Source of the DNA: Prostheceraeus crozeri
Taxonomy: Eukaryota; Platyhelminthes; Polycladida; Euryleptidae
Reading direction: 5' to 3'
Assembly (NCBI GenBank): GCA_907163375.1
Contig: CAJQUW010007739.1
Span: forward strand, 57,016-121,015
Length of the DNA stretch: 64,000 nucleotides
The position numbers were made by a program, and so were the translations under genes. Below are positions 1-64,000 of this stretch, piece after piece; positions within the stretch are counted from its first letter, which is position 1, and the number at the start of each line of letters is the position of its first letter. The notes under the pieces are model-generated. The model was not told where the DNA came from and ran no database searches. It saw only the letters and a program-made list of their open reading frames with translations.

Positions 1-155
1 GGATTGACAACAGTTGCTGTCATCGGATTGCCAATCCGAGCAAGATTATTGTGGACTCTGTCTTGCTCCTCTAGCCTGACAAATTCCTCAAATAAATTTC
101 GCGGCCTTAACTGCGGTCCGCGAGGAGAGCTGACTTGACTGTTCGGCGTCTGCAT
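1..155 (-). CDS. N-terminal part of an unknown protein, running off the left edge
   Basis: An ATG at 155-153 opens a frame of 51 codons without a stop that continues past position 1. The peptide begins MQTPNSQVSSPRG and contains an acidic/basic stretch (LFEEFVRLEEQD). I do not recognise the family. A TATA-like box lies 32-39 bp upstream (187-194), which supports this as a true 5' end. The next gene (325-1733) is on the same strand. The frame is short, so chance is not excluded. Confidence 0.4.
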   Translation of the reverse strand, partial: MQTPNSQVSSPRGPQLRPRNLFEEFVRLEEQDRVHNNLARIGNPMTATVVN

Positions 156-186
156 GATTGAAATGAAATGAAATGAGAGGCAGTGG

Positions 187-194
187 TTTATATA
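187..194 (-). promoter_or_regulatory. TATA-like box upstream of the left-edge gene
   Basis: The minus strand reads TATATAAA, 32 bp upstream of the ATG at 155. The same motif in similar context occurs at 2296-2303. Function is inferred from motif and spacing only. Confidence 0.4.
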
Positions 195-324
195 CCCCTC
201 TAACGCGACGCAACGTTCAAGTTGACTGATAGCAGATTCAACTTAATGATAGTATTCGCCAGTCCGAAGACTGCCCAGGGCAAACCGCGTGGAGGTTCTA
301 TCATGTCTTGCCCCTAGGTGGCCC

Positions 325-1733
325 TTAAGAGAGCCGATGGTTCGTTCTCGGGAGTGTCGTGATGGGGTGGTGAAGGCAGGCAAAGATCTGCAATGAAAAT
401 GATATGTATTAGAATAGGATATACTATCTTATTTGCTTTTCACTTACCAAGTTAGTCATCCTTTGGCAGTCTCGCGGGATTCCTGACTGAAAATTTTGTA
501 AATGGCCGCGCATTCTGAGTGTGGCATGTAGGCACTTCTTAGTCGGATGACCATTATAGCAGATTATGCTCTCGTCCAGGCTTTGGTTGACGAGGACTTG
601 ACCGTCCAGATGGTTATCCCGAATAGGGATATGGAACTCAAACATTCTGTCCTCATTCACACGATTCCACTCATTCCTCATGCGCTCCAACTTCGCAAAC
701 GACTCTCTCTCATCACCCTGCCTACTCACACTCCTCTCCAACTCAGCATTCCTCGCTCTCAATACACTCATCTCCTTCATCAACTCCTCATACTTCGACT
801 CTGCCTCTCCCATTCTCCTCTCTGCAGCACTCGTCCTCTTCTCTCGCTCATCATTCTTGTCTTCCAACACTCGCACATTCTCCTTCAACTCTTTCACAAC
901 ACGCCTCATACGGATATTCTCATCTGCCACCTCCTTACATTTCACCTCCTTCATTTTCAGCTCACTCAACTCACTCAACGTTCTCTCATTCACCTTCTTC
1001 AAACTTTCGTACCGATCAACCAACAAAGCATGTGCCGCTTGCTGCGACACATGCTTCTTTTCCATGTCCTCATCCCACCGCGCCGACTGCTTCCGTACCC
1101 CACCACCCTTCACTATTGGGGAAGATGAGCTCTGCGGGGGTCGCTAATAACAATATTGGATACCTCCGACGACGAAGAGATCAACTTCCTCACACGCTTC
1201 CTCACTCGCTCCCTATCCAAATCCACATCATCCTCATCATCACTCTCAAACACTCTCTTCCGCCACTTGTCAGCCTTCAAACCGGCCACAGCATTCTCTA
1301 CCTCATTCTCCACAGCATTCCCACTAGCATTCTCAACAACATTCCCACTAGCATTCTCAACAACATTCCCACTAGCATTCTCAACAACATTCTTGGCCTC
1401 TTTCCCCAACATTCGCTCCTTCTCAGCATTCATCAACTCCACAAATCTCAAATCGGTCACCAACCCTCCTGTGCACTCACCATGCCTCAAATAAAACTCG
1501 GCCTCCTGCCCAACAACCAACAGCACCCTGCACTTCACACAGGCAACCCTACTCAGGATAACCATGTGGTCGGCCCCTGCCTTCTTGATGTGGTCCTTGA
1601 GACCATCTCGGCGGTTAATTCGGCCGCATACACACATTTTAATGTGGAATTTCTTATTTTTGTCATTATTGACCATGGCTGCGATTTTATCGTTAACTGT
1701 AAGATAATGAAATTTGTATAAGTTTGGAATCAT
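325..1733 (-). pseudogene. Zinc-binding, tandem-repeat, coiled-coil protein of unknown function, frameshifted
   Basis: Two abutting minus-strand frames (1733-1113 and 1113-424) form one gene broken by an indel in a C5 run near 1130. The first frame has a Cys/His cluster (CVCG near residue 34, ACVKC, HGEC) that looks zinc-binding, then an octapeptide NVVENASG repeated about 3.5 times, then an acidic/basic linker. The second frame is a long charged coiled coil (roughly 120 residues rich in E, K, R, L). The best start is the Kozak-like ATG at 1676-1674, because a 3' splice site (cttacag) lies at 1697 and a GTAAGC donor at 2254. At the 3' end a GTAAGT donor at 447 and a cattgcag acceptor at 388 give a 60 bp intron and a last exon ending at 325. 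I do not recognise the family. Confidence 0.5.
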
Positions 1734-2445
1734 GTAGCATACAGCCTAAAGCATAACACTTAATGAGGAATGATAGATTTGAGTGTAGGGAGTGGCACTC
1801 GATCCCGTCGACAGCCCGAAGGCCTTGTACTGATCACTAGGGAAGTGAGAGATCTTCCCCGATACCCGCTATTTACAGCTGAAGACAGCATTGTCAATGC
1901 CCCGAAGTGGTAACAGCAACGCCGAGTCAAAGGTAGTGATCAGTAGCTGGGATCTAACCCCTCAAAGCTGCTTTAGACTTAGTTAAATTTCAAATCTGAT
2001 AGCAGATTTGAACTCAGCATACTTGAAAACCTTAGTCTACATGTTAAAACTTTGAAAAAACTAAAAATTAAGAATTTTTAAAAAATTCCGCATTTTACTA
2101 CTCATACTACTTTTAAAAAAAATTATCAGTAGTTAAGACACTATCAAACTCTATCACACAAACTTTGAAGTAAGAAGATAGCTTGCCTACTTCAAAAGAT
2201 AGAGTCCTTTGAAACACCCGATATCGGGAGCTCAGAGCGACGACCGTCGCTTACCTCGTCTTTCGATGAAGTGATGAGACTTACGTTGTCGGGGGTTTAT
2301 ATATGCTCGGAAGAAAACTTAAAATGGCTCTATCTCCGAAAGCATTCATCGTAGCGACATGCGGTTTGTTGCAAACGATTCGTTTCATCATTCTCTATCA
2401 TATGACACCTGAACCATTCTCATATGACCACGGGAAGTTGGTCCG
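1734..2445. other. Upstream region of the coiled-coil gene; no ORF
   Basis: No coding region is recognisable. On the minus strand there is a TATA-like box (2296-2303) and a consensus GTAAGC donor (intron start at 2254) that could pair with the acceptor at 1697, giving a 558 bp 5'-UTR intron. The rest is AT-rich with no repeat that I can see. Confidence 0.35.
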
Positions 2446-2493
2446 TCAGCACATGTCCATGTAACATGCCACAAGTGAAAAAATTCCTAAGTG

Positions 2494-3562
2494 TGAGAGC
2501 TCCAGTGTGGTGAAAATTTTGAAAAATTTAAAACTTCCGAATTTCGACCTGGGACCTTTACCAAAACATTTTTCATCAAATTTCACTGACCACCCCTCCC
2601 CCCTCGTTCTGAGAAATTTCATGAAAAATGTTTTGGTGAAGGTCCCAGGTCGAAATGCCACACTTTGGAAAATTTTCAAAATTTTGTCCATACAAAGTCA
2701 CTCTGACACTTAGGATTTTTTCAGGTGAGCTCCGACCTAAAATCTTGTAAACAGCTCTAACTTTTGAACGGCTGGTCCGATTGACTCGCGGCAAAAATGT
2801 CGTCGAGCAGTTTTTTCTCCTCTTTCAAACGAGTAGCTGTAAGACAAAATCCGTCCACTAGAACCAAAGTTAGAAGATTGCTGTCGGGGGGGGGGTCAGT
2901 GAAATTTGATGAAAAATGTTTTGGTGAAGGTCCCAGGTCGAAATGACACACTTTGGAAAATTTTCAAAATTTTACCAATACAAAGTCACTCTGACACAGG
3001 ATTTTTTCAGGTGAGCTCCGATCTAAAATCTTGTAACAGCTCTAACTTTTGAACGGCTGGTCCGATTGACTCGCGGCAAAAATGTCGTCGAGCAGTTTTT
3101 TCTCCTCTTTCAAACGAGTAGCTGTAAGACAAAATCCGTCCACTAGAACCAAAGTTAGAAGATTGCTGTCGGGGGGTGGGGGGTCAGTGAAATTTGATGA
3201 AAAATGTTTTGGTGAAGGTCCCAGGTCGAAATGACACACTTTGGAAAATTTTCAAAATTTTGTCCATACAAAGTCACTCTGACACTTAGGATTTTTTCAG
3301 GTGAGTTCCGACCTAAAATCTTGTAACAGCTCTAACTTTTGAACGGCTGGTCCGATTGACTCGCGGCAAAAATGTCGTCGAGCAGTTTTTTCTCCTCTTT
3401 CAAACGAGTAGCTGTAAGACAAATCCGTCCACTAAAACCAAAGTTAGAAGATTGCTGTCGGGGGGGGGGGTCAGTGAAATTTGATGAAAAATGTTTTGGT
3501 GAAGGTCCCAGGTCAAAATGACACACTTTGGAAAATTTTCAAAATTTTACCCATACAAAGCC
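2494..3562. repeat. Left block of ~290 bp tandem satellite, with an inverted partial copy at its left edge
   Basis: Successive units begin with the same motif (cactttggaaaattttcaaa) at about 2661, 2950, 3237 and 3528, spacings of 287-291 bp. Each unit includes a poly-G tract, the text aacggctggtccgattgact, and a stretch open on the minus strand for 64-65 codons, which is a by-product of the repeat. At 2494-2600 a partial copy lies in inverted orientation, facing the array. The last unit is cut at 3562, where Polinton polymerase coding sequence begins. Confidence 0.9.
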
Positions 3563-6500
3563 TTATCAAACAACGTGTGTGTCAACGCAAAGCGGCGTCA
3601 ATCTCCGGAGGTGAAGTTGATTCTGACGATGACATCTCCTTTCCTTGCGATTTGTGCCCTCTTTCTTTTGATAGTCACTTTCAGCGATCTTCGCACAGAC
3701 TTCAACACACGCATGCAAATGATCACTACACCAACGGTACCCCTACCATCTCCCTCATTAATGTTTCACATAATAATTTAGTACGCGACTACTGCATGGA
3801 GTCCAATACTCAAATAGTAGATTTTCCTGAGTGGCTCCTTCAAAATTCTAACATTATCGAAGCGCTCTTCAACAATTTAGACAATTTTAGAATGAAGGCG
3901 CTCATCTACCTTAAACTAAAATATACTAAGATAGATTTTCAAACGGGTCAAGTGACGGAGAGAATACAGTTTCATGTTCCTTCCTCTTCCACAACCGAAG
4001 TTGTAGACTGCGAGTCTTGGCTAAATTTTCACATTCAATGTTTAAAATCAAATGTAGATAAATTCAATCAACGCGACAGCGCTCTCATTTTTGATGGTGT
4101 GGACTCAGCCATATTCAAAATTTCCCTATAAGAAAGTCATGCAGCTCGAGGCACATTTAAACTACCAAAAACGTTGTATAATAAGAAAGCTGTCATCAAT
4201 GTCGATTGTAAATCACAGTGTTTCAAATATGCAGTCCTACCCATCCTACAATATAATGATATCAACGCGCACCGAGATCGCACCTATAGCTATAGACAGT
4301 GGGAGGATGAACTAGACTTTGAAGGTTGTGATAGTAACAACATGAAAATCAAACATGTAGAAACGTTCGAAAAACATAATAAGATTAAAATTGTCGTTCA
4401 CGTGTGGGAGAAGGGGTTGAAGGGTGCCCGCTATAATTCACGTTCAACTTGTTATGAACGTGTAGTCAACCTCTTATTAGTAAAACAAGATGATAGCGAG
4501 GAATGGCACTACTGTGGTATACCCAAAATCTCTCGCTTGTACACTCACTTGGGGCACTCTAAAAGAGGTGAACATTTTGTATGCGACCGCTGCATCCGCT
4601 CCTTTTGGAGTAAAGATAAATTTGAAACTATGAATGGTGCAAGCGAGGTAAATTACAAATGGAACGCATGCCCAAAGATAAAATATTTTCACATAGGGAT
4701 AATGGTGACGAATTAAGTCCCCTGCGTGTCATTTACGCAGACATAGAATGCTACATTGATGATATCATCCACAAGCCAGCAGCCATATCCTGCTATGAAG
4801 TATGGCATGACCACTTTAGGAATAGACAAAACAAAATGCATACTTGGCAAGGTGAAGATTGCATTTCAAAATTTCTAGAATTTCTCGATAAAGCTGCTAA
4901 ATTTCAACAATCATATGATTCCCAATTGCAGCGTAAGTCACTACATATGTCAGATGAAGACAAACAAAAATTTGAAAGTTGCACATCGTGCCCTAAATGT
5001 CATAAAACGTTTGATGACGATAAAATTAAGAAAGTGCGTGATCATGATCACATCACTGGTAAATTTAGAAACGCACTCTGCTCCAAATGTAACTTTTCAC
5101 TTAGGTTGCGACGTCGTGTACTACCCGTCATTTTTCATAACTTTAAGGGCTATGACAGTCATATGCTCATAAAAGGAGGGTTGAGCCAGATGAAATCGTG
5201 GCAGTTTAATGTAATAGCGCAAACGAGAGAAAAATTCATGGCAATGACAGCAAAAGTACCAGTAGATAAAACTAAAGAAAATAAGACAGACAGTCTTCTT
5301 CGAAATAAAATTTTTAGATTTATTCCAAGTCATGTCAGCGTCACTAGCTTCTCTCGTTCGAAATCTCAAGTTTCTTCCCCATAGTCAAACTTTGAAGAAA
5401 CACTATCCAAACTTAACGGATGAAATAATCACTCGCAAAGGAGTCTTTCCCTATGCGTATTTTAGCTCAATGTCTAAACTAAATGAAACAACCCTTCCTT
5501 CCATTGACAAATTCCAAAACGATTTGACGGGTCAAGATTGTCCAGTAGAAGATTATGAACATGCTCAAGAGGCATGGTTAAAATTTGATTGTAAAACGTT
5601 TGGCGATTATATGATCGCTTACTTAGAATTAGATGTCATTTTGCTGGCTGATGTCTTTCAGGAATTTCGACGAGTGGCATTAGAAGAAGACAAATTAGAT
5701 CCTGTCCACTTTGTCAGTCTACCAGCCATGTCCTTTAAATCAGCCTTTAAAATGACTGGTGAGACCATTCATCTCTTACAAGACCCGGAGATGTATAATA
5801 TATTTGAGCGCGGAATACGCGGTGGTCTCACATTTGTAAATAAACATCATATAAAATCTGAAACAGTAGGTGATGATCATATCCACCTAAAGTACTATGA
5901 CCAAAATAATTTATGTCGCAGTTCACTGTCTAAACCACTACCTCATTCCGAGTTTAGTTGGTTAAATCAAGATGAGCTTGAGTATTACTCCAACCCTTCA
6001 AACATACTGAAGATTCCAGATGAAGGTGATTGGGGATATTATTTTGAAGTGGATTTGATTTATCCGAATAGCATTAAAAATAAAACTGCTGATTTCCCAC
6101 TCGCACCTGAATCTGGTGAAGTGACTGAAGATATGTTTTCACCATTCATGTCACAATTTCATAATAACTTAACAGAGTGTGGACAGCCAAGGTACAAACC
6201 ATGCCGCAAACTTTTACTCACCCAATATGATAAGAAAAATTATCTCGTACACTTCTGCATACTAAAATTCTATTTAGAAATGGGCATGCTTCTAAAGTCA
6301 GTTCACCGCATTATCAAATTTAGACAGAAAGCCTTCCTCAAACCCTACATAGATAGTAACAGTCAAAAACGTGCACTCGCCCAAAATAATTTTGAAAAGG
6401 ATTTATATAAATATAAGAATAACAATCTTTTCGGAAAGACCATGGAGGATGTTAGAAAACGTATGAACTACAAACTAGTCGTTGATGAACAAAAATATCA

Positions 6501-7248
6501 CAAATTGACCTCATCACCTCTTTTCATTGATAGAGACATCATCGATGAGGATCTTGTAGGTGTTAAAATGATAAAATCAGAAGTTGAGTTGTGCAAACCC
6601 ATCTATATTGGGCAAGCCGTTTTAGATTATTCCAAGCTTGAAATGTATCAACTCTTCTACAAAATATTAAAACCTTGCCCTCTCGTAAAAGTGGTTCGCT
6701 TGCTGGGTGGTGATAAAGATAGTTTCTTTTTAGGAATTACCACTCAAAAAGATTTAAATTTTAATGAAGTAGGCAAGTCATTAGAAAAATATTTCGATAC
6801 ATCTAACTACAATCCCAGTCATCCACTCTATTCCATACAGAATAAAGCCAAACTTGGTTGTTTTAAGGATGAAACAGCAGGAAAGGAAATAGATGAAATG
6901 ATTCTCCTCCGTCCTAAAATGTATTCCATGAAATTAAAAGAATGTGCAGATAGTATTAAGCGTGCTAAAGGTATATCAAAATCCATTGTTCACAAAATGA
7001 AACATCGGTCCTATAAGAAGGCCTATAAAAATAAAACGATAACGTTTGTCAATATGAAAATCTTAAAATCTCAAGTTCATACTGTGAAAACGCACACGTT
7101 CAAGAAACGAGCGCTTTCAGCATGGGAGGATAAGAGGTGTTGGATAGGACATAACACATCTCTTCCACATGGACATCCTGACACAAACATACCTCCACCC
7201 AAAAGAATAAAACTCACGCTACCACATTCAGGAGATGTATTGACATAA
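3563..7248 (+). pseudogene. polB: Polinton protein-primed DNA polymerase B (pPolB), broken
   Basis: This encodes the replicative DNA polymerase of the Polinton. Order of parts: a C2H2 zinc finger (CDLCPLSF...H...H, about 3643-3705), a conserved N-terminal domain, a zinc-knuckle region, Exo I with YADIECY (about 4737), a Cys/His exonuclease region with VRDHDHITGKF (about 5034), palm motif A region (EVDLIYP), motif B (NNLFGKTMEDVRKR) and motif C as GGDKDS, near 6708. Three breaks are visible: an in-frame TAA at 4129-4131, a frameshift between 4659 and 4716, and a second frameshift around 5290-5330 in an A/T run. The 5' end fuses directly to satellite at 3562/3563, so the true start is lost. The gene is convergent with the next gene at 7428. 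Family identity is certain; activity is not expected. Confidence 0.93.
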
Positions 7249-7406
7249 TCAACTTTAACTCAGTATTTTGATGTTGCTTTTTGTAGATATACATGGTTGT
7301 TTTATGTATCGCATGAGTTCGTTTCTTCCTTGTGAATATATGCCTACAGTCAGCCCATTCCCCCTTTATCTGTGAAAAGACTTTTTCATGCACATATTTT
7401 TATTTC

Positions 7407-7412
7407 AATAAA
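7407..7412 (+). terminator. Polyadenylation signal AATAAA after pPolB
   Basis: AATAAA lies 159 bp after the pPolB stop, in the 180 bp gap between two convergent genes. Confidence 0.4.
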
Positions 7413-7427
7413 CATATCACAATGACT

Positions 7428-8978
7428 TCACTTTGTTTTCCGAAACACTAAAGTTACGAGAGATTTAGTATCTTTCACATGGATGCACTCTTGTAAACCA
7501 TTGGTAATTTTGATAGCAATAGAGGGTATAGTTTGTTTGACGACGGGATGATAGAAAATAGATTCAAACATCTTCTCGACTATTCCATATGAAGCGTCTT
7601 TATCATGAATGAAATCACGTAAAATGTATTCTTTTTTCTCACCAACAGAAATAGGAAGAATAAAATTACTTTGAATGTAAAGGTGCTGTTCATGTTTATC
7701 AAGTGTCATTGGTGTTTCTATACCAATCGTATGCGCAGCAGTAAACACAGTTTGTAGCATTGAAAAACCAAAGAGTTTTTTCAAATTTTTACTCAATTGA
7801 CATTGAATGTCATCACCCAGTTTCAGAACAACGCGTTGATTTTTAATTGAAAACGAAATGTGGTGTGTCTTTACATCATATTTACTTTTCATCACATGCT
7901 TCAACTTCTGTTGTATATAAGGATTTACTACATAAATGAAGCTTTCAACTGTATGATATAGACGCGGCATTATATTGATAGCAACTTTAGATTCTTGGTA
8001 AGACTGGTAAATTTTCTTGATGCGATCACCATAGATGTCAACCCACCATTCATCATTAACTGAATCAGCTTTAGTGTGATATGCATGAGAAGCATACACC
8101 ACACCGCTTCCAATAATAGGGGTTGGATGTCTTACAAAATGACGCAAGGTTGGAGAGAAATAAACTGTAAGTTTGTCATTATATTTCTGAATAACCAACT
8201 TATTTTTGTCCACCATAATTTTCTCTCCATACTTCTTACCCACAGTCTCATTCCATCGTTTTACTAACTCAATAAGTGATAAAGGTTGAACACCACGCTT
8301 TTTCAAAATGATGCGTTCTTCGCATTCTACAACATCTTCATCAAATATTTTAAATTTATAATGAAATTTGTTGATTCGATTTGAATAAACTTTTTTAACA
8401 TTTGCAGTAGCAATTGACGTTAGATGTAGTCCATGACCAAAACCGAGATGTGGATAGAATTCATTATCCAACCTCAGTGTAAGACCTTTAGTAAAAGAAT
8501 GAAAGCGAAGGAACTGTCTCCCACTCCAATGATAGATAGTAAACTCATAAACTTTCTGATCCTTATTCTTCATGATGGAAGTATTACCACTGTTGAATGC
8601 CTTAATAATTTTCTCATTCCCAAATGGACCATAATAATTTGATTTTATCTGAATCCATTCATAGTTCCACTTTCCATCTGACGTTAAATTGTATGGGAAC
8701 TGGAATGCATTATTCATCGTTATTCCATCATGGGTGCGAGGAGTCAATATCATTTCTTCCAAATCATTCACATTCTGAATATTGCTATCATAGTAAATAC
8801 TAGAAACGCCAACCTCCCATTCACCTTCTAAATGTAGTGGGCGATTTAATTCTACTCGATAGTCTGATGGTTCATTTTTGGGAAATTTATTCATAGAAGC
8901 ATTACTGGGCAAGTAGATTAGAAACGAGTCCTTATTTTCACTTTCCATATTATTCACATTGGAAAAATATATTAGCAT
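7428..8978 (-). CDS. Polinton structural-type protein, copy A (intact)
   Basis: A 516-residue uninterrupted protein. It belongs with the gene at 8988-11412: both start with a SFxxxLxSNxxxxxF-type segment and carry the signature LEGEWEVGV / LNGKWEVGV about 50 residues in, and both end with a basic beta-strand-like tail (LVTLVFRKTK versus SITLHFRMKS). I know this pattern from Polinton-associated proteins of other invertebrates. Its role is not established to me; a minor capsid, vertex or fibre-type virion protein is plausible given the neighbours. Start ATG at 8978; a second ATG eleven codons in (8948) is also possible. This is one of the few genes of the element with no lesion. Confidence 0.7.
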   Translation of the reverse strand: MLIYFSNVNNMESENKDSFLIYLPSNASMNKFPKNEPSDYRVELNRPLHLEGEWEVGVSSIYYDSNIQNVNDLEEMILTPRTHDGITMNNAFQFPYNLTSDGKWNYEWIQIKSNYYGPFGNEKIIKAFNSGNTSIMKNKDQKVYEFTIYHWSGRQFLRFHSFTKGLTLRLDNEFYPHLGFGHGLHLTSIATANVKKVYSNRINKFHYKFKIFDEDVVECEERIILKKRGVQPLSLIELVKRWNETVGKKYGEKIMVDKNKLVIQKYNDKLTVYFSPTLRHFVRHPTPIIGSGVVYASHAYHTKADSVNDEWWVDIYGDRIKKIYQSYQESKVAINIMPRLYHTVESFIYVVNPYIQQKLKHVMKSKYDVKTHHISFSIKNQRVVLKLGDDIQCQLSKNLKKLFGFSMLQTVFTAAHTIGIETPMTLDKHEQHLYIQSNFILPISVGEKKEYILRDFIHDKDASYGIVEKMFESIFYHPVVKQTIPSIAIKITNGLQECIHVKDTKSLVTLVFRKTK

Positions 8979-9235
8979 ACTTTTGCATTAACTCTTCATT
9001 CGGAAATGGAGTGTGATACTTGTCACAGCATCTTTATGAAAAGGAATCAACGCACCAGCATCGTCATAAATTGCAATATCAATTTGTGGGATGTAGTTTG
9101 ATTTCAGCTTTGTATAATGCACTTTCTTGAAAGTATGCTCAGATAAAATACTGCACCTTTTTGGCTGGTATGGTATCATTGCTAGCAATGGAGCTTCAAC
9201 ATCTCCCACACGTACATCTTCACCAATATTGGAAT

Positions 9236-10254
9236 CATAGACATCGGATAACATTATTAGGACTAGACTGGACACAGCTGATTTCCCGTGGCCTTTAAAG
9301 CCGTTCGGTAGCGACATGGAAATATTGTTTGTATAAAACAATTATGACAACGAGAGAATTTAAAATTTCGATAACCACGTGTCTCTTATCAGCTGAGAGA
9401 GAGTAGAGATGAGGAGATATTGCATCGTCCATAATTGCAGACTTAAATACTCCGAATTGCCAACAGCAGAAGACATTTCATTTCACAGGTAATTGCAAAT
9501 GAACAGCCTATCTTTAATCTCTTGATAATAAAATTTTTTACGTACACACTGTTGTAATAAATCTTTTTTCATTGTACTCGGGAAAACTCGCCCTTCGCGC
9601 TCACAAGAAATGGTGTAAAATAGTGCTTTTTGCCCGAAGTGGCCAGGAAAAATCCCAGTTATTCCGGGTGCTGCTTATCTTTAGCCGGGACGCTCGAAGT
9701 TCACAAAATGATTAATGAGACGCCATATCTCAGTTCTGGTGAATAATCTGTATAAGTGATAGAGTCAGGAGTAATACCAAACCGATTATGAAGTCCATTT
9801 CTGAAAATGTTTCATTTATCTTACTGCCATGTTAATGTCTTTCTGCTTATTTCTTAGTTCGGCTTAAGAACATCTATAAAAATTTTTGCTGGAATCTTTA
9901 AGGTTGGTAATGAATTTGTCCTCTTACAATCCACTCGTACAAACACAAGCAAAAGGTTTGGTAGTGTCACACTTTTCTCGATTTCATTTTCGATCTATCT
10001 TTTCAAGATTGGAGTAATTTCAAGGCACATTATCTTGGATTTTCAAAAGAAAGCATTCTACAGCCAGAAGAAATTTAATAAAAATTTCGCTAATTTAAAA
10101 ATTGCGCTACTATTTGTTTACACAAATAGCATAGTAAAACAATTTTTCAGAATTAAAGCCACTCGGTAGCGACATCCGCTTGTGGCCATCAGCTGATAGT
10201 GTATTAAATAGGCGCTTTCCGGTCTAGTCCTAATAATGTTATCCGATGTCTATG
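9236..10254. mobile_element. Non-autonomous P-superfamily element with 8 bp target duplication
   Basis: The ends are inverted copies of about 36 bp beginning CATAGACATCGGATAACATT. Direct 8 bp repeats attggaat flank it (9228-9235 and 10255-10262). A subterminal 23 bp direct repeat with two mismatches lies at 9295-9317 and 10153-10175. The 8 bp duplication and CA-start ends fit P or hAT families. A THAP-like first exon at 9409-9488 points to the P superfamily. No further transposase coding is seen, so it is non-autonomous. Its ends differ from those of the larger P-type element at 26359-30847. Confidence 0.85.
9409..9488 (+). pseudogene. Orphan first exon of a THAP-domain transposase
   Basis: ATG at 9409 opens 26 codons beginning MRRYCIVHNC and ending near ISFHR, followed directly by the donor GTAATT at 9489. 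The CxxxxC spacing followed by SFHR is the classical start of a THAP zinc finger. No matching downstream exon is visible inside the 1019 bp element. It resembles the THAP start at 26708 in layout but is only distantly similar in sequence. Confidence 0.6.
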
Positions 10255-11447
10255 ATTGGAATATATCTGAAAATAGTTAATACGACGCGATAGTGACATG
10301 TCTGCGCTAGCTTTGGTTACAGTACCACTTTTAAAGATATTTTGATCAAAACCCAAAATGTCCATTAGAGTTTTATCCATAATTAGTTCAATACCTTTTC
10401 CATTTATAGTGAGAGACAAAACACCTTCTATTTTAGAAAATGAAATTTGTTGGTCATTAATCACTTCATTTAAATAATCTACAACCAATTTAACTGAAGT
10501 AATAATGCGAGACATCAACACTCTTGTTTCATGTAAGACACCACCAAAAGGCTCTACACACTTTCTGTATAAAGATACGACCCATTCTGTATCAAATTGA
10601 TTTGACCTTTCACATGGTAAATGTTGCATATCAAATTTTCCATGAACAGCTGCAGACCGATGTCGTAAGAACTGATGAAAATCTTTTGAACAAACTAATA
10701 CTAGATCATCATCATTTAATTTACTTATTGCAATATGATTATATGATTTGATATAAGTCAATGTTGCCACTTGTTTACCATCAACTCGAAGGAGATAATT
10801 AAATTTCTTCAAGAATGTTTCAGGAGTCATGTTTGCCTTTCTTGGCTTAATCACAATCTTCTTCACCAACGTCTTCTCATTTTTTGGAATAAGATCTACA
10901 TAATAAGCTTCCTCTCGATATATTAACTGTTTATGACCACTTGGGTGGTAATTAACGTTATAATTATCATAGCTTGTTAAGGCGCTAGCGAGGTAACCTA
11001 AATCATTTCTTAAACTTGGACTTAAACCAACAATCCAATCTTTCTCAACTACATGATGTACATAATTATGATCATCATTGTGCGGAGTAAATTGGGCAAT
11101 ATGTTTACACGCTTTATTCAAGAAATCATATATAAACTTTTTACATGATAAGAGATCTTTCTTTGGCCACTGTGGAATGTATACTCGGCAGCCCTTTTCA
11201 CATTGGTAAGCAGCTGTGCGTCTCATATTAATAGTCATCACCTCATGATCAAAAGTATAGACACAGTTGCTATGAACAAGTTGAGTGACACCCACTTCCC
11301 ACTTTCCATTTAGCTGTTGTGCATGATCAATGGGAGTAGAAAAGAGTGCGGCTCGATTACTAGCAAATCTATTTGCAGCCGCATTGCTAAGCGAAATATG
11401 ATAAAACGACATTTTGATATTGCTGATCTGCGGCTTTGCATAACATC

Positions 11448-11804
11448 ATGAAGACTTGGATTTTGGACTCTCTACAATATATCAGAGTTGATCGTAATGG
11501 AAACGTACATTTCAAAAATTCTCATGGTCATACATCAAGAGGTATTACATTAACATGGCGACAATTTGTCAACCTCAATGATATCATGAGGGATTTGGAA
11601 TATTTTGAAACATTAAGATTCATCTCCTTGGGTGATCAAGTTTGGCTTCAACATTACAGAAATGAAATTCAAATCTGCCATTCTCATTCCGCAAACTGTT
11701 TCTCATTTCGCAAATACAATTGGGAGAAGTATAGAAGATACATACATCGCTCCATCATGACATTTATTCGTCGTGAGTTCATCGCCCTACTATGCAAATC
11801 TTAA
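11448..11804 (+). CDS. PC4/p15-like single-strand DNA-binding protein, copy 1
   Basis: A protein of 118 residues from the ATG at 11448. The segment YIRVDRNGNVHFKN followed by RGITLTWRQFVNL follows the strand pattern of the PC4 (Sub1) transcriptional coactivator C-terminal domain: beta strands around a G-x-V, then GIxLTxxQWxxL, then a helix. The loop between strands is shorter than in cellular PC4. PC4 proteins bind single-stranded DNA and assist RNA polymerase II initiation. A close paralogue follows 22 bp later (11827) and then a TBP-like gene, all on the plus strand. The alternative is an unrelated small Polinton DNA-binding fold; profile comparison would decide. Confidence 0.55.
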   Translation: MKTWILDSLQYIRVDRNGNVHFKNSHGHTSRGITLTWRQFVNLNDIMRDLEYFETLRFISLGDQVWLQHYRNEIQICHSHSANCFSFRKYNWEKYRRYIHRSIMTFIRREFIALLCKS

Positions 11805-11826
11805 TCAGACATGACTACCACGCACC

Positions 11827-12477
11827 ATGAGTTGGAAATTAGATTCCCTACAACGTATTGAAACGGATCATGATCGAAACGTCTATTGCAAAGATTCAAC
11901 TGGAAATGTGAGAAGAGAGTTTGCTTTATCTTATCGTCATTTTCAATCTCTACATCATATCATGAAGGATTTGAAATACTTCTATATGAAAAGACATTCA
12001 CGTATTGGAAATCGCATCTGGTTGCGCGTCAACAAACGGCAAATTCTACTCTATCATTCCCAACTCCATACTAACTTCACATTTCATCAAGGTAGTTGGG
12101 AAAAGTATAAAAGGAAGGTACATCGCTCAATTTACTCATTTTTTCATCATGAAGCGCCATCGCTACACCATCGTCAACATTCTCCGTCGCTTCAGACTCT
12201 ACACCAAAATCGATCTCACAACATTACACCAACACCTTCCAAACAGCAAGTATTACCCGGGCTGACCTCAAATGTTAGTGGTGAAGATGAACAATTCACG
12301 GAATCTTCAACTCTTCCCAAATGGGACTGTACAGATTTGCGGCGCCCTTTCTCATTCATCGGCGCAGTCAATGCGCTTAGAGCTACAGAGACTACTACGT
12401 CGGATATGGAAGAGGGAGAGGTGTGTGATGTCGAATCTGACTGTGGACAATATGGTGATCTCTACTCAATTGAGTGA
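11827..12477 (+). CDS. PC4/p15-like protein, copy 2, with long C-terminal extension
   Basis: Residues 1 to about 112 are a tandem paralogue of the gene at 11448-11804: both share LDSLQxI, NV, IMxDLxYF and a W-E-K-Y-x-R/K pattern followed by HRSI. The frame then stays open to 12477, giving 216 residues with a Ser/Pro/His-rich linker and an acidic tail (EEGEVCDVESDCG). From 12149 on this frame overlaps the TBP-like gene in another frame, which shows clear family conservation. The extension is therefore either a genuine overlapping gene end or a fortuitously open frame. The N-terminal domain is the secure part. Confidence 0.5.
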   Translation: MSWKLDSLQRIETDHDRNVYCKDSTGNVRREFALSYRHFQSLHHIMKDLKYFYMKRHSRIGNRIWLRVNKRQILLYHSQLHTNFTFHQGSWEKYKRKVHRSIYSFFHHEAPSLHHRQHSPSLQTLHQNRSHNITPTPSKQQVLPGLTSNVSGEDEQFTESSTLPKWDCTDLRRPFSFIGAVNALRATETTTSDMEEGEVCDVESDCGQYGDLYSIE

Positions 12478-12763
12478 AAGTGTATCATTTTTGAGGATTC
12501 GTACCAGCAGTTACAATTTGTGTTATGAACCCGAACTTTTCCCTGCAGCTCTCATTAGTTGTTGGTTACCTGTGCATGTTGCAATCTTTCATAATAGTAA
12601 AGTGATCATTACTGGACTAAAATCTCATGTACAAGCAAATGTGGTCCTAGACTATCTCATCGAGTATGTACGTAGCCAGCGGATTGTAAAAAAAAAACAG
12701 TTTTTCCAACATGATGTTTTTATTTCAAATCATGATAGAACTTACAAATCATTTTTTCATTAG
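12149..12763 (+). pseudogene. TATA-box binding protein (TBP)-like gene encoded by the Polinton, one in-frame stop
   Basis: From the ATG at 12149 the frame spans 205 codons, about the length of the TBP core domain, with one in-frame TGA at 12263-12265. Both TBP repeats are visible. The first has IVNI, then KIDL, then a Y-x-P segment at the stop, then LFPNGTVQICGA. The second has VDNMV, then YEPELFPA, then IFHNSKVIITG and a final helix. YEPELFP and the IF-x-S-x-K-V-x-x-TG pattern are hallmarks of the second TBP repeat. TBP saddles onto TATA boxes and recruits polymerase II machinery. The gene overlaps the end of PC4-like copy 2 and meets the protease gene tail to tail. I know no described Polinton TBP, but I cannot check databases. 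Confidence 0.8.
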
Positions 12764-13179
12764 AGGATGGATTACATGAAAAGTTTTGAATAACATACAA
12801 ATCGAGATACATGTAAACGTTTTAAGATGAAGTACAGTACAAAAGCACCACACGTTGATGAAAGTGGATGTTGTAGTATGCGTTCATTTCGCTGATATTG
12901 ACGCGTATGTTTTCTCAACCACTGCTGTGTTGGTATATTTGGAGGTTGAGCAAGAGAGTCAAATAGTTCACCACGTCGGTCTTCTCCAATAAAGATCGCT
13001 TTCCAATGCTCACCGCCTAAATTCTGCGAATGACTGTTTAGCACAATAAAGATGGGATAGTGATTTGCTGTAGGTGGTAAGGTATCGAGCGAATAGACAT
13101 TATCGAAAGCTTTCAACGTTGCTTCGTCTGCATTACGCTGTACTTTAGTTTTAATATCGTCAGCAGTCAACCAACTCAT
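12720..13179 (-). pseudogene. PRO: Polinton cysteine protease, adenain (C5)-like, frameshifted near its end
   Basis: This would be the maturation protease that cleaves virion precursors. The catalytic layout is visible: GGEHWKAIFI (His), the acidic ELFDSL, and SSTCGAFVLYF (Cys). The primary frame stops at 12772 after 135 residues, short for the family. In the next frame the expected continuation, including NFS and NEKMI, runs to a stop at 12720. I infer a small indel in the A-run near 12820. With it, the gene ends inside the 3' end of the TBP-like gene on the other strand. It starts with ATG at 13179, next to the capsid gene stop. Confidence 0.85.
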
Positions 13180-14455
13180 TAACGATTATACTGAAGAATC
13201 ACGTCACGATACTTTGTAATTTCAATATTTGAATCGAAGACTGCATAAATTAATACATTGATCGTCTCAGGTAGTGTTCTTTTGAACGTCAAATCCAAAC
13301 GAATATTATGAGGCACGTTCGCTTGACGATAGGGTGCACTAATATCGCTGTCAGTAGTCAAATCAAATGCATAAATAGTATATCCACTCTTAAACTCTTT
13401 CATAGTCAGTCCGTTGGTGTCATCCGTATTGTAAAAGCCAAAGACATCCATAAAATCAACATAACTGCGCATAAATTGATCCGAAGCAAAATCTGGTTTG
13501 TAGGGTGGACCAGGATGACTCACACCATTTACACGTAAAGCAATTTCACTTAACTGATTGTGTTTAAAATTGAAAGGATTCTTCTTTATATTACCATTAA
13601 ATGCATCATTTTCAACCATTGCCACCATGAGGAAATTCGGTGCTTCCGATGGAAAGAGGCCATCTTTCATGAAACTCTTTTGATCTTTCGGAATTGTAAA
13701 GGTGAGAAGCTTTGTATGCTGAATGGGGTAAATGGCATTTTGGCGGTTAAGACCTTCAGCATGCCCTCTAATGACACTTGGATTCGGTACTACTCGACGA
13801 ATGTAAAGTGCAATATCTTCCACATGAATTCTAAAATTGTCAACTTTAGCAAATGCAAATAGCGCAAATTCAGGCTTATTCAATGTCAGCTTCAGTCGCA
13901 TGCTGGTATTACACAGTAAAAGCTTTGACTGTCTAAAGAAGTCTAAATTCAGCGGACCATATAGCTGACATACTTTACTATCTTTAATCATAGCAGATCG
14001 CTTTACAAAGCCACTGTTTGTTTCAGCATCAAATTTTCCTGCTTCCTCTCTGTACCATCCCATGGCTTCCATATGACTTCTTGTGCTGCTGGATGAAACT
14101 GTGATACATGATTGAAATATGATTTATAGGGATAATCGCTTTGACCACCTTCCACCTGCTGCTCTCCAATCGTTAGAGAAACATCGCGAAGTAATGTAGT
14201 CAATGGTAAATTGTTCAGTCCAACTTTATGTGTATCGTCAATAGCAGTTCCATCTGCTTGCTGAATTCTAAACCTCAAATCAACCATCGCATAACTCAAA
14301 TCTATGTAGTCATCACTACCACCAGGAATAACAAATTCAATGGGGCCAGCATTCTCAGCTGTTCGAGGATGATAATCTACAATACTTGAACTAAGAATAT
14401 CTGTCTGTATGGCTTGTTGATCAAACAAACAAAACCCGGAAGTTTTACACTCCAT
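13179..14455 (-). pseudogene. Polinton major-capsid-type protein (double jelly-roll, F54H12.2-like family), one frameshift
   Basis: The N-terminal half (14455-14003) carries IEFVIPGGSDDYIDL and LPLTTLLRDVSLTI, typical of this family. The C-terminal half (14072-13179) carries KVCQLYGPLNLDFF, NDAFNGNIKKNPFNF and EFKSGYTIYAFDLTTD, then a strand-rich ending with NVLIYAVFDSNIEI. The two frames overlap at 14003-14072, so one small indel breaks the gene there. Total length of about 425 residues fits a two-domain jelly-roll shell protein. It lies between the protease and the basic core-like protein, as expected for a virion gene block. Assignment to the major rather than another capsid role is from family knowledge. 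Confidence 0.85.
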
Positions 14456-14457
14456 GA

Positions 14458-14931
14458 TTAGAAGTTATGGCAGCGTCGTCGTTTAGCGCCTGATGAATGA
14501 TTAGAGCCTCTACGACGTTTGCGTGAATGCCTTTTGACTGAAGATCGCACTTTACCAGCTCCGCGATGTTTCCTCCTTCCTTTTTTCATTCGTTTAGGTG
14601 ATTTCTTTCCTTGAGTAACACCAGCAAAGGTCTGCTTCAATGTTTTTAAACCGCGTTCCTTCCCACGATTCAACAAACTGCTCTTAAAACTTCTACCTCT
14701 GGAAAGATCACTAGCAACATCACCAGCAAAGCCAACGGCATTACTTAAAACATTTCGTTTTAAAGATCTTCCGACATTGGATATGAGAGGTGCTACAACA
14801 GACTTCAGTGCACCAAGTATGCCACCTCCACGTTGGCGGCGAGCGCCGCTGTAAATTTGTCCTCCACTACTTACATAGGAGGGTCGTGAATAAAATGAGG
14901 CAGTTGGATTCTTAGCTCAAACCCTAAACAT
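14458..14931 (-). pseudogene. Small basic Polinton virion/core-like protein, early in-frame stop
   Basis: Reading from ATG 14931, the fifth codon is TGA (14919-14917), then the frame is open to 14458. The protein has an N-terminal Tyr/Ser segment, YSGARRQRGGGILGAL, an amphipathic glycine/alanine region, and a very basic C-terminus (KRMKKGRRKHRG, RKRRRG, AKRRRCHNF). Basic proteins with this composition next to the capsid gene are a regular part of Polintons and resemble adenovirus core proteins in character. A nucleic-acid-condensing role is inferred from composition only. Confidence 0.65.
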
Positions 14932-14954
14932 TGTTAGTTACAACTTTGCATGAA

Positions 14955-16042
14955 TCACTGTCGATCACTTAGATGAAAGATGTCGGCACGACGCATCCAA
15001 GAGTTCATGCTTGAAGGATAACCAGTCCATTTAACAAGACACCATTCTTCACCTTGCCGTTTTTTACACCGAATGATTTTCTCTACCAAATATGTTTCAC
15101 TTTCAGTGACTACCTCAATCTCATCGCGGTAAAAGCTACCCTCAATTTCTTCATTATCGTAATCTTTCAACTTGTAGGTGGTGGGAGAGTCTTTTTGATC
15201 AATCCTTGATACTGTAAATACCTCCTCTGTCCAATTCGGAAGGTACCCTTTAGCAAAAACACTCTTCACTTTTGAGATACGAACTTTATCACCAATTTTC
15301 ACATAACTTTTCACATGAGTGCGTTTACGCTGGAATGATTCGCGCACTTTATCTACATTGTCAGCATTTACATCTACTGGTCTGAGTCCAATAGAACGAT
15401 GGATAGAGTGATTGTAAGCATGGAGTGTATCTTGTAGAACCTTTGTCCAATTTTGTGTCAAGTTGGCAGTAAAATGTCGCCACAAGCGATTTTTTAATGT
15501 GCGATTAAAACGTTCAACGAGTGCAGGTTTATAGGCACTCTTTACACTAAACAACTCAATGTCATGCCTCTCAAATAATCTTCGCACATGCTGATTTTCA
15601 AACTCTTTTCCTTGATCACTCTGAATTCTTTTTGGAATCCGACCTTCTCGAAAAATAGTTTGGAATGCTTTTGCTACTCCTTTCCCTTCTTTAGTTTTTA
15701 AAGGTTGAGCCCACGCATAACGCGAGAAAATATCAATAACGGTTAAAATAAAATTATTGCCCGAGTTATGTTTTGAAATGGAGGCAACATCACACAAATC
15801 TGCTTGCCACTGTTCATCGATGTCATGAACAATATAATGGCGGGTGCGGTACTTCTTTTTCGCTTGTTTGTGGAGTGTATAGGTAGCCTGACCCTTTAAC
15901 CATCGTTTCACTTGTGATTGTGGAAGACCACTCGCTTTTGATAATTTCTTGATAGATGCAAATCCTGCGGATGTTTTACATCATAATAGATTGACTTCAA
16001 ACGTTCAGTCGATGACGACTGACTCTTTTTCCTCCTTCTCAT
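14955..16042 (-). pseudogene. INT: Polinton integrase (rve DDE) with C-terminal chromodomain, one frameshift
   Basis: Retrovirus-type integrase that would insert the element. N-terminal part: LKSIYYDVKHP, a helix-turn-helix-like region. Catalytic core: WQADLCD (first Asp), QSDQGKEF (second Asp), ALVERFNRTLK (Glu). After an SH3-like stretch, a chromodomain follows (YLVEKIIRCKKRQGEEWCLV, then KWTGYPSSMNSW). A single-base loss near 15965, just after KHP, moves the reading frame; downstream it is intact to the stop at 14955. The start is taken as the ATG at 16042, which overlaps the end of the Cys-rich ORF 16220-16005. Chromodomains probably guide insertion to marked chromatin. Confidence 0.92.
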
Positions 16043-16220
16043 CTTTTTGTTTTCTTGCCTTTCTACATTTACAACAACTACAGCATTTAGCTTTAGCGGT
16101 TTTGCGATCGTGTTCACATTGCTTAGGGGTTTCATTATGAGAGCTGGCGCAGCAAGTGCAAGTGACAACGACATTCACCTCTGGCGGCTCATTACATGGC
16201 AAGCAACACATCTGCTTCAT
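16005..16220 (-). CDS. Small cysteine-rich protein, possible zinc binder
   Basis: A 71-codon frame rich in cysteines: CCLPC near the N-terminus, CTCC, then CCSCCKCRKARK followed by a lysine/glutamate-rich tail. The spacing suggests one or two metal sites. It overlaps the first 38 bp of the integrase frame and directly follows the gene at 16222. It is short, but the cysteine pattern and compact packing argue for a real gene. No family recognised. Confidence 0.45.
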   Translation of the reverse strand: MKQMCCLPCNEPPEVNVVVTCTCCASSHNETPKQCEHDRKTAKAKCCSCCKCRKARKQKDEKEEKESVVID

Positions 16221-16221
16221 A

Positions 16222-16914
16222 TTAATAGTCTGAGAACATGTATTTCTTGGGAGGAGCAGTTTTACGTTTTCCTTTTACTTGTTTTAGTGGTGGTGTAGAT
16301 CTACGTCGAGTTCTTCCTCTTATTTGCTTAGTGAGTGTGGGAGGGGATGTAGCAGGTGACGTCTTAAACCAATTTGTTGGCATTTTCATCGTCTGAGGCA
16401 TTGGAGTAGTAGCCACTGTTGAATCAAATTCTTTCAATGTCTCATTATTCAAAGCAAATTTTGGTACATTATGCTTTTTCAATAGTTTACGAAAGTATGA
16501 CCAACCAGGTGGAACATAGCCCTGACGGCGCTTTCTACGTGTCGCATACTGAATCAAGTCTTCATAACGTGAAGCATCAATCACTTTATTTTCATCTGTA
16601 ATGATTTCTCCTCTATCATTTACATTGAGATGGGGTTCAATACTATTGAAAAGAGATATGGCATGTGCGCGAGATGCTAAAGGTGTTGCAGACGATATAG
16701 AGTCACGCATCTTATTCTTCAAGCTTTTCAATTGCTCAACAGTTTCCGATTGTAATAATACAGCACGATGTGGATCTTAGATGTGAACATTTTGCTGATA
16801 ATCTATTTCTTTCCTATACATTTGATTTGCAAGAGGTTGCTTTACTTGCTGCATGGCAGTCAATTGTACATATTCATCCTGAGGAATGACAATCATGCGA
16901 GAATAAGAACTCAT
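16222..16914 (-). pseudogene. Conserved Polinton protein of unknown function, one in-frame stop
   Basis: From ATG 16914 the frame is open except for a TAA at 16779-16777, then continues to 16222 (about 230 codons). N-terminal: PQDEYVQLTAMQQ. Middle: charged helices (VEQLKSLKNKM). Then IDASRYEDLIQYATRRKRR, VPPGWSYFRKLLKKHNVP and a basic Pro/Thr-rich tail. The pattern (V/I)xSxxxDLIxxA followed by PxGWxxFxxxL is one that I associate with Polinton proteins next to the ATPase. Its ATG overlaps the ATPase stop by 4 bp. Confidence 0.6.
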
Positions 16915-17527
16915 AGTTTGTAGATAATCATGGGAGTTTTCAAAATATCACTTCGAAATCTAAATTCTTCCGGACACTCTTGCGTAAAGTCAATGAATAA
17001 GTAACCGTATGGTTTTTCAGTAGCTGCTTGAAAAATTTCAATTAAGGCTTTTGATCCTCTGGGTGCAACTTGTCGCGCTAAAATTTCAAATTGACTTTTA
17101 TCTCGCGGATTCTTGAAAATAGCATAATAGTGTGTATTCAGGTTTCGTGTACGAGCTTCTTTTCCATCAGGAAACAAATTTTGTTTGATATAGATGATAA
17201 AGCACCTTTTATGATGTGCTGCGCGAGTGAACATATCTGTAACATCTTTTGAATTCTAACTTTCTTTTAATAAATCATCCAATACAACAACATCATTAGA
17301 CTGAAGTTTATCCACTGGAATAATTCCTTCATGTCGAATAAAGTTGCGACTTTGCAATTCCTGAAACAGCGACGGTTGATAAATACCATAACACCAAATC
17401 ACCGATTGATAGGTTCCTTAAACAACTCCCTTCTTTTATCCAATAAATTCACCGTGAAAACAGTTTTACCTGCATGAGATGGACCTGATACAGTCAGAAC
17501 TTTATCACATTGAAGTCTGAAATCCAT
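16911..17527 (-). pseudogene. ATP: Polinton FtsK/HerA-type genome-packaging ATPase, broken twice
   Basis: This would power DNA packaging into capsids. Start ATG 17527. Walker A is visible as GPSHAGKT shortly after the start; Walker B as DVVVLDDLLKE. The C-terminal part (17234-16911) has QNLFPDGKEARTRNLN, FKNPRDKSQ, LARQ and EKPYGYLFIDF, all hallmarks of the family. Two breaks: a frameshift near 17408-17420 and an in-frame TAG around 17256-17260, six codons after Walker B. It shares a 4 bp overlap with the next gene. Confidence 0.88.
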
Positions 17528-17558
17528 TATAATACTTTGAGATTCAACATTTGCATAA

Positions 17559-17924
17559 TTAACGTCTAGAGCCAAAGATATTACCCAATACGTTGCCCAC
17601 GATAGGAGCTAGCATGGGTAGTAACGCTGGAAGGAAACCGCCCTTTTGTGTTAGAGTTTCCCTCTTTCTTTGAAGGGTGACTTTAGGATTGGAGATGAAA
17701 CGCAATTTCGTAGCATATCGCTTAAGTAACTTTCGTTGTTTTGGTGCTAATTTCTTCGTCCTCAACTTTCTCACATGAGAAATAATTTCACGAATGAATT
17801 TATCGTTAGCATGTCGTATAGCATTGTATCGCTGATTTGCTTTCATTCGTTGGAGAGCTTGAATGGCTGAAGAAAACTATGAAGACTTTTGTCTTTTACG
17901 TTTCGTCATTTTACGTTTCGCCAT
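17559..17924 (-). pseudogene. Small basic protein with hydrophobic C-terminus (virion-type), one in-frame stop
   Basis: From ATG 17924 the N-terminus is MAKRKMTKRKRQKSS, then TAG (17879-17877), then the frame continues for over 100 codons to 17559. The main body is strongly basic and helical; the C-terminus switches to a glycine-rich hydrophobic segment, GGFLPALLPMLAPIVGNVLG. A basic head with a membrane-active tail is typical of a Polinton small virion protein, and resembles adenovirus minor core or lytic peptides in character. Role inferred. Confidence 0.65.
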
Positions 17925-17975
17925 TTTTCGTGTTAGTCTTTGCTAAAACCTATCTTTACCACATTTGCATAGGTA

Positions 17976-18299
17976 CTAACTATTGCGGCATAAGTGCCAC
18001 TCGAAATGAGCAATATCACAGTGGTTACATTTGCAAAGTTGAATGCAATTACGTATGAAACAGCGTTGACAAAAAGCGTGCTTACATCTCTTGATGATGC
18101 GCTTTTCATTTCCATCCTTTCGCTTACATACATCACAACACATAGTTTCACCGTTACTGATGTCTATAGCAAGTCTTTTTGAAGATATGAATTTGCTAGC
18201 CTTTTCTAAATAATAGACGCATGTACAGAAGGAATATACTTCGAGAGTGAGCAGACATAGCTCGAAAACCAGTTGTGCTACAATCAAGTACCACTGCAT
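17976..18299 (-). CDS. Transmembrane RING-type zinc finger protein
   Basis: About 107 residues. Residues 1-30 are hydrophobic (YLIVAQLVFELCLLTLEVYS), a likely membrane anchor. The C-terminal half holds a RING-type ligand order: CDVC, then CKHAFCQRC, then CKCNHC. Membrane-anchored RING proteins are often ubiquitin ligases and viral ones often redirect host proteins; here that is inference. No lesion. The start is the ATG at 18299, three bases after the preceding gene's stop. Confidence 0.6.
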   Translation of the reverse strand: MQWYLIVAQLVFELCLLTLEVYSFCTCVYYLEKASKFISSKRLAIDISNGETMCCDVCKRKDGNEKRIIKRCKHAFCQRCFIRNCIQLCKCNHCDIAHFEWHLCRNS

Positions 18300-18301
18300 T
18301 T

Positions 18302-18712
18302 TCAATTTTTCTTTATGGAAAGTTGAATGTGAATATCTGAAATCGCTTCAATCACTAGACTGCTACCATGATGGTTAAATGCGTTAAGACGTTCAGCAAT
18401 TTTTATCATATGTCTTTTAAAAAATTCTTCGGGGTGATCTACTTATTCCATTGAATAAGAAGCAAAATGGAAAGAGCGACTTTCCACCTCTTCCTTTCCA
18501 AAATGATTTAACTTAATTTTCGCAACTAATCGCGCCATGACAATGCTATCAGAGAATGTATTCATTAACTCTAGAAATAGAGTGCTAGCATCATCGACCA
18601 CTGCTTCGATGTCGGTCTCATCTTTATGAAAATTTATCACATAATCTTGAACAGCTCCTATTAAACTTTGTCTATGAAAATGTAATGTTCCGCAGTCGTT
18701 TGAGAAACACAT
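18302..18712 (-). pseudogene. Stand-alone homologue of the pPolB N-terminal domain, one in-frame stop
   Basis: The frame from ATG 18712 runs to a TAA at 18443-18445 and then on, still in frame, to 18302. Its middle and end (MARLVAKIKLNHFGKEEV, then RLNAFNHHGSSLVIEAISD) follow the same pattern as the N-terminal region of this element's own polymerase (MKALIYLKLKYTKIDF, then KFNQRDSALIFDGVDS at 3890-4120). I read it as a duplicated, separately encoded copy of that domain, perhaps an accessory or terminal-protein-like factor. The alternative is a fragment of another polymerase, but no polymerase motifs follow. Confidence 0.55.
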
Positions 18713-18799
18713 GATCGCCCTTTATCTAACCCATCCACTGCATGAAAACAACAACTCTTCTCATAGTAACATTTATTGAATAATGGTAACAAGCATGCA

Positions 18800-19329
18800 T
18801 TATAAATCAATGGTTTGAAACAGATAAAATAGATACAGCTGGTAACTATCAGACAGCGAGCAATGATAACCATACAGGACTTTGGCAGTGCTGAGGTAAG
18901 GAGGAAAGAAGCATTGGTTATGAACGTAGCTACTACAACGAACAGACAAATAGGAACACACAAATCCTTAAAACGTTTCGTGACTTCATGGTAGTGTTGA
19001 TTCACTCTACTATCCCAAGGCGGGAGCAAAATATCATCAATGATTAGATTGGGAAATACATTCCTCTCCTTACCAGGATTATTACAAAAGATGCGTATAA
19101 CATTGAAAGCAGCTAACCATCGTTTAAAGTCAATAAGAAGAGCACTCTCACAAGAAAAGCCATAGTCTTGCAAATATTTCAGATTAAGTCCATGAATGTG
19201 TTTTCTCGTCCATTGATCAACATTGGGATTGCAGTTGGCATGTTGATGATAGACACTGACAATCTGATATGTCCAATTGTTCATAGCAATAGCACTGAGC
19301 TCCTGTACAGGTTCACCCTCACAATCCAT
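18800..19329 (-). pseudogene. DEDDh-type 3'-5' exonuclease-like Polinton protein, one frameshift
   Basis: Starts at ATG 19329 with MDCEGEPVQELSAI: Asp-x-Glu is the first motif of RNase H-fold exonucleases. KHIHGLNLKYL (residues 43-53) and NNPGKE (83-88) follow. Near 18950 the frame shifts; in the correct frame the final motif YHCSLSD (His, then Asp five residues on) and LYLFYLF are found, ending at 18800. The order fits the DEDDh superfamily and I associate this gene with Polintons. It may proofread or process DNA or RNA; the role is inferred. The alternative frame stays open to 18661 but lacks the last motif. Confidence 0.65.
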
Positions 19330-19381
19330 AAAAATGATGATAGAAGCCTAAAACGGAAATTTACACATCTAAGGAAACGTT

Positions 19382-19582
19382 CTATAACATATTGCAAAAT
19401 GAAGAATTACATCGATGCTTTTCACGACAAAATACGCAAATGATATGATGGCAACGAAGAAGTAAAATGTATCTAATAAGACCACGTCTACGACACTCAA
19501 AGCACATAAGCGAATTGTCATAGGGTAAAGTTAGGAAAGGACTAGTAATTCTCCTTCTTTGATTTGCGTTTTGATGCAGCAT
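19382..19582 (-). CDS. Small RING-like zinc finger protein
   Basis: 66 residues from the ATG at 19582. The C-terminal half has paired ligands: CFEC, then CHHIICVFC, then CNSSFC. This RING-like order matches the better example at 17976-18299, so the element has two such proteins. The start overlaps the 3' end of the spliced gene (19542) by 41 bp. No lesion visible. Short, so moderate confidence. Confidence 0.5.
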   Translation of the reverse strand: MLHQNANQRRRITSPFLTLPYDNSLMCFECRRRGLIRYILLLRCHHIICVFCREKHRCNSSFCNML

Positions 19583-20316
19583 TCTTCTCCGACTTGCGCT
19601 TCGTACCACTGCTGTTAAGGATTTGATCAATTATGTCGTCCACGTTGGGTGGTTTTGGAATATATAGGATGGATTCCATATGCATAGAGAGAGAGGCTAT
19701 TTTATTATCCTTGTGACGACCATAATATAGCCCATTCACTTTGAAAAGGATATCCCAAGTACCTTCTCCGAGCTCATCGCATGTGATGGGTGTTGAATGA
19801 TCTCCCTCCTTCTTATAGTAGGTGCACCAATGTGATACCGGTAGGCAAATGTGATTACCATCCCAAATCTTTCTATAGGGAGTATCCTTGTCATCTCTCG
19901 CCTTCCACTCTTGAGCAAGAGGAGTAGGAATGTCCATATTTAATGTCACGTACTCCTCAATAATATCAAGTTGGTGGCGAATGTACGGACTCACGGGGAT
20001 CAGTATGTAGTCCCCATACTGATTGTGCATTATCTTGACATCCGTGGAAGGGAGCATTCCCGTTTGGAGTACTACGCTATGATCGTCATAACGCAAGACT
20101 TGTTTAAATTTACGCTGTAGCGGTGTAGGATTATGTACCTTGGTTGTTTCTTCAACTGGCCTCAGTTGTAGATGATCTGATCGTAGCAAACCTTGTAACG
20201 TTTGACCGCCATTTTGTCCTACTAGTGCAGCAGATGGAGTAGATGCCTGAAAATCAAAAAGATTGTATTAAGTTTACGTTCAAGGGAGGAGAGGGAGGAA
20301 AGTAGCGACTTACCAT
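19542..20316 (-). CDS. Spliced Polinton gene; possible OB-fold/DNA-binding protein
   Basis: Exon 1 is just the ATG (20316-20314), followed by GTAAGT; the intron is 20313-20247 (67 bp), ending tgattttcag. Exon 2 (20246-19542) continues in frame for 234 codons: a Ser/Gly-rich start, LQTGMLPSTDVKI, YGDYILIPVSPYI, then GTWDILFKVNGLYYGRHK and SLSMHMESILYIP, and a basic tail (KRKSEKNAASKRKSKK). The strand-rich FKVNGLYYGxHK...SLS pattern resembles single-strand DNA-binding OB-folds in replication cassettes, but I cannot confirm this. A TATA box lies at 20421-20430. The coding sequence is intact. Confidence 0.6.
20247..20313 (-). other. 67 bp spliceosomal intron in a Polinton gene
   Basis: On the minus strand the donor is ATG|GTAAGT (20313) and the acceptor tgattttCAG|G (20247). 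Exon 2 is open throughout and joins the ATG in frame. Its length matches the 60 bp introns inferred at 388-447 and 55203-55262. Confidence 0.65.
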
Positions 20317-20420
20317 TTTAGTTGGATAATAGAATAGGAAACTAGAGAGAGAGAGAGAAAATGTGCGTCCGTCACTCGTGTGATTCAACGATGGAATGAT
20401 TCTCACTGTGGAAGGCTCGC

Positions 20421-20430
20421 TATTTATATA
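20421..20430 (-). promoter_or_regulatory. TATA box of the spliced Polinton gene
   Basis: The minus strand reads TATATAAATA about 105 bp upstream of the ATG at 20316, leaving room for a start site and a short 5' UTR. It lies next to the right end of the element and may serve the whole leftward gene set. Confidence 0.5.
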
Positions 20431-20460
20431 GAAATGCTTGATTCTCATTAGATGATGATC

Positions 20461-21475
20461 CTCATTGGACAATAACATCAAGCTGATTCCAAATCTGGCC
20501 TCCGTTTACCAATCCGAGCCTTCATTCGCCCGCTGGAGCTGTTTCTTGGGAAATCCTAACTCTGTCGTTTTTCGTCAATCTCCTAAAATCTTAAATGGCG
20601 TCTCACATCTAAACGAAGACAGATATGAACAAGCCGTTTCTTTCACTGAATTTGTCTCACTCTTAGCTTTCAAACGAGCTATTGCACGACTTTCTACGAT
20701 CTCTAGAACCAAAGTTGGAAGATCGGTGCCGTGGGGGGGACGTCAGCGAAACTTTTTCTCTCCGATTGACTTGAAACTCACCATACCGATGCAGAATTTC
20801 ACGCTGAATCCGAATCTGGCGTCCGTTTTCCCATCCGATGGTTCGTTTTGGCGCTACAGCCCAAAACGACAAAAATTCTAACTCTATCGTTTTTTCGCCA
20901 ATCTCCCGAATCTTAAATGGTGTCTCACATCTAAACGAAGCCAGATATGAACAAGCCGATTCTTTCAGTGAATTTGTCTCACTCTTAGCTTTCAAACGAG
21001 CTATTGCACGACAAAATCCGTCCACTGGAAGCCAAGATCGAAGCTAGCTCTCCCGGGGGGGGTCAGTGAAATTTGAGGAAAAATGTTTTGGTGAAGGTCC
21101 CAGGTCGAAATGCCACACTTTGGAAAATTTTCAAAATTTTGTCCATACAAAGTCACTCTGACACTTAGGATTTTTTCAGGTGAGTTCCGACCTAAAATCT
21201 TGTAACAGCTCTAACTTTTGAACGGCTGGTCCGATTGACTCGCGGCAAAAATGTCGTCGAGCAGTTTTTTCTCCTCTTTCAAACGAGTAGCTGTAAGACA
21301 AATCCGTCCACTAGAACCAAAGTTAGAAGATTGCTGTCGGGGGGGGTCAGTGAAATTTGATGAAAAATGTTTTGGTGAAGGTCCCAGGTCAAAATGACAC
21401 ACTTTGGAAAATTTTCAAAATTTTACCCATACAAAGCCACTCTGACACTTAGGATTTTTTCAGGTGAGCTACGAC
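20461..21475. repeat. Right satellite block flanking the Polinton
   Basis: Two kinds of related repeat. At 20470-21060 there are about two ~320 bp units sharing cttagctttcaaacgagct, at about 20661 and 20984. At 21061-21475 there are one and a half units of the same ~290 bp satellite as the left block, in the same orientation. This last part shares particular variants (gtgagttccg, gtaagacaaatccg, acccatacaaagcc) with the left unit nearest the Polinton and not with the other left units. The right block ends against piggyBac-derived sequence. Confidence 0.85.
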
Positions 21476-21679
21476 AGTCCACCCTCCCAACCTGGCCGGC
21501 ACACCACGCCAACCTGGACAGCACATCACCGCGCGCTACGACGGCCGGCCAGAGGGGGGGGACGTCAGACTCGAAGCAACACGGCGGCACACCACGACCG
21601 ACTCGACGGACAGGAGGGGGGGGACGTCAGCGACGGCGGCCATCTTGCGCGGTCCAGTGGTGGAGTTTTGCTTACTACT

Positions 21680-22489
21680 GGAGACAGGTACTTCACCAGC
21701 CTTGAAATTGCATCGAAACTGCTGAATGATCATCAGCTCACTTACCTTGGTACAATGATGGCAAATCGTCGAGAAATTCCAGCCGTGTTGCACCAAAATC
21801 GAGCAACAAATACTACTGAGTTTGCTTTCGGTGGAAATGATGCGAAGTCGTATACCCAGTGCTGCTATCAAGCCAAAGAAAAGAAGAAGGTGTTTATGAT
21901 CTCCAGTGAACACCATGACAGGGCGATAAGCAATGATGACCCGCACAAGCCAGATGTGATCCTGGAATACAACAGAACCAAAGCGGGGGTCGACTCAATC
22001 GATCAGATGTGCAAAAAATACACAGCCCGAAATGGCACTCAGCGCTGGCCGATGGTTCATTTTCAGAACATTTTGGATATAACGGCAATAAACACTTGCA
22101 GTATCTGCACCATCTGCAACCCTGAAAGCACCCAAGGCAACAGGCGAGGCCGGCGATACCTGCTGTTGGATCTAGCCAAACTCCTTTGCAAAGAGCATGT
22201 GTCTCATCGTCTGTCGCAAACTACAGGTAGGAAACCTGGCGATGTGGAATTGATGACGCAATTCCTTGGAGTAGGGCGTGACCATGGACTCACAGCACCC
22301 CCAGCAAGTGTTAGCGGGCGGTGCGAAATCTGCAGGATCGACAAACATGCCAGAGCTGCAAACAAGGCGACAAAATACTGTTCGGTTTGTGAATCCAATG
22401 TCTGCGCAAGTCATACCAGAGAAAAGAGAGAAGAGAAAAAAGTATATATTTGTCGTAATGAAAATCAAAAATTACAGAGACAATTATGA
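21680..22489 (+). pseudogene. piggyBac-type transposase, C-terminal fragment
   Basis: The frame covers the second half of a piggyBac (DDE_Tnp_1_7) transposase: GDRYFTSLEIASKLL (second catalytic Asp), TYLGTMMANRREIP, KPDVILEYNRTKAGVDSIDQ (third catalytic Asp), RWPMVHFQNILD, and a C-terminal cross-brace zinc finger (CEIC...H...CSVCESNVC...H). The region with the first catalytic Asp is missing: upstream sequence (21480-21670) is GC-rich poly-G material that happens to be open. The 3' side runs straight into an antisense LINE. No terminal repeats seen. Confidence 0.85.
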
Positions 22490-22497
22490 AAAAACAG

Positions 22498-25385
22498 TTA
22501 TTTGCAAGTAAGGTCAGAGAGACCATTAATGACTAGAGAAATTAAAACGACGAAGCTACTTTGCCGGCGATTAGTAGTGCACATTGGGACCAAAACATGT
22601 TTTCGTATAGATTTAGGAATAATGTAACACAACTGATGTCCGGGCTGCAAGCACTTGTTGTAGAAGCTTTTAAAAGCCGCCAGTCTAATTGCATGAAATC
22701 TTATGTCATTACCACAAGAACATTGTGCAGGGCAAATCAGTCGCCTTCCTCGTTTATACAAACTGTTGATAATATGATTAATTTCATAACTGAGAACACC
22801 AAATAACTGAGTACAATACATGATTAAATTTTCTATTAACATGTGGAAAGTCAACCACAATTCGTCATGTTGTAGAACATCCTTCAAGATTTTCAACAAA
22901 TATAGACGTTTTGAGCATCTTCTTAGCAATAAACTGAAATGGGAATCCCGTTTTAAAGTTTCATTCCACACAACACCAAGTAATTTGCATTCGCTGACAA
23001 TTTCAAAAGGGAAAGGAAAATACATCTCAAAGTTTTTCTTTCTTATACAAACACATTTTGTTTTTGACAAATTTAATGTCAGATAATTCTTTTCTACCCA
23101 GTCATTTATAGTATAAAATTCAGATGTAATCATTTCGATAGATCCAGGTACATCAGATTTAAAAATTGGACACACTTGAGACACGTCATCAGCATACATG
23201 ATTAATGATGTGTTATGAGACAGGGACATTATGTTGCAACAATACAAATTGAACAAAAACGGGCCCAAAAGGGAACCTTGAGGAGCTCCGCTAAGTAGCC
23301 TACCTGCAACTCTGAGCTAACAATTGACCCAAATTTGACCCTTTGAAAACGATTACTTAAGTAAGAAGACATAAACTCAACAAAACGTATAGGGAACTGA
23401 AGAAGTCTTAATTTCTGAAACAATACTTTGTGACTGATGGTATCGAAGGCCTTTGAAAAATCATAATTCAAGACCATGCAACCAGTAACAACAGGTTTTT
23501 CTAACAATTCTGTAATAATATGATGTAAGGTAACAAGACAGGATGTTCTACATGAATTTCTTTTATAAGCAAATTGAAAGCTGGGTACACGTTCATAGAA
23601 CGCAATACGCATGGTCGAAAGTATATGATGTTCTAAAAGTTTAGCCGGGACACTTAAAAGTGTGATGGGTCGAAGATTTTCGAAAGAGACAGGAGAACAT
23701 TTCGGAATCGGAGACACAATACATTTTTTCAAATCTTTTGGAACATAACACTGAATGATGATAGAGTTTATTATGTTACACAGTGGCTCACAAATATATG
23801 GCGACGCTAACTTATAGAAACGGTTGCAAATTCCGTCAGAGCCCGTAGCTTTATTAGTAGACAAGTTCTCTAAGAACAGAAAAACCTCATGCGGGCTAGC
23901 TAGGAGACACCAATCATCATCATTGTGATTTGAAGTTGTATATAATTGATCAAACTTTTCAGAAGGTTCAAATCCATTGATAAAAAGAAAAAACCAAGTT
24001 ACTTGGTGCCTCCGTACCAGTATATTTTTTTTGATCTGTTGAAAATAAATAAAGATACACTGAAGTGCACTGAAGTTGCACTTCAGTGTATCTTTATTTA
24101 TTTTTAACAGATCAAAAAAATATACTGGTACGGAGGCACCAAGTAACTTGGTTTTTTCTTTTTATCAATGGATTTGAAGTTGTGTCAGATGAATGGTATG
24201 GAAAGCGGTCTTCCGAGTGAAAATGTTTTGCAAAAGATTCATTGATAGCATTAGCTGCACTCATGGCATCAGAAAACTCATGGAAAATAGGAGCTAAAGA
24301 ATTTTTCACATTATTGCCTTTAACATCAGATACTACACTCCAAATGTTATGAGATGATCTTCTTGACCTCTCAACCCAAGACATTTTACACTTCTTGATT
24401 TCTTCTTTACATTTATGTTTATAGATATTATACATATGAAAATTTTTACAACGATATGCAAACCATCTTTTACTAATCAAATCTTTTAAGTAAGCTGACA
24501 TCCAAGGTTTGTCACGAGTAGACATGGCAATCGATTTACTTGGGATTACAGATAAACATGATTGAAACAACGTGTAAAATATTTCAAGCTTTTTATACAG
24601 ATCATTAACATGATACAATTCATGAAAGGAACACATGTTTAAGCGAGTGATAAAGTCCGCAATATGATAACTCTTCAAATCATATAAAGTACGATATTCC
24701 TTACAATCAGTGTTAGTGTCAATGTTCACTGGGGACAAAAGTATTTGGCAATGTGAGCCTCTACGTCTTGAAGTCAATGGAGGACCAACTGAAGCATCCA
24801 TATATATTTGGTCTAAAGAACGGCTTACTAGAAAACGATCTAGTATCGAAGTACCTCGAATAGGCATTAGCACCTTGTCAAATAGATCATGAGAACTTTG
24901 CAGGAGAGATGTATCAAAGTGATTCAGATCACCACAAAGAATAACATGAATATCAGAGAACATAACAGTTACATCATCAATGAATTCAATTAAATAATCA
25001 GATATCTCTATCGAAGAAGCTACACACCTACTCACATCGGGTGGAATATATAGGGCAAGCAAGAGATAATGCAATGAGCCAAAACGAAATTGCACGATTA
25101 TATATTCGCATGAAAGTTCACTGAGGCGAGAAGCAATTAGACGTTTCACTTTGATAGAAGAACGTAGCCACAAAGCTACTCCACCACCAGAGCGTCCAGT
25201 TCTATCACATCGCAATAAATGATACCCATTTAAAAGAAAAAGTGAATCATCATGATTATCATTTAACTAGGTTTCGGTAACTACAAAAAAATCAGGATTG
25301 AGAAAGTCCTTAGTTATCCGCAAATCATCCATTTTCCCAGGAGTGGCAATTGAATGAGCATTTAACAGTAGTATTGATGGTGCCT
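22498..25385 (-). pseudogene. Non-LTR retrotransposon ORF2 (endonuclease plus reverse transcriptase), decayed
   Basis: Minus-strand ORF2 of a CR1/Jockey-like LINE. The APE-type endonuclease part (25385-24700) includes VVTET, ILCGDLNHFD and SRRRGSHCQ. The linker is followed by the reverse transcriptase: NKATGSDGI, FENLRPITLLS, YDFSKAFDTISH and MYADDVSQV (the YADD catalytic box), ending at 22498. Lesions: an in-frame TAG at 25269-25267 in place of the Trp that normally follows VVTET, a frameshift around 23268-23310 just before the PQGS region, and a palindromic insertion near 23940-24183. ORF1 lies upstream at 25393-26140. Confidence 0.85.
23940..24183. mobile_element. 212 bp near-perfect palindrome inserted in LINE ORF2, with 13 bp direct repeats
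   Basis: Arms pair from 23967 inward and 24178 inward around a loop of a few bases near 24070, with few mismatches. The direct repeat gatttgaagttgt flanks it at 23927-23939 and 24171-24183; removing one copy and everything between leaves the LINE frame continuous. The outer 8 bp of the palindrome are an inverted copy of the target repeat, unusual for ordinary transposons. On the left a 27 bp unpaired stretch (23940-23966) lies inside the repeats. Confidence 0.7.
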
Positions 25386-25392
25386 GGAGACG

Positions 25393-26140
25393 TCAATCAC
25401 TGGTTCTCAAAATAATCTTACCGTTCTTGATCATAACATTTTCCCCATTGTCGCGACGACACTTTAATTCCTGTCTCAAATTTCGTTCCTCCTCTTTCTG
25501 CTGCGGGGTTAGATCAGGCTTTAAAAATACCTTTCGAAACTGATTGGTGTCAGAAAGTTTGCCCAATTTCGGCGCTGCTCGCAAGATGAGATCTCTATTC
25601 ATTTGTGACGAGAGAATTATTTTCATAGGCCTTGGTTTCTGTCGAGATGTTTTGTTGCCCAGTCGGAAACATCTTTCCACTTTAACATCTTCAATGCCAA
25701 TTTTTGAGAACATATTCAATGCATCTTCTTTGTCGCAATTAGCACCTGGTGCATTCGTAGATAAGTGCTCAGGCATACCGAAAACAACAATGTTGTTCTT
25801 ACGATGCTCCCAGTCTTGTAACTCATTCAGAACATCAGTCTTGAGAGTACTATGAATGCTCTCGCTTACCATGACCAAATTCCTCTCCCATTTAATTTCA
25901 GCCTCGACAATGAGCCGCTTGCTTTCAGAAATAAGTTCCCTCCTGATATCCGTAATCGCATCAGACACGGCATCTGCGACAATTTTTTTTCAGAGAGGAC
26001 GAGGAAATCGATGGATTTTGGTCCGCCACATCAACTGCATCTTTCAACACTGAAACTAACTGCTTCTTTGTTAATTTGTCTAACTGTGAGACAGACATAC
26101 GACGCACAGTCTCAAAAGATAAATCGCCTCCGTCAGCCAT
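25393..26140 (-). pseudogene. Non-LTR retrotransposon ORF1 (RRM-type nucleic-acid chaperone), frameshifted
   Basis: Starts at ATG 26140 (MADGGDLSFETVRR) with an N-terminal helical region. A frameshift sits in an A8 run near 25982-25989; the rest is open to 25393. The core has NNIVVFGMPEHL, CFRLGNK, RPMKIILSS and PDLTPQQKEEERNL, the pattern of L1/CR1-type ORF1 RNA-binding proteins. It is followed within a few bases by ORF2 on the same strand. Together they make a two-ORF LINE. Confidence 0.75.
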
Positions 26141-26358
26141 GATATCACAGCAAGAATAACAAAGCCACAAAAATTTATGAAACTCTACAACTCTTCAAGG
26201 TTCAGGTGGTTTGTCGATGAGAAAGTGTTCCAGACAACACGGCCACTGAACAGAACTGTCGATTGATGTTTGCACAACCAAGAAAACGTTAAACTGTGTG
26301 ACTGCCGGAGAAGACGGCCACCGTGCAGAACAAATCACGAAGATCTGCACATGCGCAC

Positions 26359-29300
26359 CAGGGATATATAGAGGTAGGGGATTGATAACTACATCTGCTG
26401 TTAGCACTGACCTTACCAAGTGTAGGGTTAAAATTCTGGTGTGCTGTAATTTGGGAATCAAATAGATTTCGTCACTATGTACCGTAGTCTTTACAATGTG
26501 TACTTCGTGTATGCGTGCGTGGCGATGTCTGTCTTAGATCAGCGGGGACACACAGCCTCAATAACCGCGTGCGCACATCAACCATCGATCGATCGAATGC
26601 TGATTGTATTACTTCGGTGAGACATTGCTTCAGTCACACACAGCTGCAGTCAATATCATTTCCGCTCACAACTTCAGTGCAATATCACTAGCATTCGTCG
26701 TTCTTCGATGGTGTACACGTGTTGTGTCCCGAAGTGCCGTAGCGGCTACAAACCGCTAAAGAATGAAGATTCTCCACAGTCTCCGGTGTCCTTCTTCAGA
26801 TTCCCAACTGATGAACAACAGCGTGATCTTTGGCTTAAACAAATACCAAGACAAAATCTAATAGTGACCAACTCAACAAGAGTGTGCTCAAAGCATTTTT
26901 ACGCCGAGGATATAACATTTACGTCGCTAGATAAACGGAGAGATACAAAAGATTTGCGAACACCTAGAGTACGACCCGGTGCAGTTCCTCGAATTTTCCC
27001 TGCTTTACCTCTGTATCTATCAAAACCACCCGAAACCACCAGACCAACCCATTCATCGACGTCATCAGTACGACTTCTACTTGACAATTCACGCATTGAA
27101 GAATTAAATAACGATCTTTTGACGGAGAGTAGCGTTGAAACATACGATGAATTTTGTGATAAAATTTCCGAAGTTTCGTTGCCATCTGAATTCGTATTAA
27201 TCAGAAAATCTCGACTGTTGTTTTTGCTTATATACCGATACCAATAACTGACGACCAGTCAAACTTCCGACCTCGAATTTTATCTTCGGTCTCTGTGAAC
27301 CAAACGATGGAGGTTAGTGCATTTATTGATAACTCGCCCATTGCAGGAAAAACATTTGCTCACATAATTGATAATAATAGAATTCGATCTTTGGATCAAA
27401 TTTCAAATGTGCTTGCATTGTGCAAATCTCTGGTCAATAATGAAGTCTCACATGAGACCGCAATGAATATGTTTTTACTTTCCTTGCAATATTCCATCGA
27501 TCGACTTGAAACACTTCTCTTGGAGTCTGAAGATATGGACTCGGAAACGTCGAAGTTGCTTCATATTGTTCAATTCTTTAGTGAGCAGATAAGATTGTCT
27601 CAAGTAAATCCCAATGCCCGTCGATATTCGTCTAACATGATAACCCTGTCATTCATGTGGAAAATGACTAGTACTTCCTTGTACAAAAGATTATCGGATT
27701 TTTTTGTGCTCCCATCAATGAGCAGACTTCGCCAGCTATCAAAAGCCGCATCAGTAGAACTAGGAGAAATCGACATTGATTTTATTAGGGCTACGTGTGC
27801 CTCTTTGAATGAAAGAGAAAGATGATGACTCTACTAATCGACGAAGTGTATACTGCTAATAGAATAGAAAATGAAAATGGGAGATACATCGGTCTTACAG
27901 AAACTGGTGAACGAGCAAAAACAGTGTTGACTTTTATGGTGCAATCAATTCTCACTAAATATAAGGAAGTGGTCTGTCTGATCCCGATTACAACTTTAAC
28001 GACACAACAGCTGCGTTATTGGTTCGAAAAGGTTATGAAGAAACTTCATGAACTTCTATTCATAGTTGCAGTTTCTGTTGACAATCATGTCGTGAACAGG
28101 TGAGATGATTATTATTTACATTACATTATACCGATTATATATATTGACAAGAATATTATTACATTATTTTACACTACACTACATACACGGTATTATGATG
28201 CATCTCTAAATTGTACGATACATATAACTCTTTATATATAAATAACTCTTTACTATAAATAACTCCTAAGGGACAAATCAAATTTTTTGTGCATTGCATT
28301 CATATCATCTCTTAAACGAAGTATAAGAGACAATACTATTCGTTGCCAATAAAGATTATATATATATATATTTGATACACGGTATATTGACATAAAATGA
28401 ATGCTCCGTAGGACTGCTTGATTATGATATAATGATAATTTACCTTACCTTAATTGATGTATTGAGAGATTATTCAATACGTTTTACTGTAATTTTATAT
28501 AAGCCTAACTAATAACAAAGCATGCATTATGGTTGCAAATGAAGAAATACTTTTTCCTTATGATTACAATTTGTTTTTAGATCGCTCTTTATTGAGCTTT
28601 GTGGAGGAACCATCAAGCCATACATTGAGCATCCGTTCAGAGATAATGAGAAGTTGTTTTTGTTATTTGACTTTACCCATAACTTTAAAAATTTATTTAA
28701 CAACTGGATCAACAAAAGTAAAATGGAACCTCCCGCTTCAAACTTTCCGGAACTCTTTGGAGGGGAATGTACAGCTTACTTCAAACATTTGAGGCAGTTA
28801 CATGCTCATGAGGAGAATAAACCTTTGAAGGTAGCCTATTCCCTTAAACGCAAATCACTGAATCCTCACAGCATAGCAAGGACATCTCCACAATATGCCT
28901 TAAGTAAGTTATTGAAAATATTCATAAAATATTATTGATTAATAAATTTCAAGTCTTAAATTAATTGATCGATTGATCGTTCGGACGTCAGCTGCGTCCG
29001 AAACGTCCTGTAGATTTATTTTTATTTACTTTTTCAATACACATCGTAACTTAATTTGAGTGTGGCTTTTTCATACATAAAATGTGTTTATAATAACATA
29101 GGGTGGGTCGGATTAAGTCGGACCCCATTTCAACTTTAAGCTTAAATTATCCAATAAACTTTGTCTGCTCTTGAAAATCTGTTTCTCATCTAACTTCGCA
29201 AATGATCATCAGAGAAGAGAAAACCAGTAAACATTATTTTGAAACTTACCGGTAGTTATTTTTTATGTTATTATGTTTTTGAAAAAGCTGTTCATAATTT

Positions 29301-30847
29301 TGATCAATATGCATACTCTTGCCAAATCACTTAGATAAGATTCACAATATACGCGTAACATAAATATGGCTACTATATCTGGACTGAAATGCCATCTATC
29401 TACATGCAAGTTTGTTCGTTGAATACAGCTAATTTTTTCGCGATTTAATTACCTTTGTTTCACAGTTTACAGGCAAACAGTGAACATGTAGGAAAATGCC
29501 TATACATGTGCATATGCTAGCTAACAGAAACATTAAACTCCTATCATTCAATAGACTACTTCATTCCCAGCTCTTTGTGTATTCACAAATGCAAAATGTC
29601 CTTTGTTTAAATATATACCTGTACTTCTACAGTTACATCAATTGCATTTTAGGTGCTCGAAAGCTTGATGATCATTGCAAACCAATTCGATCGAGACAGG
29701 ATGTCTCGGTATTGTTTCTGAAGCAAGCAATACAAGTCTTCAAAACCTGGAAATCATCTAAAATGACTGGTTTAACCTCAGAGACATTTCTTGCCTGCAT
29801 ACAATCGATGACAGCAATGGAATTACTGGCATATCATTTATTGGAGCATCACGATTTTGATTACGTCTTAACTGGAAAATTTTCCTCGGACCCAATTGAA
29901 GGTAGGTTCGGTTGGTACCGTCAGCTTAACGGCGGAAACTTCTACATGTCCATCAAGCAACTCCTACAAGCAGAAAAGAAAATTCGAGTTTTGACTTGCA
30001 TTCAGAAAAACATGATCTTCCAAGCATCTCATCTAGATGACCGATCATCTTTGAGTGTTGATGATTACGCTACACTATCGAATGATCTTTGTTCAGATTT
30101 TATTGATGAAATGAAAACTTTATCCTTGGATGACGTTTCGGTGAATGATGCAAACATCTCCTTTTTTGTTGCCGGATATATAGGCCGAAGCATTAGTCGC
30201 CGGAGACATTGTGATAATTGCAAATTACTGTTAGTCTTACAAGACGAAGAATCCTGCAATTTACCAGAAAGTATTGAGCAATTATTCGAGATGGCTGACC
30301 GAGGTGGCTTATGCAAGCCGACGGATTTCTGTTTCACTGTCACATCGTTCGCAGTGATGTGCTATGAATTTTTGATTAGTCATGAAAGTATTCGCATGAA
30401 GTTTTTATCGTCTTTATACCCGCGTAAACTATTTCTGTGTATTTTATCTCAGATTGTTTCGTCTGATACATCAGAAATGAATTCATTGATTCAACAGAAA
30501 TGTACCTCCGGGCACCTATGTTTCGAACCGATTGTAATATGCGCATTCAACTGTTTTGCAAAAAACGAGTTAAAACGAATGAATACTGAAAAAGAACCTG
30601 AAAAAAATGAGCGAAAGCTCAGAAAAATTACTGGTTCATATTAAAATAAGCTGATATTTTTTGTCAAAATTAAGATTATTTCAATAAAACAAGCTTTCGA
30701 TTGTATTTGGCAGTTCTCACTTCAAAATGTAGATATACATAAACACAAATTTAAGCTTTCATTATAGTTTTGAAAATATTGAATTTTAACCCTACACTTG
30801 GCAAGAGCGTAAAGGAGTTATCAATCCCCTACCTCTATATATCCCTG
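26359..30847 (+). mobile_element. P-superfamily DNA transposon, full length, with TIRs and 8 bp target duplication
   Basis: Terminal inverted repeats of 32 bp (26359-26390 and 30816-30847) begin CAGGGATATATAGAGGTAGG. A 20 bp subterminal inverted repeat (ccaagtgtagggttaaaatt) lies at 26416-26435 and 30782-30801. The target duplication is atgcgcac (26351-26358 and 30848-30855). Inside is a THAP-type transposase gene with at least three exons (26708-30644). Length 4489 bp. It sits just upstream of the LINE ORF1. Confidence 0.92.
26708..30644 (+). pseudogene. P-element/THAP9-like transposase, spliced, two frameshifts
   Basis: Exon 1 (26708-28099) starts with a THAP DNA-binding domain: MVYTCCVPKC, FFRFP, W, CSKHF, then AVPRIFP. 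It continues through NSPIAGKTF, LPSMSRLRQLS and the catalytic-region strand LLIDEVYTAN. Donor GTGAGA at 28100; intron 28100-28580; exon 2 (28581-28903) has CGGTIKPYIEHPFRDNEK, LLFDFTHNFKNLF and SKMEPP; donor GTAAGT at 28904; intron to 29652; exon 3 (29653-30644) has SSDPIEGRFGWYRQLNGGN and CDNCKLLL. Breaks: frameshifts near 27205-27215 and at 27820. Such lesions are few, so the element is young. It cuts and pastes P-type DNA using a RNase H-like core. Confidence 0.85.
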
Positions 30848-30855
30848 ATGCGCAC

Positions 30856-31095
30856 ACTGACACAACCTCACCAAAAGAGCAAATTTGGGATTTTCTCGAA
30901 ATCTAGGACACCAATGAAGAATCGGAGAAAGCACAGCGATGTATGGGATGATCACGATGAAGATGATATAAAATTCCACACTGAACGAATATAGGTAGCG
31001 TCGTAGAGGCAAAAGTAAGCAAATTAGATCGGAGCGTTTATCACACAACCGCACAGCATGGCAATCGCAGCTAGTTAAGCTAACTACCAGCACAG
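30856..31095. other. Short spacer between transposons; no gene
   Basis: It starts at the right target duplication of the P element and runs to the hAT-type element. Nothing recognisable. Confidence 0.4.
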
Positions 31096-32356
31096 TAGCG
31101 ATGAAAATTTTCCGGAAAATTTTGAATCAAAATTTTCCATGGAAAATTTTGGAAAAATCGGAAAATATTGGAAAATTTTGAAAGTTCAAATTTTTTGTGA
31201 TAGGCCCTCTGCTTTGACCGCTTCTACAGCCGAGGCAGCTACACACCTATAGCATGGGTCTAAAAGTGGTGATCTTGATCATCATTTTGATTAAACCGAT
31301 TTTGAAAAATGAAAAAATTTGAATTTTTGTGACATAATTTTTACGTTTTCTATCACAGCCGATCGAGGCATGCATAGACACATCAATAGAATTGTTCCAA
31401 AACTCTTGATTTCATCATATCATTTCGATTAAAACAATCGCGGCAACACGAATCCCGTCCGCGGATTTTTTAGCATTCCTTTGCCACCAGTGGCTTGTGG
31501 CAATTTGTTGGCATTTTTAATATTATAACACAGACATCTTTTGGGACAACGTGAATTTTTTTCCTTTACGATAGGGGTATAATTTCATGCATTGTGAAGG
31601 ATCTGGAGAAAAAAGAATGCACTTTATTTGGGAGCTTGTTTATGGCTTAAAAGTTAAGCTCTATCATGCAGCCTTGATTGCAATGATAAAAATTCTCCAT
31701 GTGTTGATGAACATGTGAAGCACAGGCATACAGTCCAACACAGCATTATGCATGAGCGACGATATATTGGAAGATAAGACTGTAAACTCGCGAGATCTTT
31801 GGAAACTAAAGATATCTGTGATGAGTATAAGAAAATCTATATGATAGCTTCTAACTTCTGGGGTAATGTCCGATATCTTCGTGGAGGACAAACTACACAT
31901 CCTCCATTTCTAGCTCAGATGGTTCAGATAGTTCCAAATCGATTTCAGATCTGTGAATTTCAGACTTTTCCAGATGAATTGGAGATTCTCCAGTTGAATC
32001 TAAGATCCTTTCAAAGTTGAGTTTCTGACAAATATCTGAAATTCAATTAGAGAAATCGGAAATCCATTTAATATCTGATATTCAGTTGGAAAGATCTGAA
32101 ATAGACATGGAGGGTGCAGTTGGTTCCAAAAGTTAACATGCAGGGATGATAGAGAAGTTTTCGGACTTTGAATGTTACATAGTCTTTTCAAACGACTGCA
32201 ACAAGTCTCCAAAACAAAGGCAAAAACGTCAATCACCGAAAAAAAAATTTCAAAATTTTCCATTGGAAAATTTTCCGGAAAATTTTGAAAAAATTGGAAA
32301 ATTTTCCGGAAAATTTTCTGGAAAATTTTCTGGAAAATTTTCCATTTGCATCACTA
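31096..32356. mobile_element. hAT-type non-autonomous element with 8 bp target duplication
   Basis: The ends read TAGCGATG...AAAATTTTCC on the left and, inverted on the right, TAGTGATGCAAATGGAAAAT. Both ends carry runs of ggaaaattttcc. The 8 bp repeat cagcacag flanks it exactly (31088-31095 and 32357-32364). TA-G-x-GATG ends with 8 bp duplication fit the hAT superfamily. No transposase coding is visible in its 1261 bp. Confidence 0.8.
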
Positions 32357-32489
32357 CAGCACAGTAGTTGTTTGTGTGACCTGCCAATCGCAATAATTTC
32401 ATTGACACTATATTAATATATATTCAGAGTGTAAAAAACTGCATAATTGCTTCAATAGAAAGTATATGAATGTAGTATAACATCATCTT

Positions 32490-32562
32490 TTTCACTTTTT
32501 TGGCGGGTGGTGAAAATCACCACCTCGGGCATCTACGTATAGCCCGAGGACTTAAGGGTTAA
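32490..32562. mobile_element. Solo piggyBac-like end with two hairpins and TTAA
   Basis: Two perfect palindromes occur side by side, ggtggtgaaaatcaccacc and cctcgggc...gcccgagg, followed by cttaaggg and TTAA (32559-32562). Ends of this kind are typical of piggyBac-like elements. No partner end is seen in the window, so it is a remnant. Confidence 0.5.
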
Positions 32563-33965
32563 GAAACATTGCTAGGATTGCCAATTCATATTCGCTTGTG
32601 GTTGCGATCTGTTGAAATGTTATGCTATTCTGCAACATGTCATAAGTTCATTGCATACTACTGCTATTTTTCCTCAACAAGTAATGGACAATTTGAGGGG
32701 CAGCATGCAAATTTTGCTTGGAGTCTCCAGTCTTCACCATATTCTTTGTCTTAGGCTGTCCACTGTCCACATATAGAGTATAGAGGAAGTACATGGAGAG
32801 TTGAGTGACAACTCAGTATTATTTGCATCGCCAATGTGTGGACAATTTCGACTTCATCAAATGAACTCTTCTTAGCACTACATGGGAGATGTGCATTCTT
32901 AAACTGTTTTGAAGAAATTACAATGGAACTAAATCATGACCCCAATGCAGAATGATAGGAAGAATATTATATATATATAGTGCAAATAATTCTCTCAATA
33001 CAATTCTTCTCAAATCTGCCTTTTTATAATCCGTAGTTTATAAATTGATAAGAGTACTGTGGCGTTTTAAATTTACTTTCATAATTGTCACAGTTTTTCG
33101 TGGAATAATTGTGCCTAAGTATTGTACTAATACAGCATTTGACAGCCGTGGAAAACAGTCACACATACAGCATGAACTTGCGATAGAGTTTCAGTAATGA
33201 ATTTCGTCCTTATGAGGAATATCTTATCGATGTGTACTATTACACTGGCTGGGCCTGGACAATTAGTTCTTATGGCAATCAGACCAGCTGTTTGTAATGC
33301 GGATTTCCTCACAAATATAGGTAGTATAAAAGATGTGTACAGGAAGTGTAGCGCTAGATCGAATTTTATAGTTTCATTGAGAAGGTTTGAGTCACTTAAG
33401 GTTAATTTGCTGAAGAAAATCGCAAAACTATGAAAGAAGCGGTAGATGAGGTGGGACCAAAAAATGCGAAGCAAGACATAGCAACAAGTTAGAACATGTT
33501 CAGGTGTGCATTGCTTGGCTATATCGAGTTATTTGGAGTCTTTTTGCTTATAATTAGGCGTGGAATGCAGTTATACCGGCTGAGCGAGTGTGATGACCGT
33601 TAGACTAAAGTTCCGACCATTCACGGTGACGTAAAAAGTCTAATAAAGCCTAAATTTTGTTTGTTCAATGAAAAATACTGATGATAATATCTTCATTTGG
33701 CCCACTTCTAAACTTCTGGCGCTTTTATTGGCTAGATATTCTGTGAACGTTGCAAAACACGATGTCAATACTGAGTAAAACAACTTAGAATCAATATTCA
33801 CTTGAATAAGTTAGAAAGACAAGAGAAAAAGCACGGTTTCTCCAACCGCTTTGCTTCCCATTCTCGGACACTGCAAGTTCCATCAAAGGCCTTCGTTTGA
33901 CAATTATATTGAGTTGGGAAGAACCGTTTTGTTCGATATTCAAAATTTAATCTTTTTTTTATGCC
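32563..33965. other. AT-rich stretch without recognisable genes
   Basis: Only short chance frames (for example 33197-33433). I see no family motifs, RNA genes or clear repeats. Confidence 0.4.
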
Positions 33966-34419
33966 TTGCGATATATTTCGATAAGCACCTGCTGATCATC
34001 TTCAAGCCATTGAATCTATTTTGCACAATATAAAGTAACTCAAACAATTCAAGCTTAGTGATGTACATAAAACATATAAATGAAAGGAGAGGGGACAGAT
34101 AGTGCTGGTTGCCTTGTACCAGCAGCTAGAGCAGTTTGAGAGCTTTTATCTGCCTGACATAGAACAATTGAAACAGGCAGTAATTGTAACCCAGTATTAC
34201 CGGTTTCAATTGTTCTATGTCAGTCAAATCAAAGCTATCAAATTGCTCTATCTACTGGTACAAAGTAACCCAGCACTATCTGTTGCCTGCACTTTCATTT
34301 CTATGTTTATATGTACATAACTATGCTTGTATTTTCTGAGTTAGCTTGAATTAGGCCTATGCAGAATAGAATCACTTGCCTGAAGATGATCAGCAGGTGC
34401 TGATCGAAATATATCGCAA
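33966..34419. mobile_element. 454 bp foldback (long inverted repeat) element
   Basis: The left arm starts ttgcgatatatttcgat and the right arm ends with its reverse complement; pairing continues inward for about 220 bp with mismatches, through gacagatagtgctgg and gacatagaacaattgaaac, to a short centre near 34190. Foldback or MITE-like; no coding and no clear target duplication. Confidence 0.75.
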
Positions 34420-34437
34420 AGTATATTATAAAAAGAG

Positions 34438-36305
34438 CAGGCCTGTGATTAGCCTATTAGAAAAATTGAGGAATTTTTTTGAAAAATTTGAGGAATGTAA
34501 ACGGAGCCTAATATAATAATTGCAAGAAAAACTCCAAATTTTAACAGGGATTTTGGGCCAAACTTCATGAAGAAGGCAATCCCAGAGTTGACCACACTTC
34601 ACCACACTTTTTGAAGTTATATGTATTACAAAAGGATATTGGTCTGGTCATAATCACTTCCCGCGTTGTTGCGAAATTAATTTGTTACCTCAAGGACGAC
34701 TATCTGCTTAGAATGTGTCGAACAGAGGATGTCAGATCAAGCTGCTGATATCGCTGTGCTTCACGCTATCGTCTCCAATTCAATGATGCTTGTCAGATTT
34801 GTATACTGAATTTTTTTAATGTAGTAAATATCCTCAACTACATGCATCTGGGGCTTTGTGACGATTAATTTTTACGGATTTTAGACAAATTTGGGAGGAG
34901 AGCAACCCGTAAGCATAGAAAGCTTAAAATCGTTGACGGAATGCTTGTGGTTAAAAAAAGTCAGTAATTTATTATGAAGGATACGCCACATTACACACTA
35001 ATTTATTAATATTACTTTGTACTGCACAATTTTTGGTGGCTCTTGTTTATCTGTTAGCGCTCTGATCATATCGCTCCGATCTATTCAAATGAACATGAAT
35101 TCTCTCATACGACACAAAAAACTGTTAGGGAACAGGCTTGCCAGCTAAGTTGTTGGTCTCATCTAAGCAAAGAGTGAAAGATTGTCACCTCTATTCGCAT
35201 GAAGTTCCGCAGAGATATTGACATCCACATCTTGCAGTAGACTCGGGTTGAAAATCTGCCAACCCAGTAATATGTGGTTTGATGAATGTCTTAATTAATC
35301 CAAGTTCGCATACAACGATAAACAATCTATGCATTACTTTCACACCAAGCTGTGTTCAGCAAATTATGAAAACGATCTTTAAGTGGCTAACTCATCCAGG
35401 ATAAATGTCGGTCGTCAGACCCTGAAAAATGTAGCTGCAAACAGACTCATGGGATAGCAGAGGCTCATAAGCTTCCAACCTCCGCACGCTAGTGACCAGG
35501 AGGCAGATAGACACTAAATTTGGAGACCATCCGCTTTACCCCGTCGCATGTGTTCATGTTCATCGGAAATAAAATGGAAGAGAATGAGTGAAACAAAAGC
35601 TTCAGTTGATAAAAGCACTGAAATCCAAGTGGGCTGGGATACCTATACGTTATCACATCATGGATACAGAGGATCGATAACCTTAAGTTCTTTAAGAAGT
35701 ACAGGCATGCATTTGGCAGCCATATAGTCGCAGAAACATATAATGAAGACTGTGAAACCGGTTCAGATAATTAATGAAAATAATTGAATAAGCATTTTAC
35801 TGTTGGAATTCTACGCTAAATTATGAAGCTTGAAGAAAAAAAAATTGCTTGTAGTGTTCAATATACAATTTCGGTATGTTGATCGCAGTGTTTCACTCAT
35901 TAAATACGTGAAAGTGTTGCACTAAGGAGTTCGGCAGACAATAACTTCAGACAACTTCTCTGCATAGCAAAGTAAGTTCGGACGAACCTGAACATTTGCA
36001 ACCCTGTAGCTTCCAGAAATTAAAACGACGTGAAACAAAATCAAATTATAAATCATGATTGATTCATGTTTAGCAATCAGGGTGTAGGATACATGTTATA
36101 GGATTCTATCTTAGCCTCTTGATTGGAAGTCTACAGATAATCACCATTCGCTAAAAAACAATACATTGTCCGACATTTAGTCTAAGATGTGTCATATTTG
36201 AGGAATTTCTCTTAGTTTAGCTATATTTGAAGAATTTTTGAGGATTTGAGGAGTGAAAATTTTTTATGAGGAATCTGAGGAATTTGAGGAGCAATCACAG
36301 GCCTG
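34438..36305. mobile_element. Non-autonomous DNA transposon with CAGGCCTGTGATT ends
   Basis: The left end is CAGGCCTGTGATTAGCC and the right end its inverted counterpart (gcaatcacaggcctg). Direct repeats aaagag flank it (34432-34437 and 36306-36311). Both ends carry ttgaggaattt-type repeats. The CAGG start suggests hAT-like, but the visible flanking repeat is 6 bp rather than 8. No transposase is recognisable in 1868 bp. It abuts the foldback element. Confidence 0.6.
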
Positions 36306-36639
36306 AAAGAGATGAGATTTTGAATATCGAACAAAACCTGGTTCTTGCCAACTCAACATTACTCCATCCATGTTTTCTTCCTTGTCGAGACATGGCACGA
36401 CACAGACTCCATTAGCCTGCAACTTCTTCGGTCGGTCGGTTTTTCAGTGCTGAATCACCCTCACCAAAGAAAGAGCATGCACACTTCACACTAGCCATGG
36501 CGGTATCGTCTTGATTTCATCTCCAAGCAACGTGAAAATCACCAGACAGACTTCCCCATCCTATCGACTTCGAATCCCTGTGCGTGAGAATAGCATCGAA
36601 AATCCGCTTTGATTGTAATTCCGATTTACCGAACTGGTC

Positions 36640-38985
36640 CAGTCCGTGCGCTTTTCAACACGGAACTGGCTAATATCATCGATTTGCAACAAGCATTGCA
36701 TCTGCATTGCAGGGGACTTCAACATCCATGGTGAAAGATCACACGACCTTCACTCTCAGACATTTGTTAACACTCTTCATGCCTACGGACTGGAATGCCG
36801 TTACAGGTCCTACTCACGACCACGGTGGAACAGTTGATATTGTCGTGTCAAGGAATAGTCTTCCTTCACCAAGTGTCGATAACACGGATACTAGCCTTTC
36901 AGATCATCGCCTTGTCAAATGGTCCACTCCTCTCGCTCGTCCATTACTTCTCTATCGCACCAACACCACATGCTCCTGGCGATCGCTGAACGATGAAGTA
37001 TTCCGATCATCACTCTGTCGTTTCAAGCTTTGCCTTACTTTACCACCATCAGCTGAAATAGATCATCTTGCACAGCTCTGATGACGGAATAACTGGCATC
37101 ATTGACAATGTTGCCCCTTGGAAAATAGTGCGCGTTCGAGCTCGCAGTTCGGATTCCTGGTTAGATGAATAGTGTAAAAGCATCAAAAGATTCGCTTGAA
37201 CGACGCATCAAACGTCTTGCTATCAACGATCCATCCTCCGCCGGTCTTGTCTCTTCTGACCTGAAAGTTGTAAGACGATCCTACAAACATTTGACCTCTC
37301 AGAGACGTGAGTTCTTCTTGAAGCACAAAACGGAGGCGGAGAAGGGGAACACCCGATTGATTGAACTCTATCAATGCAATCATAGGACGCCGACAATCCA
37401 ACCTTAATGTGAATGTCTCTGCAGAGTCTTTCCATCAGTATATCGTACGCAGGGTCAGGTCTATCCACGACCGAGTCTAACCTCTCTCATCCTGAATTTT
37501 CTATTGCTCCACCTGGATGTATTTTCGCCTCAAGTCTTGGTCAAGTCTCCGTGCTTCTCTCATTATCAAATCTTTCCAATGGTCTCCGTGGCACAATGGT
37601 TAAGTGCTTGGCCTATCGATCTTCTGGTTCAGAGATTAATGGAATTCGTCAGCAAGGTCATCCGGACTATAAGATCACAATGAGATTAAAGTCTTATGTC
37701 AGCACCGTCTAAGCCCCCAGCATGGAGAGTAGTGCAGGACGTTAAACCATTCATTCATAATATGCATAATTCACTTGATTGTTTCCCTACTGACCTCCTC
37801 AAACAGAACAAAGACATCCTTTCTCTGCGTTACTCCTGTTTTCAATATATCACTGGCATCTGGAGCCTGTGCCTTCCCTTCCTGTGGAAAGAAACTGTTA
37901 TCAACCACATCTCGAAGAAGGGCAACAGATCTCTCACAGATCAGCAATCAGTTTACCGAAATTAATCGAAACAGCGGTTATGAAAGTAACATCTGATATT
38001 TTTCTATCCGTCGACAAAGGTGGTTCTTTGTTGTCTTCGTTCTATCGTCTGCCTTTGACTCATTCCATCATGACATCCTGCTTCGTCGCCTCTCTGTCAT
38101 TCGGCCTGAAAGACCAAGTCCTGTCCTGGTTTAAGTCCTCCCTGGTAATCCGTCGCCTACCGTAACTACTGCTTGCGGGTCTTCTAATGCAACACCGTTC
38201 AAGTCCACCCATGGTGTTCCTCAAGGCTCTGTGTTAGGTGCCCCGATCCTGTTTCTCCTATACATGACCGATCTCCCCAACATCATTGCATCTCACGGTC
38301 TTTCATGCCAAATGTGTGCCGATGATATTCCGATTTATGGCTTCAGTTTCCCAGCCGGCACTCATGACCATCAAGATGACCTGCATATCTGAGGTTCACG
38401 CTTAGTTAAAGAGGGAACTCCTGCTTAACGCCACCAAGACGGATATGATGTAGCTCGCGTCTGAACGACGTCGTCACCTTACACCAGGGTCTCAAATAAT
38501 CTTCGGAAACGACGCCATCAGTCTGTCCGACAAGATTCGCAATCTAAGAGTGGTGCTCGATCCATCCCTCTCATTGCAACCATACGTTTCTAGGACTACT
38601 GCTGCGTGTTTTACCTCCCTACAACAACTCCGTTCCATTTGACGATTCATCACTCACTCAGTGTTGAAAACTCTCATAATTTCGCTCATCCACTCACGCC
38701 TTGATTATTTCTTCATTCTCTTTGTAGTCTACCTGGTAGTAGGCCTACCTTATCGAAACTTCAATCAGTTGTCAACGCCATATCTCGACTGTTATTCGAC
38801 GCCAACCTCGTTACCACGTAACCTCCCTGCTCCAGTCGTTTCAGTGGTTACCCATACGAGACCGTATAACATTAAGTCTCGTAGTCCTTGCTTACTAATG
38901 TCTTCGGGTTTGTTACCCCTTAGTCTCTTATCTTCCAGTCTCCAGCCTGTGTCTTCCGACCAGTGGTGTGATTGCGGCGCGAAAG
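36640..38985 (+). pseudogene. Decayed non-LTR retrotransposon (endonuclease and reverse transcriptase remnants)
   Basis: On the plus strand in shifting frames: ICIAGDFNIHGERSHD (endonuclease core, near 36705), GPTHDHGGTVDIVVSR and SDHRLV (36810-36920), a linker with LERRIKRLA (37190), then reverse transcriptase with STHGVPQGSVLG (about 38200) and CADDIPIYG (about 38310), and a C-terminal zone with TLIISLIHSRLDYF (38670). Motif order fits a CR1/Jockey-like LINE. Many stops and shifts make it an old fossil. A tRNA-like stretch sits at 37581-37642. Confidence 0.75.
37581..37642 (+). repeat. tRNA-like (SINE-head-like) stretch
   Basis: The text gtggcacaatggttaag resembles a tRNA A box and ctggttcagagatt a degenerate B box at normal spacing. 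No proper acceptor-stem pairing or intact T-loop, so a SINE head or tRNA fossil is likelier than a tRNA gene. Confidence 0.35.
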
Positions 38986-39403
38986 CGCGATTTTTTTTAA
39001 ACTGACGCGAAAATTCACAAATCTTATTTCAAGAATATTTCAAGATTTCTTAAAGGATCTCATGGATGACATTTAAAATGGTAACAATGGCTTTAACGTG
39101 TTTTTCTTCGACCGGTGAAAATACGCTGGTTACAAATTTTGCCCATGGTTGAACGGGCAATACGACTGTATCCGCCTCTCGTTCGGCATTTCTCTGTAAT
39201 GAAAAACATGGGTCAAATTTTGTGTTAATTAAGTGGAGTCTATGCGATCTAAAAGTACATTTTTTCATGTTCCTTGCCGAAGTATTTCAGCCTCTACATG
39301 AGTTTGTGTTGTTGTTTCAACGTTTTTTGAAACAGCAGATCAGTTGAAACGTTGGCCTCTTCGTTATGTTCACTCACATAAAATTCCATTAAAAATGTGA
39401 AAA
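38986..39403. other. Spacer without recognisable gene
   Basis: It begins with a gcgcgaaagcgcg hairpin (about 38976-38990), possibly the end of a hAT-type element, and then holds nothing recognisable. Confidence 0.3.
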
Positions 39404-40382
39404 GTGAATGCTGATAATGAGTCAATTTGGTTGCCTCCGTTTCAAATTGTTATGGGTGGAAGAGCGAGACGAGCATTTGCACATATGAATCCATATGAAA
39501 TGGTGATACGTATGGATTCAATCAAAAGCTTTTTTCAAGGTTGGAACAGAAAAATTGATGCATTACTTGATACTGAAAAGCGAAGTTCTTCGATCATGTC
39601 AAATGATAAATTCACAACTCCAAAAGGATTCACGCTTCGAAAGTTGGATATCAATGCTGACACGGCCCCTACATAGAGCAACATCTGAAAATAGACTAGA
39701 TTCACTTGTCGTTGAGGCGAGGCTGCACCAAGCGAAAACGTTGATAAAAGTGGTAAACGGCCATTGTTGATGCGTATTGTAAAAGCCACTCTAGTTCTCC
39801 CTCACGGAAATGCTGAAGTTCAACGGGTATTTAGCACCCTCAACACCACGGTCACGAAACGAAGAAATTCTCTTGCGTCAAGCCATTAGTAATGACGAAG
39901 TCATGTTTTCAGGCGAAAGTTTGACTGCTATCAACTTGCCCTTATTTCGTAATTTGATTGATCTTGGCAACAAAGCCTGTGCGACTTATCGACGACGACT
40001 ACAGGATGAAATAGCTCCTGAAAACAAGAAACACCTTCAGTTAGAGAAACAGCTCTTTGTGGAGGTGGAAGCGGAAAAGAAAGCTAGTAAGAAGATCGCC
40101 AAACTTTCCTTTGAGATAGAATAGTAAGAGAAAGATACAAAGAAGGCACAAGTGCAGCAAGTTGCCGCGCGAATGTTACAAGAGGCACTTGAATTGAAGG
40201 AAAAGAACGAAAATTATATCAGGGAGCTTCGCCGTCAAAAGGAAAAGATCATTGGGAAGAAACAAAAGCAAACTGAAAAGCTAACACAGTCAGTCATAAA
40301 ACCGACGGCAATGGAACTGCCCACAGTCAAAGGCCTACCCACGAGTGTTAATAATAAATATTTCCCCTCTTCATCTGATTGA
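39404..40382 (+). pseudogene. hAT-like transposase C-terminal remnant
   Basis: In broken frames: at about 39798 the motif LPHGNAEVQRVFSTLN, the typical C-terminal dimerisation signature of a hAT-like transposase, followed by RRNSLASSH and a stop. Downstream frames (39810-40124, 40152-40382) encode a charged, lysine/glutamate-rich coiled coil like that after the related transposase at 44383-45731. Only the C-terminal end survives. Confidence 0.6.
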
Positions 40383-41519
40383 GCTACATACACATGTATA
40401 CGTCTTCACACTCGGATATTTGTGCGAAATACTGAGTGCAAGCATTTTTGTAAGGCTGTCAAATCTTGAACAAATAATTTTCAGCTATCCCTGCTAATGT
40501 GGACAGAGTCATTCAGAATTGAAATGCCCATTAATATTTGATGAGCCTGTTAGTTATTGATCTAATTTGAACAGAGAATTATATTTACTGTTTCAGGTGC
40601 ACACGGTTAATATTTATGTGCAATTATCCTAAATTCTTGAAATTGTCATTCTGTTATCTTCCTTCAAAGGTTTTAATTGTTATGAAATATTTTGAATAAA
40701 AAAACCGTGCTCCACGTATCCAGATAATGAGAGTTAAGAAAATAATCAAAGAAAGATCGATTACACAATGTTGGAAATAATCAATGCAGATTTGCAGGAA
40801 TTATAAAATACAAAAAGACATATTTATCGCTATTCATATTGATTAATTTTCAACTACACTTGCGCATCGATCACAGGGCTTTTCCGTGGCAATATATACA
40901 CAACATTTCGGTTCTTTCTGAATTCTAGTCATTGTGCATTGCTTCCATTCTCTAAGATCTCTGTCACAGCTTCACTCGTGATCAAGCTGTAAAGCGTAAA
41001 TAGTTCGTTCGAGCGTCGTTGTAAATATTTTTGATACAGCATCCGTGAAACAATTTCTTCTTCTTAACTGTTATGAAATAATATAATGATTCCTTTTTTG
41101 CCAACTCTCTTGGAGCTATTTGAGATACAGGAGTATATAGTTGGACGAAGCATCGTGTTGTTGCTTATCTTTTATTTTTATTGAAGGTGATTAATTTGTT
41201 GCCTGTAATTGGCCTATAACTACAATTTTTTGAGGTGATGAAAGTGGTCAAGCTGATGGTCAAATTATTTTGTGAATTTATTTGTCTATATCCCACAGCT
41301 ATTCCTAACACAAGGAAAGGACTGTCAGATATATGCGTGTATTCTATATCTATTTGAATATTATCCTATCTACAAGGAAAAGATTTCAACATTTTCATCA
41401 GCTTGACCATTCCATTCATCACCTTAGCAAAAATTTCCACTAGATAGTCAAATGTAGGTACATGTATTTCTAAGATCAACTAATCAAGGCACAAAAAACT
41501 GAAAATCCGTAATCACAAC
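40383..41519. other. AT-rich stretch without recognisable genes
   Basis: No frame of note and no repeat seen. Confidence 0.4.
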
Positions 41520-41690
41520 ACTGCCTCCAACCCTTCCCGCTGCCATCTCCGATCTGCCTACAGCGAGCAACTTCTCATTCCGACTTCTCGACTGTTCATG
41601 CTAGAGCTTTCCCTATAGCTGCAGCTCGCATTAGAATAACCTTCCAGTAAGCTTGAAAGCTGCTCCGTCAGTGGTTACCATCAAGGGAGG
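41520..41690 (+). pseudogene. LINE 3'-end fragment
   Basis: A plus-strand fragment reads HARAFPIAAARIRITFQ in one frame, resembling the common C-terminal ending of CR1/Jockey-type reverse transcriptase ORFs (R-S-F-x-x-A-A-P...W-N-x-L-P). Very short and degenerate. Confidence 0.3.
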
Positions 41691-42420
41691 TCTAAAAGCT
41701 GAACTGCTACGAAGAGCCTATCCTGACCACTCCTGACAACTGCACTGTAGATAATTTTAGGCATATTGATGTCTATGTAATTCAAAGTGCCCTTGTCGTC
41801 CGACTGGACAATAATGTCACTTAAATCTGTCTCGTTCAATAAATGAAAAAGGTACTTATGTGCGCTGCCCTTGCTATTGTTGCGCACAAAAGGGCCTATA
41901 TTGGAATGTCTTGTTGCCCAGTGCCAGGAGTACGCAAATTGAACATTTCGCATTTGGGGGTGCTAGTCATTATCAATGATAGAATCGAACCGTTGTACAC
42001 ACGATCTTTTAGTACAAACGATGAGGGGTTCAATTTCAACATAGGCACCAATAGTGAGCAAGACTCTTCGTTCTACTCTTTCAAGTCTTTGTAACAGGTA
42101 TTGATTGAGATGTATTGCAGAAATATCCGAAAGCACAAATCCACATTGATAGAATGAGTGCAAACTGAGACGTCAACACAAACTTTTCGGAATGACAACG
42201 GCTTAAATTACGAATGGTAAAAACCTTTGTGGCCATTTTGCTACGTAATTCACATCTTCATTCCATTTCAAATCATTTGACAATACGACACCTAAATGCT
42301 TAAAAGAACAAAAATGTTTCAGAAAGCAATCAAAATAAATTCGCTAAGAACCTTTCAAATTACGTTTCGTGATGACATCCATCACAGCAGATGTTTCACT
42401 GTTGATTGGAAGGTGAAGAG
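41681..42420 (-). pseudogene. LINE reverse transcriptase C-terminal fragment
   Basis: Minus-strand pieces: FKHLGVVLSNDLKWNEDVNY (about 42310-42250), HSFYQCGFVLSDISAIHLNQ, LERVERRVL, then SCVQRFDSIIDND and NSKGSAHKYLFHL. These follow the thumb and C-terminal pattern of CR1-like reverse transcriptases. Stops and shifts separate the pieces. Confidence 0.55.
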
Positions 42421-42968
42421 AAGTTGACTAAAACATAACGTCCCATTCCTCTTGCAATTTGTCGTGGTTTACATGTCGGATAACATGTAGCAAAGGAATA
42501 TCATCGGTGCATTTGACTGCAGATGTATTCGCACAGTAGTAACCTCTATTCAGGAAATTTTCTGCGCAATAAATTGAAACGGGCTTCATCGGAAAATAAT
42601 GTATGGAACCATTCGTCAATGTCCATAAGAAGTGATTAGGCTAAAAAAGTAGATCCTGGAGGGTAAGGTGGTTTCTGTAACACCTCTAACTCAGGTGGCC
42701 AATGACGAACCGCTCTCCCCTACCGTGGCTAACTTTTTATAGCCAACAATGTTAAGACATTGTTATAGACACATGTTGTAATGTAGGGCAGAGCGGGGGA
42801 ACCTGGCATACCGAAAGGTTGTGTAAAAACACTATCACCGCAGGGATGCCACTCTTCCGGTTTTAACCGGAATTCCGGCTTTTTTTAAACTTAACTAAGT
42901 AGTGAGAAAATGTTCTACCAAGGAGCAAATAATTTGCTTTAAGCAGCTTTCTTGAGATCGTTATGAGG

Positions 42969-43275
42969 CCCTTTTAGATTGTGAAGGGGCCCATTAAGAT
43001 TGTGGGGTGGCCCTTTTAAGATTGTGAGGGGCCCTCTTGAAATGTTATGAGACCCTTTTAGATTGTGAAGGGCCTTTTTGAAATCGTGAGGGGGCCCTTT
43101 GAGATCGTGAAGGATCCCTTTTCACATCGTTAGGGGCCCTCTTGAGATCGTGAGGGTTTCTTGTAGATTGTGAAGGTGACCTTTTGACATCGTGATGGGC
43201 CCTCTTGATATTGTGTGGGGACCCTTTTAGATTGTGAAAGAGCCTATTCAGCTCGTGAAGGGGCCCTTCAATTTT
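42969..43275. repeat. 21 bp minisatellite (ggcccttttagattgtgaag-like)
   Basis: About fourteen imperfect copies of a roughly 21 bp unit built on ggcccttttagattgtgaag. Since 21 is a multiple of three, the minus strand stays open over 43281-43045 and reads as degenerate heptapeptides of the form RxPxDxK. It lies just inside the left end of the 42841 element. Confidence 0.75.
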
Positions 43276-43797
43276 AAACAATCATGGAATTCAAAGCAGG
43301 TACTTTCTAAAAATCCGCGTGACCCTTGATCAGAAGATCCTACAATTGCAAGTCACTGATTCCTTCGTCAATCATGAAGAAACAGGACTCAACTCAAGTG
43401 ATCAAGATTCCGAAGTAAGAAATAATTTTAGGTGGGAATGCTTGACGAAAAAGTTGTACTACGTACGTATGGAGTAGATTATGAATTGAGTTTTGATTGC
43501 TTTGATGCTCTACAAAATACGCCTTTCAAGAGGTGTCCTAGAAAAAGAAAAGTATGAAAGAGAAATCTACCAAAAGTTTCATGAATACAAGGGAGTGACA
43601 AATGAATATGCGATTACCTGTTGCAAAAGCGGTCAAGTTCGGCTAAGACACCAATGAAAATTGAAATCTTGCAAACAACTGCATAAGTGATAAGCATTTC
43701 CTTTCGTATTGATGCTATGTTTACTTATGCCATGGCGTCTGAGCTTTAATCAAGTAGCTGTTGCAATCTTGTTTAAAATGTTTTAGATATGTCATTG

Positions 43798-46700
43798 CAG
43801 GCTGTCAAGTCGTCTGTTTTTTCTGTTTTTTTTAGGCTTTTGGCGAAGATTCTGTTTTTCGATGAGAATTTTGTTTTTTTTCTGTTATTTATGAAATACT
43901 CTGATAACAAAAGTGAAAACAGCATTTACTAACAAAAGAGCGTGAATCGTGCCATGCAATCAACATAACAAAGTTAGATAGCAGCTAGATTTCTTGATTT
44001 GCTTCAGTATAATACCATGTATACATCTTCAAAACCGTATGTATTTTGCATGCTGTGCAAACTAAAACTAAGTAGTATTAATCCGTCTTAGAATTGTATG
44101 TTTCTCATTTTTTAGTATGGCTTTTCTATCTTACCGGGCAGTGCAGGTAATATAGACGTTTGTCTCAAGTTAAGCCGTTGAATTTCGCTTCATTCACCGA
44201 ATAGTTATTTGGTCAATGGTCATACAATGAATGGAAAATGGGCATGATTCCCTGATAACATCAGATATGCAGATATATCACATCAAACCTACAAGTGACA
44301 AAAGTATCTCCAAGAGAATTGTTTCCGAACTTTGGCTGCAAACTAAAAGTACTTTCTAACAGAATTACCCAAGAAGAAGGAATTGCGAAGAACCTTGCCT
44401 GCGAACAAACGTTATATGCGGATTGTCCGAGCAATTCGGGAATTTGAGACCGAGACACTTGCACAGATAAAGTTTCTTTTGGGCGTCTGTCCAATCTTTT
44501 CCGATTATCTGAAAACCTTTCAAAGCGATGATCCGCTGATACACATTTTATACCCAAAAATGGCAAATCTTCTTCTGACATTGATCAGAAGGTTTATAAA
44601 ACTAGATGTAATCAATTCTTTGGATCAGATGGAGATAATCGAATTGGATGTTTCTGATCTGAACTTCCACATTTCTTTGATAGATATGGACTTTGGGCAT
44701 GATGTCAACGTTCATCTTCAATCAATCAGGAGTGAGACCAATAGACAAGAACTCAGAAAAGCAATGAAAGAATCGTTCATTCAAATGGTGCTTCATTTAC
44801 AAAAGAAGTTACCCCTGAAGTATCAACTCTTGGAGGATCTCACATGCCTGGGAGTTAATTGTCTCCATGAAGAAACAACTGTCAACTCAATTGGAAGACT
44901 GGCTGTCGCAATTCCACATTTGATAAGTGAGCGAGAAGTGTCACTTGTAAAGGATCAATTTCTGATGCTGAGAACCGAGCTGCAATCCGTTGATTTGCCT
45001 GTGAAGGAAGACGGGTCGTCCCTTCGATTGGACCACTTATGGAGCATTTTAATGCTGAAGACGTCGATGAAAGATGAACAATATGGATTGCTTCGGAAGC
45101 TAGTTAAAAGCTTCTTGTGCATGCACAACGGTAATGCAAGTGTAGAAAGAACCTTTCCGACAATAAAAACACCGTGTCAGCCGAAAGGACAAACCTAAAT
45201 TTGGAAACTCTCAAAGGATTGAGAATCGCCAAGCAGTTTGCGCGCTATTCAGGCGGTGCACATTATGTCGATACACTTTCGAAAGATATGCTCTTATCCG
45301 CTCGTAATGCTCATGGAAATTATACGGAAAGAAAGAAGCAGGAAGAAAAGGAGAGACAGATCCTTCTGGAAAACAAAATGGAAATGGAACGGCAAGAATC
45401 AAAATCAAAAGAAGCCATCGAATCTGCCGAAAACGAAAACTTTAGACGAGAAGGAGCAGAAGCTTGATGAAGAAGAAAGAAAGACAGACGAAGGCTGCCA
45501 ATAGGCCGAAAGACTTTTGAAAGCGCCCCACAAAATCTGCGAGTGGCTATAGATGGAGGTGACATGGTGGGCATAAAAATGGCTAACGAAATGATCAAAG
45601 CAGCAAAGAGTAAAATGAAATTCCTGACTCAGAAACGGTTAGTAGAAAGAAACGAGCGGTCGAATATAGTTGAGAAAAGGAAGCGCGCAATGAGCATCCT
45701 ATTGAAAGCGGCGAAGAAGCAGAAGAAGTAAAGTATAGCTTCTCTTCCGTTCTTCCAAAGTATTTCTGAGTAATGTAATCTACTATTAGATCAGTTGATT
45801 GATAAAGTTTTATTCTGCTTGAATTGATGATTCTATTCGTTTTGTTTTAATTTTTCTTGTCTAAGTTCTTTTATTAATTCTTCTAGTCGTTTAGTTTGGC
45901 TCCTACTTCTTCCGAACGAACTATTCCGTGCTATGTTGATCCCCATTAAATCTCGATGAATTTATTACATATTTCACAAGTTCATACACGTTGGAGAGAG
46001 AATATTTCTAGCAGTTTTTCTTTCGGGAAAGTTGATATTACCATACTATATAGGACTATCAGGTTTGACATCTTGTTAAACTTACATGCGCATATATACA
46101 TGTACATGTGTATGATATATCTAATACAGTGTTGTGATAATTTATACGGATTTGTGATTTTTTACTACTGAAACAACTTGTGTATTGAACTTCTGAAACA
46201 TCTTCCATTGTTAATCATGTACGCGTTGCGTAAATTTTCTTTAGTTTCTGCTGGTTGAGAGAGAGAAACATCATTATAGATTTGTTTCTGCAATTATTTT
46301 ATCTTTTGAATTACTAAATTCAATGTACATAAATCTCGCTGAAACCATTATAACTTAGTTATGTTCTTGTAGGTGACATACAACTGATGTGCCAGCTCTT
46401 TATCGATGACACAGTCATTGTTCGACAAGGTGGGGTAGCGTTTTCCACGAGGCCTGCATAAGTAGCATGCGCCAAAATGAATTTACTGAATATAAATCAG
46501 AAGTCATGGGCTTAAGCTTATTTTTATAACTTCATGGTTATTGTTAAAAAAATTACAAAGGACAAGCAGACATAGGAAGCTACATTCAACAAAGAAAATT
46601 GCGATAGACAAACATTGATACAATATACGATTCTTTGACAACTATCGCCCTAGAAGGCAAAGTTTGACGGACTCGATGCGATGAATATCTGAGAAATTTC

Positions 46701-46963
46701 AACTTGAATGTATAGTTTTGACTAATTGGCTCATATGCAATATTTGTTTAGCAGTATATACATTAAAAATGCATTTCCCTGTCCCCCAGTATGTTTTGTA
46801 TATGTAAATCAGGTACAGATTTTTCCAAATGATTTTGATTTCAATACGATTCAGCATTCTATTTTGCATTTTATTTTATTTGTTTGACTGTTTTTTTCTG
46901 TATTTTCCCGGATCTGCTGTCTGTTTTTTTCTGTTTTTCGGAAAATCGGCGCTTGACAGCCTG
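43798..46963 (+). mobile_element. hAT-like DNA transposon with 11 bp flanking direct repeats
   Basis: The left end CAGGCTGTCAAGTCGTCTG and the inverted right end CAGGCTGTCAAGCGCCGATT match for 12 bp and share ctgttttttctg-type tracts just inside. The repeat atatgtcattg flanks both sides exactly (43787-43797 and 46964-46974). It encodes a hAT-like transposase remnant at 44383-45731. Eleven bases is longer than the usual 8 for hAT. It is nested inside the 42841-48875 element. Confidence 0.7.
44383..45731 (+). pseudogene. hAT-like transposase, C-terminal half, frameshifted
   Basis: The first frame (44383-45198) contains FQSDDPLIHILYPKMANLLL, RRFIKLDVI, KKLPLKYQLLEDLTCLG and the signature HGNASVERTFPTIKT. 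A frameshift at about 45170 leads to the next frame with LNLETLKGLRIAKQFARY, and then a charged coiled-coil tail to 45731 in further shifts. Motif order matches the C-terminal dimerisation domain of a hAT-like family. The N-terminal zinc finger and catalytic start are not recognisable. Confidence 0.65.
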
Positions 46964-46974
46964 ATATGTCATTG

Positions 46975-47837
46975 TTTTTTCATTTCTTATGTTTGAAATA
47001 CAAGAGATGAGAGAACGGTTTGACTTGAAGCATTGCCGGACCTACAAGCACTTTTCAGTCGGAACTGCAAAGGTTTTTGGTTTCTTAGCCGTCATCATTA
47101 CAATGTACCCTATTGAAAGGAATCAGTAACTCACCGCGCAAACCATCAGTAGGTTGAGGTGCTTGGAAATTCGGCAGCTCACCTTTGTGCTATTTGCATT
47201 CCTGTTTGCAAATATCAATTTTTGAAAACGAGCATCTAGACAATGAGATTTTATCTACTTGCATTTCATCAATTGTAGATGTCTGTAGTTCGGATGAAGA
47301 TTTATCTGCATCTGAGTTTCCGACTATTTACAAGCATACTGACTGCACGGCTAAAATTCCTGAAAAGTTAGTACACTACTTCTCGTAATGGCTTAAATCA
47401 AATATCTCTCCCATCTCTTGCCTTCTTTCCTTTCGTGGTCTGGGCATCATGTTAGATTAAATATTATTGACTAGCATGGTGTCTGTAATGTGCGATAGTT
47501 TTTAGTCGTCAATTCATGCTGTGTGACATGGATAATTGTTTTTGTGTAACTTGGCGGATGATGCTTTACTTTGAACTTTGTTTATGATATAATTTTCTTT
47601 CCTGTTAATATAGAGGATATCCCACAGTGAGCCCCAACGTCACTGAGCCCCAACACAGAATTCCCTATTCTCTCACTGATCATTTCAAAGTTTTTTGACA
47701 TGGCAATTTGCAACTCAATGATGACTTTCCTTAAGTTATTTATCATTCAAAAGAAAGCAGTTGTTAACACTAGTATCACTGTGACAATTTATTTTCTCCT
47801 TGCTCACCATTCGCCCGACCACAATCTAACTCTTCGG
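46975..47837. other. Non-coding part of the outer transposon
   Basis: No gene recognised; short chance frames only (for example 47185-47388). Confidence 0.35.
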
Positions 47838-48442
47838 TCAGCAGCGCAAGAACATGTCTCCACACAATCGCTCGTCAATCTGGTGAAAAACGGTGCAAAT
47901 TTTGTTTTCCAGTTCATCCAAATGCACAGGATGACTCCAATTCACCATTTCCTTGACGTGTCCAGTCGAAAAAAAAGTCACAAGGCATAAAATGTGGCAA
48001 TATCGGAAGCCATTCCATAGGCTGTCATCACGGTCAATCCATGATTTAGGAAAATGATTGTTTAGATAATTTACGATCGGTCGGTAGTAGTGTGATGGCA
48101 CTCCATCCTGCATGAAGATGCTCTTATGCTCGGTGACATCCGGTATCACTTTATACAGTATGCAGAGGATGTTCTTACCATTCAATGTCAGTTTCTCGAA
48201 AGAAAAATAGCTCAATTGCGCTTCATAAGGAAATGCCAGCCCATGCATTTAGACTGCGTTGATCCATGGATTTTGTGTTGAAGGTATTTGTTGTGACCAG
48301 ACCGCTCTGCAGAAGCAGTCTTCCAAACATCGAACAGCTGAACAGCAATTTCCATTGGTTTCATGAAAATCTTATCAATAAAGACGAGATCTTGTATCGT
48401 GTGACGTCTCGGCATGATTAATAGAAAATGACAGCTGCACAA
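47838..48442 (-). pseudogene. Mariner/Tc-type transposase fragment
   Basis: Frames on the minus strand include ERSGHNKYLQHKIHGS, then IFMQDGVPSHYYRPIVNYLN and NHFPKSWIDRDDSLW, ending with LDELENKI. MQDG-x-P-x-HY followed by a Trp-Ile-x-R pattern is the central DDE segment of mariner-like transposases. The downstream WPxRSPDL block is degenerate. It lies inside the outer 42841-48875 element. Confidence 0.6.
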
Positions 48443-49013
48443 GAATAATGCCTTTTAATTTTGAAAGTAAAATTTTTGAACGAAATGAAGTTTATTTTTG
48501 AAACAGTTAAGCTGATTAATCGTGCTGATTTTGTGTTATAGGAGGGGGAGGAGTCTCAGTAATACATTCTATCTAGCCTTCAAAAGCAGTTCTTTTGAAA
48601 ATAGTAGTTTTTCGAATCATGCATTCTAGTGAACCGGGTAAAAACTGATGATTGAAAAGGCACCAGTAACAATATTATGCCATTTATTTACTTGCTGACT
48701 GAGGATTCATTATCATCTTTATTGCAGCAGACCCAACTTCTGTCTTAGCGCTTTCAAAACTAATCGGACTGTGGGATATCGAATGATCATAATTTTTTAC
48801 TTAAAGGGGCCCCACCGCTACGTAATTTCCTATTTGACTTTCCGGTTTTTATTTTTGATAAGAGTGGCAGCCCTGTACCGCTTTCTGTATTGATATTCGA
48901 GCACATTGTCTCATTACCAGCGCTTAACCTTTCCTAAAAGCGTCAATGATCAGTCTAATACCGGATGTCCGCAAAGTCATGAAAGTAAATAAAACACAAA
49001 ATTATTGATCATA

Positions 49014-50429
49014 TACTCATCAACATAATTAATGAAACAAACTATCATTGGCTTGAATTGAAGTTTGTTTCATTTTTTTCTCAGGTATGATGCAATATCT
49101 CGCTTTCTATGTATTACCATTCAACACATTAGAGAATGGAGAAAGATCTATGGTGGTCAAATTTCAAATTTTGATATCGATACAACTGTCACAATTGCTT
49201 TTACAAATTGAACATAAACGTGATCTGAAATCCAGCTTTTGTAAAATAAAATGGCACACGATCAGTTTACCAGAGGTATGGCTAATGGAATGATTCGTTG
49301 TGGTAGAAGTTGTGCGAGTGTTTCCGAAGAGCTGCAACTATCGAGAGTCGTTGTTTGGAGGAGGTGGTGTCGATGGAAAGCAGAAGGAAATGTCAAAAAG
49401 AAGAAGGGAACTGGTCGACCAAGAAAGTCTGCAGGAAGGACAAACACACGTCTAGTTTTAGCTGCAAAAAGGAATCGATTTGTGTCAGTCCCAAAACTGG
49501 TCGTGCACTGGAAGAGTGCCTGAAATATAGACTGTAGCGTTCGAACGGCTTACCGAAGATTGCGAGAAGCTGGAATTCAATCGCGACGACCAGCTGTCCT
49601 AATTCCATTGAGTTTTGAGCACCGCAGAAGACGAGTTGCCTGGTGTGATGCCCATCGCTCATGGAATGACCATCACTGGCAGAAAGTCTTGTGGACCGAT
49701 GAATCGAGATTCATTCTGGATTTCAATGACGGTCATGTCAGAGTGCATCGTCTTCCAGGTGAACGCTTTGCCCCATGCTGTATTAAAGAACACGACAGAT
49801 ATGGTGGTGGAAGTGTTATGCTGTGGGGTGGCATTTGGCATGGTGGACGAATGACAGTAGTCATCATCAAAGGCACGTTGACTGGAGAGAGGTATCTCAA
49901 TGAAATAGTGCTTCCTGTTGTTGTCCCAGTGGTCAGGGTGGAGGATCTCGTCTTCCAAGACGACAACGCAAGACCACGTCGCTCCTCGGCTGTCATTGCC
50001 ACTGTTAGGAGATTGAACATTCAAACCCTTGACTGGCCTGCACGCTCACCTGACTTGTCACCCATTGAACAAGTCTGGGACGAGCTTGGGCGGCGAGTGA
50101 GAGACCGCTATTCACTTCCACCAGTGTCCCTGAAGATTCTCTCTGAAAGACTGACAGAGGAGTGGCTTCTCCTTGAAACATCCTTCATCCAGAAACTTTG
50201 TGAATCCATGCCATCTCGGATTACTGAATGTATTGGAGCTAGAGGGGGGCCGGGGGGCACACGCGCTATTAAAATTGAATCTGCTACATGCGTTGTTTTT
50301 CTGTGCTAGCGACTTGGTGGAGATTGTGACTAAATTATCAAGGTATCATACATACAGTACATGTATGTATACCAGTCAAAAATAATGAAGTTAAAGAAGT
50401 AAATGTTTCAAAAGTTTTGTCAATGAGTA
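49014..50429 (+). mobile_element. Tc1-type transposon flanked by TA
   Basis: The ends are inverted: left TACTCATCAACATAATTAAT, right read inward TACTCATTGACAAAACTTTT. A TA dinucleotide flanks each end (49012-49013 and 50430-50431). The 1416 bp element holds one transposase gene and is almost intact, with a single nonsense codon. Confidence 0.8.
49251..50309 (+). pseudogene. Tc1-like DDE transposase with one in-frame stop
   Basis: One frame spans 49251-50309 with a TGA at 49521-49523. N-terminal helix-turn-helix domains: GMIRCGRSCASVSEELQLSR, then GTGRPRKS. Catalytic domain: WTDESRF (Asp 1), VFQDDNARPR (Asp 2), SPDLSPIEQVWDELGR (Asp/Glu 3). About 352 codons, the usual Tc1 length. The rest of the frame is clean, so the loss is recent or is a sequencing artefact. 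The transposase cuts and inserts at TA sites. Confidence 0.9.
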
Positions 50430-50431
50430 TA

Positions 50432-51222
50432 TATCTCGGTCGTTGGTATGACCTTTCACACTTGATCTAGACTTTTGATGTCGCTGAAATCGTCTCTGTT
50501 ACTTAAATTCCAGTTTGTGGCTTTCCCTGGCAGAGTTTTGTCAAAATTTGGCTTCATGATGAGATTGCAAAAAAGACCTTCTGATCTAGAACCGTTGAAA
50601 TCAGTCTCAACATCAAATGAATAAGACCCTTTCCCTTTTCCACTATTAGTAATTCGACTTGAATTTTTCTGTTTGGACCGAAAATGTGGTTCTAGTCTTA
50701 GTGGTTGCACTTACAGTTTGTCCATCTTTCGGAGATTTTCACTTATGTTCACCAGAGTTTTTGCTGCCGTCGAAGTTTGCGGTTGCCCACTTCGCTGAAG
50801 ATAGGTTACACAGGCCGTTCATTTGAACTTCGCAGCGACGTTATTATTTTTTGGCATTCTGTTTATTATGAACAAAACAATATTTCTGTACGCTACAACT
50901 ACGTCGACATTGTAGGCGTAGCAGAATTATAGTTAGAACATCGTTGATAAATGCAGAATTTTACGTAAATCGGTCATATTATGTCTAAGCGATAGATGAT
51001 TAAATTGCATCCATTTACCGCCGTCGATCACCTCTATTTCACTGTGGGTTATTTCACACAACCAACTCAGCTCATGAATGCTGAAAACAGATGACTCAGT
51101 ATCGTTTAAATCTTTTAGATGCTTACAATTTTCCATTAAATGTTTTTTAAGTTCAAAATTAAACATTTCAGGTTTCTAGAGCATTTGAAATGTATGTAAA
51201 TGTACATGTGGATTGTAGTTGT
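50432..51222. other. Intergenic DNA; possible but unsupported exons
   Basis: Two minus-strand frames (50456-50710 and 50933-51166) have protein-like composition but no recognised family or convincing splice sites. I leave them uncalled. Confidence 0.3.
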
Positions 51223-51936
51223 TCATAGACTGGTAACGAATTTGCTCCATTGTAAAGTAGGTTTTATTTCAACGTTGGCATCCGTATAGAGGACAATTAA
51301 GCATTCAGATGCTGCCCTGTTATGATAAAATGCCGCACACGAAGGAGCGGCTCTGATACAAAGAAGAGCGCAGACCAACTTCGACTGTATGTCAAATAAG
51401 CTCCGAGTACACGCTCCGGTAGCATATTGAGTCATATGTAATGCATCTAATATCATTGCTCTCTTAAAGTATCCATAATCTCGGCTTTCAATTTGCCCAG
51501 ATTGGCATAAACCTTTTCGCGAAGCAGTACATGAGAAATCAGATATTCCATGAGTGTTAATTAATACACAATCTTGTACATCATCGATGTTATTTGGATC
51601 ACCAGTAATCCAATGCAGTAATGAAGCAACTGTTCCATTAGTCCATTTCCATCCATGAGACTCCTTATTTCGTTCATCTAGCAAATCTGTTATCCCTATC
51701 CAAAACTTTTCACCAGTCGCTGGCATTGAGTTCATGACAGCAAACACATCTTCATTAGAGAACAGTTGTCCATCGTTTTGGTAGCATAGCGCTTGCGCAT
51801 CACACCAAGAACCCTCGGTAGGTGTAACAAAAACACAACTTCCTGAAACTTCAGAAAATGGATGCGAGCATGACTGTAAGTAACTTCTTTTGGGAAAGAT
51901 GATTACAATGAGAATTATCATGTTTGTAAACAACAT
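51223..51936 (-). CDS. Secreted C-type lectin with PAN/apple-like domain
   Basis: 237 residues without introns. The first 20 residues are hydrophobic (MLFTNMIILIVIIF), a signal peptide. The C-type lectin domain follows: WCDAQALCYQ, FWIGITDLLDERN, WKWTNGTV, WITGDPNN, then DCVLINTHG and the last Cys pairs near FSC and LC. C-terminal residues (about 165-235) have CTRSLF...CALLC...CAAFYHNRAASEC, a PAN/apple-like pattern. Such proteins bind sugars or proteins outside the cell and are common in invertebrate immunity and matrix. This is a plausible intact host gene among transposons; no promoter motif recognised. Confidence 0.8.
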   Translation of the reverse strand: MLFTNMIILIVIIFPKRSYLQSCSHPFSEVSGSCVFVTPTEGSWCDAQALCYQNDGQLFSNEDVFAVMNSMPATGEKFWIGITDLLDERNKESHGWKWTNGTVASLLHWITGDPNNIDDVQDCVLINTHGISDFSCTASRKGLCQSGQIESRDYGYFKRAMILDALHMTQYATGACTRSLFDIQSKLVCALLCIRAAPSCAAFYHNRAASECLIVLYTDANVEIKPTLQWSKFVTSL

Positions 51937-53658
51937 GACAAGTCAGAGTTCTGAACAAGCTGATGAAGAAAATGTAAAAATTCTCAGACGTGTGTAATCA
52001 AGGAATTCAGACGGAAAAATGTCATGGTTCCAAATTATCTATTATGAAAGAATTCTAGACAATGGATTTTATCTGTTCATGATAATTGAAATTGACAGAT
52101 ATAATGAAAAGGAAGTTATTTTAGTTGACAGTTGCTTCTGTGGCAATTCTTCGTTCTTCACAGATTCTGGACTGCCTTTTTGTTTAATTGTGGCAACTGA
52201 AAATAATGACATTGTCCGACTGGCACTAATGAGAGGAGCCGGAAATAATTAATATTGCATTTTCATTATCCTACGAAAATTAACCACACATTTCTTTAAA
52301 TTAAAAACCATCTTTGTGCCTTCGGAAATGTCTTCGACCCTAAATGAAATTATCAGCGATTCAAATTATCTCGGTTATCGACAGTATATCCGCTTGGCAT
52401 TGGATTTCACATGATATTTTTTCAGTCACAACGGTGTATAAGAAATGAAGGAGAATCCCTTCGAATTCTCATTTTCTGATTTCGTTCCACGAGGTACGGG
52501 CTTCCTTGGCTTATCAAACGTCAGAGGGAATTCAGATCGGCCCAATAGGATAAGTGGACGTGGACAAATTTACATGACTTTGCTTGTGTTATACGGTACT
52601 AAGATAAATACAAGCCACAATCGAAAGTAGAAATTGAGATGACATTGCAATTTACGCATTGATACTTAGGATGACTCCTTCCATCGGCCCCTTCTTTACT
52701 TCACACACTGCTTAAGAGACATTGAGTGCCGTGTTAAGAGGCATTGCGTCCCCCTCCCATATGATTATGTTATCGGTCCGCAACGAAAGTTTTCTTGAGT
52801 ATCGCTTGCTGAATTTATTGCAGGCATTGGAAGTCTAAGAAATAAAAGTTGTAAGATGATAAGCATACACGCACACTCTAATTTATTTCCTTAAATTCGG
52901 TGCGGATTCATATTCAGAAATTGTTGTCACTAATTCAGATGTTCAAAAGAAAAACACTCACATATTGTGAGTGATGAAAAACGAACATCGTTTCCTGCCA
53001 GCAATCTTTTTACTTTCCCTTTCAATCGAGAGTGTCAAATAGATAATTAGGTAGACACGAAGACCAGCTTCGTTATTATTCAGCAGTCTATAGTCACGTC
53101 ACTGAGGTGGCAAGGCGAGCAAGGAAGTCGCAATTTCATTGCGCGATTATCTCATCACGCTTCAACACCTCAGCTAATACGCAACCGCTAACCACACTGA
53201 GCATCAGACAGACACGTCAATATCCAACTCATAGCAATAATTGCATTAATCACCTGTTCTTTCCGTAAAGAAATCCTCATGTTTTCTGATCCATTATAGG
53301 AGCCAAAAGTTTTTAGTTTTTCCAAGTGAGTGTCCAAACTGAAAAATGTGGTAAGATATCAAGTGGAAAGAGAAAGGCTCGTCTAATTGTATCTTCTCCT
53401 GTGACCCTGTCTCCTTACCTACTTGGTCGGAATCTCCTTAAGGATGATTCTTATTTATGACAACATGATAATATTCTGATTCTGTTTTGAACTGAATAAA
53501 GTCAATAGATAATATAATGTTTCCTCTTCTGCGTGCATTTTTCTATGAATAATTTTCATCAACGTATCAAATTCTTTTTAGCGTAGTGATGTGTGGATAC
53601 GTGGTGCATCTTTAGTAATAGATGAAAACATATTCTTTCAGACAATAACATCTTCTTC
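51937..53658. other. Intergenic DNA without recognisable genes
   Basis: Short frames only (52019-52252, 52445-52630) with no recognised family. Confidence 0.35.
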
Positions 53659-54440
53659 GGCACTTAATATTTGAGCTTTACGATATTGGTGCCATTAATG
53701 CTACATATTCGGCAACACCTTCATTTTAAGGTTTCGTCGATGTACGCACATTTATTGTATGATCAAAAAAATTTGCGCGATAGATTAAAATGTATAGTGC
53801 AAGCCTCTTGATGTTATCTGTCAGGGTTCATGCAGAAGTTTCAATAAAGAATTCCAAAGCTTTTCCTGGATTTCAAGGACTCTGATGTAGAAATTCCAAA
53901 TCCCACAAAAGAGTACACAACTATCTAGTATACCCGAGAAACATGATACTTACTTTTATAAATAAAGACATGAAGTAGCTACATTACTAAAATTTGCAAG
54001 ATTTCTTCCCGGAAAATTCTTGTCTGTATAGAATGATGTTTTTATTAACTACTTGAGCTTTCAGCAGCTTTCAGCTCCCCTTCGTCAGGAGATTTCCGCC
54101 AGTGAATTGTTGCAAATTCTAGTTGTGTAGCTACTTCATGACTTGCTTTATAAAAGTAGATCATGGTTCGCGAGTATACTCCATGGTTGTGTATTCTTCT
54201 TTAATTTTCTTTATCAGAGTCCTTGAAATCCAGGAAAAGTTTTGGAATTTTTTATTGAAACTTCTGCATGAACCCTGACAGATAACATCAAGAGGCTTGC
54301 ACTATACATTTTAATCTACCGAGTAATTTTTTTTGATCATACAATGAATGTGCGTACATTGAGGTAACCTTAGAACGAAGGCGTTGTCGAATATGTAGCA
54401 TTAATGACACCAATATCGTAAAGCTCAAACATTAAGTGCC
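53659..54440. mobile_element. 782 bp foldback element (long inverted repeat)
   Basis: The left arm begins ggcacttaatatttgagctt and the right arm ends with its reverse complement. Arms of about 350 bp pair with moderate divergence, including ctgtcagggttcatgcagaa near 53820 and its mate near 54270. The centre near 54050 is a short unpaired region. No coding. It is AT-rich and typical of foldback or MITE families. Confidence 0.8.
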
Positions 54441-55068
54441 TAAGTGCGGCATTATTTAGTTGTCCAAATTCAGAGCTTCGAATAGTAGCCGAGGTTGCAT
54501 TTCGAAGAAATGCAGCACATGTGTCTCAAATTGACTAGTGTTATTTGCGCATGCGTCGATTTTTAGAAAAGGAAAATTATGTTCGATGAATAAGCGATTA
54601 CTCCCTCCTTCCTGCTACGTTCTGGTAGCCAGAGGTTGGTACTATCGCACTGCGAAAATTGCCTTGCGCCCCCTGCAACTGTGGACGCAGGGGGACGCTA
54701 AACACGGTACTTGACGTTGACATCGGTGACAAGATAATTCCTTGTTTAGCAAGCACTTCCGGATTGTTGATGTCGAACGTGAAGTTCTAATACGCAAAGA
54801 GACAATATTGGCATACTACTTTTATATTATAAAGCCATCGCATCTTTTCGTATCTTTAAATAGAAAAGTGATTTGTTAGAAAGGAAAATTGACGCTTGTG
54901 TCTGGTGGTTCACATTTTCACCAAAATTCTCACTTCATTGATAACAATGTTTCATTGAATTAATGTTTGTCTTCAATTAAAAAAATCATGTACTGATCAA
55001 TTCTCTATTTTTCATCAGAAATAAGGCTCGGTGTTTACTATTTCAACATATGAACGTGTGTTTTACAG
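54441..55068. other. Non-coding region upstream of two exons
   Basis: No ORF. A less AT-rich part at 54600-54720 could be a 5' region of the next gene. The segment ends with a 3' splice site (gtgttttacag, 55068). Confidence 0.3.
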
Positions 55069-55459
55069 ATGTGGCGGACAGAGACAGGTGTTCTGGAAAT
55101 GTTCCTCGCCTACTTCAATGAGCGTGAAGAGGTCCATCGTGGTCAGAAGACTTATCGAGAATTCCTGTATGATATTCTTAACCAATATGATGTTCTGCGG
55201 AAGTAAGTGAGTCTATCAATACTTTTTTATCGGGTTCCACAACTTCTGCTTTATTCTTATAGTGAGAAAGTCGAATCTAATGAGGAAATGATAAGGGATG
55301 CGGACAAGAAGTTTGAAACTGAAGGGCCTGGTCCATCTGGTGGCTTGATGAGCTCGGATGGTGAAGTGAAAAATGTGAAGTTAGCACCACAGATTGGAAA
55401 TGGATTCGTCAACACTCAGTCTATTAAACAAGAAGTACCGAATGAAGTTGTAAAATCAG
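55069..55459 (+). CDS. Two exons of an unidentified host gene
   Basis: Exon 1 (55069-55202) follows the acceptor ttttacag and starts MWRTETGVLEMFLAYFNERE; donor GTAAGT at 55203. The intron is 60 bp, ending ttcttatag at 55262. Exon 2 (55263-55459) is open in the joined frame (NEKVESNEEMIRDADKKFET, a Gly/Ser stretch, then VKLAPQIGNGFVN), with a weaker donor GTACAA at 55460. Exon lengths, phases and splice sites agree. No family recognised; further exons were not found. Confidence 0.5.
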
Positions 55460-55828
55460 GTACAAATTCCATTGCTTCCATTATTATTGTATCTAGAAAA
55501 CGATGGATCGTCAATGATTGTAATCCTCTTGTAGGCGATCGATCGTTTTTTGTAGCTCGTAAGGTGGCGGTTAAGGCCGGGAATCCCTGGGAACTGCAGG
55601 AACTTGCTAAATAATGCTCCTCTATTCTCGCAAATATCTGCCGCGATTTGGAGCCAATTTTTGCCTCACATAAGTCATATGTAGATCCGTAGACCATCGT
55701 AACTGCTAATCAAAGGGGGTTTGGAAACGATGATGGCATTTGGAATTTCGTTTTTTTTTTGCTTTTGAATAATTCGTATAATGTTGGTGCCAAGAAAAAG
55801 AACGTTATACAGAGCCATCCGTAAAATC

Positions 55829-55981
55829 AAGGAAAGGCTCCCCAAAGTTTTGGTCGATAGTATTTTGAAGTTCAAAAATCAAAAATGACGGACCTTCGGC
55901 GTCTAATCCCGGTGAAGGCCCGTTATCTTTGCTTTTTTAACTTGTAAATACTACCGACCAAAGCTTTGGGGAGTTTTCCTT
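55829..55981. repeat. Long hairpin, ~50 bp arms
   Basis: aaggaaaggctccccaaag and its continuation pair with ctttggggagttttcctt about 150 bp further on. Arms are imperfect; the loop contains ggcccgttatc. Possibly a MITE end or structured non-coding element. Confidence 0.55.
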
Positions 55982-55985
55982 CATT

Positions 55986-57774
55986 TTCTGACTTGTTTGA
56001 GAAATTATCTCCCAAATGACTGGTCAATTAGGGATGCACAGAGCGGTTAATAAGAAAATGGATCACTGTCCTATTTTTTTAGATTGATGTATTTTTAACT
56101 TACAGTATAATAGGCAAGCGGCATCAGTGAGAAGCAATGTTTAAGCATGTGATTGTTAACGATTCATAATAATTCCTTATGTTTAATAACTCAATGTAAG
56201 TGCTATGTAGATATTGTGAAATAAATTGACGAAAAGTGTAAATAACAAAATGAATTAATGACATAGTCCTTAATCTAATATTTTGTTATCCTATCTGGGG
56301 TCTGACTTATTCAAAGATAGAAAGGACGAAAAACCGCTGTCCTGATGGTTATTACATCACTGATTTGCCTCGGAATTAATTGTCTCAAATCATCGATAAT
56401 ATGCTGATCAATCTTTCGTAGACGATTCAAATTTGCTTGCTAGATTTACCAAAATTCTCAATCGGTCGTCACTATCTTTCATGCCTCCGGATGCCTTCGC
56501 CACCAGAGCGAAATCCAAGGTTTTCAAAATACCCCAACGCTATACTCGTATTGTCTATTCCTAAGATGAAGATCCTATCAAGTTTAACCATCCTGTATAT
56601 GTCAAGATGCATCATCGTCGCATCATGGCTCTTAATCATGATGTATTATGGTTAAATTGGAAACGTGAAGTAGAGCAACAGTCTAGTGAGGACTATCATA
56701 CAAAAGTGATGACAGTGAGTGATATAATATCATACAAAGAAGATAATAGTATTGGTGAACGGATCGATAAATACTTCCCATTTTCCACTTTCACGAAATA
56801 TCATCAGCCTATTGTCGTCTAGAACAATCCAACTAAATGTTGCATTTCCGTTTCGCTCGGGACATAGCATGTGGTCCAGCTTAAAGAGATCCGAAAGATT
56901 CAGCAATTCTATTTACACAGCCCATTCCTTCGACTGATATCTCAAAAGAATCTAAGGGCTCTCAGTTGTTGGTGATTATCGGCAAGTTAAGAAAAGTTGC
57001 CTTCCGTTGGCCGCGGCCCTTCAAAATTGAGATCGTCCTGACGCTGTTCGAAATGTTGTGAATGCATGGTATAATAATTCGGCTATTTTGCTATTTTGTG
57101 TGGTTATCTTGACTGTCACATATTCTGTATTTCGATAACACATGCGAGATCATGGAGTATCAGAGTGCATCATAGAGTGATCAGATCTTGTGTCATCCAG
57201 ACCGGCATGCCTGCTACTGCTTGAGAAAGCGAAAAATTGAGCGCCTCCGATTTCCTATCCTGTAAAGATGTTCGATGAAGTGTGTTCAATGTGTGACAAA
57301 ATTGTGAACAAAAATGACGATGCGAGCAAGTAAATGATCTTTATCATCCTAAAAGGATGAACAGGCGTTGGCAAAATGCTGAATTCATTGAATGCAGTAA
57401 TTGTTATATTCAAAACATTTGAATTTAAATTTGATCAAAATTTTTTTGTAAACTGAAGATGAGCGTCGGTTCGGGTTTTATGATTCTTGAAACCCGACTC
57501 GAACTGAAAACCAAACCGAATCCGAGATCGGGTTGGGTTCAGAAAATTTACCCGATCCGATCAGATTAGATCCGAAAATGATATTAAGATGATACTCGTT
57601 TGACCTGAAAGTGATTGTTTTGCGGGAATGCAGGCATTTTCAACTGCATTATTGCCTCATTCTAGGTTCAAATCGATGTAGACCTATATAAATAAGCAAC
57701 GTAGGCAGTCTTCAGGAAGGGTCATCAGCCACATTTAATGGGTAAACAATGCACCGACTTATTCGCAGACGTGT
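55986..57774. other. Intergenic DNA, no gene recognised
   Basis: Short frames at 56437-56937 without family motifs. At 57470-57560 there is a gggttcgggt/cgaaccc-type repetitive stretch common in transposon remnants. Confidence 0.35.
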
Positions 57775-58250
57775 GTCAATTGCTGATAAAATTTAATTGA
57801 TTGCAATTACAAATTACTTATAAATGCAATTGATTACAATTACAAATTACTCTGTTTTTCTTCAATTGCTTTACAATTGCTTAAGATAACTGCCGGTTCT
57901 TAATTCAGGTTTTGACAATAAGTTTCGTCTTAACTTTCTGTAAAAAAAGTTGTTGCTATGCGTGACACGCATTTTACACATCTAAGTTTACTATCACAAT
58001 GTCGCTTTATTAGCAGTTACTGTAGCGCATTATCGACGAGGAAAACAAAGTACTATATATTGCATGCTAAATAAACAGTGCTGACTGCAAAGTAATTGCA
58101 TCTACTTTTCAATTACATGGGTACAACTTCAATTGATTACAATTGCAAATTACTCATCAGGGAATGTAATTGAGTACAATTACTAATTACAGTAGTTCTA
58201 ATTTTAATTACGCAATTGTAATTGCAATTAGCACAACTGCTAATTCGATG
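57775..58250. repeat. AT-rich repeat zone built on caattgattacaattac
   Basis: Variants of aattgattacaattacaaat recur at about 57800, 57825, 58130, 58165 and 58200, some inverted. It may be an old hAT-type MITE, but clear ends or target duplication are not found. Confidence 0.4.
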
Positions 58251-58800
58251 CAATATAAATGATGACAAAACCGTAAAGATTTAGAAAAATTTCAAGAAAA
58301 TATTCAATGAAATTACTATGAAATAATTAACACGCATGCCATATTTAGGATTGTAGGCGTTTGATAATATATTTTTTGTTGTAGGCCAATTGACTAAGTG
58401 CATACAATGGATAGATATGTTTATGGTTTATCACTACAGTGAAATATCATTTTAATTTCATTTCGATATTAAATTAGGTTAGCATGACACATTTTATGAG
58501 ATTAGAGATTTACATCATAGGAGAGTGAACAAGTACGAAATCATATTGTATGATGTATAGGGTGTCCAGTTTACGACGCTCGGATTTGATATGATGGTAC
58601 AACTCGCTATAATGTATGGATTCCTTCAATTCGACAACAGACATGTCTGTCAAGATCTGCAATTTCTTTTTTTGTGACTTTTCTACCAAGAATTTGATGC
58701 AAAGCATGTCGTTTCATGAGTTTTACTCACTCTGGTTTCATATAGCAAGAGACACGACTGCGTCAGCTGTCGTTGGGTAGATTGAGCCAAGGTTGACGAG

Positions 58801-59661
58801 ATGAATTCCTACACGAAAGATCAACGAAGTTTGATGGTGAAAACGTTTTACAAATGCGGGGGATATACCCTCCAGGGAATATTATGCAGAAGAAACGTCC
58901 CGAATCAGACAACAACTCGGCGACTGATCAAGAAGTCTGAGGAATCCGGATCAGTCATGGATATCAAATCTCCGTTCACGTCGTCGCTCACAACAATTGG
59001 GGATGTCAAGAAGCACATTGCATACACTTCTGAAGAAAAATTTGCATTTGCACCCTTTTAAAGTTCAAGTCGCACAAAAACTGGAAGTGGGAAATCACTC
59101 CACCCGTGAACAGTTTACCAATCAGGTCCTTCAAAATCAAGAATTGGATCCAATGTTAGCAAGGAAAATTTTATTCACTGATGGAGCTCGTTTTCACATC
59201 GATCGGTTCGTTAGCAAGCAATATTACTGTACTTGGGATGCAAGTAATCCCCAAATGATTAAAGAAAAGTCACTACGTACACTCATGAAGATGCACTGTC
59301 TGGTGTGGCATTTAGGCTGGTGATGTGATCGGATCGCATTTTTTTGAGGATGGTGATGGAAATGCTCACTGTAATGCTGAATATGCTGTAATGCTCAATG
59401 TATGCTATGAATATCGGAGCACGATAACTCATTTCCTTCGGCCAGAATTTGGATGCTTTAGATGTTGATGATCTCGAGTTTCAACAAAATGGAGAAACTT
59501 GTTACAGAGCTCGTGAGACAACTCAGTTGCTTCAACAGAAATTTCCAGGACGCCTGATCTCAAACAATAGAGATCTTTATTGGCCACCACGATCATGCGA
59601 TTTATTCCCATGTGAAATAAATTTCGACTTTTGCCAAAAAGTGTTTGATAACTTTTTGTAA
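58801..59661 (+). pseudogene. Degenerate mariner-type transposase
   Basis: Frames in order: MNSYTKDQRSLMVKTFYKCG and a helix-turn-helix (58801-59061); MSRSTLHTLLKK and LARKILFTDGARFHID (58997-59323), the first catalytic Asp region; then LEFQQNGETCYRARETTQLL, FPGRLISN and WPPRSCDLFPCEINF (59449-59661). The second catalytic Asp of the QDG motif is Asn here. Shifts and stops make it a fossil. It is related to the fragment at 47838-48442. Confidence 0.65.
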
Positions 59662-60038
59662 ATAGTTCGACTTTGTCAGGAATATCACATGAGCATTTAA
59701 AGGATATTGCTTTTCTTAGCTAATAAGACGAAGTTTTGGATCAAACTGAGAATTTTTAGGACTCATTACTGTTCAACACTTGGATTTATCACTCTTACAT
59801 CTTAAGCTCTTTTAACGAAGTATTATTATGGAGGATCTTTGTGTAGATGTTTTTGCAAATTAGTTATAGGAAATGAAATTGCAGATCTTCGTAGTTGCTC
59901 AAAAGAAAAAAATTAAGATGATAGGATAGGAAGTGCTTTTTTCAAATCAATAAAAATCAATGAATTTCATAAGGTCTACATAGAATTATGGAAATAGATT
60001 AAAAGATTCATTGAACGAACAACAAATTTCTGAAATGA
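59662..60038. other. Spacer without gene
   Basis: AT-rich, no frame of note. Confidence 0.35.
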
Positions 60039-61310
60039 TCATAGATTAGAACTTCGATTATGTAGTTCTGTACAAAATGGTATGAACGATGACTGACGGC
60101 TTAAAGTGCGAGAATAGAGCACAACCAGCTTTTGGCGATGTCGAGATCTGGTAAATGTAGGAGGGACTAAATGAAACAAGAGATTATTCGATTTCTGAAT
60201 ACCATGAAAGGTCTTTAAGGCAGTGACATTTCTTCTGATGTAAATTGGTGTAAATTTCTCACAGTTACGATCCATTCCACAGATAATGCGGTGGGACCGG
60301 CGACGAACTTCTTCCATTTTTTCCGAGCACTTTTTGTTGATACCGACTAATAAAGGTGAACTGAGTTGAAAAAACTGTGGCATTATAAATCATGACAGGC
60401 TCAGGTTTTGTCAAATAATTTTTCAAACGCTTGATTACATGAAGTCGCTGACGAGCTTTTTTACACAAATAATTCACAAAAGTGTCCCATGTGAGATCTA
60501 CGTTGTAAAAAACACCTAGAACATTTAAGTGATCGACAAAATCAACATTCAAAGGAGAAAACATCACTGTCTTTCGTTTGATGAATAAACATTTTGTTTT
60601 TTCACTATTCAAAGATAGTCCATGAGTCTTACACCAATTATTTACATTATCAATTTCATGTTTGACAAAACTCTCAACATTCTCCGACAAAATTGGTAAC
60701 ACTATCACAACATCGTCTGCATATTTAAAAATTAGGTTGTAGAAATGAAAAGGGACAAGTGAGTTCATGTGAATGCCGAACAGAAAAGGTGAAAGTTTGC
60801 CTCCTTGAGGCACACCAGATGTAACTGGTACGGTGAAACTTACACAATTCATAAGTTTGACACGTTGTGTTCTATGCTGCAAGAAGCTACAGCACCAGTG
60901 AATGAAGTTTGATGGTAAATCAACTTCAATGAGGGATTTTATCAGGTCCAAGTAATTGAGTTTGTCAAATGCTTTCGCCATGTCAAACGATATCACAACA
61001 ACACCAATGTTATCAAGATTGTCCATCGTAGATGTAATATAATCATGTATCTTTATATTGGCATGAACAGTGGAGTAACCAGGACGAAACCCAAACTGAT
61101 TGTCGCCGTATGCATGAATCATCAGAGGTTTTAAAGAGTCCATCACATATTCCTCAAGAACCTTTGAGAACACGGGAAGAACTGAAATGGGTCTAATGTC
61201 GTTTACAGATGGATTTTTAACCTTCGGCAGCGGTGTTACCTTGGCTAACTTCCATTGGATCGGAAAGGTGGACTCTCTATGGACAGCGCAATAATATGAG
61301 TGAGGGGCCT
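60039..61310 (-). pseudogene. Non-LTR retrotransposon reverse transcriptase (CR1/Jockey-like), 5' truncated
   Basis: The minus-strand frame opens near 61310 without a start: WKLAKVTPLPKVKN, RPISVLPVFSKVLEEYV, NQFGFRPGYSTVH, SFDMAKAFDKLNY, SGVPQGGKLSPFLF and KYADDVVIV (catalytic box). The thumb reads LGVFYNVDLTWDTF. A frameshift near 60360 leads to the C-terminal segment 60383-60039 (RRRSHRIICGMDRN). Endonuclease and ORF1 are absent. 3' terminus not identified. Confidence 0.8.
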
Positions 61311-61602
61311 AGACAGCTTTTTGTAACCAATTAATGAGTGTCGGAACTTGAAAAGACATGAATTATTAAACCAAGTAGCTATTCAAGCACCTCTTTTAAG
61401 TTTTACCAGGGTTCGCTGTTTCTTCCAATTGGTGGGGTTTTCCATGGAAAAACCGGTTTCTCTATCTTGGAAGAAACTACTTCTTGGTTTAAATTTTGGA
61501 AGAAATCCAGAAAAGTTATAGGAGCTAGCATGAAGGTGTTTTGCTTCATTATAATTGCACTAATAATCAAATTTCATTTAATAGAACATTATTTTATATG
61601 TT
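61311..61602. other. Spacer with a small hairpin
   Basis: ttaaaccaagtagct and agaaactacttcttggttt (about 61365-61495) form an imperfect inverted repeat around ccaattggtggg. Otherwise nothing. Confidence 0.3.
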
Positions 61603-61618
61603 CATCTATGAATGGCCT

Positions 61619-63673
61619 ATGAGATGCATGAATCTATGATGAATCTATGAGACAACAGAAAGCTTCAGGCGCCTCACGTTGAGGAGTATAGAGGATGCAG
61701 TTAATTGGGAAGAGGTGACAAATATCCTAAGGAGTTGTGGGTAAGAGATCTGTAGAGTGACCCGCGGTGGAACCTTTCGTAACTTAGAGTCCTGGTGGTG
61801 GACGTACGAGGTCCAAGGTGCCTTGAAAGCCAAGAAGGTTAGCTTCAAAAATGGAAAACCTCCAACCTTGATGCGGATAGAGAAAGTTACAAACTGGCCA
61901 AGAAGCACGCCAAAAAGACGGTAGCCAAAGCAAAGAGAGAGGCATGGAAAGGAATGTATGAGAAATTGGAGTCGAAAGAGGGAGAATAGCTGATTTTCAA
62001 GATAGCGAAGTCCAGAAGCCAGAAATGCAAAGATAAGATCGAAGGTTTCTTTATGAGAGACTCTGAAGGTACAATTCAAACGACCAGCGATAGTAACAAA
62101 GCGATATGGAGGGATTATTTCTGTGAATTGCTGAATGAAGAAAGACCACATAATGAAATTACCACAGAACTGGCAGTGAATGGTCCGATCGCTGAAATTA
62201 CCCAGGATGAAGTCCAGAAAGAACTGAGCAAAATGAAAGGCAGGCGCAGTTGCGGACCCGACGACATACCCATAGAAGCTATTAAAGTGCTAGAAGAGAA
62301 AGGAGTACACTTGTGCCTGCATCATTTCAACGAGATCATCCAAAGCCATCAACAATTGCCGGCGGTGTGGAGAGAGAGCATTTTAACACTTATCTAAAAA
62401 CAAAGGTGATCATAGAGTTTGTAGCAATTATCGAGGCATCAAACTGCTCTGCCACAGCTTCAAACTCCTAGAGCGAATAATTAATAAGAGGTTGAGAGTG
62501 TGCACAAATGTACGAAACAACCACTTTGGATTCCGACCTGGATATAGCACCACAGATCCCTTGTTTGTAATGCGTACGGTTATGGAGAACCTGAGAGAGG
62601 GAAACGAGCCTTTCAGGGCAGTTTTCGTGGATTTAGAAAAAGCGTACGACTCTGTTCCTCGAGCATTGTTGTTCAACTGTTTGAGAAGGAAAGGAGTGCC
62701 GGAGGTGTATGTAACTCTGATTCGGGAAATGTATCGAGAAACCCTAACAATTGTGAAAACCAAGCATGGCTGCACTCCACCTTTTGAGGTCACTGTTGGG
62801 CTGCACAAGGGATCGGCGTTGAGTCCATATCTCTTCCTACTGGTCTTGGATGTGATGACTGGGCATCTGGAGAGCAGTCCCCTAAAAGAAATGCTCTACG
62901 CTGACGATCTGGTGATTTGTGGGGATTCTAAAACAATGGTAGAAAGCAGGCTAGAGTTGTGGCGCAATGCCCTGGAAAGTAATGGTCTCAGAATTAGCAG
63001 AAGTAAGAGTGAATACCTCTCCACCGCTGCGAACGATGAAGAAATCCAAATGGATGGAACCTCGCTCCCATCAGTTAAGAAGTTCAAGTATCTTGGTTCA
63101 CTCTTAGACGTAACATCATCTTGCGAGCAGGACATCAAAACCGCATACAAACAGGATGGAAAAGTTGGAGACAAGTGACAGGAGTTATCTACGACAAAGG
63201 AGTTCCTCTCAAGCTAAAATCAAAGATCTACCAGGCTATGATACGACCGGCAATGACCTATGGAGGAGAGTGTTGGGCACCAAGGAAGAAAGATACGCAA
63301 AGGCTGATGGTGACGGAGATGAAGATGCTCAGGCGATGTCAAGGTTTAACCCTCCGGGACCGAGTTAAGAATGAAGAGATTCGACGCAAGAGGAGGATCC
63401 CATCCATCGATAGATTCATGGAGTACAAGCGGCTTGCATGGTACGGATACGTCAGAAGAAGACTGGACGATCATATAACCCAAACAACACTGCACCAACC
63501 GATATCTGGCAGACGAAGAAGAGGTCGTCCACCCCTATCATGGAAAAGGGTCATAGAAAAAGATCTGGAGAGAAAAGGCATAACCCATAATCTGGCCCTC
63601 AATCGAGTAAAATGGAAGAGGTCGATAAGGCCCACCCTGGAGGAATTTGGGATTGGTGGCCGGTAAAGGTGAG
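61619..63673 (+). mobile_element. 5'-truncated RTE-like LINE with 16 bp target duplication
   Basis: The direct repeat catctatgaatggcct flanks the copy at 61603-61618 and 63674-63689. The reverse transcriptase stop codon is only about 8 bp before the right repeat, so the 3' UTR is nearly absent, as in RTE-type LINEs. The 5' junction carries short repeats of atgaatctatga. Endonuclease is missing because of truncation. Confidence 0.8.
61780..63666 (+). pseudogene. RTE-like reverse transcriptase, broken
   Basis: Plus-strand pieces: a linker (WWWTYEVQGALKAKK, then SYKLAKKHAKKTVAKAKREA) with a frameshift near 61850 and a TAG around 61987; then IWRDYFCELLNEERP and GRRSCGPDDIPIEA; a frameshift near 62395; then SNYRGIKLL, NNHFGFRPGYSTTDPLF, VDLEKAYDSVPR, GLHKGSALSPYLF and EMLYADDLVICGD (catalytic box); a frameshift near 63140; then LKSKIYQAMIRPAMTYGGEC and RLAWYGYVRRRL, ending at 63666. 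The final block is the usual C-terminus of RTE-like elements. Confidence 0.85.
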
Positions 63674-63689
63674 CATCTATGAATGGCCT

Positions 63690-64000
63690 CTCGAAAAACG
63701 AGTTTGAGGCTCTGTAACTTTTATAACTTCTATCGCTAAATAGGATTTTCTACAGCATTAATGACCATCAACATCTCATCATAAACGCTCTTCACTGGAT
63801 GCGGGCGGTGCTCATACCGGATCCGGATCTTGACCCGGTGCAATCTCTGCCCCAAAATCATCATACATATACCGCAAATTGTATCTTAATTAGTTGGTTT
63901 GAAATTATGACAATCTCCAGAATAACAGTGAGTATATTGTTTGCAAAATGACATTTAACAACCTATGTGCTTCTTCGAAGTGAGAAATTGACATTAGATG
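63690..64000. other. Right edge of the window, no gene
   Basis: No ORF or repeat recognised; contains the palindromic text ccggatccgg near 63818. Confidence 0.35.

Follow-up and report, generated by a model that had tools for sequence, protein, structure and literature searches.

A two-repeat TATA-binding protein encoded by Polintons of the flatworm Prostheceraeus crozeri

Polintons in the genome of Prostheceraeus crozeri carry a TATA-binding protein (TBP) of their own, a two-repeat saddle that is specific to Polintons and has had a long evolution inside these elements. In cells, TBP marks the sites at which the reading of genes begins. Polintons are transposons and putative viruses at once, and their lineage is frequently placed close to the root of many eukaryotic DNA viruses. 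To our knowledge, there is no account of how Polintons express their genes. The gene came to light as an interrupted copy in the window (the whole stretch of 64,000 nucleotides analysed here), and it is practically certain that the 12149-12763 frame codes for a two-repeat TBP belonging to the element. We favour the reading, with a probability of about 0.6, that this protein is an element-encoded promoter factor, predicted to recruit host TFIIB and RNA polymerase II (Pol II) and to escape the regulators of TBP.

An earlier note on this DNA stated that TBP-like genes are known from large DNA viruses, and they are indeed described in the accessible part of PMC7221094 and, for mirusviruses, in that of PMC10132985. 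Its statement that none had been described in Polintons is consistent with the open-licence PMC literature, in whose titles and abstracts we found no report of TBP in these elements; several papers on Polintons and their kin do not mention TATA or TBP anywhere in the main text.

Identity, fold and place in the element

The frame runs on the + strand from an ATG at 12149 to a stop ending at 12763, and the single in-frame TGA reported in the earlier note was found at 12263-12265. The pieces on either side of this codon were searched separately against Pfam. The 165-residue piece after it (12266-12760) matches the TBP profile PF00352 in two stretches (1.1e-11, 44.8 bits, cut-off 22.9), and the piece before it gives a match under the cut-off (0.016). 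TBPs or TBP fusions make up 35 of the 36 PDB sequences listed at E <= 1, including an entry named ECU04_1440, and the best match is the TBP of M. jannaschii (5.3e-13). The motifs read by the earlier note in the two repeats, YEPELFPA, IFHNSKVIITG and LFPNGTVQICGA, all occur in the translation. The window copy has a second lesion, as it runs beyond the stop point after codon 181 that is used by 38 of 47 other copies.

The fold was modelled on P0001, an intact metagenomic relative of 184 residues, with 94 family members, and not on the interrupted window copy. P0001 is 83% identical to the post-TGA piece over 80% of that piece and scores 72.8 bits against PF00352 (cut-off 22.9). Its model (mean pLDDT 93.1, pTM 0.84) shows both TBP repeats with their usual succession of strands and helices, arranged in tandem in one saddle. 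The model has 44 PDB matches at E <= 0.001, every one of them a chain of TBP or of a TBP fusion, with TM scores of 0.66-0.80 by the model's length. Profile search and structure prediction thus both return strong matches to TBP, which bears out the two-repeat TBP-like protein first proposed from the letters alone.

The gene lies in an element whose features are collected in Table 1. It has an RVE integrase of the Polinton/Maverick type, and its genes span 3478-20267, a size compatible with a Polinton. The flanks hold repeats of about 288 bp in the same orientation (2613-3560 and 20989-21475), beside which there are shorter inverted matches (2476-2596). The earlier note had placed the TBP gene between two Polinton genes with no spacer. 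Element genes do flank it on both sides, and even more closely: the + strand frame upstream shares about 330 nt with it, and the protease-like gene on its downstream side is convergent with it.

Table 1. Features of the element around the TBP-like gene (positions in the window)
Feature	Position	Strand	Evidence and remarks
DNA-polymerase-like region in pieces, with endonuclease-VII-type zinc domain	3478..7248	+	pieces 35-64% identical to family-B locus L079
Two paralogous long frames with a small frame between	7428..11445	-	same order in families C and D
ORFa, tandem paralogue of ORFb	11427..11804	+	start codon ~11448; 40% identity to ORFb
ORFb, paralogue of ORFa	11815..12477	+	start codon ~11827; 3' part shares sequence with the TBP gene, in a different frame
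Proposed TATA box TATAAAAGG	12106..12114	+	43 nt ahead of the start codon of TBP, inside the ORFb coding sequence
TBP-like gene, interrupted copy	12149..12763	+	PF00352 1.1e-11 after the TGA; other copies uninterrupted
Ulp1/C48-like cysteine protease	12772..13185	-	convergent with TBP; PF02902 0.0016, 18.8 bits, slightly under the cut-off of 20.7
Putative major capsid protein	13179..14464	-	two overlapping frames in the window copy; same place in family A copies and in families C and D
RVE integrase with chromodomain	14955..15980	-	PF00665 5.3e-11, PF00385 4.8e-07
Packaging-ATPase-like pieces	16911..17560	-	Walker A GPSHAGKT, different frames of the window copy; motifs by eye

Some of these labels are our own assignments. 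We take the polymerase-like region to be a candidate for the family-B DNA polymerase typical of Polintons from exonuclease and DTDS-type motifs read by eye; it has no polymerase match in Pfam, PHROG, NCBIfam or PDB sequences, and its frame 4626-5381 matches the endonuclease-VII-type profile PF02945 (3.7e-07). Such a zinc domain within a polymerase-like frame also occurs at L079 (5526-8507). The capsid label, for the double jelly-roll protein typical of Polintons, is likewise presumptive: the frame has no match in Pfam, NCBIfam or PDB sequences, and we regard a weak PHROG match to a transcriptional regulator (0.0047) as chance. GPSHAGKT is presumably the Walker A motif of an FtsK-type packaging ATPase, the neighbouring motifs having been read by eye. 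ORFa and ORFb resemble a PC4-like protein by eye, a reading we do not adopt, with no support in Pfam or PDB and a poor model (pLDDT 48); their PDB match to 4dou (1e-4) is taken as chance since no single stretch is above threshold. At 17562-17876 there is a weak match, under the cut-off, to PF05829 (adenovirus core protein X, 0.0007), and directly to the right of the element (21446-25989) piggyBac transposase-like and LINE reverse transcriptase-like frames were recognised by eye.

Copies, families and descent

We searched the source genome (2.05 Gb) with the post-TGA piece and obtained 150 scored matches that are 93-100% identical to it, the first being the window itself; another 16191 looser candidates were only partly scored, so that 150 is a lower bound. 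The 48 scored places that were fetched, the window's own included, are best-scoring protein matches. In all 48, ORFa, ORFb, TBP and the putative capsid gene have identical order and orientation, and the protease was detected in 47. The TBP frame has 181 codons to the stop in 38 of the 47 other copies; of the remaining nine, three have a one-base gap, three run beyond the usual stop and three stop early. Being drawn from the best-scoring protein matches, this sample favours intact frames and low pN in TBP.

A search of the genome with PF00352 gave 150 scored places, and we examined 30 loci, of which 4 are host loci (two TBP exons, and one TBPL1-type place matched twice) and 26 are of the element type. 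The latter fall into four families: 13 loci belong to family A (the type of the window), 9 to B, 3 to C and 1 to D, the TBPs of B, C and D being about 40% identical to the window's. The 30 loci overlap with the 48 family A loci described above (L014 and L065 are one copy), and L079, L080, L081 and L082 are longer stretches of L076, L067, L053 and L058, respectively. By tblastn (E <= 1e-3), every one of the 26 matches some other gene of the window element; in the nine family B loci the match is to ORFa/ORFb only, partly within the stretch that overlaps TBP. Family C has the gene order of the window (polymerase, long frames, ORFb, TBP, protease, capsid, integrase), with TBPs 40-43% and putative capsids 49-53% identical to the window's, and ORFa was not detected in it. 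Family D (L058/L082) likewise has the polymerase, the long frames, TBP, the protease, the capsid and the integrase, but we detected no ORFa or ORFb in it; repeat 1 of its TBP seems to contain extra residues. The gene is thus found at the same place in the 48 near-copies and also in families C and D, with putative capsids of about 50% identity to the window's.

Family B is arranged differently, with ORFb and TBP followed by a polymerase that lies tail-to-tail with TBP. It has at least 150 TBP copies, 96-100% identical, and 147 of the 150 scored lack an internal stop; L095 and L096 are further loci of this family. Among the 124 polymerase matches listed, 56 of the 150 copies have one within 10 kb, and in 55 of these 56 the two genes are tail-to-tail, with gaps of 0.7-4.2 kb. 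The surroundings of two copies, 15.5 kb for one and 9.9 kb for the other, gave no match to the integrase or the putative capsid. Family B may lack virion genes or have a different gene order, and we do not claim it as a capsid-less element since its ends were not found. This pairing with the polymerase, as well as the lack of capsid and integrase matches in the 15.5 kb, would suit a TBP fold that serves replication, integration or packaging of the element's DNA, as a bender at its ends or origins, instead of transcription. We consider such a role unlikely, as the glutamates that contact TFIIB, kept in 98 of 99 sequences (see below), would be needless for a pure DNA bender.

Signs of purifying selection on the element TBP come from small numbers and from a sample picked by TBP. 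Pooled over the 41 gapless family A copies among the 47, pN/pS is 0.385 for TBP, 0.263 for the putative capsid gene, 0.416 for ORFa and 0.213 for ORFb outside the overlap. The putative capsid gene, which was not sampled by TBP similarity, behaves like TBP in this respect, the numbers being small. Variable sites shared by at least three copies number 3, 1 and 10 at TBP codon positions 1, 2 and 3 (8 synonymous, 6 not), and singleton sites 15, 20 and 30. The ORFb frame is open across the first part of TBP in families A, B and C (window 12149-12477; L079 4136-4476; L081 from about 4398), and this open tail has a similar PFSF/SFSF stretch in all three. However, pN/pS in the overlap is 1.052 in the ORFb frame versus 0.299 in the TBP frame (same 41 copies), and we therefore do not claim the tail as a real overlapping gene.

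Relatives are also found outside this genome. A single-sequence search of metagenomic proteins gave 12 relatives of the TBP, and a nine-sequence profile gave 377 at E <= 0.001, on contigs of up to 20 kb; 5 of the 120 relatives listed are already labelled TBP by their source. A piece of the putative capsid gene (13182-14123) has 296 homologues. We compared exact contig sizes between the best 124 TBP relatives (of 377) and the best 120 capsid relatives (of 296): five sizes are common to both among the matches listed, and three of the common sizes are of at least 5 kb, where 0.18 would be expected from jittered sizes. In 26 of the 124 TBP proteins the record reaches well upstream of the usual start, and 17 of these 26 extensions contain xIK or xIN, by eye. 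Many extensions resemble a reading of the window's ORFb region in the TBP frame, so ORFb probably lies upstream there too. The hundreds of environmental TBP relatives are probably genes of such elements. No relative was found in the contigs of GTDB genomes, and the IMG/VR scans with the window TBP, the TBP family profiles and the putative capsid gave none either. When searched with canonical TBPs, IMG/VR gave 12 other viral TBPs, on contigs of 17-175 kb (L083-L094). One capsid relative (P0126), with 86% identity to that of the window, has been assigned to a metagenome bin of Pseudomonadota and is probably a misplaced eukaryotic or element contig.

The tree has 55 rows, 40 of them element TBPs and 15 others (human, host and 7z7n TBP; host TBPL1; two archaeal TBPs; nine IMG/VR TBPs); it omits L085 and L088, which nearly duplicate rows already in it, and L093, whose frame is short. 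All 40 element rows lie together, set off by a long-stemmed 100/100 branch from host TBP, the TBPL1-type protein and viral TBPs. The tree is unrooted and five of its rows are long, and with no root inferred we limit the claim to one old lineage that is not a recent host capture. Six of the nine IMG/VR TBPs group weakly with an archaeal TBP.

The earlier note had assigned the gene to the element and not to a neighbouring host gene, and both synteny (48 of 48) and tree support this. The fold is the same as that of host TBP, and the genome has its own TBP and a TBPL1-type gene from which a captured copy or a neighbouring gene or pseudogene could have come (a pair that points to an animal host, as TBPL1 occurs in all metazoans according to the accessible part of PMC3142196). 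Yet the host TBP is a typical one on contig C9306, the 40 element rows stand behind their 100/100 branch and long stem, and the 150 copies scored in the genome have element neighbours in all 48 cases fetched. Tree and synteny thus rule out a host gene, whose probability we regard as vanishingly small.

Residue pattern and upstream TATA motif

We aligned 99 element sequences (95 metagenomic and 4 from the source genome) with human TBP, whose 339-residue numbering is used here. Conservation over the whole family may be lower than in this survey, as the 95 metagenomic rows were chosen from 124 proteins that are the best of 377. The DNA-facing residues of repeat 2 are kept: N257, V259 and F288 in 99 of 99, F305 in 98 of 98 and T313 in 97 of 98. 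In repeat 1, N167 (88 of the 88 aligned) and F214 (99/99) are kept, and the first intercalating phenylalanine, F197, is replaced by proline in 96 of 98, V169 by methionine or leucine in 91 of 92, and T222 in all 99 (leucine or methionine in 98, phenylalanine in one). Three of the four intercalating phenylalanines are thus present where a canonical TBP has all four, and the replacement of F197, V169 and T222 means that canonical TATA binding may be weakened.

Of the positions that we take to face TFIIA (A184, N189, E191 and R205), A184 is replaced by histidine, tyrosine or phenylalanine in 91 of 98, E191 by lysine in 78 of 98, N189 is kept in 26 of 94 and R205 lacks an aligned counterpart in 75 of 99. 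The basic helix residues are changed as well (K236 to glutamate in 84 of 99, R231 to glutamate in 73 of 99, R235 kept in 13 of 99). E284 and E286 are glutamate in 98 of 99 each, and the accessible part of PMC7221094 ties these two residues to the binding of TFIIB. Pfam scans of 23 window frames, some of them broken, recognised no TFIIB family, and a diverged TFIIB would escape Pfam.

The Polinton protein resembles eukaryotic and archaeal TBPs in its two repeats, saddle fold, repeat-2 DNA contacts and TFIIB-contact glutamates, but is only 20-26% identical to them in structural alignments, its repeat 1 lacks F197, V169 and T222, and its TFIIA-facing and basic helix residues are mostly changed. 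With the TBPs of dsDNA viruses, as presented in the accessible part of PMC7221094, it shares the two lobes, the DNA-contacting phenylalanines and the loss of regulator contacts in the N-lobe. However, in those viruses the first TFIIB position is about 40% conserved and almost all of them encode TFIIB (none was found in poxviruses), whereas the Polinton glutamates are nearly invariant and the element has no TFIIB that Pfam recognises. Mirusviruses, 59% of whose genomes have a TBP according to the part of PMC10132985 available, also carry it in a virus lineage, but by their description they are much larger and have another capsid type; TATA-binding proteins are also mentioned for mirusvirus-like elements in the part of PMC10675990 available. 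Animal TBPL1/TRF2 is a diverged TBP paralogue too; from what the accessible part of PMC3142196 states, it keeps the binding of TFIIA and TFIIB and not that of TATA, so that the residue pattern of the Polinton TBP is the opposite for TFIIA and DNA.

Upstream of the gene there is a TATA motif, TATAAAAGG. Its distance to the start codon of TBP is 43 nt in families A and B, and about 46 nt in family C. Of the 48 family A loci (L001-L048), 46 contain the 9-mer; among the loci found with PF00352 it occurs in 13 of 13 of family A, 7 of 9 of B, 2 of 3 of C and 0 of 1 of D. It falls in ORFb codons for Tyr-Lys-Arg, and AGG makes up 6% of the arginine codons in A, 23% in B and 2% in C, which gives a joint chance of about 2.5e-5 for these codons in the three families if these are independent. 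As the uncommon AGG is used in all three, the DNA, and not the peptide alone, appears to be conserved; the families share descent, however, and the box may be kept partly by kinship. We looked for TATAWA within 130 nt upstream of gene starts and found it at 1 of the 11 examined in the window, where a twelfth could not be placed, and at 2 of 7 in one family B copy; the sequences scanned show no enrichment of TATAAAAR. With so few gene starts having TATAWA, the other promoters of the element are not obviously of the TATA type.

The same observations bear on two other readings of the protein. It could be a decoy that occupies TATA boxes or TFIIB and interferes with host transcription or defence: a competitor could well keep the TFIIB-facing residues and the DNA-facing residues of repeat 2 and lose most of the TFIIA-facing ones. 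We find this quite unlikely, given that a broad shut-off of the host would presumably be of little gain to a high-copy heritable element and that the TATA box upstream of the TBP gene is conserved. The protein could also recruit the Pol III factors Brf1/Brf2 instead of TFIIB, as these use the same TBP glutamate according to the accessible part of PMC7221094; the genes of the element are protein-coding, though, and we hold this to be very improbable.

Proposed role and its meaning

On the promoter-factor reading, the host machinery would first transcribe the TBP gene from its own TATA box. The Polinton TBP would then bind and bend AT-rich promoter DNA of the element, mainly via the conserved repeat 2, and its conserved glutamate stirrup would recruit host TFIIB and RNA polymerase II. 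Since the surface for TFIIA and other regulators is changed, the protein would escape host control of TBP, remaining uncontrolled by TFIIA and the other factors that grip repeat 1. DNA binding, recruitment of TFIIB and the effect on transcription are the parts of this reading that we infer. A more specific version, to which we would give slightly short of even odds, is a half-orthogonal initiation in which the element's TBP sets the choice of Pol II promoters, the handshake with TFIIB is kept, the controls by TFIIA and the host are shed, and the element has neither an RNA polymerase nor a TFIIB of its own. If true, this system would differ from that of large DNA viruses, in which TBP and TFIIB come as a pair.

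With a TBP encoded by the element itself, the expression of Polinton genes becomes open to concrete tests, and the Polinton viral lineage gains an initiation factor. The protein would also be a natural TBP whose contacts with TFIIB and TFIIA have been separated by evolution. The conservation of the gene suggests that Polintons themselves steer the gene-reading machinery of their hosts.
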